Source: Limonium bicolor (lineage: Eukaryota > Streptophyta > Magnoliopsida > Caryophyllales > Plumbaginaceae). From it: a stretch of 64,000 nt of DNA. Made by a program: the position numbers and the translations under genes. Positions 1 through 64,000 of the stretch are shown piece after piece (the stretch's first letter is position 1; each line of letters starts with the position of its first letter). The stretch covers positions 93,684,839 through 93,748,838 of the forward strand of contig CM041778.1 of the NCBI GenBank assembly GCA_023374045.1. Reading direction: 5' to 3'. The notes under the pieces are model-generated. The model saw nothing but the letters and a program-made list of their open reading frames with translations. It was not told the origin of the DNA and did not search any database.

Positions 1-2044
1 GTCAATCAAGAGCTAAGGATTACCATGAATGGTTGAAGTTAAGGAACCCAGTTAAGTTAACGAGATTAAAAGGATTAGTGAATTCCTTTCAAGGAGACGT
101 TTAAGAGTTAGGAAGTGCGAAGTGCACAAACTGTTAAGTAAAGACATAGCATATGTCTTAAGGATCCTCAGGGATAAACATGATAGCTGGGAAGCAGGGA
201 AAGGCAGATGCCTAATGTGGACACATTAATGTGCAATGAATGGGATGAAACTCCCAAAATGAGTACCTACACTAACAGGAAATGTTGATCTTCACAGAAG
301 AAGATAATAACCAGTGAAGAACGCAAAAGGGCGTGGCTAACGGAATGTACCCATGAGTGCAAGCCAGATGTAATGGCATATGTTAGTAACACCCGGGAGC
401 AATCCTTGAAGGGTGTTTGGATTGAACATTGTTAGATGGAGCAATATAACAGAAACACAAGATTTGGAACAATTACCCGGATTAAACACTGAAGGTAAAC
501 CCACTTAAAAGTAGGACCCTAAGTTGCCAGAGAGATAACTTGGAAGGAATCATGACGGTAAGGCTTATAAGCCACAACAACCTGTATTATGTAATGTGAT
601 CGGTTGCAGAAGTATATGTTACACAAGGAAATAGAGCGGAGAACGAACCACTGCTTTAAGAGTGGGGATACCCCTCGATATTGTGAGACCGCAGAAGCGG
701 TAGTTATGTGAATCAAGTTCAAGAAATATGTGGAGGATGGACCACGTTGTTATTACCCCAGGGTGATTTGAATAAAATAATACGAAAAGAAATGCTCGTA
801 CCAGTTGTGTACACAGGAAGAGTAATAAGCCTGATAGCAATCACCATAGGTGTGTGAAGCTAAATATGTAGCGAACAACGCTCAAGGAACATAAAGACTC
901 AAAAAAATAAATATAAAATATAGTATATTCAAAAATCAGCCAAATAAGTGGCCAGATAAACCCAGCGTAATAGCGGAAGCTAATATAATAGCGGATGCAG
1001 TATAAGTTGATGTTGTATAATGAGTAAGGATACGGTGCGCAATAAGCGACCGTTCTGTGAGTATGGTTAGATGATAAAATGGGGAGTGAGCAGACTTATG
1101 AGTTAAACCCAGTGGAGGCACAACAGTAAATGATAACAAACGAACCGAGCAGTAAGCCGGTGACAAGTATTATGTGATAAGAATTTCGGTAAAACACAGT
1201 GTAAATTCCTATCGCAATCGCATGAGAGATTTACTGTCAAGAGTTTACGCCTCTGCACTCTGTATGACTGAGTGTTTTGGTATTGCACTTGTGCAGTAAT
1301 GATCAAGTGGGATAGCTAGGAATCAGAAGCATGGTAATTGTGGAGGAATAATGTTATAGTGGCCGATGCATAGGTAATGCAAGGCCGCAAGAATGGAAGA
1401 GTACTTGTACGAAACCAAAGGTGGAGGTATGGTTAAGAATAAGTGATAACAGTGGCACTAAATGCCAAATATCGGTATGGAATATACCCCAAATGTTGTA
1501 ATTAGCTGAGAGAGCACTACACACTAAGTAGTAGCTCAATCTCAACCGACAGTAAGTCGGTAGAAGCAAGTCAATCATTGTGAATTACATACTAGTTTAC
1601 GCTGTAAGCTATTGGAGAAGTGGATGGAAAATCGTGAAACTCACCGAATTCGCTCAGGGTAAAAGATACCATGCGTCGGTTGAGAAACCATTCTTCCCAA
1701 GATAAGGGTAATACATTAGAAATGTACAATACGGTAACAGTAACGGATGGGGCAAACTAGCTCTATAATTATCAGGGTTGCGCAACAGAGGCCAGTGAGC
1801 CCATGCGTCAGGTACCGGGTATACATTGCGAATATGAATGGATGGCTAGTTATCACTGCCTAAAAGCCTCACAGGCCAGGACCGAAACCGGTTATGAGTT
1901 ACAACTCCAATGCAAATTCTTGGTTTAGGAACTAAACCGCCAATATGGTTAAGATCCTCTAATCAGAATCCATTGTGTAATAGACCGCGTGGAAGTCAAA
2001 ACACTCCACGACGGCAGAACATTTTAAGCCAAGGTTTAGTGATT

Positions 2045-2076
2045 GATTACGTGGGCGTAATCCCTTTTAAGGGGGG
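2045..2076 (+). promoter_or_regulatory. Second (internal) polypurine tract with preceding hairpin
   Basis: The stem GATTACG, loop TGGG and stem CGTAATC (2045-2062) is followed within six bases by AAGGGGGG (2069-2076). The same hairpin plus purine tract recurs at 18185-18216, 27494-27525, 45582-45611, 61019-61048 and 37101-37133. In A and B the stem is GGGTACG/CGTACCC, so paired bases have changed together. A polypurine tract primes plus-strand DNA synthesis; a second one away from the LTR would be an additional priming site. Confidence 0.6.
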
Positions 2077-2590
2077 TAGAGCGCAAAACCACTTAGTGTG
2101 TTTTACTGTACAAGTGTACGCGAACTAGGTGTGCATAGCACAAAATGATTTGTTATGATGGTTGGCGCGTGTGTTATATAAACATACGCATTTATTTGTG
2201 GTTAAATTGTGGTAATTGCGCACAGAAGATGCGAATACCATTGTGGGAAGTGTGTTTATCTTGTTAACAGTGGTGTGTGAGAGTACAAATGGAAGGGAGT
2301 AAAGAAACTCCCGGGGGAACAAAAACCCCGACGGTGCATAAATGTAAACCATGTATTGTATTTTGATAAAAAAAATATATGTATATATATACAATGTTGT
2401 GATTTATGAAGGGGTATGAGACCGACATAGAACCTAGTGAGAATTAAATTCCCTAGGTAACTTGAATTAAGTTGGATTTGGGTGATGATTGATAGACGGA
2501 GTTCTATCCCTTGGAGATGTAATGATTATGGCTAGAAGGATTTAAAGATAGAAAATGGGATACGCTTGAATTAGTTGTTGGTTGAAAAAT

Positions 2591-2724
2591 AAGTGGGAGG
2601 TGAAACTTGATTATCATGAGATCAAGGGAAGCCGAACACAAATTGGGGTGGAAAGATAGTTCAACACTGATGCTGATCACATCAGGGTTGGATGACTCTT
2701 GAAGCTCCCTGTAAGTGGTCACAC
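2591..2724 (+). other. Conserved internal block shared by C and D elements
   Basis: About 130 bases, from near GTGGGAGG to AAGTGGTCACA, recur at 17559-17690 and 26823-26950 (opposite strand) and, more diverged, at 35560-35690. On the other strand it gives a short frame containing TTYRELQESSN, but no start, stop or wider frame is shared. I treat it as conserved sequence of unknown role rather than a gene. Confidence 0.5.
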
Positions 2725-3199
2725 AAAACCATGTTAAGAAAATACAAGGAGCATAAATTGGACTTGGAGTTGTGTGGTGTTTTCAAAAGGATTTTCAATT
2801 GGTGTTTTCAAACAATCGATTAATATTTTGAATAAAAGATCTTCTTATACTTAACCTAGTAAAGAATATTTTTGTAGTACTTGCTCACGAGCTGAGGACG
2901 TATGAGCCTTTGTCTTCGGACCGGTGACATGAGAAGTACATATGTTAAAAATTAAGTGAATGTTTTGATCTCCCAAAGGAACGGGGACCAGAAGGTGTCC
3001 ATCGCGACCGGGTTCTGCGGGATCACAGTGTATATGTACTCAACATGGGACTCGAGCCCATGGAGAGATGGAAAAGGTATTTCTGTTTGATATACATGCT
3101 ATGACATGTTGTTTGGTATGTGTGATAAAGGTTATTTTGACTTTGATCTCCTAAAGTGTATGCTATCAAGGCCTATGAGTCTAAAGGTGTTGTGTTACA

Positions 3200-3365
3200 T
3201 AGACCTATGTGTCTAAATGTGGTTATGTGACCCAGACCTAAGAGTCTGAGGGATATTGTATAGGTGCAAGTGTGGTGAAGGTACCCGAACCATTAAGTCC
3301 GAGGTTACCATGTGAGTATGATATTTTATGTATAATGTGGATATGTTGCCTGGACCATTAAGTCC
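3200..3365 (+). repeat. Small array of short hairpins between the two polypurine tracts
   Basis: Hairpins include TAGAC-CTATGT-GTCTA (3200-3215), CAGAC-CTAAGA-GTCTG (3233-3248) and GGAC-CATTAA-GTCC (3352-3365). The loop is nearly constant while the stem pairs change together. The equivalent array in the first tandem copy lies at 16995-17228 and in element D at 37247-37386. Confidence 0.6.
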
Positions 3366-3453
3366 GAGGTTGGATGTAAAGGGTGGTTGGTAATGGAAGT
3401 CTTAAGGCTATAGGTAATTCCCGTATTCTAATCCAATGATGCGAGGAAATGTG

Positions 3454-3489
3454 AACTTCGAGGACGAAGTTATTTTAAGGGGGGTAGAT
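3454..3489 (+). promoter_or_regulatory. Polypurine tract at the 3' LTR with preceding hairpin
   Basis: The hairpin AACTTCG-AGGA-CGAAGTT (3454-3471) is followed by TTTTAAGGGGGGTAGAT and then the LTR. The first bases of the LTR read TAAAATACCCC where sister copies read TGAAATACCCC, so the terminal G is mutated here. This is the expected plus-strand primer position. Confidence 0.8.
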
Positions 3490-4023
3490 TAAAATACCCC
3501 AAACCTTGGTATGTTGTGTAAATGTTAAACTATGGTATTTAAAGGCTAAAAAGTGCCTTAGAAACATAATCGAACCATTTAAACCATGGTAAAACACAAT
3601 AAAACACTAAGACACGGTTTGAGCAAAAACATGCTCTAAGCTTGGAGTGAACTTGGCTAGGACCCAAAGAGCCTACCAAGACTTGATAATGTTTAATTAT
3701 GACTTTATAAGGCTAATTAAGTCCTTAGGAAACTTTGGTAGACAATGAAACCAAACAAAACACAAATAAATACCTTAAGGTCAATATGGGCTAAAATGTG
3801 CTCTAAGCTTGGGATAAATGTGTATAAGACCTAATGGTCATACCTATGCCTTATTTATATGTTAAGGAACATATTAAATCAATTACTAAAGAAAACCAAG
3901 CTTGACAACAAGTTAAAACGCAAAATGTGCTTTAAGGAGTCTTAAAGCACGTTTTTGAAAAATTGTCTTGTAAATGAGTTTTGAATGGCTAAATGTCCAT
4001 CATTACTCTTTAATTAACATGTG

Positions 4024-4035
4024 TACTATATAGTA
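4024..4035. promoter_or_regulatory. Conserved TATA-containing palindrome in LTR
   Basis: The perfect 12-base palindrome TACTATATAGTA sits in a strongly conserved segment of C and B LTRs (also 16330-16341, 25595-25606, 34899-34910 and 60375-60386). It lies early in the LTR in transcript order. It may be a promoter element or protein site; no start site can be read from the sequence. Confidence 0.3.
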
Positions 4036-5940
4036 TCACATTTGGGTGGCTATATCAATGGGAAATCAAAAATTTCACTTCTATGTGCCTTGTTTTTGGT
4101 GAATAGTGATTTTTATAAGCTAGTTTGTAACATATAATGTTATAAGTAATTAAGTTGGTCAACAAAGACTATTATACCCTCCTAAGTATATGGGGGCCGG
4201 TTTTTCAAGGAGTGAGTCACCAAGTTGTAAAAGAAATCAAATAAGTAAAGTAAAGCTTAAAGTAAAGTACTATTTTGCTTTATAACATAAATATCTCCAA
4301 AAGCAAACTCATCTTCTCATTTCCTTCTCTTTCTTCATTCACACGGTTTCCCCTTCTTCATTCTCCCTTCTTGCTGTTCTCTCTCGGTAATACACAATAC
4401 CACCATGGAAGTCCATCTTTGACCACATGTAAAACCTAGCTCACTTAACCAAATCAAAACAACACCACCATTCTCTTCCTCTCATCAAGCTCTTCATTTC
4501 TATCTTCTCAAAATTTGAAGATCACCATTTCGGTGCCATGGAGTTCCACCATTGATGGAGCTTGAGCTTGTCTTTCCACATATTATTACTCTCCTTTGCT
4601 CCTAGGTAAGGAATCTCAAAGAAAAATCAAGTTTCCTCCATGTTTTGTGTGTGACCGAAAATATTCATTGATGGAGCTCCTTGTGTTGCTTTGTTCTAGC
4701 TCCATTTGAATCTTTCAAGGACTAGGTGGAGTCCTCTCTTCATAGATATTCAAACACCCTTCAAAGATTAAGGTAAAACAACTACATTAATGTTTTGAAA
4801 TAATGTAAACCTAGGGTTTACAATGAGATGGAGCTTAAAGCTTGAATACTCATTATGTTGTTTGTATAATGTTTAGTAGTTGGCAAGGAACCAAATGCCT
4901 TACCGGTTTTGTAGGGAAACAAGAAAGAAATTTGGGAGGAAAAGAGGTAAATATGCTATCTTAATGTGGTTTAATGCCTTAGGAGAAATAAGCTTATAAT
5001 GCTTGTTAAAACTACCTAAAGAGCAAATGGTGAATGACCTAGTAAAGTGTTCTCAAGGAGACTAGTAAAAGAACATATGTATTGGTGTATGTATTTGCAG
5101 GTCAAAGGCATTACTTATGTGGGAAATTCAGTGTTTAAGGTTTATTCAATTTAAGGGCCTAAGAGCCATGTTATTTAAGGGCCTAAGTGCCAAGCAATTT
5201 AAGTTATGCACTATATTGTGATGTAGTGCTTAATATGTGAAGTTTGTGTGTAAAAATGTTCTTGATGGATTTTAGGTGTTCTTGAGTGCTTAATGGTGAA
5301 AACTATGAGTTTTGGAATGATGATGTGCTAAGAGAACCCATGGCAAAATTTGTAAAATGTATAAGGAGTTTTAAGTGCTTGAATGAACTTGGGTGAATTA
5401 GGAATTGGTAGGAATGAGTAAATGTCTCACTAAGGAAGAAAATGTGCATTAAGGTGTTCTAAGGTGCTATAAGGATTTAGGCATTGTCTTGGAAGTTCTA
5501 GAAACCCAATGAGTGTTATTAGGATGTATTTGAGTCTTGGAGAAGTTTGTTTAAGGTTTGGGTAATGTTGATGAATAAGGAGAGTGATGTTTAAGTAAGG
5601 TTTTGAGAAAGGAATTCAAGAAGTTGTGAAAAGAGGATTTGGTTAGTAAGAGGAGATGCTTGGGAGATGATGTTATGAAGGTGAAGAAGCATTTTAGTGT
5701 AGAGGTCATTATAGGTGAAATACCACCTAGAAATCTTAAGGAGAAAACATCCCAAGTGCTAGGAATTTTGTAAGAAATTTGTGAATGATAAGATGGTTTT
5801 GGTGAGTGATTTAAAGAGTTTAGCACATGGCTAAAGGTGTGGTTGATGTGCCAAATGGTGTTAGGAAACATCATGAGACTTTAGGAGAAGTTTGGTTAAT
5901 TTGGTTAAGTGTTTAAAGACTTGGAAATTGAATGTTTTGC

Positions 5941-6196
5941 CGTGTCCGAACTTCCGTCCGGACATGGAAGTTCGGACAGGCTCTGTTGGGTAAAGGATTT
6001 TCTCATTCTCGAACTGTGTCCGAACTTGGGAAGTCCGGACACAAGTTCGGACGTGACTGTTCCTATCAGGGGTTTACTCTCGAACTGTGTCCGAACTTTG
6101 GAAGTCCGGACACAAGTTCGGACGTGTGTATGGTTTTCAGTATTGGGTCGCGGCTTGTGTCCGAACTTGGGAAGTCCGGACACAAGTTCGGACAAG
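5941..6196 (+). repeat. Hairpin tandem array in C LTR
   Basis: There are four units of roughly 60-75 bp, each built on a long hairpin. An example is GTCCGAACTTG, a 13-base loop containing GTCCGGACA, then CAAGTTCGGAC (6018-6052). The first unit has a different arm ending (CTTCC/GGAAG) that is still complementary. Frames reading through the array repeat SELGKSGHKFG, but all three phases are equally open, so this is not a protein. Confidence 0.75.
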
Positions 6197-7754
6197 GTGT
6201 TGTATGGACCAAAAACATTGTTTAAGGTATGGAAAGGACGTGTAATGATGGGGATTGATGTTTAATGATGTTATGAGGTTGTTAAGGACATGTTAGGTGA
6301 GTTTTAATGGCAATTAAGTGGGTGAAAAGTTGTATTAAAATGTGAGAGTAAAACAAGTTAAAAATGTTAAGTTATGTAACTAAGTTAACGGGGAGAAGTA
6401 TAAGCATTAGACATTAAATAATCATGCTACCCCGATGTTAATAAAATACATGTAATGTTATCAGTTGTTCGAGAATTGCTCGAGGAACATAAGTGGACGT
6501 GGTAAAGTGGACTCCGGTGACAGGTATGGTTTTCTTGCAACCTGTGTCCTACCGGATTACACCGGCTTGTATGCCAATGTGTTTTATGAGTGTTGCCACC
6601 TTGTAAGATTAAAACATGTAATGAGTTTATAGTAATTCATTTATGTGGCGCATCTGGTCTCCGATACCGTTTAACCTCAAATATGTGTTAAACCTTAGCT
6701 AACCAAAACTAGGAACACATGAGTGATCGGTATACGGAGTTGACGGCCCAAACCTTGGGAACGTGCTAACCACGGCTATGTGTGAGTTAGTTGGACATTG
6801 TTGTTGTATGCAAGTGTGTGAACCTCCCTTGTGCGCTTAACTCGGTTATGATACCGTATGGTGTGTGGATGTGGTAGGCTCCATAATGGATCTCTAACTA
6901 CTTATTTATAAGTGTATATGTACTAATGGGGGGGTGAGGAGTCCGGTTGTTCCGGCCACGCGTGTGATGGACGGGAGTCGATATCATATCCGGTTCGGCT
7001 CTCTTGGTGTATGTATAGGTGGTATTCCAATTTGGTTTCTACCTTCCCTTAGCTTATCCAAAGCTAGTTACTGACTCACGTCGGGCCACAGGGGCATACG
7101 TATGTTATTTCGGTGTGCTTGGGATTACTATATCCGACACACCTTTGGTATAAGTTAACCGTTCTATATAACCGGACGGTAACGAGGATGGTAACGAGCT
7201 TAACATGGGGTTGGTAAAAATCTCTAGGCTCTCATGGTATACTAACTATGGTGGAAGGTTCCTTGTGAGAACCGATTTTATGGTGTTATGTAATGTTATG
7301 GTGCTATGCAAATTCCCTTGCTGTGCTATGGTATATATGTATATATTGGATGTTTAAAATGAATGCGATGTCATCATGTGTGCGTCGAAACAAGAAAGGT
7401 GTTGTTATGTTTGTTATGTGAGGAATGAGATGTGTTGTAGGATATGGAGTATGTGGATCATGGAAATGAATCCCAGTTATGACAAGAGGCGTTTAAGGAT
7501 AACCCGATTAGTGGGTACGTGTCGTTCATCAAGGAAGTAGCTCCGTTTAGAGGAGAGCCACTCCAGGGTTTAAGGAATCATTGAATGGTTGATTAAGTGT
7601 GGATGTGTTGGTTATAGGTTGAGCCATTGAGGCGAAATGTTATGTGTTGTATGTTTATGGCTCGTATGCATGATTTAAATATAATCAACTGCATGCTAAG
7701 ACGACAATTAGTTGTGCGTGGCCCGGTAGCATGTGGGCTGCGGGATTACCATAC

Positions 7755-7782
7755 CAGCAAAGGTGCTGAGCCCCTTGGGGGC
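7755..7782 (+). other. Twin hairpin near the LTR 3' end (C type)
   Basis: CAGCA-AAGG-TGCTG is followed directly by GCCCC-TTG-GGGGC. The same pair occurs near the 3' end of the A, B and C LTRs with changed but complementary stems, which points to a selected RNA or single-strand DNA structure in the R/U5 part. Confidence 0.5.
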
Positions 7783-8169
7783 CACCCTTTCTCTCCTTTT
7801 CTATTTCAGGTACAAGGAGCTAGAAGCCGCTCGAGAGTAGGACGGGGTAGATGTTTATACATGGGTATCCATTTAAATGGCGTAAGCATTGTAAGCGTAG
7901 TAAGACCGAAATTGTTATCGGCATAGTTTGTAAATACTCGGTACAGTGGGAATGTATGTATATAATAAATGTTGAAAATGGAATGAGGATTGTATTGTGT
8001 AGTTGCTCGGGAATCTAGTCCATCAGACCGATACAAATGTATACGTATTAGCCTTGTTAGCCACGTGGGTGGTTAACGGCGTGTAACACCATTGAATTAA
8101 GTAATGTGATGAGTTGAGATTTCCGCTGCAGATTGATGTTGAGTGTATGGTGGTGGTTGGGGTGTTACA

Positions 8170-8258
8170 TCTTGGAATGTATTTGAATCCGCTGCAGAGT
8201 TTGTATATATGGTAATAAGTTTGTGATAACCACGATTGGATCGAGATGGGGTGTTACA
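8170..8258 (+). repeat. Relic 3' end of a type B LTR
   Basis: These 89 bases match the reverse complement of the first bases of the B LTRs at 8779 and 56642 and end in GGGGTGTTACA. The rest of this B element lies left of the inserted C element, outside the window. The bases that follow, GGTAT, fit a target site in the D LTR, since the copy near 40967 reads GGTATATT without an insertion. Confidence 0.7.
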
Positions 8259-8778
8259 GGTATATTAAAGTATTAATTATGAAATTAAGTCTTGGTCAAA
8301 ATGTTGACCAAAAACTTTGGGTTAAAATGATTTATGACATAAAATATTAAGTTTATAAAAGTTTAAGGGCGAATGCATAATTTGCAAAATTATAAGGACC
8401 ATTTCGGTATTTAAAGAAATTAAATATTAAAACTATAGTTATAAGTTAATATGTAACTTATATAAAGTTTTAGGAGTTAAAATGTAATTATGTGAAAGTT
8501 AATATGTAAAACCGAATTGGTAAAGGGGCAAATTCATGATTTATAAAATATGTGGGTCCTTTCGGTATTTTTAGGAAATTAAATATTAAAACTATAGTTT
8601 ATAAGTTAATATGTGACTTATATAAAGTTTTGGGAATAAAATGAAAATATAAGGAATGTATATGTCAAGACCGAAAATTAGTGAGGTTATTTGGTAATTT
8701 ATAAAGATTAGAATATTCACTTTGTAATTACCGAAATGTTAAGTGGTTAATTAGTAAATTATAAAGTTATATGGTTAT
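8259..8778 (+). repeat. Fragment of type D LTR
   Basis: This AT-rich stretch aligns with the D LTR at about 40967-41246 and continues with 55752 to about 56181. There is no gene. It is bounded on both sides by inserted B-type LTR sequence. It could be part of the 5' LTR of the D element whose 3' end lies at 35443-56641, which would make everything between a nest inside one D element; that is inference. Confidence 0.65.
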
Positions 8779-9092
8779 TGTAACACCCCAACTCAATCCA
8801 AATGTGGTCTCGCAACTTAACAGTATATATATAAACATATCGCAGCGGAATTCTTTACAAATCCAGGACCTTGCCACGGTCTGACTACAGAATATACCGA
8901 ACATTAGTGCAACAACCTTAAACATTTACATATCCTTCTTACAACCCCCTCACATCCTATACATCTTATTAACTCATATTGCCATACGAGTATACATGCA
9001 CAACTCGTAGGCCACTCTTAACCCTTAACACTTGTATCCTCTTCTTACCCTCGCGACGGCCGCTTCCTGCTGTACCTGTGTAGCAAAAACAG

Positions 9093-9120
9093 CCCCCAAA
9101 GGGGGTCAGCACGAATGCTG
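9093..9120 (-). other. Twin hairpin of B LTR
   Basis: On the plus strand it reads CCCCC-AAA-GGGGG then CAGCA-CGAA-TGCTG; the same pair is at 57006-57033. Compared with GCCCC/GGGGC in A and C, the outermost pair is flipped but still complementary. Confidence 0.5.
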
Positions 9121-9384
9121 GTACGATCCCCTCATGGCCCCCAAGCTAACGTGGCTACGACGACTAATTGTCGATAGCATGGAGGTTGATTGGATGCACA
9201 ACATAATAGTAAATGCTGTAAACACAATCCATTTATGAACAATCAAAGTTCACGCACAATGAACGACTTAAACACGTTCCCTTAATTAGAGAGTTAACTA
9301 TTTAACTCCTTAAGTAATGTTCCCTCCTAATCTTAGTCCATCCTTATCTCACCTCACTCTTAGTCTTATCTTAATCTTAGAAAC

Positions 9385-9671
9385 AACCATCCTTTAATAA
9401 GGAGTGGATGTAACTTACCTTAATCTGAATAATACAAACCATCCTTTAAAAAGGAATGGTTGCAACTTATCTTAACCTCACCTTAATCTTAATCTTAATC
9501 TTAACGATACAAATCATCCTTTAAAAAGGAATGATTGTAACTTATCTTAATCTTAACTTATCTTAATCTTAATCTTGATAATACAAATCATCCTTTAGAA
9601 AGGAATGATTGTAACTCATCTTAACCTTAACTTATTCTCAGAATACGAACCGTTCCTGGAGGGGAATGGTT
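9385..9671. repeat. Locally amplified hairpin repeat in B LTR
   Basis: Five units start at 9385, 9437, 9512, 9586 and 9648, separated by CTTAATC-rich spacers. Each folds, for example AACCATCCTTT with AAAGGAATGGTT and AATCATCCTTT with AAAGGAATGATT, so the stem changes in compensating pairs between units. The B LTR at 56642 has only one such unit (about 57290-57315), so this copy has expanded. Confidence 0.65.
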
Positions 9672-10502
9672 GTAGCCTAAGTCCAAACCTGGGATTTAGG
9701 TGATCCCACCGCACCATCTTAATGCCACCTACCCTGGACGGGAATCCAGCGCAGCTGAGCCGGCAACCGGCCCTAGGCTACAAGTCCGAAGACAAGTCCT
9801 TAAGCGGAGGGCGGATCTGATTCAGATACCGTCCCCCTTTTTCCTTAGCATGCATGACCGGAGATCGGTCCCGGGTTTCCTCACTCAAGTTCCAGTTAGT
9901 AGTAATCTCAAACCCTGTTTGTCGGTTAACCTCTTTCGGTTCATATCGTCCCTTATTAGGGGCGTTCCTTAGTCTCACTCAATTCCTTACTAAACATTGG
10001 TTAGTAAGTTCTCACGGTATGTTGTGTTAGTCTTCAAACATCACACAACAATACAATATATATATAATATGTTCCGGTTGCATGCTTAATCTTGTTTAGT
10101 GAGCACACAAAACAAATAGCACACAAGCCGAGGGACACCTCGTTAGCAAGCAGGTCACAAGAGAACTGTACCGTTCACCGTTGGTCGTTCGGCTGCTTAC
10201 TCTCTTCTGGAGTCCAAACTCCCAAGTCCTAAAACATTCATTCAGTTTTAGGTTGTTAATCTCTTAACTTAATATGACTTACTTAACTTGTTTAACTTAC
10301 TTAATTCCTTAATGATCCCCACCTAACACCTCTTAAGTCTTACAACTTAATCTTACAAACTTAATCTTAAACTTTCAAGTTTATACTTAACTTAACTTAA
10401 TCCCTTAAGTTCTTAGGGTCCTAATCATTACTACCCTACCAAAGGCATACCTTATTACCTATTTCCATTCTTAGAATTCAGAATTTCTTTTTTTTTTTTA
10501 GG

Positions 10503-10765
10503 CTCGACCGGACTTACCGACCGGACTTGCCAAGTCCGGTCCATTCCAGTACCCTTTACCGTTTGAAAATTCTACCCCGACCGGACTTACAAGTCCGGTC
10601 CTATGTCCGGTCGATTCCAGAGACTTATTACCGTACAAAATTCATGCCTGACCGGACTTGACAAGTCCGGTCCCATGTCCGGTCCATTCCAGAAACATTT
10701 TCCGGTAGTGTAACAGAGCCCGACCGACCTTGCAAGTCCGGTCCTAAGGTCGGTCGGCTCCAGAA
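10503..10765. repeat. GACCGG hairpin array in B LTR
   Basis: Four units of about 60 bp separate a run of T (10489-10499) from ordinary LTR sequence. Units carry arms such as GACCGGACTTG and CAAGTCCGGTC and end in CATTCCAG or GGCTCCAG. Arms vary between GGAC and GACC forms but remain complementary. Confidence 0.7.
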
Positions 10766-12322
10766 ACTTGTTTCTAAATTCTCTTTCAACTCCAAACTTC
10801 TCCTCATATATTCTAATATGTTATAACCTCATTTGGGCACCTCAAATACACCTTAAGCCTCCTTTAAATACCTTAAATCATTCACCAAGATCCACCTTAG
10901 TCATTATGCATTTCCCTTGTAATAATGCTAACACTTGTAATGTTTTCCCCTAGGTTTCTAGGTGGTGGTTCACACCTAACGTAACCACTATGCCAAATGT
11001 TTTCCTCACCACTATAACATCATCTCCCAAGCATCTTTCACCATCGAAAATCCTTTTATGCATTTACTTAAAGTTCCTTCCTAAGCTTAAGCTTCCATAC
11101 ACCAACACCTTATTTCCTTCCTAGTTGTTTACCAACATTTGCCTAAGTTCTAAATACTCAATTACATTCTCTTGATTCCTAAATCCTTCAAAGTAATGCC
11201 TAAGTCATCGTAACTCATTATAACGCTTTATCTCACCCCCTTTTTCATCAAGACTACCTCTAAAACTTCCTTAGTCATTAAATTCCCTTAGAACATATTC
11301 AAATCACCTTAAGCATTATACCTTCTCCTTAAACTTATGCACAAGTCTTACATTCCTCATCTCATGATTTTAGTGTGTTCAAAAACACTCACCAATCCTC
11401 TAATTCCTCCTAGACATCTCTAGGTCATTCTAAACCTCAAGAACTCCTTAGTTAACTAATCTCCACTCAAATTCCTCATAATGACTCCTAGTAAATCCTA
11501 GGTCATATTAATTCACCATCATCACCTAAACACTTATTTTCTAATCAAATTTCGCCATAGCACCTCTAGCATCATAGCATGCCCATACACATTATTTTTC
11601 CTCATTTAACCATCTCACACACATCAAGTTCTTTCTCATCATATCTCATCACCCAAACCAACTCATTCACAACAAACTCAATATATTGCAATAATCTTAA
11701 ATTGCATAGCACTAAGGCTCTTAAATGACATGGCTCTTAGGCCTTAAATGACTTAAACTTAAACACTGAATTTCCCACATATATAAGCTTTCAACCTGCA
11801 AATACACTCATCAATCTCATAGTAGTTATAATGCTCTTAAAATCCACCTTAAACTTATATTACTAACTCATTCTCATTAGTTCCTTAACCACAAGTTCAT
11901 AAGCTTGTTTAAGTTCTTTTTCTTAGGTTATATAACCCAATACACAATGTAAGCTTTAAGCCACATTGGTATTTATCTAAAACTCATTCCTTAATCTTAA
12001 ACCACCATTAGGTAAGCATTTTACCTTGTTTTCTCAAGCTTATCCTAATCTCCTCCTTAGGCCTTCTTCTTGCATAGATCTCGGCCACCACTTAAATTCC
12101 TTTTGCCAATGTTCTAATCAATATTTAAGGACTCATATGAGTACTAAACAATGCACTAACCTCAAGGAATGAAAACCTAGGTTAGAAATGTGTTCTAAGG
12201 CATAAAAGCGGATGATTACCTTTGAAGTCTCAAGGTAGACTTTGGAATTGAATGAAATAGGACCTCCACTAGTCCTTGGTGAATAAATCAAGCTAGAACA
12301 AGGCATAAAAACATAGCCCCAT

Positions 12323-15300
12323 TGTAACACCCCATCCAACAATAACACACTTACAATAAACTGCAGCGGAAAACAACCTCATCACATTACTTATCTCGTT
12401 GGTGTTACACGCCGTTAGCCACCCACGTGGCTAACAAGGCTAATACATACACATTGTACCGGTCTGATGGGCTAAATTCCCGAGCGACTACACATTACTA
12501 TCCCTTTCCATTAACAACAACAACAACGTACACCTTTCAACTATACCGAGTATTTATAAACTGATGCCGACAACAATTTCGGTCTTACTACACCTACTGT
12601 ATACACACACTTAAATGCTTACCCATGTACAACGACTACCCGTCCTACTCTCGAACGGCTTCCAGCTCCTTGTACCTGAAATAGGAAAAGAAGAGAAAGG
12701 GTGGCCCCCAAGGGGCTCAGCACCTTTGCTGGTATGGTAATCCCGCAGCCCACATGCTACCGGGCCACGCACAACTAATTGTCGTCCTAGCATGCGATTA
12801 ATTATACTTAAATCATGCATGCAACTGTAAACACACAACACATAATCATTTCGCCTCAACGGGCTCAACAAACGGATAATATATCCTTACTTAATAATTC
12901 ACTCATGGTATTCATTATCCCTAGAGTGTTCCTCCTCTAATGGAGCTACTTCCTTAATAGACGACACTTACCCTTAAATCGGGTTATCCTTAAACGCCTC
13001 TTTTCTCAAACTGGGATTCATATCCATGATCCACACACTTCATATCTCACTATATATATCTTTCCTTACATACTAAACTTAACAACACTTCCACGTATCG
13101 ACGTGCATATGATAACATCGCAATAGGAATTGCTTACAATAACATCACATAACATAACGGGAACGGTCCTCTTAGGAACCGACCCAAACATAGTTAAATC
13201 ACTGGTGAGCCTAGAGAATGATGTCACCCTCATGGTGAGCTCGTTATACAATAACAACAACACTCATTACCATCCTAATAGTCGGACGAGTAACTTAAGT
13301 TAAGGTGGTTCGGGTTTGGAGGCCCGAACACACCACACAAACACATGTTCCCCCTAAACCGATCATAAGTCAGAATAGCTAAGCTTTGGAATAAGCTAGT
13401 GGGAGATCATAACCCGTGAGGGAAACAACCATAACAAAGAGAAGGGTAAGGCTACAAAGGATACCCTCTCCCAAACAACGCGCGACCGGCCAAACCGGAT
13501 TCCTCACTACTGTTAGTACATACTTACTTTAGATATTAGTTAGAACCCCACTATGGAGTCTATCATAACTACACACCATACCGTTACAACTGGGTTAAAC
13601 ACACAAGGGAGATCCCTACATTCACATACACATATCACACATTTAACACACGCATAGCCGTGGTTAGTACGTCCCATGGTTCGGGTCGTTTAATCCGAAT
13701 ACCGAACTCTCATGTGATCCTAGACTCAGTTAACTAAGGTTAACACTTCCGAGGTTAAATGGTATCGGAGTTGAACACGCCACATAAATGAATTACTGTA
13801 AACTCATTACATGTTTTATCTTACAACGTGGCAAACATACAGAAAAACACATTGGCATACAAGCCGGTGTAATCCGGTAGGACACAGGTTGCAAGAAAAC
13901 CATACCTGTCACCGGAGTCCACTTTATCATGTCCACTTATGTTCCTCGAGCAATTCTCGAACAACTGATAACATTACATGTACTTTTATTAACATCGGGG
14001 TAGCATGATTATTTAATGTCTAATGCTTATAACTTCTCCCCGTTAACTTAGTTACATAACTTTACATTTTAACTTGTTTTACTTTTACATTTTGATACAA
14101 CTTTCCCCTCACCAAATTGCCATTATAACTCACCTAACATGTCTTTAACAACCTTATAACATCATTACTAATCAATCCCCATCATTACATATCATTTTAT
14201 AACCTTAACATTTAAATCATCTTACTTAACTTAATCTCTTAAGTCCTTTTATAATTATTTTCTAATCACCAATACTCTCTTAATGGCATACCACTAATAC
14301 CACTTAACATTCTTAAAATTTAATTTTTTTTTTTTTAAGGTCCGACCGACCCACCGACCGACCCACCCCCTGGGTAGGTCGGCTGCAGAGAACATCCAAC
14401 TTCACAGTTTCAGCCCGACCGACCCAGACTGGGGTCGGTCCCCTGGGTAGGTCGGCTGCAGAAACTCTCCTAAAAATGCCTATCTTATTCCAAACTCCTC
14501 CACAAGTTCCCTTATATGTTCTAACACCATTTAGCCACTTAAACACCCTCTTAAATCATCCATTAAACTCATTAGTTGACCCACCATCAAGCTCCTTGAT
14601 CATTCACTCAAATTCTTGCAAAATTCCTAACACTTGTAATGTTTTCCCTAAGTTCCTAAGTGGTGGTTTATACTTATGATAACAACTAACTAAAATGTTT
14701 CTCACCACCATCACATCTACTCCAAGCGTCATTCCTCACAAACATCTCCATTACACAACTCCTTCTATATCCACAAGTTTACACTTGGACCTTCACAAAG
14801 CATTACTTTTCCTTTGTTTACCTAAACTTTAACAAGACTTAATACTTCACATATCATAACTTTGGTGTGTATAAAACACTCATTTGATTTCTAAATCCTC
14901 CAAGATTGTGCCCAAGGCATCTTAAAACTTAAGAACACCTTAATTCACCATCTTCACACTCAACCATTCCTAGCACCTTCTAGGTCATAAAATCTCATTA
15001 CAACACATGAACTCCTTTGTTCATCAACTAAATTTTGCCATAGCTTCTCTTGTATATTCTCACATCCAAACACTTAGGTTTTTACCTTATTCCATTCAAG
15101 AACACCTAAAATCCATCAAACACATTTTATACACAAACTTCACACATTTAGCACTACATCACAATATAGTGCATAAGCTTAAATTGCTTGGCACTTAGGC
15201 CCTTAAATAACATGGCTCTTAGGCCCTTAAATTGCATAAACCTTAAACACTGAATTTCCCACATAAGTAATGCCTTTGACCTGCAAATACACCCAACAAT

Positions 15301-16873
15301 ACATATGCCCTTAATAAACTCCTTGAGAGCATTTCTCTAGGTCATTCACCATTGGCTCCTTAGGTATTTTATTAAGCAAATCAAGCTCATTTTCCTAAGG
15401 CATTTAAACTACATTGAGATAGCTTGTTTACCTCTTTTTCCTCACAAACTTCTTTCTTGTTTCCTTGTAAAACCGGTGGGGTGTTTGGTTGTTTGTCAAC
15501 TTCTAAACAATGTACAAATAATAGAATGAGTATTCAAGCATTATGCTTCATCTCATTGTAAACCCTAGTTACACATATTGTTTTAACACATTAAGGTAAT
15601 TGTTTTACCTTGGAATTGGAAGAGAACTTGAATAAGTATCAAGAGAGGACTCCTCTTAGCCCTTGGAAGATTCAAATGAAGCTAAAATAAGCAAGGTGAA
15701 AACACCATTGTGAGGTGAATTTTCGGACATCACATAAACATGGAGGAAACATGGATTTTCTTTGAGTTTCCTTACCTTGAAGCAAAGGAGAACAATAATA
15801 TGTGAAAAAGTGAGCTCAAGCTCCTTCAATGGAGAATCTTCATGGCACCAAAATGGAGTTCTTGAAGATTTGAAAAGAGAGAAGTGTAGAGCTTGACCTA
15901 ACTAAGACAAATATGGTCTTGGAATTTGATTTGGTGCATGGAGCTAGAAGTTACAAGCATTCAAAGATGGAGAATGGCTACTTACTGTAGCAAAACGAAA
16001 ATGGAGAAGGGAGGAGATGAAGAAACCGTGTGAAATGGAAGGAAAGAAGAGAATGAGGTGAGAGAGTACACTTTGTTAAGATTTTATGTTATAAAGTAAC
16101 TTTTCTCTTTTATTCTTTCTTCTTTTCTTTATTTACTAGCCAAGTGTGATGACTCACACACCCAAAACCGTGGCCCCTTCATTATATAACATATATTGGC
16201 CTTTGTTGACCAATTAAACAATTATAACAACATATGTTACAAACTAGCTTATTAAAATCACTATTCACTAAAACAAGGCACATAGAAGTGAAATTTTGAT
16301 TTCCCATTGATATAGACTTCCAAATGTGATACTATATAGTACACATGTTAATTAAAGAGTAATGATGGACATTTAGCCATTCAAAACTCATTTACGAGAC
16401 AATTTTTCAAAAACGTGCTTTAAGACTCCTTAAAGCACATTTTGTGTGTTAACTTGTTTTCAAGCTTGGTTTTCTTTGGTAATTGATTTAATATGTTCAT
16501 TAACATATATTAAAGTATAGGTATGACCATTAGGTCTTATACACATTTATCCCAAGCTTAGAGCACATTTTTGCTCATATTGACTTTAAGGTATTTTCTT
16601 GTGTTTTATTTGGTTTTGTTGTCTACCAAAGTTTCCTAAGGACTTAATTAGCCTTATTAAATCATACTTGAATATTATTAAGCCTTGGTAGGCTCTTTGG
16701 GTCCTAACCAAGTTCGCTCATAGCTTAGAGCATGTTTTTGCTCAAACTGTGTCTTAATGCTTTATTGCATTTTACTATGGTTTAAATTGTACACTGATGT
16801 TCCTAAGGCACTTTTAGCCTTTACATACCATAGTTTAATATTTAAACCACATATCAAGGTTTGGGGTATTTCA
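12323..16873 (-). repeat. First LTR of tandem C cluster (4551 bp, diverged)
   Basis: The termini are TGTAACACCCC and GGGGTATTTCA. Its first 900 bases and last 1800 bases match the other C LTRs. The middle differs: the hairpin array at 14340-14462 uses GACCGACCCA arms instead of GTCCGAACTTG arms. The twin hairpin is at 12704-12731. This is the 3' LTR by orientation. Short frames at 12611-12871 and 15007-15198 are not supported as genes. Confidence 0.8.
14340..14462. repeat. Short variant hairpin array in first C LTR
   Basis: After a run of T (about 14325-14336) come two units ending in GGTCGGCTGCAGA. Arms such as CCGACCGACCCA and TGGGTAGGTCGG are complementary with small mismatches. The sequence differs from the arrays of the sister LTRs, but unit design and position are the same. 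Confidence 0.55.
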
Positions 16874-16878
16874 ATCTA

Positions 16879-16910
16879 CCCCCCTTAAAAGAACTTCGTC
16901 CTCGAAGTTC
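16879..16910 (-). promoter_or_regulatory. Terminal polypurine tract and hairpin, internal region 1
   Basis: On the minus strand, GAACTTCG-AGGA-CGAAGTTC is followed by TTTTAAGGGGGGTAGAT and then the LTR end TGAAATACCCC. The same arrangement for internal region 2 is at 26144-26175. Confidence 0.75.
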
Positions 16911-16994
16911 ACACTTTCCACACATCATTAGATTAGAACACAGGAATCACTTGGAAATAAACTTCCATAACCAAACACACTTTACATCACAACC

Positions 16995-17228
16995 TCGGAC
17001 TTAATGGTCCGAGCAACACATTCACATCCACACATAACATAACATATCCACATGATAACCTCGGACTCTATGGTCCGGGTATCTTAACAACACTTACACA
17101 TACATAACAACCCCTTTGACTCACTGGTCTTGGGTAACATAACAACATTTGGACACATAGGTCCCGATAACATAACAGTCTTTAGACACATAGGTCTATG
17201 TAACACCACACATTTAGACTATAGGTCT
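16995..17228 (-). repeat. 3' untranslated hairpin array, internal region 1
   Basis: Clear members are TCGGAC-TTAATG-GTCCGA (16995-17012), CGGAC-TCTATG-GTCCG (17062-17077), GGAC-ACATAG-GTCC (17151-17164), TAGAC-ACATAG-GTCTA (17183-17198) and AGAC-TATAG-GTCT (17216-17228), separated by CATAACAAC-like spacers. Stem bases co-vary while the loop stays close to ACATAG. The copy in internal region 2 lies at about 26258-26500. Confidence 0.65.
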
Positions 17229-18184
17229 TAATAGCACACACTTTTAGAACTCGGTCAAAATAACATTTATTACACATACCAAACAACATGTCATAGCATG
17301 TATAACATCAAAAATATCTTTGATATACACTGCGATCCCGCAGAAACCCGGTCGCGATGGAACCTCCGTCCCCGTGTCCTTGGGAGATCAAAACAATCAC
17401 TTAAGTTTAAAATTTCCTTGTGAGATTAAGTAAAAGAACTTTAATTATGTAAAGTATCTATCAACGTTTTATAAATACCAATTGAAAATCCTTTGAAAAC
17501 ACACACAACTCCAAGTCCAACTTAAGCTCTTTGCTTCTTTTATTAGCGTGGTTATTTGTGACCACTTATAGGGAGCTTCAAGAATCATCCAACCTTGATG
17601 TGATCAGCATCAGTGTAGAACTATCCTTCCACTCCAATTTGTGTTCGGCTTCCCTTGATCACATGCAAATCAAGTTCCACTTCCCACTTCATTTTCAAGC
17701 ATCAAATAAATCACTCATTTCCAATTTCTATCTTTTAAATCATTCTAATCATGATCATAACATCCAAAGGATAGAACTCCGTCTATCAGTTACCTCCATT
17801 CACTTTAATCCTGTTGCCTAGGGAATCTTATTCTCACTAGGTTCTATGTCGGTATCATACCCTTTCTTGAATCACTATATAGTATATATACACATATATT
17901 TTATCAAAATACAACACACAATTTCACATTTATACACTGTCGGGGTTTGCTCCCCGGGAGTTTCTCTATCCCCAAACTTGTACTATCACTCACAACTGTT
18001 AATAAATCAACACACTTACCACAATGGTATTCGCATCTTCTGTGCGCAATTACCACAATTAAACCATCTTGTACATAACACACACACCAATCATCAAAAC
18101 AATAATTTTGTGCTATGCACAATATAAGTCACATACACTACGTACTCTTGTACGGTAATACACACTAAGTGGTTTTGCGCTCTA

Positions 18185-18216
18185 CCCCCCTTAAAAGGGA
18201 TTACGCCCACGTAATC
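18185..18216 (-). promoter_or_regulatory. Inner polypurine tract and hairpin, internal region 1
   Basis: On the plus strand CCCCCCTTAAAAGG is followed by GATTACG-CCCA-CGTAATC (18199-18216). On the minus strand this gives hairpin then purine tract, as at the LTR border. The equivalent in internal region 2 is at 27494-27525. Confidence 0.6.
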
Positions 18217-21200
18217 AATTACTAAACATTGGCTTAAAATGTTCTGCCGTCGTGAAGTGTTTTAACTTCCATGCGGTCTATTACACAATGGATTCTGATT
18301 AGAGGATCTTAACCATATTGGCGGTTAGTTCCTAAACCAATAATTCTCATTGGAGTTTGTTTAAACTCTTAGTTAGTTTCGATTCTGGCCTGTTAGGCTT
18401 CTAGGAATTAATAATTAGCCATTCACTCGTGTTCACCATGTACATTCAACACTTGAATCACTGGCTCACTAGTTTCTGCTGTGAAACTTTAATAACTGTA
18501 GAGCTTAATTGCTCCCTTTTGTTATTCTTACTGTACTGTACATCCCCAATTGTCACCTTCATCTTGGTAACAATGGTTTCTCAACCGACGCGTGGTATCT
18601 CTTACCGTTAGCGAATTCGGTGAGTTATAAACTTTCTATCCACTTCCATAACAATTTACTGTGTATACAGCTGTGTATTTCACAATGATTGACTTGTTCC
18701 CTTCCGACTTACTGTCGGTTGAGATTGAGCTACTACCTAGTGTGTAGTGCTCTCTCAGCTATTTCCAACATTTGGGGTATATTCCATACCGATATTTAAC
18801 AGTTAGTGCTACTGTAGTCACTTACTGTTAATCATGCCTCCACATTTGGTCTTGTACAAGTACTTTCTATAGGTGCGGCCTTGCATTTCCTATGCATCGG
18901 CCATTATAACATTATTCGTCCACAATTAACATGTTTCCAATTCCTAGCTATCCCACTCGGTTATTACTGCAAGTGCAATACCAAAACACTCAGTCATACA
19001 GAGTGCAGAGGCGTAAACTCTTGACAGTAAATCCCTTATGCGATTCGCCATGGAATTCACACTGAGTTTCCTTATCACATAGTACCGACCATTGGCTTAT
19101 TGCCCAGTCTGTGTATCATCACTTGCTTGCATGTCCATTGAGTTTAACTCATAACTGGTCTTATCGGCCACATCACTATTTAACAACACTTATACAACGG
19201 TCGCTTACTGCGCACCGTGCTTATTGTATAACACTAACTTATATGGTGTTTACTGTCACATTGACTTCCACACATATACTTACATCATTCGTATTATGGT
19301 TCATCACTCACTACTGTATGCTCCTTGAGCATTGATCATCCGAGTCACAAGCCGGCATTATTCAGCTCGGTGTTTCACTTTATACACACATGCTACTAAG
19401 CTAACTGCTCTCTTTCAATAATAACATCGTCCATCCTTAACATATTTCTTGAACTTGATTCACATAACTACCCACTCCTGCGGTCTCACAATATCGAGAG
19501 GTATCCCCACTCTTAATGCAGTGGTTCGTTTACCACTCTATTCACTTATACACATAAACTTCTACAACCAATCGAATTTATATGACATATCTTGCTTATG
19601 GCTTATAAGCCTTATTTGCCTTGAGCTGGGCTCATCGTAGGCTGTACACACATGTACTTCTCTGTACAACATTATATGGTTTGGATACTATATTGAGCTC
19701 TATGACAAGGTCGTTGCATTCCATTTCCTTTCACGGAATGCCCCTTAGGTTTGTCAGTCCGTCCCTGACAACTTATGTCTAAACTGGGTGTTAGTTTCAA
19801 CCCTTATGTTTCTGTCACGTTATCTTGTTCAATTATCGTTGATGCAAGCACCCTTCAAGGATCGCTCCTGGGTGTTGCTAAGTTATGCCTTTACATCAGG
19901 TTCACACTTATTGGTATACTCAGTTAGCCACGCCGTTTGCGTTCTTAACTGGCTTATTATCTCCTTCTGTGAAGATCAACATTTCCTGGTAGTGTAGGTA
20001 CTTATTATGGGAGTTTCATCCCGTTCTTTGCACATTGATGTGTCCACCATAGGCATCTGCTTAGCCATGGACAGGCTGGGTCATCGTTCCAGCTAACATG
20101 TCTATCCTGCGGATCCTTAAGACGTATTCGATGTCTTAAGATTACAGTTGGTGCACTTCACGCCTCCTAACTCTTAAACATTTCCTTGAAATGAATTCAC
20201 TAATTCCTTTGGTCTCGTTAACTTAACTAGGTTCCTTTACTTCAACCATTCATGGTAATCTCTAGCTCTTGTTTGATTTATACTGCTGACCGTAGACGGA
20301 GTCGACTACTTCCCGTGTTTCGGACTCCACTCGTATACATATGTGGGGTACCATACTGATACATTGCTACTTACCCAACTAACCCATAAGTAGGTCTGCC
20401 AGGCCCACAAGCTCCTATCGGAGTGCGGTCGTCCCACAATTCAATTGGTAGACTCGTAGTGTCCGTCACACGCCTAGGTGAAGTATTCTGTTGTCAACTC
20501 CCTTATATTGTCCCTTGACAATATTCATTCCATGCTTCCCGAACTTAATCGAGGAAAGTTCATCCACTGTCGTATCTTATCAACTGCTCTTGGTTTTACT
20601 GGCTTGGTTTAAAAGAAGGTTGGAAAGAAGTGTTGGTTTGAAAGAAAATCTGGTTTTGAAAAGAAAAGGGTTAGATAAATCTGGGTTTGAAAGAAAATTT
20701 TCATGGTTTCACAACATCTTCTTACCTTAACCAAGTCTAGCTTCTTGCTGACTGGTGTGCTTCCAATTACAGGGGTTAGGCTAACAGGCCCTTCCACTGT
20801 TATGACGATCACATTTAACTTTATGGTACTTTACCAAATCACTATGTGGTTATAAACTTCCCGAACAGCCCTGTTATAGCAGCACTTGCTATGGCAAGTG
20901 CGCCATGCTAACTGGCTATCGGTTTAACACATACCAGTTGTGGTATTGTTTTTACCCATACTGTCATCAGTGGCCTTGTTGGCCCTCACTGATCTTACTG
21001 CCTTGATAATAACCCTCTAGGTAACTCCTCACTGTATCATATGGTAATTATCAACTGGGGTGTCTCCCACTCTTGGAGTCCCCTTTTACTTAGTATCGTA
21101 TCCTCTTTATAGCCCGTTCCACGTATTTGTCGTGGTTACTGAGACTTGTCTCTTGTTTGGGCACCACGTTGTAGTTCCTTTGTCGGTTGGTATACCGTTG

Positions 21201-21695
21201 GTGTTTTATTTATCAACTGTGGTTCCGTAGACACTTGTCTCGGTTTTCAGTAATCCAATTCTTGCCTGTTGCACGGTCGGTGCGTTGCAAGCTGGTTAGC
21301 CTCGACTGCTCGGCATGTCGACCCAGGTTGCCGGAAATTCTATTCTTCTATACACTGATTCTTCACTCTTCGCTATGGAATGCGATTAACACTGTTTAGA
21401 TGGGAACCGTCTCCGGGATTCCCTGTTTTCAGGATCTACCGTATGACAGGTTCTCCGTACCTTTAGAGGTACTTAATAACAGCCAGATCGGGTATTCCCG
21501 AGTAAGAGAGGACTTCCATCTCTCTGGCGTTCTTTCCCAAGTTATAAAAGGGATTGTGGAGGGCGGGAAGGATATAGTAGGTTTCCAGTATTCACTGGTC
21601 ATACCTAACTAGCGTATCTCTCACGCTATCACTCAACCCTTAACCCAAAGTACTTAAATCCTAACTCGGTACTTCCTAAGCTCGGTAATTCAGTC

Positions 21696-21723
21696 ATCAG
21701 AGCGATACTTCGCTCTGATACCA
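21696..21723 (-). promoter_or_regulatory. Primer binding site (initiator Met tRNA type) inside a hairpin
   Basis: On the minus strand TGGTATCAGAGC (21712-21723) begins five bases after the LTR end. It is the usual plant retrotransposon site complementary to the 3' end of initiator tRNA-Met. Ten bases of it belong to a perfect stem, ATCAGAGCGA-AGTA-TCGCTCTGAT (21696-21719), so the site can fold on itself. Confidence 0.85.
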
Positions 21724-21728
21724 CTTTT

Positions 21729-24700
21729 TGTAACACCCCATCCAACAATAACACACTTACAATAAACTGCAGCGGAAAACAACCTCATCACATTACTTAT
21801 CTCGTGGTGTTACACGCCGTTAGCCACCCACGTGGCTAACAAGGCTAATACATACACATCGTACCGGTCTGATGGGCTAAATTCCCGAGCGACTACACCT
21901 TACTATCCCTTTCCATTAACACAACAACAACATACAACTTTCACTATACCGAGTATTTATAAACTGGTGCCGACAACAATTTCGGTCTTACTACACCTAC
22001 TGTATACATACACTTAAATGATTACCCATGTACAACGACTACCCGTCCTACTCTCGAACGGCTTCCAGCACTTCGTACCTGAAATAGGAAAAGAAGAGAA
22101 AGGGTGGCCCCCAAGGGGCTCAGCACCTTTGCTGGTATGGTAATCCCGCAGCCCACATGCTACCGGGCCACGCACAACTAATTGTCGTCTTAGCATGCGG
22201 TTGATTATTTTTAAATCATGCATGCAACTGTAAACACACAACACATAATCATTTCGCCTCAACGGGCTCAACAAACGGATAATATATCCTTACTTAATAA
22301 GTCACTCAAGGTATTCAATATCCCTAGAGTGTTCCTCCTCTAATGGAGCTACTTCCTTAACAGACGACCCTTACCCTTAAATCGGGTTATCCTTAAACGC
22401 CTCTTTTCTCAAACTGGGACTCATATCCATGATCCACATACTCCACATTTTACAACATATAACATACACTACATAACAACACTTAACAACACTTTGCACG
22501 TTTCCACGTGCACAACATAACACCGCAATAGATATTGCTTCACAACAAAGAAACATAACATAACGGGAATGGTCCTCTTAGGTACCGACCCAAACATTGC
22601 TAATACACTGGTGAGCCTAGAGAATGTTGCCAGTCTCATGATAAGCTCGTTACATAACTCGTTACCGTCTCGTTAAATGAACGGTTAACTTAACACAAGG
22701 TGTCTCGGATATAGTGATCCAAGCACACCGAAACAAACATAACAATAGTATGCCCCTGTGGCCCGACGTGAGTCAGTAATAGCCTTGGTTAAGCTAAAGG
22801 GAAGGTTGGGAACCAAATTGGAAAACAACCATAACATACAGAGAGGATCGAACCTGCTATGACAACGACCCCCATACTCACACGCGTGGCCGGAACAGAC
22901 CGGACTCCTCACTCCCCCCGTTAGCACTTGTTAGAAGTTCAACTTTGAACTTTATTAAACAATCACAAACATTGGGTTAAGTCTTGTTAGACATACACAA
23001 GGGAAGAGAGAGTCATACATTCACATACAAACATCACACACAACATCACATAACCAACTCACGCATAGCCGTGGTTAGAACGTTCCTTAAGTCGGAAACG
23101 TTGTTACCGGATACCGTTCTCCTACGTTTACCTAATAGTGGTTAACTAGCCCTTCAAGAGCATTCGAGGTTACCGGTATCGGCACGAAAACATACAATAA
23201 CAATAACGACTGTAAACTCGTTTCATGATTTATCTCATAACGTGGCAAACATACAGAAAAACACATTGGCATACAAGCCGGTGTAATCCGGTAGGACACA
23301 GGTTGCAAGAAAACCATACCTGTCACCGGAGTCCACTTTATCACGCCCACTTATGTTCCTCGAGCAATTCTCGAACAACTGATAACATTACATGTGTTTT
23401 TATTAACATCGGGGTTTGCTTGATTATTTAATGACTAATGCTTAACTTTCCCCGTTAACTTAGTTACATAACTTTATATTTTAACTTGTTCACTTTTACA
23501 TTTTGATACAACTTTTCACCCACTTAATTACCATTAAAACTCACTTACCATGTCCTTAACAACCTTATAACATCATTACCTATCAATCCCCACCATTACA
23601 CATCATTTCTATACCTTAAAACAACAATTTTGGTCCATACAGTGGCCTGTCCGAACTTGTGTCCGAACTTCCAAGTTCGGACGCAAGCCGTGGCCTTAGA
23701 CTGCAACCCATACACACGTCCGAACTTGTGTCCGGACTTACCAAGTTCGGACACAGTTCGAGAGAAATTCCTAGATTGAAATAGTGACGTCCGAACTTGT
23801 GTCCGGACTTCCCAAGTTCGGACACAGTTCGAGAGTGGAATTTTCCTTGCCCAACAGAGCCTGTCCGAACTTCCATGTCCGGACGGAAGTTCGGACACGG
23901 CAAAATGCTCAACTTCTATACCTTTAAACACTTAGCCAAATTCCTCCAAAGCCTCCAACTCTTATAGTTTATACTCCTTAAGTCCCTTAGTGATGATTCA
24001 TGCCAATTCTAACCATTATACCATGACATATCTTCCACACAAACATCATCATTCAAACTTCTTTTCTTACTAACTAAATCTCCTTTTACAACTTCTTCAA
24101 GACCTTTCAATACACTCTCAAAAACACACACATTGAATTCCTAGAACTTCCAAGATAATACCTAAATCCTTGCATCACTCTAAATCACCATAACACATGT
24201 TTTCCTTCTCAAGTAAACCTTTATTCACCTTTAACACATCCTAGTTCACCAAAACTTTCTTAAAACACTTAGAACTTCTCACACATTTCCCAAATTTGGC
24301 CATAGCTTCTCTTGTATATACTCACATCCAAACACTTAGGTTTTTACCTTATTTCATGCAAGAACACCTAAAATCCATCAAGAACATTTTTACACACACA
24401 CTTCACACATTAAGCACTACATCACAATATAGTGCATAACTTAAATTGCTTGGCACTTAGGCCCTTAAATAACATGGCTCTTAGGCCCTTAAATTGCATA
24501 AACCTTAAACACTGAATTTCCCACATAAATAATGCCTTTGACCTGCAAATACACCCAACAATACATATGCCCTTAATAAACTCCTTGAGAGCATTTCACT
24601 AGGTCATTCACCATTGGCTCCTTAGGTATTTTATTAAGCAAATCAAGCTCATTTTCCTAAGGCATTTAAACTACATTGAGATAGTTTGTTTACCTCTTTT

Positions 24701-26138
24701 CCTCTCAAACTTCTTTCTTGTTTCCTTGTAAAACCGGTGGGGTGTTTGGTTGTTTGTCAACTTCTAAACAATGTACAAATAATAGAATGAGTATTCAAGC
24801 ATTATGCTTCATCTCATTGTAAACCCTAGTTACACATATTGTTTTAACACATTAAGGTAATTGTTTTACCTTGGAATTGGAAGAGGACTTGAACAAGTAT
24901 CAAGAGAGGACTCCTCCTAGCCCTTGGAAGATTCAAATGAAGCTAAAACAAGCAAGGTAAAGACACCATGGTGAGGTGAATTTTCGGTCATGTACTAAAA
25001 GGAGAGGAAACTTGATTTTTCTTTGAGATTCCTTACCTAGAAGCAAAGGAGAGTAATAATGTGTAGAAACACAAGCTCAAGCTCCATCAATGGTGATTCT
25101 CCATGGCACCAAAATTGAGCTCTTGAAGATTTGAAAAGGTAGAAGTGTAGAGCTTGACCTAACTAAGACAAATATGGTCTTAGAATTTGATTTGGAGCAT
25201 GGAGTTGGATTTGGCAAGGAAATGAAGATGGAGAAGAGAGGGCTGTTGCAAATCGTAAATGGAGGAAAGGAGAAGGTGAAGAAACCGTGTGAAATGAAAG
25301 AAGAGAAGGAAATGAGAAGATGAGTTTGCTTTTGGAGATATTTATGTTATAAAGCAAAATAGTACTTTACTTTAAGTTTTACTTTACTTATTTGATTTCT
25401 TTTACAACTTGGTGACTCACTACTACAAAAACCGGCCACCATTTAGTTAGAAGGGTAATATAGTCTTTATTGACCAATTTAATTACTTATAACATTATAT
25501 GTTACAAACTAGCTTATAAAAGTTACTATTCACAAACTAAGGCACATAGAAGTGAAATTTTTGATTTCCCATTAATATAGCCACCCAAATGTGATACTAT
25601 ATAGTACACATATTAATTAAAGAGTAATGATGGACATTTAGCCATTCAAAACTCATTTACAAGACAATTTTTCAAAAACGTGCTTTAAGACTCCTTAAAG
25701 CACATTTTGTGTTTTAACTTGTTTTCAAGCTTGGTTTTCTTTGGTAATTGATTTAATATGTTCATTAACATATTTATAAGGTATAGGTATGACCATTAGG
25801 TCTTATACAAATTTATTCCAAGCTTAGAGCACATTTTGCTCTTATTGACTTTAAGGTATTTCCTTGTGTTTTATTTGGTTTAACTGTCCACCAAAGTTTC
25901 CTAAGGACTTATTTAGTCCTATCAAATCATAATTAAATGTTATCAAGTCTTGGTAGGCTCTTTGGGTCCTAACCAAGTTCACTCATAGCTTAGAGCATGT
26001 TTTTGCTCAAACTGTGTCTTAATGTTTTATTGCATTTACTATGGTCTAAATTGTCCACTGATGTTACTAAGGCACTTTTTAGCCTTTACATACCATAGTT
26101 TGATATTTAAACCACATATCAAGGTTTGGGGTATTTCA
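21729..26138 (-). repeat. Middle LTR of tandem C cluster (4410 bp)
   Basis: It is shared between the two units: 5' LTR of the left unit and 3' LTR of the right unit. It is nearly identical to 31047-35442, mostly differing by one-base gains or losses in short runs. It holds the twin hairpin at 22107-22134, the hairpin array at 23646-23900 and the TATA palindrome at 25595-25606. No gene is present. Confidence 0.85.
23646..23900. repeat. Hairpin array in middle C LTR
   Basis: Four units of about 60-75 bp carry arms GTCCGAACTTG and CAAGTTCGGAC around a GTCCGGAC-containing loop, plus a last unit with CTTCC/GGAAG arm ends. The order is the reverse complement of 5941-6196. The matching array in the third LTR is 32960-33215. 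Confidence 0.75.
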
Positions 26139-29100
26139 ATCTACCCCCCTTAAAAGAACTTCGTCCTCGAAGTTCACACTTTCCACACATCATTAGATTT
26201 GAACACAGGAATCACTTGGAAATAAACTTCCATAACCAAACACACTTTACATCACAACCTCGGACTTAATGGTCCGGGCAACACATTCACATCCACACAT
26301 ACCATAACATATCCACATGATAACCTCGGACTCTATGGTCCGGGTATCTTAACAACACTTACACATACATGACAACCCCTTTGACTCACTGGTCTTGGGT
26401 AACATAACAACATTTGGACACATAGGTCCTGGTAACATAACAGTCTTTAGACACATAGGTCTATGTAACACCACACATTTAGACTCATAGGTCTTGATAG
26501 TATACACTTTAGGAAATCCAAGTCAAAACAACATTCATTACACATACCACACAACATGTCAGAGCATGTATAGCAATCAAAAATATCCTTGATATACACT
26601 ATGATCCCGTAGAACCCGGTCGCGATGGACACCTTCCGTCCCCGTGCCTTTGGGAGATTAAAACAATCACTTAAATTTAAAATTTCCTTGTGATTGTAAG
26701 AACTTTAATTACGTAAAGTATCCATCAACGGTTTATAAATACCAATTTAAAATCCTTTTGAAACACACACAACTCCAAGTCCAACTTAAGCTCTTTGCTT
26801 CTTTTATTAGTGTGGTTATTGTGACCACTTATAGGGAGCTTCAAGAGTCATCCAACCCTGATGTGATCAGCATCAGTGTTGAACTATCCTTCCACCCCAA
26901 TTTGTGTTCGGCTTCCCTTGATCACATGCAAATCACTCCCCTTACACCTCCCCTTCATTTTAATCTTCATCACAGCTCATTAAGTAACAATCACTCATTT
27001 CCAATTTTCTATCTTTTTAAATCATTCTAGTCATGATCATAACATCTCCAAAGATAGAAGTCCGTCCATCAGTTTACCTCCATTCACTTTAATCATGTTG
27101 CCTAGGGAATCTCATTCTCACTAGTTCTATGTCAGTATCATGCCCTTTCTTGAATCACTATATAGTAATGTATACACATATGTTTTGTCAAAATACAACA
27201 CACAACTTCACATTTATACACTGTCGGGGCTTTGTTTCCCCCGGAGCTTCTCTACTCCCCCACACTTGTACTATCACACACAACTGTTAACAAATACACG
27301 CACTTATCACAATGGTATTCGCATCTTCTGTGCGCAATTACCACAATTAAAACCATGAATGAATGTGTATGTTTACGTAACACACACACACCATCATCAA
27401 AACAATAATATAATTTTGTGCTATGCACAATATAAATCACATACACTACGTACACTTGTACGGTAATATACACTAAGTGGTTTTGCCGCTCTACCCCCCT
27501 TAAAAGGGATTACGCCCACGTAATCAATCACTAAACATTAGCTTAAATGTTTTGCCGTCGTGAAGTATCTTAACTTCCACGCGGTCCATTACACAATGGA
27601 TTCTGATTAGAGGATCTTAACCATATTGGCGGTTTAGTTCCTAAACCAAGAATTCTCATTGGAGTTTGTTTAAACTCTTAATTGGTTTCGATTCTGGCCT
27701 TTAGGCTTCTAGGCGTTAATAATTAGCCATTCACTCGTGTTCACCATGTACATTCAACACTTGGATCAGTGGCTCACTAGTTTCTGCTGCGAAACTCTAA
27801 TAACCGTAGAGCTTAATTGCCCCATTTGTTTATTGTTACTATTGTTAATTCATCTCCAATTGTCATCTTCATCTAGGTAACAATGGTTTCTCAACCGACG
27901 CGTGGTATCTCTTACCGTTAGCGAATTCGGTGAGTTATAAACTTTCTATCCACTTCCATAACAACTTACTGTGTATACAGCTATGTATTTCACAATGATT
28001 GACTTGTTTCCTTCCGACTTACTGTCGGTTGAGATTGAGCTACTACCTAGTATGTAGTGCTCTCTCAGCTATTTACAACATTTGTGGTATATTCCATACC
28101 CGCTTTTGGCAGTTAGTGCTACTGTAGTCACTTACTGTTAATCATGCCTCCACATTTGGTCTTGTACAAGTACTTTCTATAGGTGCGGCCTTGCATTTCC
28201 TATGCATCGGCCATTATAACATTATTCGTCCACAATTAACATGTTTCCAATTCCTAGCTATCCCACTCGGTTATTACTGCGCAAGTGCAATATCAAACCA
28301 CTCAGTCATACAGAGTGCAGAGGCGTAAACTCTTGACAGTAAATCCCTTATGCGATTCGCCATGGAATTCACACTGAGTTTCCTTATCACATAGTACCGA
28401 CCATTGGCTTATTGCCCAGTCTGTGTATCATCACTTGCTTGCATGTCCATTGAGTTTAACTCATAACTGGTCTTATCGGCCACATCACTATTTAACAACA
28501 CTTATACAACGGTCGCTTACTGCGCACCGTGCTTATTGTATAACACTAACTTATATGGTTTTACTGTCACATTGACTTCCACACATATACTACATCATTC
28601 GTATTATGGTTCATCACTCACTACTGTATGCTCCTTGAGCATTGATCATCCGAGTCACAAGCCGGCATTATTCAGCTCGGTGTTTCACTTTATACACACA
28701 TGCTACTAAGCTAACTGCTCTCTTTCAATAATAACATCGTCCATCCTTACATATTTCTTGAACTTGATTCACATAACTACCGCTCCTGCGGTCTCACAAT
28801 ATCGAGAGGTATCCCCACTCTTAATGCAGTGGTTCGTTTACCACTCTATTCACTTATACAACATAAACTTCTACAACCAATCGAATTTATATGACATATC
28901 TTGCTTATGGCTTATAAGCCTTATTTGCCTTGAGCTGGGCTCATCGTAGGCTGTCCACACACGTGTACTTCTCTGTACAACATTATATGGTTTGGATACT
29001 ATATTGAGCTCTATGACAAGGTCGTTGCATTCCATTTCCTTTCACGGAATGCCCCTTAGGTTTGTCAGTCCGTCTCCTGACAACTTATGTCTAAACTGGG

Positions 29101-31046
29101 TGTTAGTTTCAACCCTTATGTTTCTGTCACGTTATCTTGTTCAATTATCGTTGATGCAAGCACCCTTCAAGGATCGCTCCTGGGTGTTGCTAAGTTATGC
29201 CTTTACATCAGGTTCACACTTATTGGTATACTCAGTTAGCCACGCCGTTTGCGTTCTTACTGGCTTATTATCTCCTTCTGTGAAGATCAACATTTCCTGG
29301 TAGTGTAGGTACTTATTATGGGAGTTTCATCCCGTTCTTTGCACATTGATGTGTCCACCTTAGGCATCTGCTTAGCCATGGACAGGCTGGGTCATCGTTC
29401 CAGCTAACATGTCTATCCCTGCGGATCCTTAAGACGATTCGATGTCTTAAGATTACAGTTGGTGCACTTCACGCCTCCTAACTCTTAAACATTTCCTTGA
29501 AATGAATTCACTAATTCCTTTGGTCTCGTTAACTTAACTAGGTTCCTTTACTTCAACCATTCATGGTAATCTCTAGCTCTTGTTTGATTTATACTGCTGA
29601 CCGTAGACGGAGTCGACTACTTCCCGTGTTTCGGACTCCACTCGTATACATATGTGGGGTACCATACTGATACATTGCTACTTACCCAACTAACCCATAA
29701 GTAGGTCTGCCAGGCCCACAAGCTCCTATCGGAGTGCGGTCGTCCCACAATTCAGTTGGTACACTCGTAGTGTCCGTCACACGCCTAGGTGAAGTATTCT
29801 GTTGTCAACTCCCTTATATTGTCCCTTGACAATTCATCATTCCATGCTTCCCGAACTTAATCGAGGGAAATTTTATCCATTGTTGTATCCTCGTCAACTG
29901 TCCTTGGTTTTACTGGCTTGGTTTAAAAGAAGGTTGGAAAGAAGTGTTGGTTTGAAAGAAAATCTAGTTTTGAAAAGAAAAGGGTTAGATAAATCTGGGT
30001 TTAAAGAAAATTTTCATGGTTTCACAACATCTTCTTACCTTAACCAAGTCTAGCTTCTTGCTGACTGGTGTACTTCCAATTACAGGGGTTAGGCTAACAG
30101 GCCCTTCCACTGTTATGACGATCACATTTAACTTTATGGTACTTTACCAAATACTTTGTAGTGGTTATAACTTTCCCGAACAGCCCTGTTATAGCAGCAC
30201 TTGCTATGGCAAGTGCGCCATGCTAACTGGCTATCGGTTTAACACATACCAGTTGTGGTATTGTTTTTACCCATACTGTCATCAGTGGCCTTGTTGGCCC
30301 TCACTGATCTTACTGCCTTGATAATAACTCTTCTAGGTGACTTCTCACTGTCTTCACATGATAATCATTAACTAGGGTGTTTCCCATTCTGGGAGACCCT
30401 TTTTTGTATTGTTTGTTTCCTCTTCGTAGCCCGTTCCACGTATTTGTCGTGGTTACTGAGACTTGTCTCTTGTTTGGGCACTACGTTGTAGTTCCTTGTC
30501 GGTTGGTATATTGTCGGTGTATCACTTAACAACTGTGGTCCCGTAGACACTCGTCTCGGGTTTCATTAATCCACTTCTTGCCTGTTGCACGGTCGGTGCG
30601 TTGCAAGCTGGTTATCCTCGACTGCTCGGCATGTCGACCCAGGTTGCCGGAAATTCTATTCTTCTATACACTGATTCTTCACTCTTCGCTATGGAATGCG
30701 ATTAACACTGTTTAGATGGGAACCGTCTCCGGGATTCCCTGTTTTCAGGATCTACCGTATGACAGGTTCTCCGTACCTTTAGAGGTACTTAATAACAGCC
30801 AGATCGGGTATTCCCGAGTAAGAGAGGACTTCCATCTCTCTGGCGTTCTTTCCCAAGTTATAAAACAGGGATTGTGGAGGGCGGGAAGGATATAGTAGGT
30901 TTCCAGTATTCACTGGTCATACCTAACTAGCGTATCTCTCACGCTATCACTCAACCCTTAACCCAAAGTACTTAAATCCTAACTCGGTACTTCCTAAGCT
31001 CGGTAATTCAGTCATCAGAGCGATACTTCGCTCTGATACCACTTTT
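26139..31046 (-). other. Internal region 2 of tandem C cluster, non-coding
   Basis: It is a near copy of 16874-21728 with the same order of signals: terminal polypurine tract (26144-26151), hairpin array (about 26258-26500), conserved block (26823-26950), inner polypurine tract (27494-27501) and primer site (31030-31041). The hairpin ACCGC-AGGA-GCGGT near 28782 is intact here but broken in region 1. No coding domain was recognised. Confidence 0.75.
31014..31041 (-). promoter_or_regulatory. Primer binding site hairpin, internal region 2
   Basis: TGGTATCAGAGC on the minus strand (31030-31041) lies five bases from the LTR at 31047 and sits in the same 10-bp stem hairpin (31014-31037) as in region 1. 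Confidence 0.85.
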
Positions 31047-34000
31047 TGTAACACCCCATCCAACAATAACACACTTACAATAAACTGCAGCGGAAAACAA
31101 CCTCATCACATTACTTATCTCGTTGGTGTTACACGCCGTTAGCCACCCACGTGGCTAACAAGGCTAATACATACACATCGTACCGGTCTGATGGGCTAAA
31201 TTCCCGAGCGACTACACACCTTACTATCCCTTTCCATTAACACAACAACAACATACAACTTTCACTATACCGAGTATTTATAAACTGGTGCCGACAACAA
31301 TTTCGGTCTTACTACACCTACTGTATACATACACTTAAATGATTACCCATGTACAACGACTACCCGTCCTACTCTCGAACGGCTTCCAGCACTTCGTACC
31401 TGAAATAGGAAAAGAAGAGAAAGGGTGGCCCCCAAGGGGCTCAGCACCTTTGCTGGTATGGTAATCCCGCAGCCCACATGCTACCGGGCCACGCACAACT
31501 AATTGTCGTCTTAGCATGCGGTTGATTATTTTTAAATCATGCATGCAACTGTAAACACACAACACATAATCATTTCGCCTCAACGGGCTCAACAAACGGA
31601 TAATATATCCTTACTTAATAAGTCACTCAAGGTATTCAATATCCCTAGAGTGTTCCTCCTCTAATGGAGCTACTTCCTTAACACGACCCTTACCCTTAAA
31701 TCGGTTATCCTTAAACGCCTCTTTTCTCAAACTGGGACTCATATCCATGATCCACATACTCCACATTTTACAACATATAACATACACTACATAACAACAC
31801 TTAACAACACTTTGCACGTTTCCACGTGCACAACATAACACCGCAATAGATATTGCTTCACAACAAAGAAACATAACATAACGGGAATGGTCCTCTTAGG
31901 TACCGACCCAAACATTGCTAATACACTGGTGAGCCTAGAGAATGTTGCCAGTCTCATGATAAGCTCGTTACATAACTCGTTACCGTCTCGTTAAATGAAC
32001 GGTTAACTTAACACAAGGTGTCTCGGATATAGTGATCCAAGCACACCGAAACAAACATAACAATAGTATGCCCCTGTGGCCCGACGTGAGTCAGTAATAG
32101 CCTTGGTTAAGCTAAAGGGAAGGTTGGGAACCAAATTGGAAAACAACCATAACATACAGAGAGGATCGAACCTGCTATGACAACGACCCCCATACTCACA
32201 CGCGTGGCCGGAACAGACCGGACTCCTCACTCCCCCCGTTAGCACTTGTTAGAAGTTCAACTTTGAACTTTATTAAACAATCACAAACATTGGGTTAAGT
32301 CTTGTTAGACATACACAAGGGAAGAGAGAGTCATACATTCACATACAAACATCACACACAACATCACATAACCAACTCACGCATAGCCGTGGTTAGAACG
32401 TTCCTTAAGTCGGAAACGTTGTTACCGGATACCGTTCTCCTACGTTTACCTAATAGTGGTTAACTAGCCCTTCAAGCGCATTCGAGGTTACCGGTATCGG
32501 CACGAAAACATACAATAACAATAACGACTGTAAACTCGTTTCATGATTTCTCATAACGTGGCAAACATACAGAAAAACACATTGGCATACAAGCCGGTGT
32601 AATCCGGTAGGACACAGGTTGCAAGAAAACCATACCTGTCACCGGAGTCCACTTTATCACGCCCACTTATGTTCCTCGAGCAATTCTCGAACAACTGATA
32701 ACATTACATGTGTTTTTATTAACATCGGGGTTTGCTTGATTATTATGACTAATGCTTAACTTTCCCCGTTAACTTAGTTACATAACTTTATATTTTAACT
32801 TGTTTCACTTTTACATTTTGATACAACTTTTCACCCACTTAATTACCATTAAAACTCACTTACCATGTCCTTAACAACCTTATAACATCATTACCTATCA
32901 ATCCCCACCATTACACATCATTTCTATACCTTAAAACAACAATTTTGGTCCATACAGTGGCCTGTCCGAACTTGTGTCCGAACTTCCAAGTTCGGACGCA
33001 AGCCGTGGCCTTAGACTGCAACCCATACACACGTCCGAACTTGTGTCCGGACTTACCAAGTTCGGACACAGTTCGAGAGAAATTCCTAGATTGAAATAGT
33101 GACGTCCGAACTTGTGTCCGGACTTCCCAAGTTCGGACACAGTTCGAGAGTGGAATTTTCCTTGCCCAACAGAGCCTGTCCGAACTTCCATGTCCGGACG
33201 GAAGTTCGGACACGGCAAAATGCTCAACTTCTATACCTTTAACACTTAGCCAAATTCCTCCAAAGCCTCCAACTCTTATAGTTTATACTCCTTAAGTCCT
33301 TAGTGATGATTCATGCCAATTCTAACCATTATACCATGACATATCTTCCACACAAACATCATCATTCAAACTTCTTTTCTTACTAACTAAATCTCCTTTT
33401 ACAACTTCTTCAAGACCTTTCAATACACTCTCAAAAACACACATTGAATTCCTAGAACTTCCAAGATAATACCTAAATCCTTGCATCACTCTAAATCACC
33501 ATAACACATGTTTTCCTTCTCAAGTAAACCTTTATTCACCTTTAACACATCCTAGTTCACCAAAACTTTCTTAAAACACTTAGAACTTCTCACACATTTC
33601 CCAAATTTGGCCATAGCTTCTCTTGTATATACTCACATCCAAACACTTAGGTTTTTACCTTATTTCATGCAAGAACACCTAAAATCCATCAAGAACATTT
33701 TTACACACACACTTCACACATTAAGCACTACATCACAATATAGTGCATAACTTAAATTGCTTGGCACTTAGGCCCTTAAATAACATGGCTCTTAGGCCCT
33801 TAAATTGCATAAACCTTAAACACTGAATTTCCCACATAAATAATGCCTTTGACCTGCAAATACACCCAACAATACATATGCCCTTAATAAACTCCTTGAG
33901 AGCATTTCACTAGGTCATTCACCATTGGCTCCTTAGGTATTTTATTAAGCAAATCAAGCTCATTTTCCTAAGGCATTTAAACTACATTGAGATAGTTTGT

Positions 34001-35442
34001 TTACCTCTTTTCCTCTCAAACTTCTTTCTTGTTTCCTTGTAAAACCGGTGGGGTGTTTGGTTGTTTGTCAACTTCTAAACAATGTACAAATAATAGAATG
34101 AGTATTCAAGCATTATGCTTCATCTCATTGTAAACCCTAGTTACACATATTGTTTTAACACATTAAGGTAATTGTTTTACCTTGGAATTGGAAGAGGACT
34201 TGAACAAGTATCAAGAGAGGACTCCTCCTAGCCCTTGGAAGATTCAAATGAAGCTAAAACAAGCAAGGTAAAGACACCATGGTGAGGTGAATTTTCGGTC
34301 ATGTACTAAAAGGAGAGGAAACTTGATTTTTCTTTGAGATTCCTTACCTAGAAGCAAAGGAGAGTAATAATGTGTAGAAACACAAGCTCAAGCTCCATCA
34401 ATGGTGATTCTCCATGGCACCAAAATTGAGCTCTTGAAGATTTGAAAAGGTAGAAGTGTAGAGCTTGACCTAACTAAGACAAATATGGTCTTAGAATTTG
34501 ATTTGGAGCATGGAGTTGGATTTGGCAAGGAAATGAAGATGGAGAAGAGAGGGCTGTTGCAAATCGTAAATGGAGGAAAGGAGAAGGTGAAGACCGTGTG
34601 AAATGAAAGAAGAGAGGAAATGAGAAGATGAGTTTGCTTTTGGAGATATTTATGTTATAAAGCAAAATAGTACTTTACTTTAAGTTTTACTTTACTTATT
34701 TGATTTCTTTTACAACTTGGTGACTCACTACTACAAAAAACGGCCACCATTTTAGAAGGGTAATATAGTCTTTATTGACCAATTTAATTACTTATAACAT
34801 TATATGTTACAAACTAGCTTATAAAAGTTACTATTCACAAACTAAGGCACATAGAAGTGAAATTTTGATTTCCCATTAATATAGCCACCCAAATGTGATA
34901 CTATATAGTACACATATTAATTAAAGAGTAATGATGGACATTTAGCCATTCAAAACTCATTTACAAGACAATTTTTCAAAAACGTGCTTTAAGACTCCTT
35001 AAAGCACATTTTGTGTTTTAACTTGTTTTCAAGCTTGGTTTTCTTTGGTAATTGATTTAATATGTTCATTAACATATTTATAAGGTATAGGTATGACCAT
35101 TAGGTCTTATACAAATTTATTCCAAGCTTAGAGCACATTTTGCTCTTATTGACTTTAAGGTATTTCCTTGTGTTTTATTTGGTTTAACTGTCCACCAAAG
35201 TTTCCTAAGGACTTATTTAGTCCTATCAAATCATAATTAAATGTTATCAAGTCTTGGTAGGCTCTTTGGGTCCTAACCAAGTTCACTCATAGCTTAGAGC
35301 ATGTTTTTGCTCAAACTGTGTCTTAATGTTTTATTGCATTTACTATGGTCTAAATTGTCCACTGATGTTACTAAGGCACTTTTTAGCCTTTACATACCAT
35401 AGTTTGATATTTAAACCACATATCAAGGTTTGGGGTATTTCA
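31047..35442 (-). repeat. Right-hand LTR of tandem C cluster (4396 bp)
   Basis: This is the 5' LTR of the right unit. The twin hairpin is at 31428-31455, the hairpin array at 32960-33215 and the TATA palindrome at 34899-34910. It ends in GGGGTATTTCA at 35442 and is followed by D internal sequence instead of the B LTR that flanks the left side of the cluster. Confidence 0.85.
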
Positions 35443-36594
35443 AGTTGAATAACAATCAAGGAAAATGTACATATAGTAATCACCACGTCACAAAGCTCGA
35501 CAAGATAAAATCTGGAAAATGATAATTATGTGGTTGTTTGATATTTGACGTGGGAGGCCGAACTTGATCCTGGTCAGATCAAGGGAAAACCAAACACAAA
35601 ATGGAGTGGAAGGATAGTTCAACATTGATGTTGACCCCGACATGGTTGGATAATTCCTGAGACTCCCTACAAGTGGTCACAAATATTTCTGTGATACGTA
35701 GGTATTTATTCTTAAATCTAATATAAAATTTGACTAATAAGTATATGAGATGGAGAAGGTGTAAATTAAGAGTTAAATTGTCCAGGTTACCCTAAGGAGA
35801 TTAAATAGCTAAAACAACTCCGCGTATGTCGGAAAAATAGTCAATTGTGAGGGAAATACGAACTATTATTATACCATGAACCATGTTAATAAATTAAATA
35901 GTAAATCAAGAGACAATTACCTATAATAAAAGTATTCTCAAGCTACCTTCTAAGTTATGGCCAAATTTCCATCTGGAAGGAAAGATCGACTTCCATGTCT
36001 TTCTTTATGAATTCAAACCAATACATTAAATGGAAATCTACCTATAAACAGAGTGCAATATAAAGAGTAAAAACATTATACTAATACCCACATGAGGTGA
36101 ATCACAACCACAAGAACATGTTCAATTGAGAGGAAACTGTATCTTGTTAGGAACCTTAGCGGTAACCCTACTATGGTATACCTGATGGACCAACGATAGT
36201 AATCGTGTATATACTACTACCGACATTGGTGAATCAATAACATCAAGAAATCTTTCTATAATATACATAAGATGCATGGATCGACCATAGCTCATACCTT
36301 ACATAGAAAATGAAAACCGAATATGGTGACAGTAAACTCAAATACCAGAATCACAAGATGATGATCTGAAGATCAAAGATGGAGATTTTAAGTAAGTCCC
36401 AATGTTAATACAAGACCCGAGCGCCAACGATTACAATTACAAAAAGGCGATTAATGGAAGTGTGTTACACACGATAGTCTAAACAAGCCATAAGATAATA
36501 TTGACAATGTACATAATGATAGATCACATTCACCCCATACGTGAATCAATTATAAAAGCATACTAATGCACTATGAAACATGTCAGAGAGTGCA

Positions 36595-37083
36595 TAGATT
36601 CTTGAGGGATATACCTAGTAAACAGACAGAAGTCATATACTGATGTCCGTAGGGGAGACCTCGAGTTCGCAGTAGGCGATCGAGTCTTCCTTAGAGTTTC
36701 ACTTATGAAGGGAATTTTTAGATTTGGGGCAGAAGGGCAAGTTTAGGCCGAAGTATGTAGGACTGTACCTTATTACGGAGCGAATGGGCCCATTAGCTAG
36801 ATTTACCTGTTAAGCTCGAGAGAGTGCACAATGTGTTCCACATTTCACAGCTAAAGTAGTTGTGCCTCATCCATCATATATCTTAGAGCCCGAGATACTC
36901 GAGCTAGATCCTACACTTAGATATGAGGAAACCCCAGTTCGCATTTAAAAATCCAAGACTAGGGAGACAAGGAACAAGACCATTAGAATGGTCAAGGTTC
37001 TGTGGTCAAACCACGACATTGAGGAGGCGACATAGGAGTTAGAAGACTCCATGCGAGACAAGTATCCAGCACTTTTCTCTTTG
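36595..37083 (+). pseudogene. Integrase C-terminus and chromodomain remnant of element D
   Basis: Translation with shifts shows the stretch LEFAVGDRVFLRVS (integrase C-terminal module, from about 36660) and then MVKVLWSNHDIEEAT at about 36985-37030, the core of a chromovirus chromodomain. A stop follows where a tryptophan codon is expected, and several stops and frame changes lie between. It corresponds to A pol near 46090-45634. In a working element the integrase inserts DNA copies and the chromodomain directs them to chromatin. The gene here is not functional. The stop codon that ends A and B pol is absent, so the frame runs on past the inner polypurine tract. Confidence 0.75.
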
Positions 37084-37100
37084 TTTTGTGTATACTTGTG

Positions 37101-37133
37101 GGGGTACGTGGGCGTAACCCTTTTTAAGGGGGG
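37101..37133 (+). promoter_or_regulatory. Inner polypurine tract of element D
   Basis: GGTACG-TGGG-CGTAACC, a slightly imperfect stem, precedes TTTTTAAGGGGGG (purines 37126-37133). It lies just after the chromodomain remnant, the same place as in A and B. Confidence 0.5.
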
Positions 37134-37246
37134 TAGAGCACCACATGGGACTTGCATATCTGCAGTCTATATTGGTTTTGTAATTGGTTGTTTGTGTTTG
37201 ATTGTTGCGCATGTGTGCAATTGGTTGGATGGTTATGATTATTGAT

Positions 37247-37386
37247 GTGTCCTATGTGACACTGGTTGGTTATTGATGATATGTCCTATGTGACACTGGA
37301 TGGTTATTGTTGTGTCCTATGTGACACTTGAATGGTTATGGTAGTGTTCTATGTAACACTTGATATTTATGTGTTCTATGTAACAC
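37247..37386 (+). repeat. Five-unit hairpin repeat in D 3' untranslated part
   Basis: Units at 37247-37262, 37281-37296, 37312-37327, 37344-37359 and 37371-37386 share the loop CTATGT. Units 1 and 3 have stem GTGTC/GACAC and units 4 and 5 have GTGTT/AACAC, a compensating change; unit 2 has one mismatch. Spacing is 27-34 bases. Confidence 0.7.
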
Positions 37387-37761
37387 TTGGATGATTAATA
37401 AAGTACACGTATTTACCTTGCAGTATATTCATTCCTACAATCACACAAGAGATTTACTGCCAAGAGTTTACGCCTCTACACTCTGTAGGACTGAGTGTTT
37501 TGGTATTGCACTTATGCAATGATGACCTAGTGGGATAGCTAGGAAGTTGGGACACTTATTTGTCTTATAGTATTTATCAAGTACTTATGCTATTATTACA
37601 TTGATTATCATGAGTAAGGTTATGTGTGTTACGAATTGCATACACTTGGATTACAGATGGAATATAGGGGTGTCAGTATAGTACTAACACCCAGGAATGA
37701 TAAGTATACAGGGAATAGATATGAGGAACCTCATTCCATAGGATGAACAAGTATAAGTTAT

Positions 37762-37791
37762 GACTTCGGGACGAAGTCCTCTTAAGGGGGG
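37762..37791 (+). promoter_or_regulatory. Terminal polypurine tract and hairpin of element D
   Basis: GACTTCG-GGA-CGAAGTC (37762-37778) precedes CTCTTAAGGGGGGTAGAC and then TGAAATACCCC at 37797. Confidence 0.75.
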
Positions 37792-37796
37792 TAGAC

Positions 37797-40700
37797 TGAA
37801 ATACCCCTAACATTTAAATAATTAAATATAAGTAAATAAATATTATTTGGGGGATTTTGAAACCCTAAGAAGGCATATAAACACTTGAGCGTTAAAACGC
37901 ACCTAAAACTCCTTAAGGTCAAAAACGAGCGTTAAAGCCCGACCTTAAGATAAACAGTTATATAAGCTATAAACTTCACATGAAGTTAATCAAGGATCAT
38001 TATGTGACCCTTAGAATACAGGACCTCATCTAAAACTGAGAAAAAAATACAAAAGGCTCGGGAGTTCCCTTAAAGGCCCTAAAGGCCCGAAAGTCCCGGA
38101 AATACATTATAGGATGAAGTAAAGCATTACACTTCATTCCAAATGCACCATAACACCTTAATAAACATTTAAGATGAATTACTCACATTAAATTCTCAGT
38201 TAAACGCAAAGTGCTAGGAGATGCCTATATGAGGGTCCCTAACACCTGTGAATCCCGGAGGAGTGCCAGGTGGCACAAAGCCCATATAAATTAAATTATT
38301 AGAGTTCCTAACATCATTATTCAACATTCTAAAGAGAATGCACGAGCTACTTCCTCAAAAATAAACAAAGTGCTCGGACGAATTTCTTAACGTTCCTTTT
38401 TGCCCCGTTTAGCCCGGGAATTGTGTTTTGAGTTGATATAACCTCATGTAACTCAATGTAACACCTTAACATATTATTATTGACTATAAACAATGTCAAT
38501 AAACACTTGGAACACATAGTGACTAATTATTTTTCAGAAAATCCTTAAAGCACAAAACGCACTTTCGGATGTCACAAAAATGCGTTCTACGCAATTACCT
38601 TGAAGTTTTTGAGGAGCCACGAGTTGATAATCTTAAAAGGGGATAAATTGACCATCTAAATCAATTAATGCCAGTACTAAATTCATAGTACAAGTGGGGG
38701 CGATTTTTGGGTCAAAAAGGTACCAAAAATCAGCACTTTTACCTCAAAACTTTCATCTTTTACCTTAGTATAAATGTACCAATTAAATGTTGTAACTTAT
38801 AACATGTTATAATATGGTCTTAGTACAATATAATGTGACAAGAATTAGATCAAAAATCAATTCCCATTGGTCACTAAGGAGGGCGCCATTTAGGGTGTTT
38901 TTAGGATGAATTTTGCTTTTAAATTGTCTAGTAGACATGGTGACTCATCTTATCATGTACCATGTGCTAGTGTTTCAAATAATTTCAGTCAATTGGAGCC
39001 TTCATCACCGTAAGACCTGCAAGAAATAAGAGAGGATTAGCTTATACAAAAGTAAGGGAAACAATAAATAAAACTAGACGTGCTTTACCACTTGTTGTAC
39101 TAATTTAATCTATGATAATTGAGTAGCCATTATCTAGCCTTAAGGCTGCCGATTCTGTATGGGAAAAGAAGAGGCTGATTGCCTTATATTAAAACCAAAA
39201 GAAAACACTACTTAATTAAGCTAGTCTTCTTATCTTCAAATGACAAAATCAATTCCCATGTACAACGCCATTAGCGAATTCAAGGGGGAGAAAAGCAAGT
39301 TGATTTCTCTATAATTAATCAAATAACATACCTACCAATATAGCCATGTTCTTATGTCATTAGTTAACAAAGAAACCAGCTGCCTACATTGAACTTCACT
39401 ACCGTAAACAAACAAGGAAATAAAAGACAAATCAATATAGAAAATCAAAAGGGAAACACATACCTACCAAGTCTTGTCTTCTAGTTTTCATTGTCAAACA
39501 AGCCTCCATTATTTCTTCCAATCAGCCGAAACAAGCTCAATAATAAGCATATTATGGAGACATGAATCAAGTAATTAACTAATGAAAGGAGCCTACCTAG
39601 CAAGCCTACTCAATTTGATCAAATAAACAAATACCAATCAAATTTTGATTCCTCTCATTTCTTCCTTAAGGCCATACGTGAGCCTTCATTCTTCCTTGCC
39701 TTTCACTTGGCCGATTGTGTAAGTCTCATTCCCTCTCTTTTCTTCTTCATTTGCTAAGTAATTCCTTAGAGCTTCAAAGCTCCATTAATGGTGATCTAAG
39801 TTCTAACACCATTTCTATGTAATTTCCTAGTTAAATCTACTAAGTCTTGAAGCAAGAATCATCCTAGGAATTCTTACAATTTTCGCCAAGGTTAGAGGCT
39901 TCAAGGAAGTTCTTAGATTCAACAACAACACAAGGAACAAACAAGATCAAGTTAAGGTATATTTTCATGTTGAAAATCCTAAGTAAACTCCTTAAGGCAT
40001 TTTCGAAAATTAGGAACTTCTAAATCTATATTCTCTTCATTATTTCATGAAGGAAACTTGGATCTACAATCATCTCAAGGTATACCGAAAATACCTTGTT
40101 AATTCCTAAGGTAAACTCTTGTAAAACTACTCAAATCTTATTTATAATTTTGTTAGAAGTCTAACAAATGGATCTCCTAAATATACAAGGAGGCCGAATT
40201 CTCTTCATCAAATAGCATTTGGAGAGCTTGGAATTCAAGGAGAAATCAGGTACAAGAATTGTCTTGATTTAAGGAGTAAGTATATATAATTAAGGTTTAT
40301 TAAGTTTGAGTTTGAATTAAGATTCAAACTTTGTATAAAAAATTATGTATAAAGCCTAACTACATTAAGGCCGAAAATCATAGGTTAAAATATCAAGAAA
40401 TAATTTATAACATATAAATTTGTGTCACAAAAATTAATTAGGATACATATATATTCAAACCGAAATATCTAATGATTAAATGTTCTATTTGAGTTTATAA
40501 TCATTCTAAGTCATTAACATAATTTTTAGAAGTGTTATATGGCTTATATACATTTATATGTATTTATTATAAAGTTTAAATCAAGTTTTAAAACTATATA
40601 GTAAAATAAAATCAAAGCCGAGAATAACATGGCTTATTTAGTGATTTTCAAAATATATAAGTATATTAACTTATATTATAAATTTTGGGATATTAAAAAT

Positions 40701-41246
40701 AGCTACAAGTATTTAAATGGCTAGTTTATAAAGTTATGTGGCTAAAATGTAAATTTTGAAAAGATTGGTGTGCTAAATATAAAAGCCGAGGGCTTAAGGA
40801 TTAATTTGGTATAATTATGGTATAATATAAGGTAGAATTAATATTATGAATTTTGGTGCATTTAAATAGGTGGTTAAGTGTCAAAATAACATTTTTATAA
40901 AGTTTTGGACTATTTTGTAAATATTGGAAACTATGGTGTATGGCCGAGAATTACATATGAATTTATGGTATATTAAAGTATTATTATGAAATAAGTCTTG
41001 GTCAAATGTTGACCAAAAACTTTGGGTTAAAATGATTTATGACATAAAATATTAAGTTTATAAAGTCTAGGGCGAATAGGTAATTTATAGAAATTATTAA
41101 GAAAAACCGAATTGGACAAAGGGTGGAATGTAATTTATAAAAGTATATGGCCAATTCGGTTATTTGAAATTAAATATTAAAACTATAGTTTATAAGTTAT
41201 ATGTAATTTATATAAAGTTTTGAGGATTAATTTATGAATATAAGAG
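37797..41246 (+). repeat. 3' LTR of element D, first part
   Basis: It begins with TGAAATACCCC and has no coding content. The sequence is AT-rich, and related sequence is at 8259-8778. It is interrupted at 41246 by element A and resumes at 55752. A hairpin-prone GC-rich spot lies at about 38058-38100. Confidence 0.75.
41242..41246. repeat. Target site duplication of element A (left)
   Basis: AAGAG directly precedes TGTAACACCCC and is repeated exactly at 55752-55756 after GGGGTATTTCA. A 5-bp duplication is normal for Ty3/gypsy integration and shows that A is a single intact insertion. Confidence 0.9.
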
Positions 41247-41743
41247 TGTAACACCCCAACCGCTAATCCCATGCTTACCGTCTAATCGTCCTGTTAATCC
41301 TACGAGTTCGCAGCGGAATATTACTACTCACTACGGCGGGTGGTACAACGCCGCTAACCGCCCATACGGCTAGCTAGGCTTACCTTACTTACATTCACGG
41401 TCTGATGCACATAGTGTACCGAGCTACTAAATTACTTACCAAAATACCATATATCAAATACTTACATCCAAGGATCACCGAGTATTTAAAGTATTCAATT
41501 ACAACCTTTCAAGCTTACAAAAGAATGAGTTTCTAAGGCTACTCATCTATACCCCAATCCAATACTTCCACTAACCAAAAAGGTGTACCCCATGGTACAC
41601 CGGCTAACAAACTTACAGCCGTGTACTACTTAGTACACCAATCATGAATTCATTGTTTACAATCCAAAAGAAAGACAAGGAAATTAAACTTCAACTCTCT
41701 TAGTCTTCATCCTTCACAAGTACCTACGTGTAGTAAAAATGGT

Positions 41744-41768
41744 GCCCCAAGGGGCTCAGCAAACGCTG
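41744..41768 (-). other. Twin hairpin of A LTR
   Basis: GCCCC-AA-GGGGC is followed by CAGC-AAAC-GCTG (plus strand); the copy in the other LTR is at 52241-52265. It is the A version of the pair found in B and C LTRs. Confidence 0.5.
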
Positions 41769-42822
41769 CGTATAAACTCCGCATATACCGCGTGCTAGCT
41801 AGGGCACGCCGACTATTTGACGTCCACTAAACATGCTGTTCATTATTTCATACATACATGCTTGCATACAACATATATTCATTCACAACACATTATTCAT
41901 TCCAAGGCAACAATACAATAATGCTCACAATACTTACCTTCGCAAGGTTAGCCAAATTATGCATCCGGTTAATCGGAGTGCTTATTACTCTTTTACTCAT
42001 TACACATACTTACACATCTCTTTCATACTTTACTTGCTTACCTTTCCATACTCATTTACTTGCTCTTGCTTACTCATACTTACTTACTCATACTCATGTT
42101 AACCGTTTGGACCTCTGGGCAGGGACTACGCCGTCCCACCACCGGCTTTACTTGACTCACCAATCCGGGATGCTACCCATTTAAGGGATTTGGGCCGCGG
42201 ACCAGTTAAGAGTCAGGAATTGGAGCCAACCTCTCGTGACTCCGCATCCTCACGCGTGGCCGAAACTATATCGGACTTCTACTCATTCCAATTTAATTAC
42301 CAATTTAAGTTAGATTGGTTAGCTTGTTAGGAATAAGTTAGAAGTCCAACACATTCACAATCGGTCACAGTACATTGCAACATTCATACAAGCATTCATA
42401 TACATCCATACATTTCATGAATTATACAAACTAAATTTAAAGACAATATACAACAATATACAACACTACATATTCACAAGTAAACATGATAACTCCGATT
42501 CGTGCATTTATCTTATTTGGTGATCAATTAGCACACAACACACAAATCAGAGTAACCAAGATAGCATACGGGGCATGAGGAATCCATACCGTTCACCGTC
42601 GTACGTGTTCCCAAACGTCCTTCGGTGTCACAAATCAAATCCTATTATATATGTACAATTGAATGATTATTAACTATCATCAACTTAACTCCTACTTATC
42701 AATGTCCTTATACTTCTTACACTTACACTTTACTTACTTATTTTTCATTACTTAAGTTTTACTTCCTTACTTAATTTGGCATACTCACATACATGTACAT
42801 ACATCTATATATGTAGGTATAC

Positions 42823-42842
42823 ATATATATATATATATATAT
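42823..42842. repeat. AT microsatellite
   Basis: (AT)10 in the left LTR of A; the counterpart in the right LTR, at 53331-53358, is longer. Confidence 0.9.
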
Positions 42843-42885
42843 TATTTAATTTAATAATTTTTTTTTCTTTTTTTTTTTACTGGAC

Positions 42886-43345
42886 CGGACTTGCGACCGA
42901 CCTTGCAAGTCCGGTCCATTCCAGTAGCTCACATTACCGAATTTCTGGCCGACCGAACTTGCAAGTCCGGTCGTAAGTTCGGTCCATTCCAGTAAGTTTG
43001 GTTTCGAAATTCTGGAGTCGACCGACCTTGCATGTCCGGTCCCAAGTCGGTCCATTCCAGTAAGTTTCGTTACAGGCGAATTTTAGCCCGACCGACTTGC
43101 AAGTCCGGTCGCAAGGTCGGTCCATTCCAGTAGCTTACTCAACGGAAAATTTTGAGTCGACCGACCTTGCAAGTCCGGTCGCAAGGTCGGTCCATTCCAG
43201 TAGGTTACAGACGGGAGAATTTTCTAGTCCGACTGAACTTGCAAGTCCGGTCGCAAGTCCGGTCGATTCCAGAAGCTTCCCGTCTTTGTAAATCTGGGCT
43301 CGACCGAACTTGCAAGTCCGGTCGCAAGTTGGTCCGCCCAGTATT
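42886..43345. repeat. Hairpin array in left A LTR
   Basis: Seven units of about 60-65 bp follow a T run. Most share the loop AAGTCCGGTC and the spacer CATTCCAGTA. Some arms have lost a base relative to the right LTR (for example near 43091 and 43329), which breaks the stem in this copy. Confidence 0.75.
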
Positions 43346-45189
43346 TGCATTTTATTTCTGTTTTCAGTCCCTCTTCTTACCCATTACTTCCCCATTGTTC
43401 CTACACTTAATCCCACATGTTTTAACACTAATTAAACCTCTTAATACACCCTAGTTCACTCCTTAACTCTTTACACAATTCTATACTAATTCACTCACAT
43501 AATTTTCCAAGTTTCTTTTCAACACTCACCTAGTTTCTTCTCTAGTTGCATTATGCTACAGATTTTAACACTTATACTCCTCTTCTACATCTCCCTCTTC
43601 TATTGACATTTCTAGCACCTCTAATACATTATAACTACATTAACTATCTCTCTCAACTTACCCTCTATTTTCCTCAACAAAATCTGTTACACACACACAC
43701 ATTAGTCACCTAGTTTCTAGTTCACTAAGTGTTCTAATTCTAGGCAAATTTTGCCATAGTCTCCCCTACATTTTTACACTCTCACCACATTGTTTACACT
43801 CTCATTATCACTATCCCACCTGTTTATATACACAACCATATCCAAGCTCCCATATACAATACCAATACTAAACACGTCAAAAATTCCTGCACTCACATTC
43901 CAATCCCAACTATGTTTTAACAGTTTTTAAAATGTCTTTTAAGGATTCAAAATACTTATATTCTCCTACACATTACACTACCAATACATTACCATTTTAC
44001 AATACATGTTTTTACTTCTAAAAATCTGTTACATACTCATTTAACAGCTATACAAAGATGAGCTTAATTACCTTTTTTCCTCTTCTAGTTTCCTCCTCTT
44101 CTTGCTTCTTCCTTCCTCTCTTTCTCCACCGGTTCAACAACACAAGTTCTCTACTCTACAACCCATATACATACACATTTCAATACACTAGAAACTAACC
44201 CTAACTATTATTAAGTTTTAAGTAGGTTTTAGGGTTTAGAATTTATTTTACCTTCCAAGGGTGTAGGAGCTGTTTGGGTTAGCTCAAGAACAATATTTCC
44301 TCTCCTCAAACAGCCAAAATCGGCTAGAACAAAGGGAACAAACAAGGGTTTAGTCAAATTTTTGTTTTGCCCACAAAGGCTAGAAAGAGGTGGAGTTTCA
44401 AGAATTTTTTACCTTAAAAGAACAAGGAGAAGAAGGTGGTGCTAATGGTGGTCTTGAAGCTCCAAATGGGACATACCCATAAAAACGAAAGTTCTCCTTT
44501 TTGATTTTTGAGAAGAGGGAAATGTTGCTCTTCTTGAGGAGAGGATGACAATGATGTAATTTTGGAAGAGATTTGAGGGGGTTACAAGATGAGAGAAGTT
44601 AGTATTTTGTGTGGCTTTCTTTTCCCATGGGGTGACCGATGAGGAAAAGAAGAAGAAAAAAGAGGGTGCTGGTGAGGGGTATTACGTGAGTGAGGATAGA
44701 ATGGAGAGGAGAGAGAGTAAAAGTGAGGTGTGTAGTTACTTTATTATTTTTGTCTTTTATTATAGAGGAGAGTGTGAGAGAGTGTGAGGGGGGGAATAAA
44801 TTGGACCACTGCACACACACACACATGTACATTTTATTTTCAATAGTGGACACATAAGTGTGTTATTTATATTTCTAACCCACAACTTCCCGTTTTTGAC
44901 AGTTTTTACTTAATCTCTCGTTTCTTGATTTTTATTGGTTCTAAAGCTTCACTAATATTTATTAATGATGATTTAGTTGACCAAAATTGTTACGAGTCAT
45001 TTGACCCATAAAGACACGTTTTCCCGGTTACCTCGAAAAATGCGCTTTAGGTTCGTTAGTGATTTTAATCCATTTTACGATCCGTTTCTTCGGGATTTGT
45101 TCCCTCATGATTATTTATACTTAATTAAGCCTCTAAATTATTCATTGGCCTAATTAATCACTATTTTAATTACGGGGTATTTCAATCTA

Positions 45190-45217
45190 CCCCCTTAGAA
45201 ACTTTGCCCTCAAAGTT
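45190..45217 (-). promoter_or_regulatory. Terminal polypurine tract and hairpin of element A
   Basis: On the minus strand, AACTTTG-AGGG-CAAAGTT (45200-45217) is followed by a CTAAGGGGG tract and the LTR. Compared with AACTTCG/CGAAGTT in C elements, a C:G pair has become T:A on both arms. Confidence 0.75.
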
Positions 45218-45581
45218 GCTCAAAGTTAATGGTTTAGGTAATTCTACTCATTAGGCAAACCAATTGCACCAATGTGTCTTACTACACCTATGAGTGTTTA
45301 CTCCATTCCACATTGCAAACATACACACTTCAAGCATCATACACAATTCACATACACAATTTGACATTTTCCATACATAACATTCCACAATACGCAATAC
45401 ACATACCATCACAATACACATTACACATTACCTCATCCATCATACAATACATTCATACACTACACGTTACAATACGACACATACCAAATTCACTTACACT
45501 ACATGTGCCATAAAGGTTTGTTACAATACTTACACACTATGCAATGCTTACCCCGAAGCAATGCAAAGCAAAAGGGCTCTA
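45218..45581 (-). other. Non-coding 3' stretch of element A
   Basis: About 360 bases between the two polypurine tracts consist mainly of CA- and AT-rich sequence on the plus strand. The 79-codon frame on the plus strand is not credible as a gene. I see no hairpin array here, unlike C and D. Confidence 0.5.
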
Positions 45582-45611
45582 CCCCCCTTAAAAGGGGTAC
45601 GACCCGTACCC
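45582..45611 (-). promoter_or_regulatory. Inner polypurine tract and hairpin of element A
   Basis: On the minus strand, GGGTACG-GGT-CGTACCC (45595-45611) is followed by CCTTTTAAGGGGGG. It begins 22 bases after the pol stop codon. Confidence 0.6.
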
Positions 45612-45639
45612 GTATCGCTAAATGCTAGACTCGCTAGTC

Positions 45640-45790
45640 TATGAACAGCTGTGGGTACTTAGCCTTCATGGCATTTCCAACTCCCATGTCGCTTCTTCGA
45701 CATCATTGTTTGACCATAGGACCTTCACCATTCGTATAGACTTATGGCGAGTGTCTCTGGTCTTCCTATCATGGATTCTCACTGGGGTTT
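45640..45790 (-). other. Chromodomain of element A pol
   Basis: The aromatic and acidic pattern VKVLW...ATWE behind the integrase identifies a chromovirus. The last residues are KYPQLFID before the stop. A one-base loss after ATWELE changes the frame in this copy. The B copy (61061-61245) has the same domain uninterrupted. Confidence 0.85.
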
Positions 45791-46543
45791 CAACATATCA
45801 CATGGTTGGCTCGATGGATAATCTCTCGGGCTCTAGCACATGAGAAGGATCAGCAATGTACTTCTTGAGTTGTGACACATGAAATACATCATGGACACGC
45901 CCCAAGTCCTCAGGTAATGCTAACCTGTAGGCTACGGATCCCACTCTTTCGGTAATAGTGTACGGCCCTACAAACTTTGGGCTTAGCTTGCCCTTCTGAC
46001 CAAAACGGAAGACACCCTTCATAGGTGAAACTCGCAAGAACACTTGGTCGCCCACGGCGAACTCAAGGTCGCGTCGTCTCACATCCGTATAGATTTCTGT
46101 CTATCTTGGGCTGCCTTCATGTTAGCTCTAATCTGCTGCACTTCCGCTTGCACTTCCTCAAGATACTCCGGTCCTATTATGACCGCTTCACTTGACTCAT
46201 CCCAACACAAGGGGTACGGAAAGGTCTACCGTATAGAGCTTGGAAAGGCGACATCTTAATCGAGGCATGATAACTATTATTATACGAGAACTCGATAAGG
46301 TGAAGCTTATCTAACCAACTCCCCTGAAAGTCTAAGGTACATGCCCGAAGCATGTCCTCCAGTGTTTGGATGGTCCTTTCTGTCTGACCGTCGGTCTGAG
46401 GATGGAAGGCGGTACTCAACTTCAATTCTGTACCCAACGCTTCCCTTGTAGCTCTCTAGTATCTCGAAAGAAATCTGGTGTCGCGGTCAGATACTATAGT
46501 CTTAGGGACTCCGTGGTGTCTGATAATCTCCTTGTCGAATAGC

Positions 46544-47077
46544 TCAGCTAGCTTTACTACCTTCCAGGTGTCCTTCATCGGTATGAATCTGGCAACCTTG
46601 GTAAGGCGATCGACTACAACCCAGATCAATGTTGAGTCCTCCCCTGGCAGGTGGGAGTCCTACAACAAAATCCATGGTGATATCATGAAATTTCCACTCC
46701 GGAACTGGCATCGATTGTACCATTCCGCCCGGTCTACGGTGTTCGAATTTTACCTTCTGGCATGTCAAGCATATCAATACAAATTCCGTCACATCTGATT
46801 TCATTCCATACCACCAGAAGTACCTCTTCATGTCTTTGTACATCTTGGAGGCTCCCGGATGGACTGACAATGTGGAACAGTGTGACTCTCGCAGGATGCG
46901 ATCCCTTAGCTCAGCATTGCTTCGGGGGACGCATAGCCTGCCATTCAACCGAATCAAACCATCTTCATGTAGCTTGAAGTCATACTTCTTCTTCTCAAAT
47001 GTACCATTCTCGATCTTGTGTCTGATTTTGGTTAGGTAAGGGTCGCTCAACTGAGCGTCTCGCACCTCGTCAACCAA
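46544..47077 (-). pseudogene. Integrase N-terminal and core region of element A
   Basis: A 177-codon open stretch carries the zinc-binding region (conserved His around SVHPGASKMYKDMKR, then CLTCQKVK) and the beginning of the catalytic core (KFHDITMDFVVGLP). It shifts frame before the second catalytic Asp. This whole section is absent from the B element. Confidence 0.85.
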
Positions 47078-48456
47078 GCTAGAAGAAGTGAGTAGCGAAT
47101 GGAGCGAGTGTGCTCGACGGCTCAGGGCGTCGGCTACGATGTTTGCTTCCCTTCCTTATACTACAAGTTGATGTCGTAGTCAGAAAGAAATTCCATCCAT
47201 CTTCTCTGTCTCAAATTCAGTTCTTTCTGTGTGAATACATACTGTAAGCTCTTATGGTCGGAGTAGATGGTGATGCTTACCCCATAGAGATAGTGTCACC
47301 ATATCTTCAAGGCGATGACAATGGCTCCTAACTCTAAGTCGTGAGTCGGGTAATTCTCCTCATGCTTTTTCAGCTGGCGGGAGGCATATGCTACAACCTT
47401 GCCATGCTGCATGAGTACGCATCCCATTCCCTTGCCTGATGCAATCACAATATACCTCAAATCCCTCTGTGCCCTCTGGAAGAGTAAGGACGGGCGCTGA
47501 GGTCAATGAGTCTTTCAGTTTCTGAAATGATAACTCGCACTCGGTTGTCCATACAACGGTGCATCTTTCTTCATCAGTGTAGTCATGGGCTTGGCGACTT
47601 TCGAGAAGTCCCTTACAAAATCTCCGGTAGTAACCGGCTAGACCAAGAAAGCTCCTAATTTCGGTAACCGTCTTAGGTCTAGGCCATGATCGTACAGCTT
47701 CTATCTTAGAAGGGTCAACCGAGATACCTGCGCTCGAGATGACATGTCCAAGGAATGATACCTAATCAAGCCAAAACTCGCATTTGGAGAACTTCACATA
47801 CAGCTGGTTCTCGCGCAGTGTCTCAAGTACTTTCCTCAAGTGAGTTTCATGTTCCTCTGCTGATTTGGAATATACAAGTATGTCGTCGATGAAGACAACA
47901 ACCGAAGTGTCCAACTGCTCACTGATAGTCGATTCATGAGGTCCATGAATTTAGCTGGTGCATTTGACAAACCGAATGGCATCACTGTGAATTCGTAGTG
48001 GCCATATCTGGCACGGAATACCGTTTTCTCAATGTCTTGTTCCTTGATTGCAATTTGATGATACCCAGAACGGAGGTCAATCTTGGAGAAGACTGATGCT
48101 CCTTTCAGCTGGTCGAATAGGTCGTCGATGCGTGGCAATGGGTATTTGTTTTTTACTGTGACCGCATTCAGCTCGCGGTAGTCAATACAAAGTTGAGGCT
48201 ACCGTCCTTCTTCTTCACGAAGAGAACCGGTGCTCCCCAGGGTGATACGCTCGGGCGTATAAACCCTTTGTCTAGAAGGTCTCTTAACTGCTCTTTTAGT
48301 TCGGTCATTTCTGCAGGTGCCATGCGGCACGGTGCCCTAGCAATGGGACCGGTACCTGGCAATAGATCAATTTCAAATTCCACTGCTCTCGGTGGTGGCA
48401 TGCTGGGTAGCTCCTTAGGGAATACGTCGGGAAATTCGGATACAATCGGTACATCA

Positions 48457-49006
48457 TCACTGAACTCTGGATCTCTCTCCAGGTCTTGTATATAACACAG
48501 GTATACTTCTTGGCCCTCTGAGCTCCCGGTACATGGCCATAGCAGATATAAGCGTGGTCGAAGGCTCTCTCGGTCTCTGGCGGTAAGATACGGTAACCCC
48601 AGGAGGACTCTTGAGCAGCAAACGATGCTCGGCGCAGAGGATTCTACCCTTGTGCCGCTCCAACCAATTCATTCCAATGATTAAGTCGAATCCCAATCCA
48701 TTGAATTCGATGAAGGAAATGGGAAACGATTCGCCTTTGATTTGGATTGTAGCTGATTGATAATACTTGGTGCACTTTACTCGCTCTTCTTTGGGAGAGT
48801 AACCATGAAGTTCTAGTAGCTCATCCGCATCTAGCTTCAACCTCTTCACAAAGATGGTGATACGAAGGTGTGAGAGGCGCCGGAGTCGAATAACACATTG
48901 GCATCAATGCTATTTACTGGGAATGTTCCCGTTAAGATGGTGCCGCTTCTGCCAACTTGTGCTTCGGTGAGGATGCTCAGGTTACCTTCGGTACCGAGTC
49001 CACAAC
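48457..49006 (-). pseudogene. Retroviral-type aspartic protease region of element A
   Basis: After a putative 3' splice site the frame runs GLGTEGNLSILTEAQ and reaches the active site VLFDSGASHTFVS, then shifts and continues with GMNWLERHKGRILCAEH, a conserved stretch of plant Ty3/gypsy protease-linker regions. The protease cuts the Gag-Pol precursor. The matching B region is 63170-63941. Confidence 0.85.
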
Positions 49007-50041
49007 CTATTGGATTCATAATTGGATAAGTGTTGATGGTGGACACAAGTTGAATTAAATCAACACTGCTCTTTATTGATAAACCAACCATCATACATAC
49101 CGTGTCTCTAATACACGTTACTAATAGATTACATGATACTATAAATTTAATACTTTCTAAAGGTAAGGTTCAGGCGTCCTGGTTTCATGTGTGTGGCATT
49201 GATTATTGCCGGCGGTGCCGTATTCAACTTGATCTTGTTGATCCAGTGATACATCATCCTAGAGTTTCCACCCATGATTAGGACATCTCCTGATCTCAAT
49301 ACCAGTTTCTGTGAGAGGTCCACACGCTTCTGCTCGCTATACAGGAATACGGCGTCATCACCAATGGACCAAGACACTACGGGCACTCCTTGTTCAAGAG
49401 ATTCCGCTGTCTCGTCCTTGTCTTGGTGTAACCCAAGTCGTCCTTCTTTCTCATAGAAGTTGACGATACAGAGATCCGCTTCAAGTGCGGGGATCGGTTC
49501 AGGTTCACATTGTTGTGCTAGTTCCACTGCTTGTGTGACGGGTGTCTGAAACTCTGGTGGTATTGTCGGTGGCGTCGCTCCATCTTGTGTTCGTGTCTCC
49601 TGGTATGTCTTGGTATAAGGATTCTAGTCCTTTCCCAAGCACATCATTTTTAGCTTCATCTTCGCTCCACCGGGGAATTCGGGTGTGTGAAATCCACCTT
49701 GACCCGTTCCTAGCTCGTTGCATCGTCGAATGATGGAGATTTGCGCTTCGGGTGTCAGGTATCCCCTTAATAAGATCATACCTGGTCGGATGACCTGACA
49801 CTGTTCGTTGGTGTAGTCATGGTTGGTGATGCCGATCTCTTCTTGATTCAAGTTTACCAGTATCGGATAACAGATACTAAAGCTTCCTATGGTTATAAAT
49901 TTCATCTCCGGTGAGTACTAGTTTCAACTACTTCATTTCATGCTTAATACACACTTCATTTTATTTACTCATGCATTCATTCAAACGGTTACTCTACTAC
50001 TTAGACATGCTACTTCAAGGATTAAAGGTTTAGATTATTAC
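49007..50041 (-). other. Candidate 1035-bp intron enclosing the AlkB-like frame
   Basis: On the minus strand the donor reads CCCAG|GTAATAATC (intron starts at 50041) and the acceptor CCAATAG|GTTGTGG (intron ends at 49007). Gag upstream is open in the frame that ends CCA G before the donor, apart from one TAG at 50100-50102. Protease downstream begins with GT TGT GGA, so removal gives the codon GGT and keeps Gag and protease in one frame. Without splicing, the Gag frame stops a few codons into the intron. B has an equivalent acceptor (ATTAG|GTTATGG, intron end 63942). No transcript evidence is available. Confidence 0.6.
49147..49905 (-). CDS. AlkB-type 2-oxoglutarate/Fe(II) dioxygenase (plant ALKBH1-like), one in-frame stop
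   Basis: The single frame of 252 codons starts at an ATG four codons after a stop. Residues 38-94 hold the N-terminal fold signature of plant ALKBH1-like proteins (RPGMILLRGYL, then GGFHTPEF and MMCLGKD). The iron ligands are His160 and Asp162 in LGLHQDKDE and His220 in RMMYHWINK; the 2-oxoglutarate-binding arginines are in GRLNLTFRKY (Arg244, Arg250). The frame ends at the normal C-terminus of the family. Codon 94 is TAG where relatives have Trp (TGG), so this copy is interrupted unless that base is an error or the stop is read through. No introns break the frame, which suits capture from an mRNA. AlkB proteins oxidatively remove methyl groups from RNA or DNA. Its place between gag and protease, on the element's coding strand, suggests an element-borne function; the substrate cannot be told from sequence. 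The family call is secure; the role is inference. Confidence 0.88.
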
Positions 50042-51514
50042 CTGGGCCGGATTTAGAACCGGACCCATCACGGTCTATGACATGAAGGACAGGCTGCCTC
50101 TAAGGTGCACCCCGCGGAGGTCCCCGGGATCCTAGTCCCTGTGGTGCCTGCTGGGTCGGTGCATCGCCCGATGCAACCTCCTTGCCTTCCCTCTGCCTGT
50201 AGCTTTGGTAGTTCCCCTTTGGCTTGGCATATTCTGGGCAAAATTGGCTCGGTGCCCGGGCTTCTGACAATTGTAGCACCGGATTTCTCTCCCTTGGCAA
50301 TCCTTGCCGGGGTGGTCTTGATTGCACCTTCGGCACATGTAGCTGCGGCTGTCAGGATAGCTCTGGTGGGACCGGAGCCAGAACCTAAGGTTTAGAGGGT
50401 TAGCATATTTGTGCGTGGATATACTAGATATGGTACTGATATGAATACGAATTAGAAATAGAAGTTTACCCTTAGGTGGGTATGATCTCAGTGGCTTTGC
50501 TGCCACCGGTACAGATGAACCGAGTTGAAGAAGTTCAACCGGTTTGCCCTGCTCAGCATGGCACTACTTTCACTCGGGAATTTCTTTTGGGATTGCTGAA
50601 AGAAATTTCCCTTCTTCTTTTTCCAGCTTTTACCCTGGTTCTGCTCCTCGCCATTGGTATTCTTATTGTTGGCCTTGCGCTTCAGCGCGGTCTCTTCATC
50701 CCTTAATTGGCAAGTGATTTCAACGCGAGAAGCCGCGTGATAACACTCCTGAAGTTTCAGGTATTAGCCGGGATTCTCATTTAAGAAGGATAAGGAAAGA
50801 TTCAAAGAATTCAAGGAATTTAAAGAATCGAATTGATACTAGGGGCTAACTGACATTTACCTGAAGGGAGGTAAATCTGGTGTAGCCCATACCGTACCGA
50901 AGGCGATGGCTCAGACCGCCATAGAAGCGATCGACCAACACCTGGCCGGTGTATCCAAATCAGGTAGAAGACGGAGAATGGAGGTAAAGGTGCGGTAGTA
51001 CTCATCGACAGACATCTTCTCTGTCATCTTCAAGGCGTCCAGCTCTATCCTTTTCTTAGTTTTCACATGCTCCGGATAGTATTTTGAATGGAGGAGAGGT
51101 GCAAAGGACTCCCAATCGAATGTGGGGTCGTTGACGTGCTCATGCTTGACTAGCTTCCACCAATCCATGGCTGCGTCTTTGAGGTAGTAGGCTGCTACTC
51201 TGACTCGAACTCCAGCAGGGCTTCGAGGGTTTCAAAGGCTGTCTCCATCTCGGAGATATAGGCCTCTAGCTTAGCCGGATCACTCTCGCCCCTAAGCAAG
51301 GAGGGCGGAGTTCCGCTACAGCTTTTACCCAGTTCGCTTCTCTGGGTGGCGGGGGAGGGATTGGTCCCGCTTGAGTTTGATGGTTTTGTTGCATAACGTT
51401 GATTACTTGTGGTAGCATCTGCGCTACCGTGGCGGCGACGATCTCAGCTATCGTCTGCGCGCCGGGTCCGTCATTGCCCCCTCCTCTAGGGCGACCTGGA
51501 CCTCTTCCTGACAT
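50042..51514 (-). pseudogene. Gag of element A, frames broken
   Basis: It starts with MSGRGPGRPRGGG at 51514, a common opening for chromovirus Gag. The capsid-type region (retrotransposon gag family) is seen as AMDWWKLVKHEHV and YYPEHVKTKKRIELDAL at about 51170-51020. Two zinc knuckles follow near 50350-50260: CRRCNQDHPGKDC, and CYNCQKPGH whose last Cys is replaced or lost by a frame change. The frame changes at least three times and a TAG lies at 50100-50102 before the candidate splice donor. Gag forms the particle that packages the RNA. The Met at 51514 is chosen as the first ATG in the proper frame, about 210 bases after the primer site. Confidence 0.85.
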
Positions 51515-51709
51515 CTGAATATTTAACAGTTACATTAGGCTCCGCAAGATATGACTCAAAGGTCTTGGAATTTAAGCAAAGTATCGTTCCTAAGAACGTC
51601 AAGGGTATCCGTTGTTAAAACGGTAGTTCCTAGTTAGGTTTCTAAGTATCCGTCTTAAGACGGTTGAAATCCTAACTCGGTAATCCCCTATGCTCGGTAC
51701 TATGGACAT
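51515..51709 (-). other. 5' leader of element A between primer site and gag
   Basis: About 200 bases without a frame. On the plus strand it contains repeated short motifs CTTAAGACGG, GTTCCTAGTTAGG and CCTAACTCGG. The CCTAACTCGG and CTCGGTA pieces also occur next to the primer site of C elements (21661-21690), so the leader end is shared between autonomous and non-coding types. Confidence 0.5.
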
Positions 51710-51735
51710 CAGAGCGTTACTACGCTCTGGTACCA
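51710..51735 (-). promoter_or_regulatory. Primer binding site of element A inside a hairpin
   Basis: On the minus strand TGGTACCAGAGC (51724-51735), five bases from the LTR, differs by one base from the initiator-Met site TGGTATCAGAGC. It overlaps the stem CAGAGCGT-AGTA-ACGCTCTG (51710-51729). In C elements the last pair is A:T instead of T:A, with both arms changed. Confidence 0.8.
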
Positions 51736-51740
51736 CTTTT

Positions 51741-53326
51741 TGTAACACCCCAACCGCTAATCCCATGCTTACCGTCTAATCGTCCTGTTAATCCTACAGA
51801 GTTCGCAGCGGAAATATTACTAATTACTACGGCGGGTGGTACAACGCCGCTAACCGCCCATACGGCTAGCTAGGCTTACCTTACTTACATTCACGGTCTG
51901 ATGCACATAGTGTACCGAGATACTAAATTACTTACCAAAATACCATATATCAAATACTTACATCCAAGGATCACCGAGTATTTAAAGTATATTCAATTAA
52001 CCTTTCAAGCTTACCAAAAGAATGAGTTTCTAAGGCTACTCATCTATACCCCATCCAATACTTCCACTAACCAAAAAGGTGTACCCCATGGTACACCGGC
52101 TAACAAAACTTACAGCCGTGTACTACTTAGTACACCAATCATGAATTCATTGTTTACAATCCAAAAGAAAGACAAGGAAATTAAACTTCAACTCTCCTAG
52201 TCTTCATCCTTCACGAGTACCTGCGTGTAGTAAAAATGGTGCCCCAAGGGGCTCAGCAAACGCTGCGTATAAACTCTGCATATACCGCGTGCTAGCTAGG
52301 GCACGCCGACTATTTGACGTCCACTAAACATGCTGTTCATTATTTACATACATACATGCTTGCATACAACATATATTCATTCACAACACATTATTCATTC
52401 CAAGGCAACAATACAATAATGCTCACAATACTTACCTTCGCAAGGTTAGCCAAATTATGCATCGGGTTAATCGGAGTGATTATTACTCTTTTACTCATTA
52501 CACAATACTTACACATTCTCTTTCATACTTTACTTGCTTACCTTTCCATACTCATTTACTTGCTCTTGCTTACTCATACTTACTTACTCATACTCATGTT
52601 AAGCCGGCGGCATGGCCTCTGGGCAGGGACTACACCGTCCCACCACCAGGCTTTACTTGACTCACCAATCCGGGATGCTACCCATTCAAGGAATTTGGGC
52701 CGCGGACCAGTTAAGAGTCAGGAATTGGAGCCAACCTCTCGTGACTCCGCATCCTCACGCGTGGCCGAAACTATATCGGACTTCTACTCATTCCAATTTA
52801 ATTACCAATTTAAGTTAGATTGGTTAGCTTGTTAGGAATAAGTTAGAAGTCCCAACACATTCACAATCGGTCACAGTACATTGCAACATTCATACAAGCA
52901 TTCATATACATCCATACATTTCATGAATTATACAAACTAAATTTAAAGACAATATACAACTATATACAACACTACATATTCACAAGTAAACGTGATAACT
53001 CCGATTCGTGCATTTATCTTATTTGGTGATCAATTAGCACACAACACACAAATCAGAGTAACCAAGATAGCATACGGGGCATGAGGAATCCATACCGTTC
53101 ACTGTCGTACGTGTTCCCAAACGTCCTTCGGTGTCACAAATCAAATCCTATTATATATGTACAATTGAATGATTAATATAACTATCATCAACTTAACTCC
53201 TACTTATCATGTCCTTATACTTCTTACACTTACACTTTACTTACTTATTTTTCATTACTTAAGTTTTACTTCCTTACTTAATGTTGGCATACTCACATAC
53301 ATGTACATACATCTATATATGTAGGT

Positions 53327-53362
<36 letters not shown>

Positions 53363-55751
53363 TAATTTAAATATTTTTTTTTCTTTTTTTTTTTTGACTG
53401 GACCGGACTTGCGACCGACCTTGCAAGTCCGGTCCATTCCAGTAGCTCACATTACCGAATTTTTCTGGCCGACCGAACTTGCAAGTCCGGTCGCAAGTTC
53501 GGTCCATTCCAGTAAGTTTTGGTTTTGAAATTCTGGAGTCGACCGACCTTGCATGTCCGGTCCCAAGGTCGGTCCATTCCAGTAAGTTTCGTTACAGGCA
53601 AATTTTAGCCCGACCGACCTTGCAAATCCGGTCGCAAGGTCGGTCCATTCCAGTAGCTTACTCGACGGAAAATTTTTGAGTCGACCGACCTTGCAAGTCC
53701 GGTCGCAAGGTCGGTCCATTCCAGTAGGTTACAGACGGGAGAATTTTCTAGTCCGACCGAACTTGCAAGTCCGGTCGCAAGTCCGGTCGATTCCAGAAGC
53801 TTTCCCGTCTTTGTAAATCTGGGCTCGACCGAACTTGCAAGTCCGGTCGCAAGTTCGGTCCGCCCCAGTATTTGCATTTTAATTTCTGTTTTCAGTCCCT
53901 CTTCTTACCCATTACTTCCCCATTGTTCCTACACTTAATCCCACATGTTTTAACACTAATTAAACCTCTTAATACACCCTAGTTCACTCCTTAACTCTTT
54001 ACACAATTCTACACTAATTCACTCACATAATTTTCCAAGTTTCTTTTCAACACTCACCTAGTTTCTTCTCTAGTTGCATTATGCTACAGATTTTAACACT
54101 TATACTCCTCTTCTACATCTCCCTCTTCTATTGACATTTCTAGCACCTCTAATACATTATAACTACATTAACTATCTCTCTCAACTTACCCTTCTATTTT
54201 CCTCAAACAAAATCTGTTACACACACACATTAGTCACCTAGTTTCTAGTTCACTAAGTGTTCTAATTCTAGGCAAATTTTGCCATAGTCTCCCCTACATT
54301 TTTACACTCTCACCACATTGTTTACACTCTCATTATCACTATCCCACCTGTTTATATACAACAACCATATCCAAGCTCCCATATACAATACCAATACTAA
54401 AACAACGTCAAAATTCCTGCACTCAACATTCCAATCCCAACTATGTTTTAACAGTTTTTAAAATGTCTTTTAAGGATTATAAAATACTTTTATTCTCCTA
54501 CACATTACACTACCAATACATTACCATTTTTACAATACATGTTTTTACTTCTAAAAATCTGTTACATACTCATTTACAAAGCTATACAAAGATGAGCTTA
54601 ATTACCTTGTTTCCTTCTTCTAGTTTCCTCCTCTTCTGCTTCTTCCTTCCTCTCTTTCTCCACGGTTCAACAACACAAGTTCTCTACTCTACAACCCATA
54701 TACATACACATTTCAATACACTAGAAACTAACCCTAACTATTATTAAGTTTTAAGTAGGTTTTAGGGTTTAGAATTTATTTTACCTTCCAAGGGTGTAGG
54801 AGCTGTTTGGGTTAGCTCAAGAACAATATTTCCTCTCCTCCAACAAAGCCAAAATCGGCTAGAACACAAGGGACCAAACAAGGGTTTAGTCAAATTTTTG
54901 TTTTGCCCACAAAGGCTAGAAAGAGGTGGAGTTTCAAGAAGATTTTTACCTTAAAAGAACAAGGAGAAGAAGGTGGTGCTAATGGTGGTCTTGAAACTCC
55001 AAATGGGACATACCCATAAAAACGAAAGTTCTCCTTTTTTATTTTTGAGAAGAGGGAAATGTTGCTCTTGAGGAGAGGATGACAATGGTGTAATTTTTGG
55101 AAGAGATTTGAGGGGGTTACAAGATGAGAGAAGTTAGAAATTTTTGTGTGGCTTCTCTTTTCTCCATGGGTGACCTATGAGGAAGAAGAAGGAAGAAAAG
55201 AAGAGGGTGCTGGGTGAGGGGTATTACGTGAGTGAGGATAGAATGAGAGGAGAGAGAGTAAAGTGAGGTGTAGGTAGTGTAGTTACTTTATTATTTTTGT
55301 CTTTTATTAATAAGAGGAGAGTGTGAGAGAGTGTTAGGGGGGGGGGGGAAATAAATCGGACCACTGCACACACACACACACATGTACATTTTTATTTTCA
55401 ATAGTGGACACATAAGTTTGTGTTATTTATATTTCTACCCCACAACTTCCCGTTTTTGACAGTTTTTACTAATCTCTCGTTTTCTTGATTTTTATTGGTT
55501 CTAAAGATTCACTAATATTTATTAATGATGATTTAGTTGACCAAAATTGTTACGAGTCTATTTGACCCGCTTAAAGACACGTTTTCCCTGTTACCTCGAA
55601 AAACGCGCTTTAAGGTTCGTTAGTGATTTTAATCCATTTTAAGGATCCGTTTTCTTCGGGATTTGTTCCCTCATGATTATTTATACTTAATTAAGCCTCT
55701 AAATTATTCATTGGCCTAATTAATCACTATTTTTAATTACGGGGTATTTCA
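51741..55751 (-). repeat. 5' LTR of element A (4011 bp)
   Basis: It is the partner of 41247-45184. It contains the twin hairpin 52241-52265, the AT run 53331-53358, the hairpin array 53401-53870 and a 12-G run at 55337-55348 (7 G in the other LTR). The promoter must lie in this LTR, but I cannot place a start site. Confidence 0.9.
53401..53870. repeat. Hairpin array in right A LTR, with compensating stem changes
   Basis: There are seven units of 60-65 bp. Unit 1 is GACCGGACTTGC-N10-GCAAGTCCGGTC (53401-53434). Unit 2 is GACCGAACTTGC-N10-GCAAGTTCGGTC (53471-53504). Unit 3 has GACCGACCTT with AAGGTCGGTC (53541-53574). The two central stem positions vary (GA, AA, AC) and the other arm always complements them. 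Most units share the loop AAGTCCGGTC. A T run lies on one side, an A run in transcript sense. Confidence 0.8.
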
Positions 55752-55756
55752 AAGAG
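55752..55756. repeat. Target site duplication of element A (right)
   Basis: AAGAG, identical to 41242-41246. Confidence 0.9.
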
Positions 55757-56641
55757 AATTACATGTTAAGACCGAAAATAAATGTGGTCATTTGGCAATT
55801 TATAAAAGTATAAGGGTTGTCCCGGTAATTAAGGAAATTAAATAATAAAACTATGGTTTATAAGTTGATATGTAACTTACGTAAAAGTTTGGGGTTAAAA
55901 TGTAGTTATGGGAAGTATATAAGTGAAAACCGAAAGTAAAGGGGTTTATTTGTAATTTATAAAAGTTGGTATAATAAGATTGTTATTTACGAAAGTTAAT
56001 ATGGATATTTGGTAAAGTAAAAAGGTAATGTGGTTAATTAATAATTTGCAAAAGTTAATGTGTATGTTATGTAATTACCGAATTTATAAGGTTATTTGGT
56101 AATTTATAAGAATTAGAATATTCATTTGGTAATTACCGAGAGATTAAGGTGGTAATTGGTAAATTATAAAGTTATATGGTTATTTGGTTAATTTAATAAA
56201 GAAAGGAAGTAAAACTAGGTAATTAATGTATTATGGTATATTATGGAGAATAGTATAGGTTTATGAAATAATGTGGTTATGATGAAAATAACCAAAGAAA
56301 AGAATATAATATAAAGTTATAAAACAATTGAGGTTATATTAAAGATAACCAAATTATATTGGTGTATGGAATAAGTGAAATAATAATGGATATATGATTA
56401 ATGAGATAAAGATATATCTTGAATTGGAAAATTCATTATCACATGTGGATATCACATAAAATAATGAACTGATGAACTACCTAGAACCACTACTAAATAA
56501 CAGGGGGAAATAAAAGATATACAGAGTTAGTATACTACGAGTATAAACTCTACTGTGACAGTACTGTAATACTTGGTGAATAATTATATTAATATTACCC
56601 GGTATTGCATGTTTAAAAAACAGCGTACAGGAAGGAATTAC
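55752..56641 (+). repeat. 3' LTR of element D, continued
   Basis: It continues the D LTR after the A insertion; aligning it with 8259-8778 bridges the gap. It is AT-rich with loosely repeated segments such as TAATTTATAAAAGT and ACCGAAA. No gene. It stops at 56641 where a B LTR begins; the end of the D LTR lies beyond the window. Confidence 0.7.
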
Positions 56642-59600
56642 TGTAACACCCCTTCCAAAGCCATTTGTGGTTATCGCAAAACTAAACACTTAATCGAATA
56701 CGTCGCAGCGGAAATAATAAACACCTGGACCTTGCCACGGTCTGATCGTTAGAATATACCGGCCTTAACAATTACAACACTTATCCAAAATACATAACCA
56801 ACCCAAAACATCACCATCCATAATACCGACAACCAACCGAGTACAAGTAACTAAGTCATAATCACAACCTTGCATCAGTTTAAATATAAACAGACGGGTG
56901 CACAGGCGCAACCCGAACTCAAAATAAACATCCCATCCTAAGTCTAACCGCTCCTACTCTCGTAGTGCGTCCTCATGGGTCTCTTACCTGCAAGTGTAAA
57001 AACAGCCCCCAAAGGGGGTCAGCACGAATGCTGGTACACCCTCTCATGGCCCCCAGGCTAACGGGGCTACGACGACTAATTGTCGATAGCATGGAAATTG
57101 ATTACATACACAAGCATGATATGAAGTGCAATAACAATAACCACAGGTGAACGTATATAGATCACAAACAACGAACGACTCAAGCGTTCCCTTATCAAGT
57201 GGGTTAGTAACCCCCTCCTTAGTCCTCATTTCCTTAATCTCAGTTCCTTACCTTACCTTAATCTTAACCTCAACTTAGTCTCAGTATACAAACCGTTCCT
57301 GGAAGGGAATGGTTGTAGCTTAATTCGAAACTGGGATTTAGGTGATCCCACCGCAACATCTTAATGCCACCTACCCTGAACGGGAGTCCAGCGTAGCTGA
57401 GCCGGCAACCGGCCCTAGGCTACAAATCCGAAGACAAGTCCTTAAGCGGAGGGCGGATCATGATTCAATCCCGTCCCCCTTTTTCCTTACATGCATGACC
57501 GGAGATCGGTCCCGGGTTCCTCACTCAAGTTCCAGTTAGTAGAAGTCTTAATCACCATGTGCTAGCTAAGCCTTAACGGACATAACCAACAACCACCAAA
57601 CTTAACTCTATTCTTAACTCAGTAAGTACTAAACTTGGTTAGTAACAATCTCAAGTCTCGCGGGTTAGTGTAAATATCACATACACAACGAGAACAATAT
57701 AACCGTTGCATGCTTTATCTTGTTTTAGTCATAGCAATTAAACAGATAGCACACAAGCCGAGGGACACCTCGTTAGCAAGCAGGTCACAAGAAAGATTGT
57801 ACCGTTCACCGTCGATCGTCGTTTGTTTTATCTTCTCCGGGGTCCCAACTCACAAACCTAAAACATTGATTCATTTTAGGCCATTAGTTATTTGCACCTT
57901 ACTTATCTCACATAATTCCTAAAGATCCCCTTTGAATACCTTCTTAAGTCTTTGCCACTTAACTTACAAACTTAACTTTAAACATTAAATTTATACTTAA
58001 CTTAACTTAATCCCTTAAGTTCTTAGGGTCCTAATCATTACCACCCTACCAAAGGTATACCTTATTACCTATTACCATCCTTAGAATTCAAAATTTCTTT
58101 TTTTTTTATTATTTTAGGGTCGACCGAACTTCCGACCGACCTTACCCATGGTCGGTCCATTCCAGAACATATCACCCGCTTGAAAATTCTACCCCGCAGA
58201 CCTTGCAAGTCCGGTCCATTCCCGAGAGTTTCCCCGAGGGAAATTTAAGCTCGACGGAACTTGCCAAGTCCGGTCCCATGTTCGGTCGATTCCAGAGACT
58301 TATTTCCTTCACAAAATACAAGCCCGACCGAACTTGCAAGTCCGGTCCCCAAGTTCGGTCAGTTCTAGAAACTTTCTCCGACAGTGTAAACTGAGCTCAC
58401 CGACCTTGCAGGTCCGGTCCCTAAGGTCGGTCGGCTCTAGACCTTGTTTCTAAATTCTCTTTTAACTCCAAACTTCTCCTCATATATCCTAATATGTTAT
58501 AACCTCATTTGGGCACCTCAAATACACCTTAAGCCAACCACTAAACACTTTAATTCACTCACCAACACCCACTTTAATCATCATGCATTTTTCCTTGTAA
58601 CCATGCCAACACTTGTAACATTTTCCACTAGGTTTCTAGGTGGTGGTTCATACCTAATGTAACCACTATGCCAAATGTTTCCCCCCACTATAACATCATC
58701 TCCCAAGCATCTTTCACCATCTAAAACTCTTTTATGCATTTACTTAAAGTTCCTTCACAAGCTTAAGCTTCCATCCATCAACACTTATTTCCTTCCTAGT
58801 TGTTTACCACATTTGCCTAAGTCCTAAATACTCAAATACATTCTCTTGATTCGTAAATCCTTCATAGTAATGCCTAAGTCATTATAACTCATTATAACAC
58901 TTTATCTCACCCCTTTTTCATCAAGACAACCTCTAAAACTTCCTAGTACTTCCTTAGTCATTAAATTTCCTTAGAACATCTTAAACACTTAAGTTCTCCT
59001 AAATTTTGCCATGGGTTCTCTAGTATATAGCACATCCTACACTTGGTTTTTCTCTCATCAAACAACCAATATCTCTCAAATTCTCATCACAACACCTTAC
59101 ACACAATTCACACCAAAACTACACCACACCACACATCATATAGTGCACAAACTTAAATGCTTGGCACTTAGGCCCTTAAATGACAATAATCTTAACCACT
59201 GAATTTCCACATATATTTGCCTTTAACCTGCGAATACACACAACAAGTCTCCCATTGAAATAAAATGCTTCTTGTAATTCATTTCAACATTGTTTGACTA
59301 TCTCCTTTCTCATTGGCTCCTTAGTCACAAGTTCTCAACATAGTCATTGTTTCTCCTAGGTCATATATAACCTTTTCTAATGTAAACTCTACACTAAACT
59401 CATCACATATCTAAATCCCATTCCCTTAAACAATAAAACACCTTAAGGTAAGTAATTTACCTTGTTCTTTTACAAGCTTTAAAAACTTTCTTCCTTAGGT
59501 TTTTCCTTCCTCAATCTCGGTCACCAATATATATCTCCTTGCCAATGTTCTAACCAATATCCAATGACTCCAATGAGTAATAGATAATACATTAACCCTA

Positions 59601-60750
59601 AGGAACAAACCCTAGGTTAAAAATGTGCTTTAAGGTATTAAGGTGATTGTTTTACCTTAGTTTCTCAAGACAAGCTTGGATATGAAGCAAGAAGGACCTC
59701 CTCAATCCTTTGAAGAGTAGAAAACAAGCTAGAACAAGGCATTAAAATGAAGCCTCATGAGCATGTATTTTCGTTATAAAGAAAAATGATGGAAACCTAG
59801 ATTTTCTTACACTTTCTTTACCTTAAGAGAATGGAGAAGCCAATGGAGTCTCCAAACTTGAATTTCCTCCTCTAATGGTGGTTTGGCTTGGCACCAAATC
59901 AAAGCTCTTGGAGTTTTCAAAGGATAGAAAGAGAGAGCTTGAGCTAACTAAGAAGAATATGTAATTTGTTTTGGTTTTGGAGCTAAAATGAGTATTGTGT
60001 GCAAGAGAAGGTGGAGCTAGCATGGAGATGAGCTTCATGTTAATGGATAAGGGAGAGAGCAGCTCAAACCGTGGGAAACAAGAGAGAATGAAGAGGTGAG
60101 GAGAGAGGTGAGTTAAAATGAGATATTTATCTTATAAAGTAAATAGTACTTTTGCTTTATAACTCTTTATTTGCTTAATGACTCATAAAGGTGGTGACTC
60201 ACCTTATAAAAACGGCCCCCATTTAATAATAAGGGTACTTAAGTCTTTGTTGACCAAATCTCTCACTTATATTGACTTATGTTATAAACTAGCTTAATTA
60301 AGTTACTATTCACAAAACAAGGCACATTGTTGTGAAATTTTTGATTTCCCATTGATATAGACTTCCAAATGTGATACTATATAGTACACATGTTAATTAA
60401 AGAGTAATGATGGACATTTAGCCATTCAAAACTCATTTACAAGATAATTTTTCAAAATGTGCTTTAAGACTCCTTAAGGCACATTTTGTGTTTTAACTTG
60501 TTTTCAAGCTTGGTTTTCTTTGGTATTGATTTAAAATGACCATTAGGATATTACTAAGGTCTTAGAACAATATTTGGGTACTCTCCCAAGTCTCTCCAAG
60601 CTTAGAGCACGTTTTTGCTTAAACTGCTCTTTTGGTGTTTCCTTATATTTTCTTTGATTAGAAATGTTCTTAATGTTTCTAAGGCATTATTTAGCCTCCT
60701 TATATCTTAGTTTATCATTTAAACACCATATCTAAGTTTGGGGTATTTCA
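56642..60750 (-). repeat. 3' LTR of element B (4109 bp)
   Basis: The termini are TGTAACACCCC and GGGGTATTTCA. It contains the twin hairpin 57006-57033, one hairpin of the kind amplified at 9385-9671, the GACCG array 58118-58440 after a T run, and the TATA palindrome 60375-60386. Its last 500 bases closely resemble the C LTRs, which points to common descent or exchange between families. Confidence 0.85.
58118..58440. repeat. Hairpin array in B LTR
   Basis: Five units of about 60 bp with GACCGAACTTGC- and GACCTTGCAAG-type arms and CATTCCAGA or GGCTCTAGA ends. Arms are less perfect than in A. It corresponds to 10503-10765. Confidence 0.65.
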
Positions 60751-60753
60751 ATC

Positions 60754-60786
60754 TACCCCCTTAAAAGAACTTTGTCCTCAAAGTTC
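60754..60786 (-). promoter_or_regulatory. Terminal polypurine tract and hairpin of element B
   Basis: On the minus strand, GAACTTTG-AGGA-CAAAGTTC (60767-60786) is followed by TTTTAAGGGGGTAGAT and the LTR. Confidence 0.75.
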
Positions 60787-61018
60787 ACATATGTGCTTAA
60801 CCATTCACGGTACTCAATTCCCTTAATCTTAACACCACATCTTATATTCACATTCACACATCTCAAGACTCAAAGGTCAATCTCAAATACAATACATAAG
60901 TATTATACATAACTCAAACTTAACACCAAAGTGTAGCAGCTTACACAAATTCACATCTTAAACAACCAAACAAACGACAAACATGATCGTTTCCTAACTC
61001 AAAAGCGAGGAAGCTCTA

Positions 61019-61048
61019 CCCCCCTTAAAAGGGGTACGCCCCGTACCC
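61019..61048 (-). promoter_or_regulatory. Inner polypurine tract and hairpin of element B
   Basis: GGGTACG-GGG-CGTACCC on the minus strand (61032-61048) precedes CCTTTTAAGGGGGG (purines near 61019-61026). It starts 12 bases after the pol stop codon. Confidence 0.6.
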
Positions 61049-61060
61049 TATACAAACGAT

Positions 61061-61245
61061 CTAGTCAGTAAACAAAGAAGGGTAATTCACCCTCATCTTA
61101 TCCTCTAATTCCCACGTAGCCTCTTCAACATCCTGGTTAGACCAGAGAACCTTCACCAGTCGCACTGACTTATGGCGAGTGTCCCTAGTCTTACTGTCCA
61201 AGATTCTCTAGGAGTCTCCACTGATCTCATATTTGGTTCTAAACT
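61061..61245 (-). other. Chromodomain of element B pol
   Basis: An uninterrupted stretch includes RLVKVLWSNQDVEEATWELE followed by KYP-like NYPSLFTD and the stop. Chromodomains of this class guide chromovirus integration to particular chromatin. It is better kept than the copies in A and D. Confidence 0.85.
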
Positions 61246-63169
61246 CAACCTCTCAGGTTTTAACACATGGGAGGGGTGGTGCATGTATCTCTTTAGCTGT
61301 GAAACATGAAAAACATTATGCACTTTACCCAAATCATAGGTAAATTCAACCTGTAAGCAACCGGGCCCACCCGCTCCGTAATCTCATAAGGACCAACAAA
61401 TTTCGGGCTTAATTTGCCCTTCTGCCCAAACTGAATACACCTTTATCGGTGAAACTCGCAGAAATACCTGGTCGCCCACTGCGAACTCTAGGTCCCGTCG
61501 TCGAACATCAGCATACGACTTCTGCCTATCTTGAGCAGCCTTCATGTCTCCCTGATTTGCTGACTTCAGCCTTAACTTGCTCTAAGTACTCTGGTCCTAC
61601 AATGACCGTCTCACTCGACTCATCCCAGCAGAGCGGTGTACGACATGGTTTACCGTACAACGCTTGAAAAGGTGCCATCTTGATCGAAGCGTGATAGCTG
61701 TTGTTGTATGAAACTCGATCAGATGTAGTCTATCAATCACTGCCCTGGAAGTCTAAGGCATATGCCTCTCAGCATGTCCCGAGTGTCTGAATAGTCTCGC
61801 TCATTCCTTACCATCTGTGTGAGGATGGAACGCGTACTCAGCTTCAGTCTATACCCAACGCTCTTTCTGGTAGCTCTCCAGTACATCGAAAGGAATTTTG
61901 TATCTCTACTCTCTCTGACACTATGGTTCTTCGTATCCCGGATGTCTCACTGATTTTCTTTCTCAAATACTCAGCTAATTTGGTCCCATTCCAAGTATCC
62001 TTCATCGTTATGAACTAGCGAATGGAGTGATTGGTGCTCGACGGCTCAGGGCGTCTGCTACAACATTGGCCTTCCCCTCTTTGTATTGGAGGTCAATGTC
62101 ATAGTCTTTCAAAAAACTCTAACCTCTCCTCTGTCCGAAGGTTCAACTCCTTCTAAGTGAACTAAGGATCTCAACTCTGGTGATCGGTGTAGTGAATCTT
62201 CACACTAACCCCGATAGGTATTTCAAACCACCATATCCTTCAAATCGAAAGACTACAACTCCCACTCTAACTCATGTGTGGGGTATTCTCCTCATGTTTC
62301 TTCAACTGGCGTAGGGCATATGCCACCACCTTGCCATGTTGCATAAGCATGCAACCCAAACCCTCTAACCCGATGCCATCACAATAAACCTCAAAGCCCT
62401 CTGTACCGTCTGGAATGGTCAGAACCGGTGCAGTGGTCAGTGAGTCCTTCAAGCTCTGAAATGATCTCTCACAGTCAGCCGTCCACAAGAACGGTGCTCC
62501 TTCATCAGACTGGTCATCGGTTTCGCGACCGACCTTGCTGAAATCCCTAACAAACCTCCTGTAGTAACCTGCCAGACCGAGAAAGCTCCGGATGTCGGTA
62601 ACAGTCTTCGGTCTTGGCCAAGTACGTACGGCATCAATCTTTGCTGGATCCACTGAGATCCCAGCATCTGAATGACATGACCTAGGAAAGAGACCTGGTC
62701 AAGCCAAAGCTCACATTTGGAGAACTTAGCATATAGCTGGTTCTCCCTCAATATTTCCAATACCCTCCTCAGATGTTCCTCATGTTCAACTTAGATTTCG
62801 AGTATATCAAAATGTCATCAATAAACACCACAACCGACTTGTCCAGCTGCTCCCGGAACAGCGGTTCATCAGATCCATAAACTTCGCCGGTGCGTTCGAC
62901 AAACCGAACGGCATCACTGTAAACTCATAGTGGCCGTATCGTGTCCGGAATGCCGTCTTCTCAATGTCTCCCTCCTTAATGGCTATCTGATGATACCCCG
63001 ATCTGAGATCAATCTTGGAGAACACAGATGCTCCATTCAACACTGATCGAACAGATCGTCAATGCAGGGTAGTGGGTACTTATTCTTCACTGTCACTACA
63101 TTAGCTCTCCTGTAGTCGATGCAGAGGCGGACTACCATCCTTCTTCTTCACGAAGAGGACTGGCGCTCC

Positions 63170-63775
63170 TCATGGTGACACACTTGGTCTTATAAATCCC
63201 TTATCTAACAAATCTTTCAATTGTTCCTTTAACTCAGTCATTTCTGCCGGAGCCATACGGTATGGTGCCTTGGCTATCGGTCGGTACCAGGTAGCAGCAT
63301 CGATGGTGAACTCTACCTCCCGAGTGGGTGGCATGCCAGGCAGTTCCCGTGGAAATAAGTCGGGGAACTCCGACACTACCGGTAAGTCGGGGTCGAACTC
63401 AGGGTCTCTCTCTATGTCCTGTACATAGCAGAGGTACACTTCTTCCTTTCTCCTTAATTCCTTATACTTTGCAATATCGGTGATGATCTTAGTCGAAGGC
63501 TCTCTGGGCCTCTGGTGGTATGATATTGTTACCCCAGACGGACTCCTGAGCAGCAATCTATGCTCGGCGCAGAGGATACGTCCCTTGTGCCGCTCCAACC
63601 AGTTCATCCCGAAGATAACATCAAATCCTAGCTCACTGAACTCAATAAAACTGACTGGAAAGTCTTCTCCCTTAATTCTGACAGTGGCTCCTCGGTAGTA
63701 ACGAGTGCAACGAACCTTCTCCTTAGACGGGAGCGTAACCTTGAAGTCGGGTAGCTCATCAGCGTCTAGCCCCAC
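63170..63775 (-). CDS. Open stretch of B pol: protease C-terminal part to start of reverse transcriptase
   Basis: 201 codons are open without a break. They contain EFSELGFDVIFGMNWLERH, the AEHRLLLRSP stretch, an acidic linker (RDPEFDPDLPVVSEFPDLFP) and the first reverse-transcriptase motif (MAPAEMTELKEQLKDLLDKG). It is a segment of the polyprotein, not a separate gene; the ATG at 63775 is internal. Frame changes occur on both sides. Confidence 0.85.
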   Translation of the reverse strand: MGLDADELPDFKVTLPSKEKVRCTRYYRGATVRIKGEDFPVSFIEFSELGFDVIFGMNWLERHKGRILCAEHRLLLRSPSGVTISYHQRPREPSTKIITDIAKYKELRRKEEVYLCYVQDIERDPEFDPDLPVVSEFPDLFPRELPGMPPTREVEFTIDAATWYRPIAKAPYRMAPAEMTELKEQLKDLLDKGFIRPSVSP

Positions 63776-63941
63776 CTGCTCGCGAAAGAAGCCCAGACAA
63801 AGGTATGCGAGGCCCCTGAGTCGAAGAGAACTGATGCCTCAATCCCATTAATCGGAAAGGTGCCGGTGAGGATAGTACCGCTGGCGTCGGCCCGTGCCTC
63901 TATAAGTATGCTTAACGCACCTTCCGTACCAAGTCCATAAC

Positions 63942-64000
63942 CTAATTGTGTTCACAAGCTTCATGAGTATTGATGGTATAACAAGAGTCGTAACAATTTT
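63942..64000 (-). other. Candidate 3' end of the B intron
   Basis: Upstream of ATTAG|GTTATGG the sequence (minus strand) contains CCATCAATACTCATG, similar to CCATCAACACTTATC at the same place in A (near 49040). Similarity to A therefore continues into the part of the A intron that lies after the AlkB stop. Confidence 0.45.

What the first reader, a model, noticed from the sequence alone, without database searches (positions are those of the whole stretch)
49147..49905. Chromovirus carrying an AlkB-type dioxygenase between gag and protease
A 252-codon AlkB/ALKBH1-like frame lies inside an otherwise ordinary Tekay-like element, on the coding strand, with every iron and 2-oxoglutarate ligand kept (His160, Asp162, His220, Arg244, Arg250) and only one stop. 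The element has a perfect 5-bp target duplication around both LTRs, so the gene travelled with it. AlkB domains are known in some plant RNA viruses (for example Flexiviridae), and host AlkB proteins remove m6A or other methyl marks from RNA. A retrotransposon with its own eraser could protect its RNA from methyl-dependent control or repair it. I cannot exclude that such elements have been described elsewhere.
Basis: partly seen in the sequence, partly recalled or inferred. Interest (0 to 1): 0.95.

Follow-up and report, generated by a model that had tools for sequence, protein, structure and literature searches.

The report
Retrotransposons carrying an intron-nested AlkB demethylase
Four diverged families of jumping genes in one large, apparently plant, genome each carry their own AlkB-type enzyme, kept under strong selection and lying in what is likely an intron between gag and pol; the enzyme would strip methyl groups from the element's own RNA or DNA, and it comes from a different enzyme branch than the AlkB already described in orchid elements.

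Summary
In detail: an AlkB frame (minus strand, 49147-49905) lies between gag and protease of an LTR element with an AAGAG target duplication. It is not a chance capture: the same arrangement occurs in four element families of this genome whose AlkBs share 68-74% of residues, with synonymous sites near saturation but dN only 0.16-0.21. The nearest known enzymes are plant ALKBH1-type proteins (rice OsALKBH1), not ALKBH5/9B. AlkB-bearing Gypsy elements are already published from Phalaenopsis orchids (PMC9289625), but those are Ogre/Tat-related, with an ALKBH5-like enzyme in a separate ORF. New here: a second lineage, another AlkB branch, and the layout, a donor at the end of gag and two in-phase acceptors (AlkB, protease) seen in all four families. 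Nine genomic copies show the exact join expected if a 1,035-base intron is removed (9 hits, control 0). I infer alternative splicing to Gag-Pol or Gag-AlkB. Enzyme activity, the Gag-AlkB product and the substrate are untested; the gag-AlkB junction search did not complete. The window's copy is decayed.

The parts
41242..41246 (.). target-site duplication AAGAG (left)
41247..45184 (-). 3' LTR (TG...CA)
   Evidence: (96.1% to the other LTR)
45666..45797 (-). chromodomain remnant after integrase (PF00385, E 3.7e-4, below Pfam cut-off)
45798..46100 (-). integrase C-terminal SH3-like module (PF24626, E 3.3e-27)
46544..47155 (-). integrase zinc-binding region (PF17921)
47296..47761 (-). RNase H region, in pieces (PF17917, PF17919)
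47762..48198 (-). reverse transcriptase, in pieces (PF00078)
48457..49006 (-). protease and start of pol exon (PF08284); first base after predicted acceptor 2 is 49006 (CCAATAG|GTTGTGG)
49007..50041 (-). predicted full intron (1,035 bases) that holds AlkB; 9 genomic copies show the join expected after its removal
49147..49905 (-). AlkB frame, 252 codons plus stop, one in-frame stop in this copy
49147..49886 (-). predicted AlkB exon from acceptor 1 (ACCATAG|GAAGC) to the AlkB stop
49887..50041 (-). predicted short intron (donor to acceptor 1, 155 bases); would join gag to AlkB in phase 1
50042..50042 (-). last exon base of gag before donor CCCAG|GTAATA
50132..50563 (-). gag zinc knuckle (PF00098)
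50911..51231 (-). gag capsid region (PF03732, E 1.6e-12)
51724..51735 (-). primer-binding site TGGTACCAGAGC next to the 5' LTR; likeness to initiator-Met tRNA is recalled
51741..55751 (-). 5' LTR
55752..55756 (.). target-site duplication AAGAG (right)
61013..64000 (-). pol of a second element (family B, about 72% identical DNA); its own AlkB lies just past the window end, at window-scale 64098-64832 (L011 minus 2937-3671)

Best explanation
This is a Gypsy-type LTR retrotransposon lineage, probably chromovirus, that carries an ALKBH1-type AlkB gene under strong purifying selection between gag and pol, inside a likely intron; splicing of one gag donor to either of two acceptors would make Gag-Pol or a Gag-AlkB fusion, and the fusion is predicted to act as a demethylase on the element's own nucleic acids. 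Shown: AlkB in four diverged families, selection between them, ligands kept, donor and acceptors present in all four in one phase, and genomic copies with the exact join expected after removal of the intron. Inferred: that splicing of element RNA made those copies; that acceptor 1 is used; that Gag carries AlkB into particles; and the substrate. My best guess for the substrate is N-methylated or alkylated bases in the single-stranded RNA, RNA:DNA hybrid and minus-strand DNA of reverse transcription, because OsALKBH1-type enzymes act on 6mA in unpaired DNA and R-loops (PMC10469495, abstract and passages) and E. coli AlkB acts on single-stranded lesions (recalled).
For: Four families. A: window and 19 loci; B: L011; C: 15 and D: 5 of the 20 loci L031-L050. 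AlkB dN between families is 0.157-0.208 with dS 1.47 to saturated; a pol piece of 130 codons gave dN 0.18-0.19 between A and B. Ligands kept: 41 of 41, 41 of 41, 39 of 40, 40 of 40 and 40 of 40 aligned copies. Element AlkBs form one clade with P0002, P0003, P0004 and P0006, support 100/100, apart from the 44 host-type proteins used (42 with plant names, 2 unnamed; chosen from 173 held); one search agrees with 115 others plus P0005. By motif search, family A has the donor in 19 of 20 copies and both acceptors in 20 of 20; family B has all three in its one copy; C and D have the donor in 19 of 20, acceptor 1 in 20 of 20, acceptor 2 in 19 of 20, with AlkB in phase in 16 of 20 and frameshifted in 4. 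In the 4 family-D copies open to the AlkB stop (of 5 fetched), the first Met comes only at codon 75. In the one family-B copy the pol frame is closed by a TGA four codons before acceptor 2 (sequence). The 23-base gag-protease junction was found at 9 genomic places, 4 without mismatch, control 0; in 9 of 9 pol starts exactly at the junction and nothing matches the intron, and one is open across its whole 2.2 kb. These copies nest inside a clade whose outgroups B, C and D carry AlkB (8 of the 9 used, L057 dropped as a long branch).
Against: No RNA evidence at all. The gag-AlkB junction was sought in the genome but the search did not complete (18 tries), so acceptor 1 rests on sequence comparison alone. 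Acceptor-1 tracts in families A and C are purine-rich and not strong by eye. The intron-less copies could in part be a pre-insertion state: the boundary AGGT...AGGT would also look like a 4-base duplication, and the tree allows one loss plus one regain. In L058 the gag alignment ends well before the junction. Most family-A copies keep an ATG 6 codons before acceptor 1, so independent translation is open there. Many copies are broken: AlkB is open from acceptor 1 to stop in 8 of 20 family-A stretches and in 11 of 20 C/D stretches, the latter chosen from the 150 best matches. Within family A the per-site ratio of nonsynonymous to synonymous differences is about 0.35 and 3 stop changes occur (16 copies), so young copies show weak constraint. 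No enzymatic test.
Confidence: 0.62

Rival explanations
1. AlkB is a passenger: a host gene picked up once and decaying, with no role.
For: Many copies are broken, including the window's own; weak constraint among young family-A copies.
Against: Four families with synonymous sites near saturation but dN 0.16-0.21 and ligands kept; 149 of the 150 best-scoring genome matches have no stop in the domain (best of 38,326 loose candidates, so not a rate).
Confidence: 0.02
2. The enzyme works as an RNA m6A eraser that frees element RNA from methyl-dependent sequestration, as ALKBH9B does for ONSEN and as proposed for the orchid elements.
For: Precedents: PMC9289625 (in vitro activity of the orchid protein; text read) and the review passage in PMC12786077. 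AlkB fold and ligands.
Against: The enzyme is ALKBH1-type: OsALKBH1 structures match at E 5e-29 with target TM 0.90, zebrafish ALKBH5 at E 3.6e-8 with target TM 0.59 (model of relative P0003).
Confidence: 0.3
3. AlkB acts on the host (chromatin 6mA, R-loops or silencing factors) rather than on the element's own nucleic acids.
For: Rice ALKBH1 affects R-loop 6mA and PRC2 binding (PMC10469495, abstract and passages).
Against: The predicted fusion to Gag would place it in particles; no localisation data either way.
Confidence: 0.2
4. AlkB is translated as its own protein by internal or re-initiation, and the acceptor-1 signal is fortuitous.
For: Most family-A copies have an ATG 6 codons before the conserved region; Met43 could start a nearly complete domain in families A and B.
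Against: 4 of 4 open family-D copies have no Met before codon 75; DNA similarity between families A and B begins within 3 bases of acceptor 1; AG|G there in 20 of 20 C/D copies.
Confidence: 0.2
5. The intron-less copies are ancestors without AlkB, and AlkB with its flanks was inserted later as one block.
For: The join is also compatible with insertion at an AGGT site; intron-less copies form a ladder below family A in the tree.
Against: Outgroup families B, C and D carry AlkB at the same site in the same phase, so AlkB is older than the split of the intron-less copies.
Confidence: 0.12

Closest known systems
2-ODD/AlkB-bearing Gypsy elements of Phalaenopsis orchids (Gypsy_Pa_2799, PMC9289625)
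   Same: Gypsy-type LTR elements in high copy number with an AlkB-fold gene, all cofactor ligands kept.
   Different: Orchid: Tat/Ogre-related, 25.5 kb, PBS to tRNA-Arg, gag-pol in one ORF, AlkB in a separate ORF2 (565 aa) and ALKBH5-like with shown m6A activity. Here: 14.5 kb, probable chromovirus, PBS TGGTACCAGAGC, AlkB between gag and protease in a likely intron, ALKBH1-type, about 245 residues, activity untested.
Plant ALKBH1-type DNA adenine demethylases (OsALKBH1, PDB 5xeg/5xoi)
   Same: 51% identity and target TM 0.90-0.91 for the model of relative P0003; direct sequence match of an open copy (P0001) E 3.2e-73; ligands kept.
   Different: Element proteins form their own clade, lack the long host N-terminus and share changes such as GDDA for GDSA.
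Ogre elements with a spliced intron between polyprotein ORFs (passage in PMC6317226)
   Same: A segment between ORFs removed from part of the transcripts to restore one polyprotein frame.
   Different: [quoted passage not shown] here it is between gag and protease, holds AlkB and has a second acceptor.
AlkB domains of plant RNA viruses (Alpha- and Betaflexiviridae, Closteroviridae; named in PMC9289625)
   Same: A mobile RNA replicator with its own AlkB.
   Different: RNA viruses; the 120 best database hits listed in each (of 1706 and 2609) bear plant names where they bear one, so viral AlkBs are not among the nearest.

Membership tests
AlkB superfamily, plant ALKBH1 (OsALKBH1) branch | HxD...H iron ligands and RxxxxxR 2-oxoglutarate ligands | tested here: met
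   (one of 40 aligned copies lacks His220)
AlkB superfamily, plant ALKBH1 (OsALKBH1) branch | closest fold and sequence among AlkB subfamilies | tested here: met
   the fold was predicted for relative P0003, not for the window protein
AlkB superfamily, plant ALKBH1 (OsALKBH1) branch | demethylase activity | not testable with these tools
   none
Orchid 2-ODD Gypsy elements | ALKBH5-like AlkB | tested here: not met
Orchid 2-ODD Gypsy elements | AlkB in a separate ORF beside a single gag-pol ORF | tested here: not met
   AlkB lies between gag and protease
Orchid 2-ODD Gypsy elements | Tat/Ogre reverse transcriptase | not tested
LTR retrotransposon, Ty3/Gypsy | LTRs, target duplication, gag, and PR-RT-RH-INT order | tested here: met
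Chromovirus | chromodomain after integrase | tested here: inconclusive
   PF00385 20.8 bits, cut-off 25.1, in a frame-broken copy
Tekay clade | RT tree placement | not tested
LTR elements with an intron between polyprotein parts (Ogre-like expression) | copies with exact intron loss joining gag and pol in frame | tested here: met
   a pre-insertion state is not fully excluded
LTR elements with an intron between polyprotein parts (Ogre-like expression) | spliced and unspliced RNA | not testable with these tools
   no RNA data

The most novel reading that the evidence does not exclude
A retrotransposon lineage, independent of the orchid one, has for a long time made by alternative splicing a Gag-AlkB fusion, so that every particle carries its own ALKBH1-type demethylase to clear methylated or alkylated bases from the RNA template, the RNA:DNA hybrid, the single-stranded cDNA or even the tRNA primer during reverse transcription.
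Probability: 0.35. Interest if true: 0.93.

Novelty: new variant of a known kind. Interest (0 to 1): 0.82.

Why it matters
Two unrelated element lineages with two different AlkB branches would point to a general pressure, base methylation or alkylation damage, on retroelement nucleic acids. Conservation across four families makes this older than a recent capture. The likely splice architecture says how an extra enzyme can be added without breaking Gag-Pol, and it predicts an exact RNA and an exact protein that can be looked for. The many natural copies let ligand loss, decay and spread be compared.

Tried and rejected
Chance capture with neutral decay: rejected by dN against dS between families. 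Assembly chimera: rejected, same arrangement at many loci. Viral AlkB origin: one IMG/VR scan gave two weak hits over 29 residues, not followed. ALKBH5-type: rejected. P0122 (Artemisia annua) scored high against the element profile, but it is a host gene with a duplicated domain and was in neither tree. Internal start at Met43: weakened by family D. Not achieved: the gag-AlkB junction search, a family-C junction search, the host ALKBH1 gene, the host's name, and flanks of the near-identical copy on C6. A first dN/dS script failed and was corrected. In one search acceptor 1 was set one base early and the family-B donor was mis-mapped; searches give the right places. An align call failed because I gave wrong coordinates.

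Unanswered genome searches: AlkB DNA failed, answered in 10. PF13532 failed, answered in 94. The gag-PR junction failed, answered in 96. The gag-AlkB junction failed and did not complete.

Full report
What is there. The frame at 49147-49905 is on the minus strand, 252 codons with one stop in this copy, a clear PF13532 domain (E 2e-34 for its open part), with His160, Asp162, His220, Arg244 and Arg250 in place. It lies between gag (zinc knuckle at 50132-50563, capsid at 50911-51231) and protease-RT-RNaseH-integrase of an element with LTRs of about 3.9-4.0 kb and the target duplication AAGAG. LTR divergence is K2P 0.0194. A chromodomain match follows integrase but is below Pfam's cut-off, so 'chromovirus' is probable and 'Tekay' untested.

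How common. A DNA search had 3,283 loose candidates, of which 40 were scored and 40 matched at 97% identity or more. A PF13532 search had 38,326 loose candidates, of which the best 150 were scored; 150 of 150 passed the curated cut-off and 149 of 150 had no stop inside. These are the best of a loose list, so neither figure is a copy count or a rate of intactness. AlkB was open from acceptor 1 to its stop in 8 of 20 stretches of the window's family (19 loci, taken from the 40 most similar, plus the window) and in 11 of 20 of the other two families fetched (from the 150).

Four families. Besides the window's family (A), the neighbouring element that runs off the window end (B, L011) is about 72% identical in DNA and also carries an open AlkB, just beyond base 64000. 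Of 20 matches fetched, 15 belong to a family C and 5 to a family D, grouped by their acceptor-1 sequence. AlkB amino-acid identity between families is 68-74%.

Selection. Between families dN in AlkB is 0.157-0.208 and dS runs from 1.47 to saturated (Nei-Gojobori, my script). With dS this high, omega is only roughly known; finite values are 0.04-0.12. Pieces compared in the same way between families A and B gave, for pol, dN from 0.03 (60 codons of RT) to about 0.2, with values up to 0.36 where the paired open frames seem to differ by frameshifts, and for gag 0.22-0.47. So AlkB is about as constrained as pol and more than gag. The AlkB region read in a wrong overlapping frame gave dN above dS. 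Within family A (16 copies) the differences are 26 nonsynonymous and 21 synonymous, a per-site ratio of about 0.35, with 3 stop changes: weak constraint, which I read as decay of young copies. Ligands: 41/41, 41/41, 39/40, 40/40, 40/40 aligned copies.

Relatives. The best PDB match of a natural open copy is rice OsALKBH1 (5xeg, E 3.2e-73), then E. coli AlkB (about 3e-21), then mammalian ALKBH1 (about 6e-11). A model of the relative P0003 (pLDDT 85, pTM 0.82) gives the same order by fold, with ALKBH5 far down. Named database relatives in the listed 120 of each search are plant proteins, many called ALKBH1-like or AlkB-like. In a tree of 51 proteins (7 element-type, 44 host-type chosen from 173 held) the element proteins and P0002, P0003, P0004 and P0006 form a clade with 100/100 support, apart from the hosts; a quicker tree of 122 rows agrees. 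P0002, P0003, P0004 and P0006 come from contigs without names or context, so that they are element-borne is an inference. The host attachment point is unresolved.

Architecture. Aligned copies show a gag reading frame ending in CCCAG|GTAATA, AlkB preceded by ACCATAG|GAAGC and protease by CCAATAG|GTTGTGG, all in phase 1. By motif, 19 of 20 family-A copies have the donor and 20 of 20 both acceptors. The one family-B copy has GAGGCCAG|GTACC, CACTTTAG|GAAGC and CAATTAG|GTTATGG, same phase. Families C and D have CCAG|GT in 19 of 20 copies, AG|G at acceptor 1 in 20 of 20 and at acceptor 2 in 19 of 20; AlkB is in phase with acceptor 1 in 16 of 20 and frameshifted in 4. DNA similarity between families A and B starts within 3 bases of acceptor 1. 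In unspliced RNA, gag would end 6 codons past the donor in 19 of the 20 family-A and B copies with a donor, 8 in the other. The 4 of 5 family-D copies that are open to the AlkB stop have no Met before codon 75 of the AlkB exon, and in the one family-B copy the pol frame has a TGA four codons before acceptor 2. So from an ATG, an unspliced RNA could not give full AlkB in those D copies, nor a pol running from acceptor 2 in that B copy.

Intron-less copies. The 23-base gag-protease junction that splicing to acceptor 2 would make was searched in the genome with up to 3 mismatches: 9 places, 4 exact, reversed control 0. All 9 were fetched. In 9 of 9 the pol flank aligns to AlkB-bearing copies (85-95% identity; only 184 bases in L057) starting exactly at the junction. 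The gag flank (70-88%) runs to the junction or within 3 bases of it in 8, while in L058 the aligned part ends well before. None of the 9 matches the intron. One is open through the junction over the whole stretch (376 codons before, 357 after). On a tree of the first 900 bases of pol (22 rows; 8 of 9 intron-less copies, L057 left out for its long branch; 8 of 20 family-A rows used) these copies group with family A (100/100), and the outgroups D, B and C carry AlkB. The fewest changes are two. I read this as loss of the intron through spliced RNA. A pre-insertion state with later gain of AlkB is disfavoured by the outgroups but not excluded.

Mechanism. My reading is alternative splicing: acceptor 2 gives Gag-Pol, acceptor 1 gives a Gag-AlkB fusion. 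A Gag fusion would be carried into particles (inference). The enzyme branch suggests methylated bases in unpaired nucleic acid: rice ALKBH1 is reported to remove 6mA from single-stranded or R-loop DNA (PMC10469495, abstract and passages). That the rice gene of that paper is the protein of 5xeg rests on the shared name. A m6A-eraser role as in ONSEN/ALKBH9B (passage in PMC12786077) or the orchid element remains a serious rival.

Known or new. PMC9289625 (main text parts 1-4 of 7 and the discussion read, supplements not) reports AlkB in Phalaenopsis Gypsy elements and states that its screen of 121 plant genomes found the domain in no other species. Those elements differ in lineage, AlkB branch and layout. 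My full-text searches of the open PMC library listed no other paper that, by title and abstract start, reports an AlkB-bearing LTR element: 30 of 355 listed; 7 of 7; 20 of 22; 15 of 27; 15 of 1,153; 1 of 1; 10 of 27. Most subscription journals and bioRxiv preprints are not in that library. Reviews of extra ORFs (PMC7264820 and PMC6317226, passages) had no occurrence of AlkB or oxoglutarate. A sunflower Tekay study (PMC11728184, passages) has extra ORFs but no occurrence of AlkB or dioxygenase. Ogre's spliced intron is the precedent for the expression strategy (passage in PMC6317226). I therefore call it a new variant of a known kind.

Noticed in passing
window 15030-26139 and 24292-35443: Two overlapping 11-kb stretches 95.6% identical and offset by about 9.3 kb (with a further 89% match of 33603-35443 to 15030-16874), a tandem arrangement of another repeat, maybe an element array sharing LTRs.
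   Followed up: no
G000:C1:497439466-497470353: Four AlkB matches with the same score at spacings of 10,121, 10,043 and 10,097 bases, suggesting a tandem array of elements; the one fetched (L048) is family C.
   Followed up: no
G000:C6:176097000-176106999 (L018): A copy almost identical to the window's element (21 mismatches, 75 gap openings over 10 kb), sharing its AlkB stop and equally short gag frame, although the window's two LTRs differ by K2P 0.019: either a duplication or a broken copy spread with help from others. Flanks could not be fetched.
   Followed up: partly
window 53401-53870 and 42894-43335: A short tandem repeat inside both LTRs.
   Followed up: no
element AlkB proteins, about residue 184: Element-type proteins share GDDA where most host ALKBH1-type proteins printed have GDSA, a possible mark of changed substrate or partner.
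   Followed up: no
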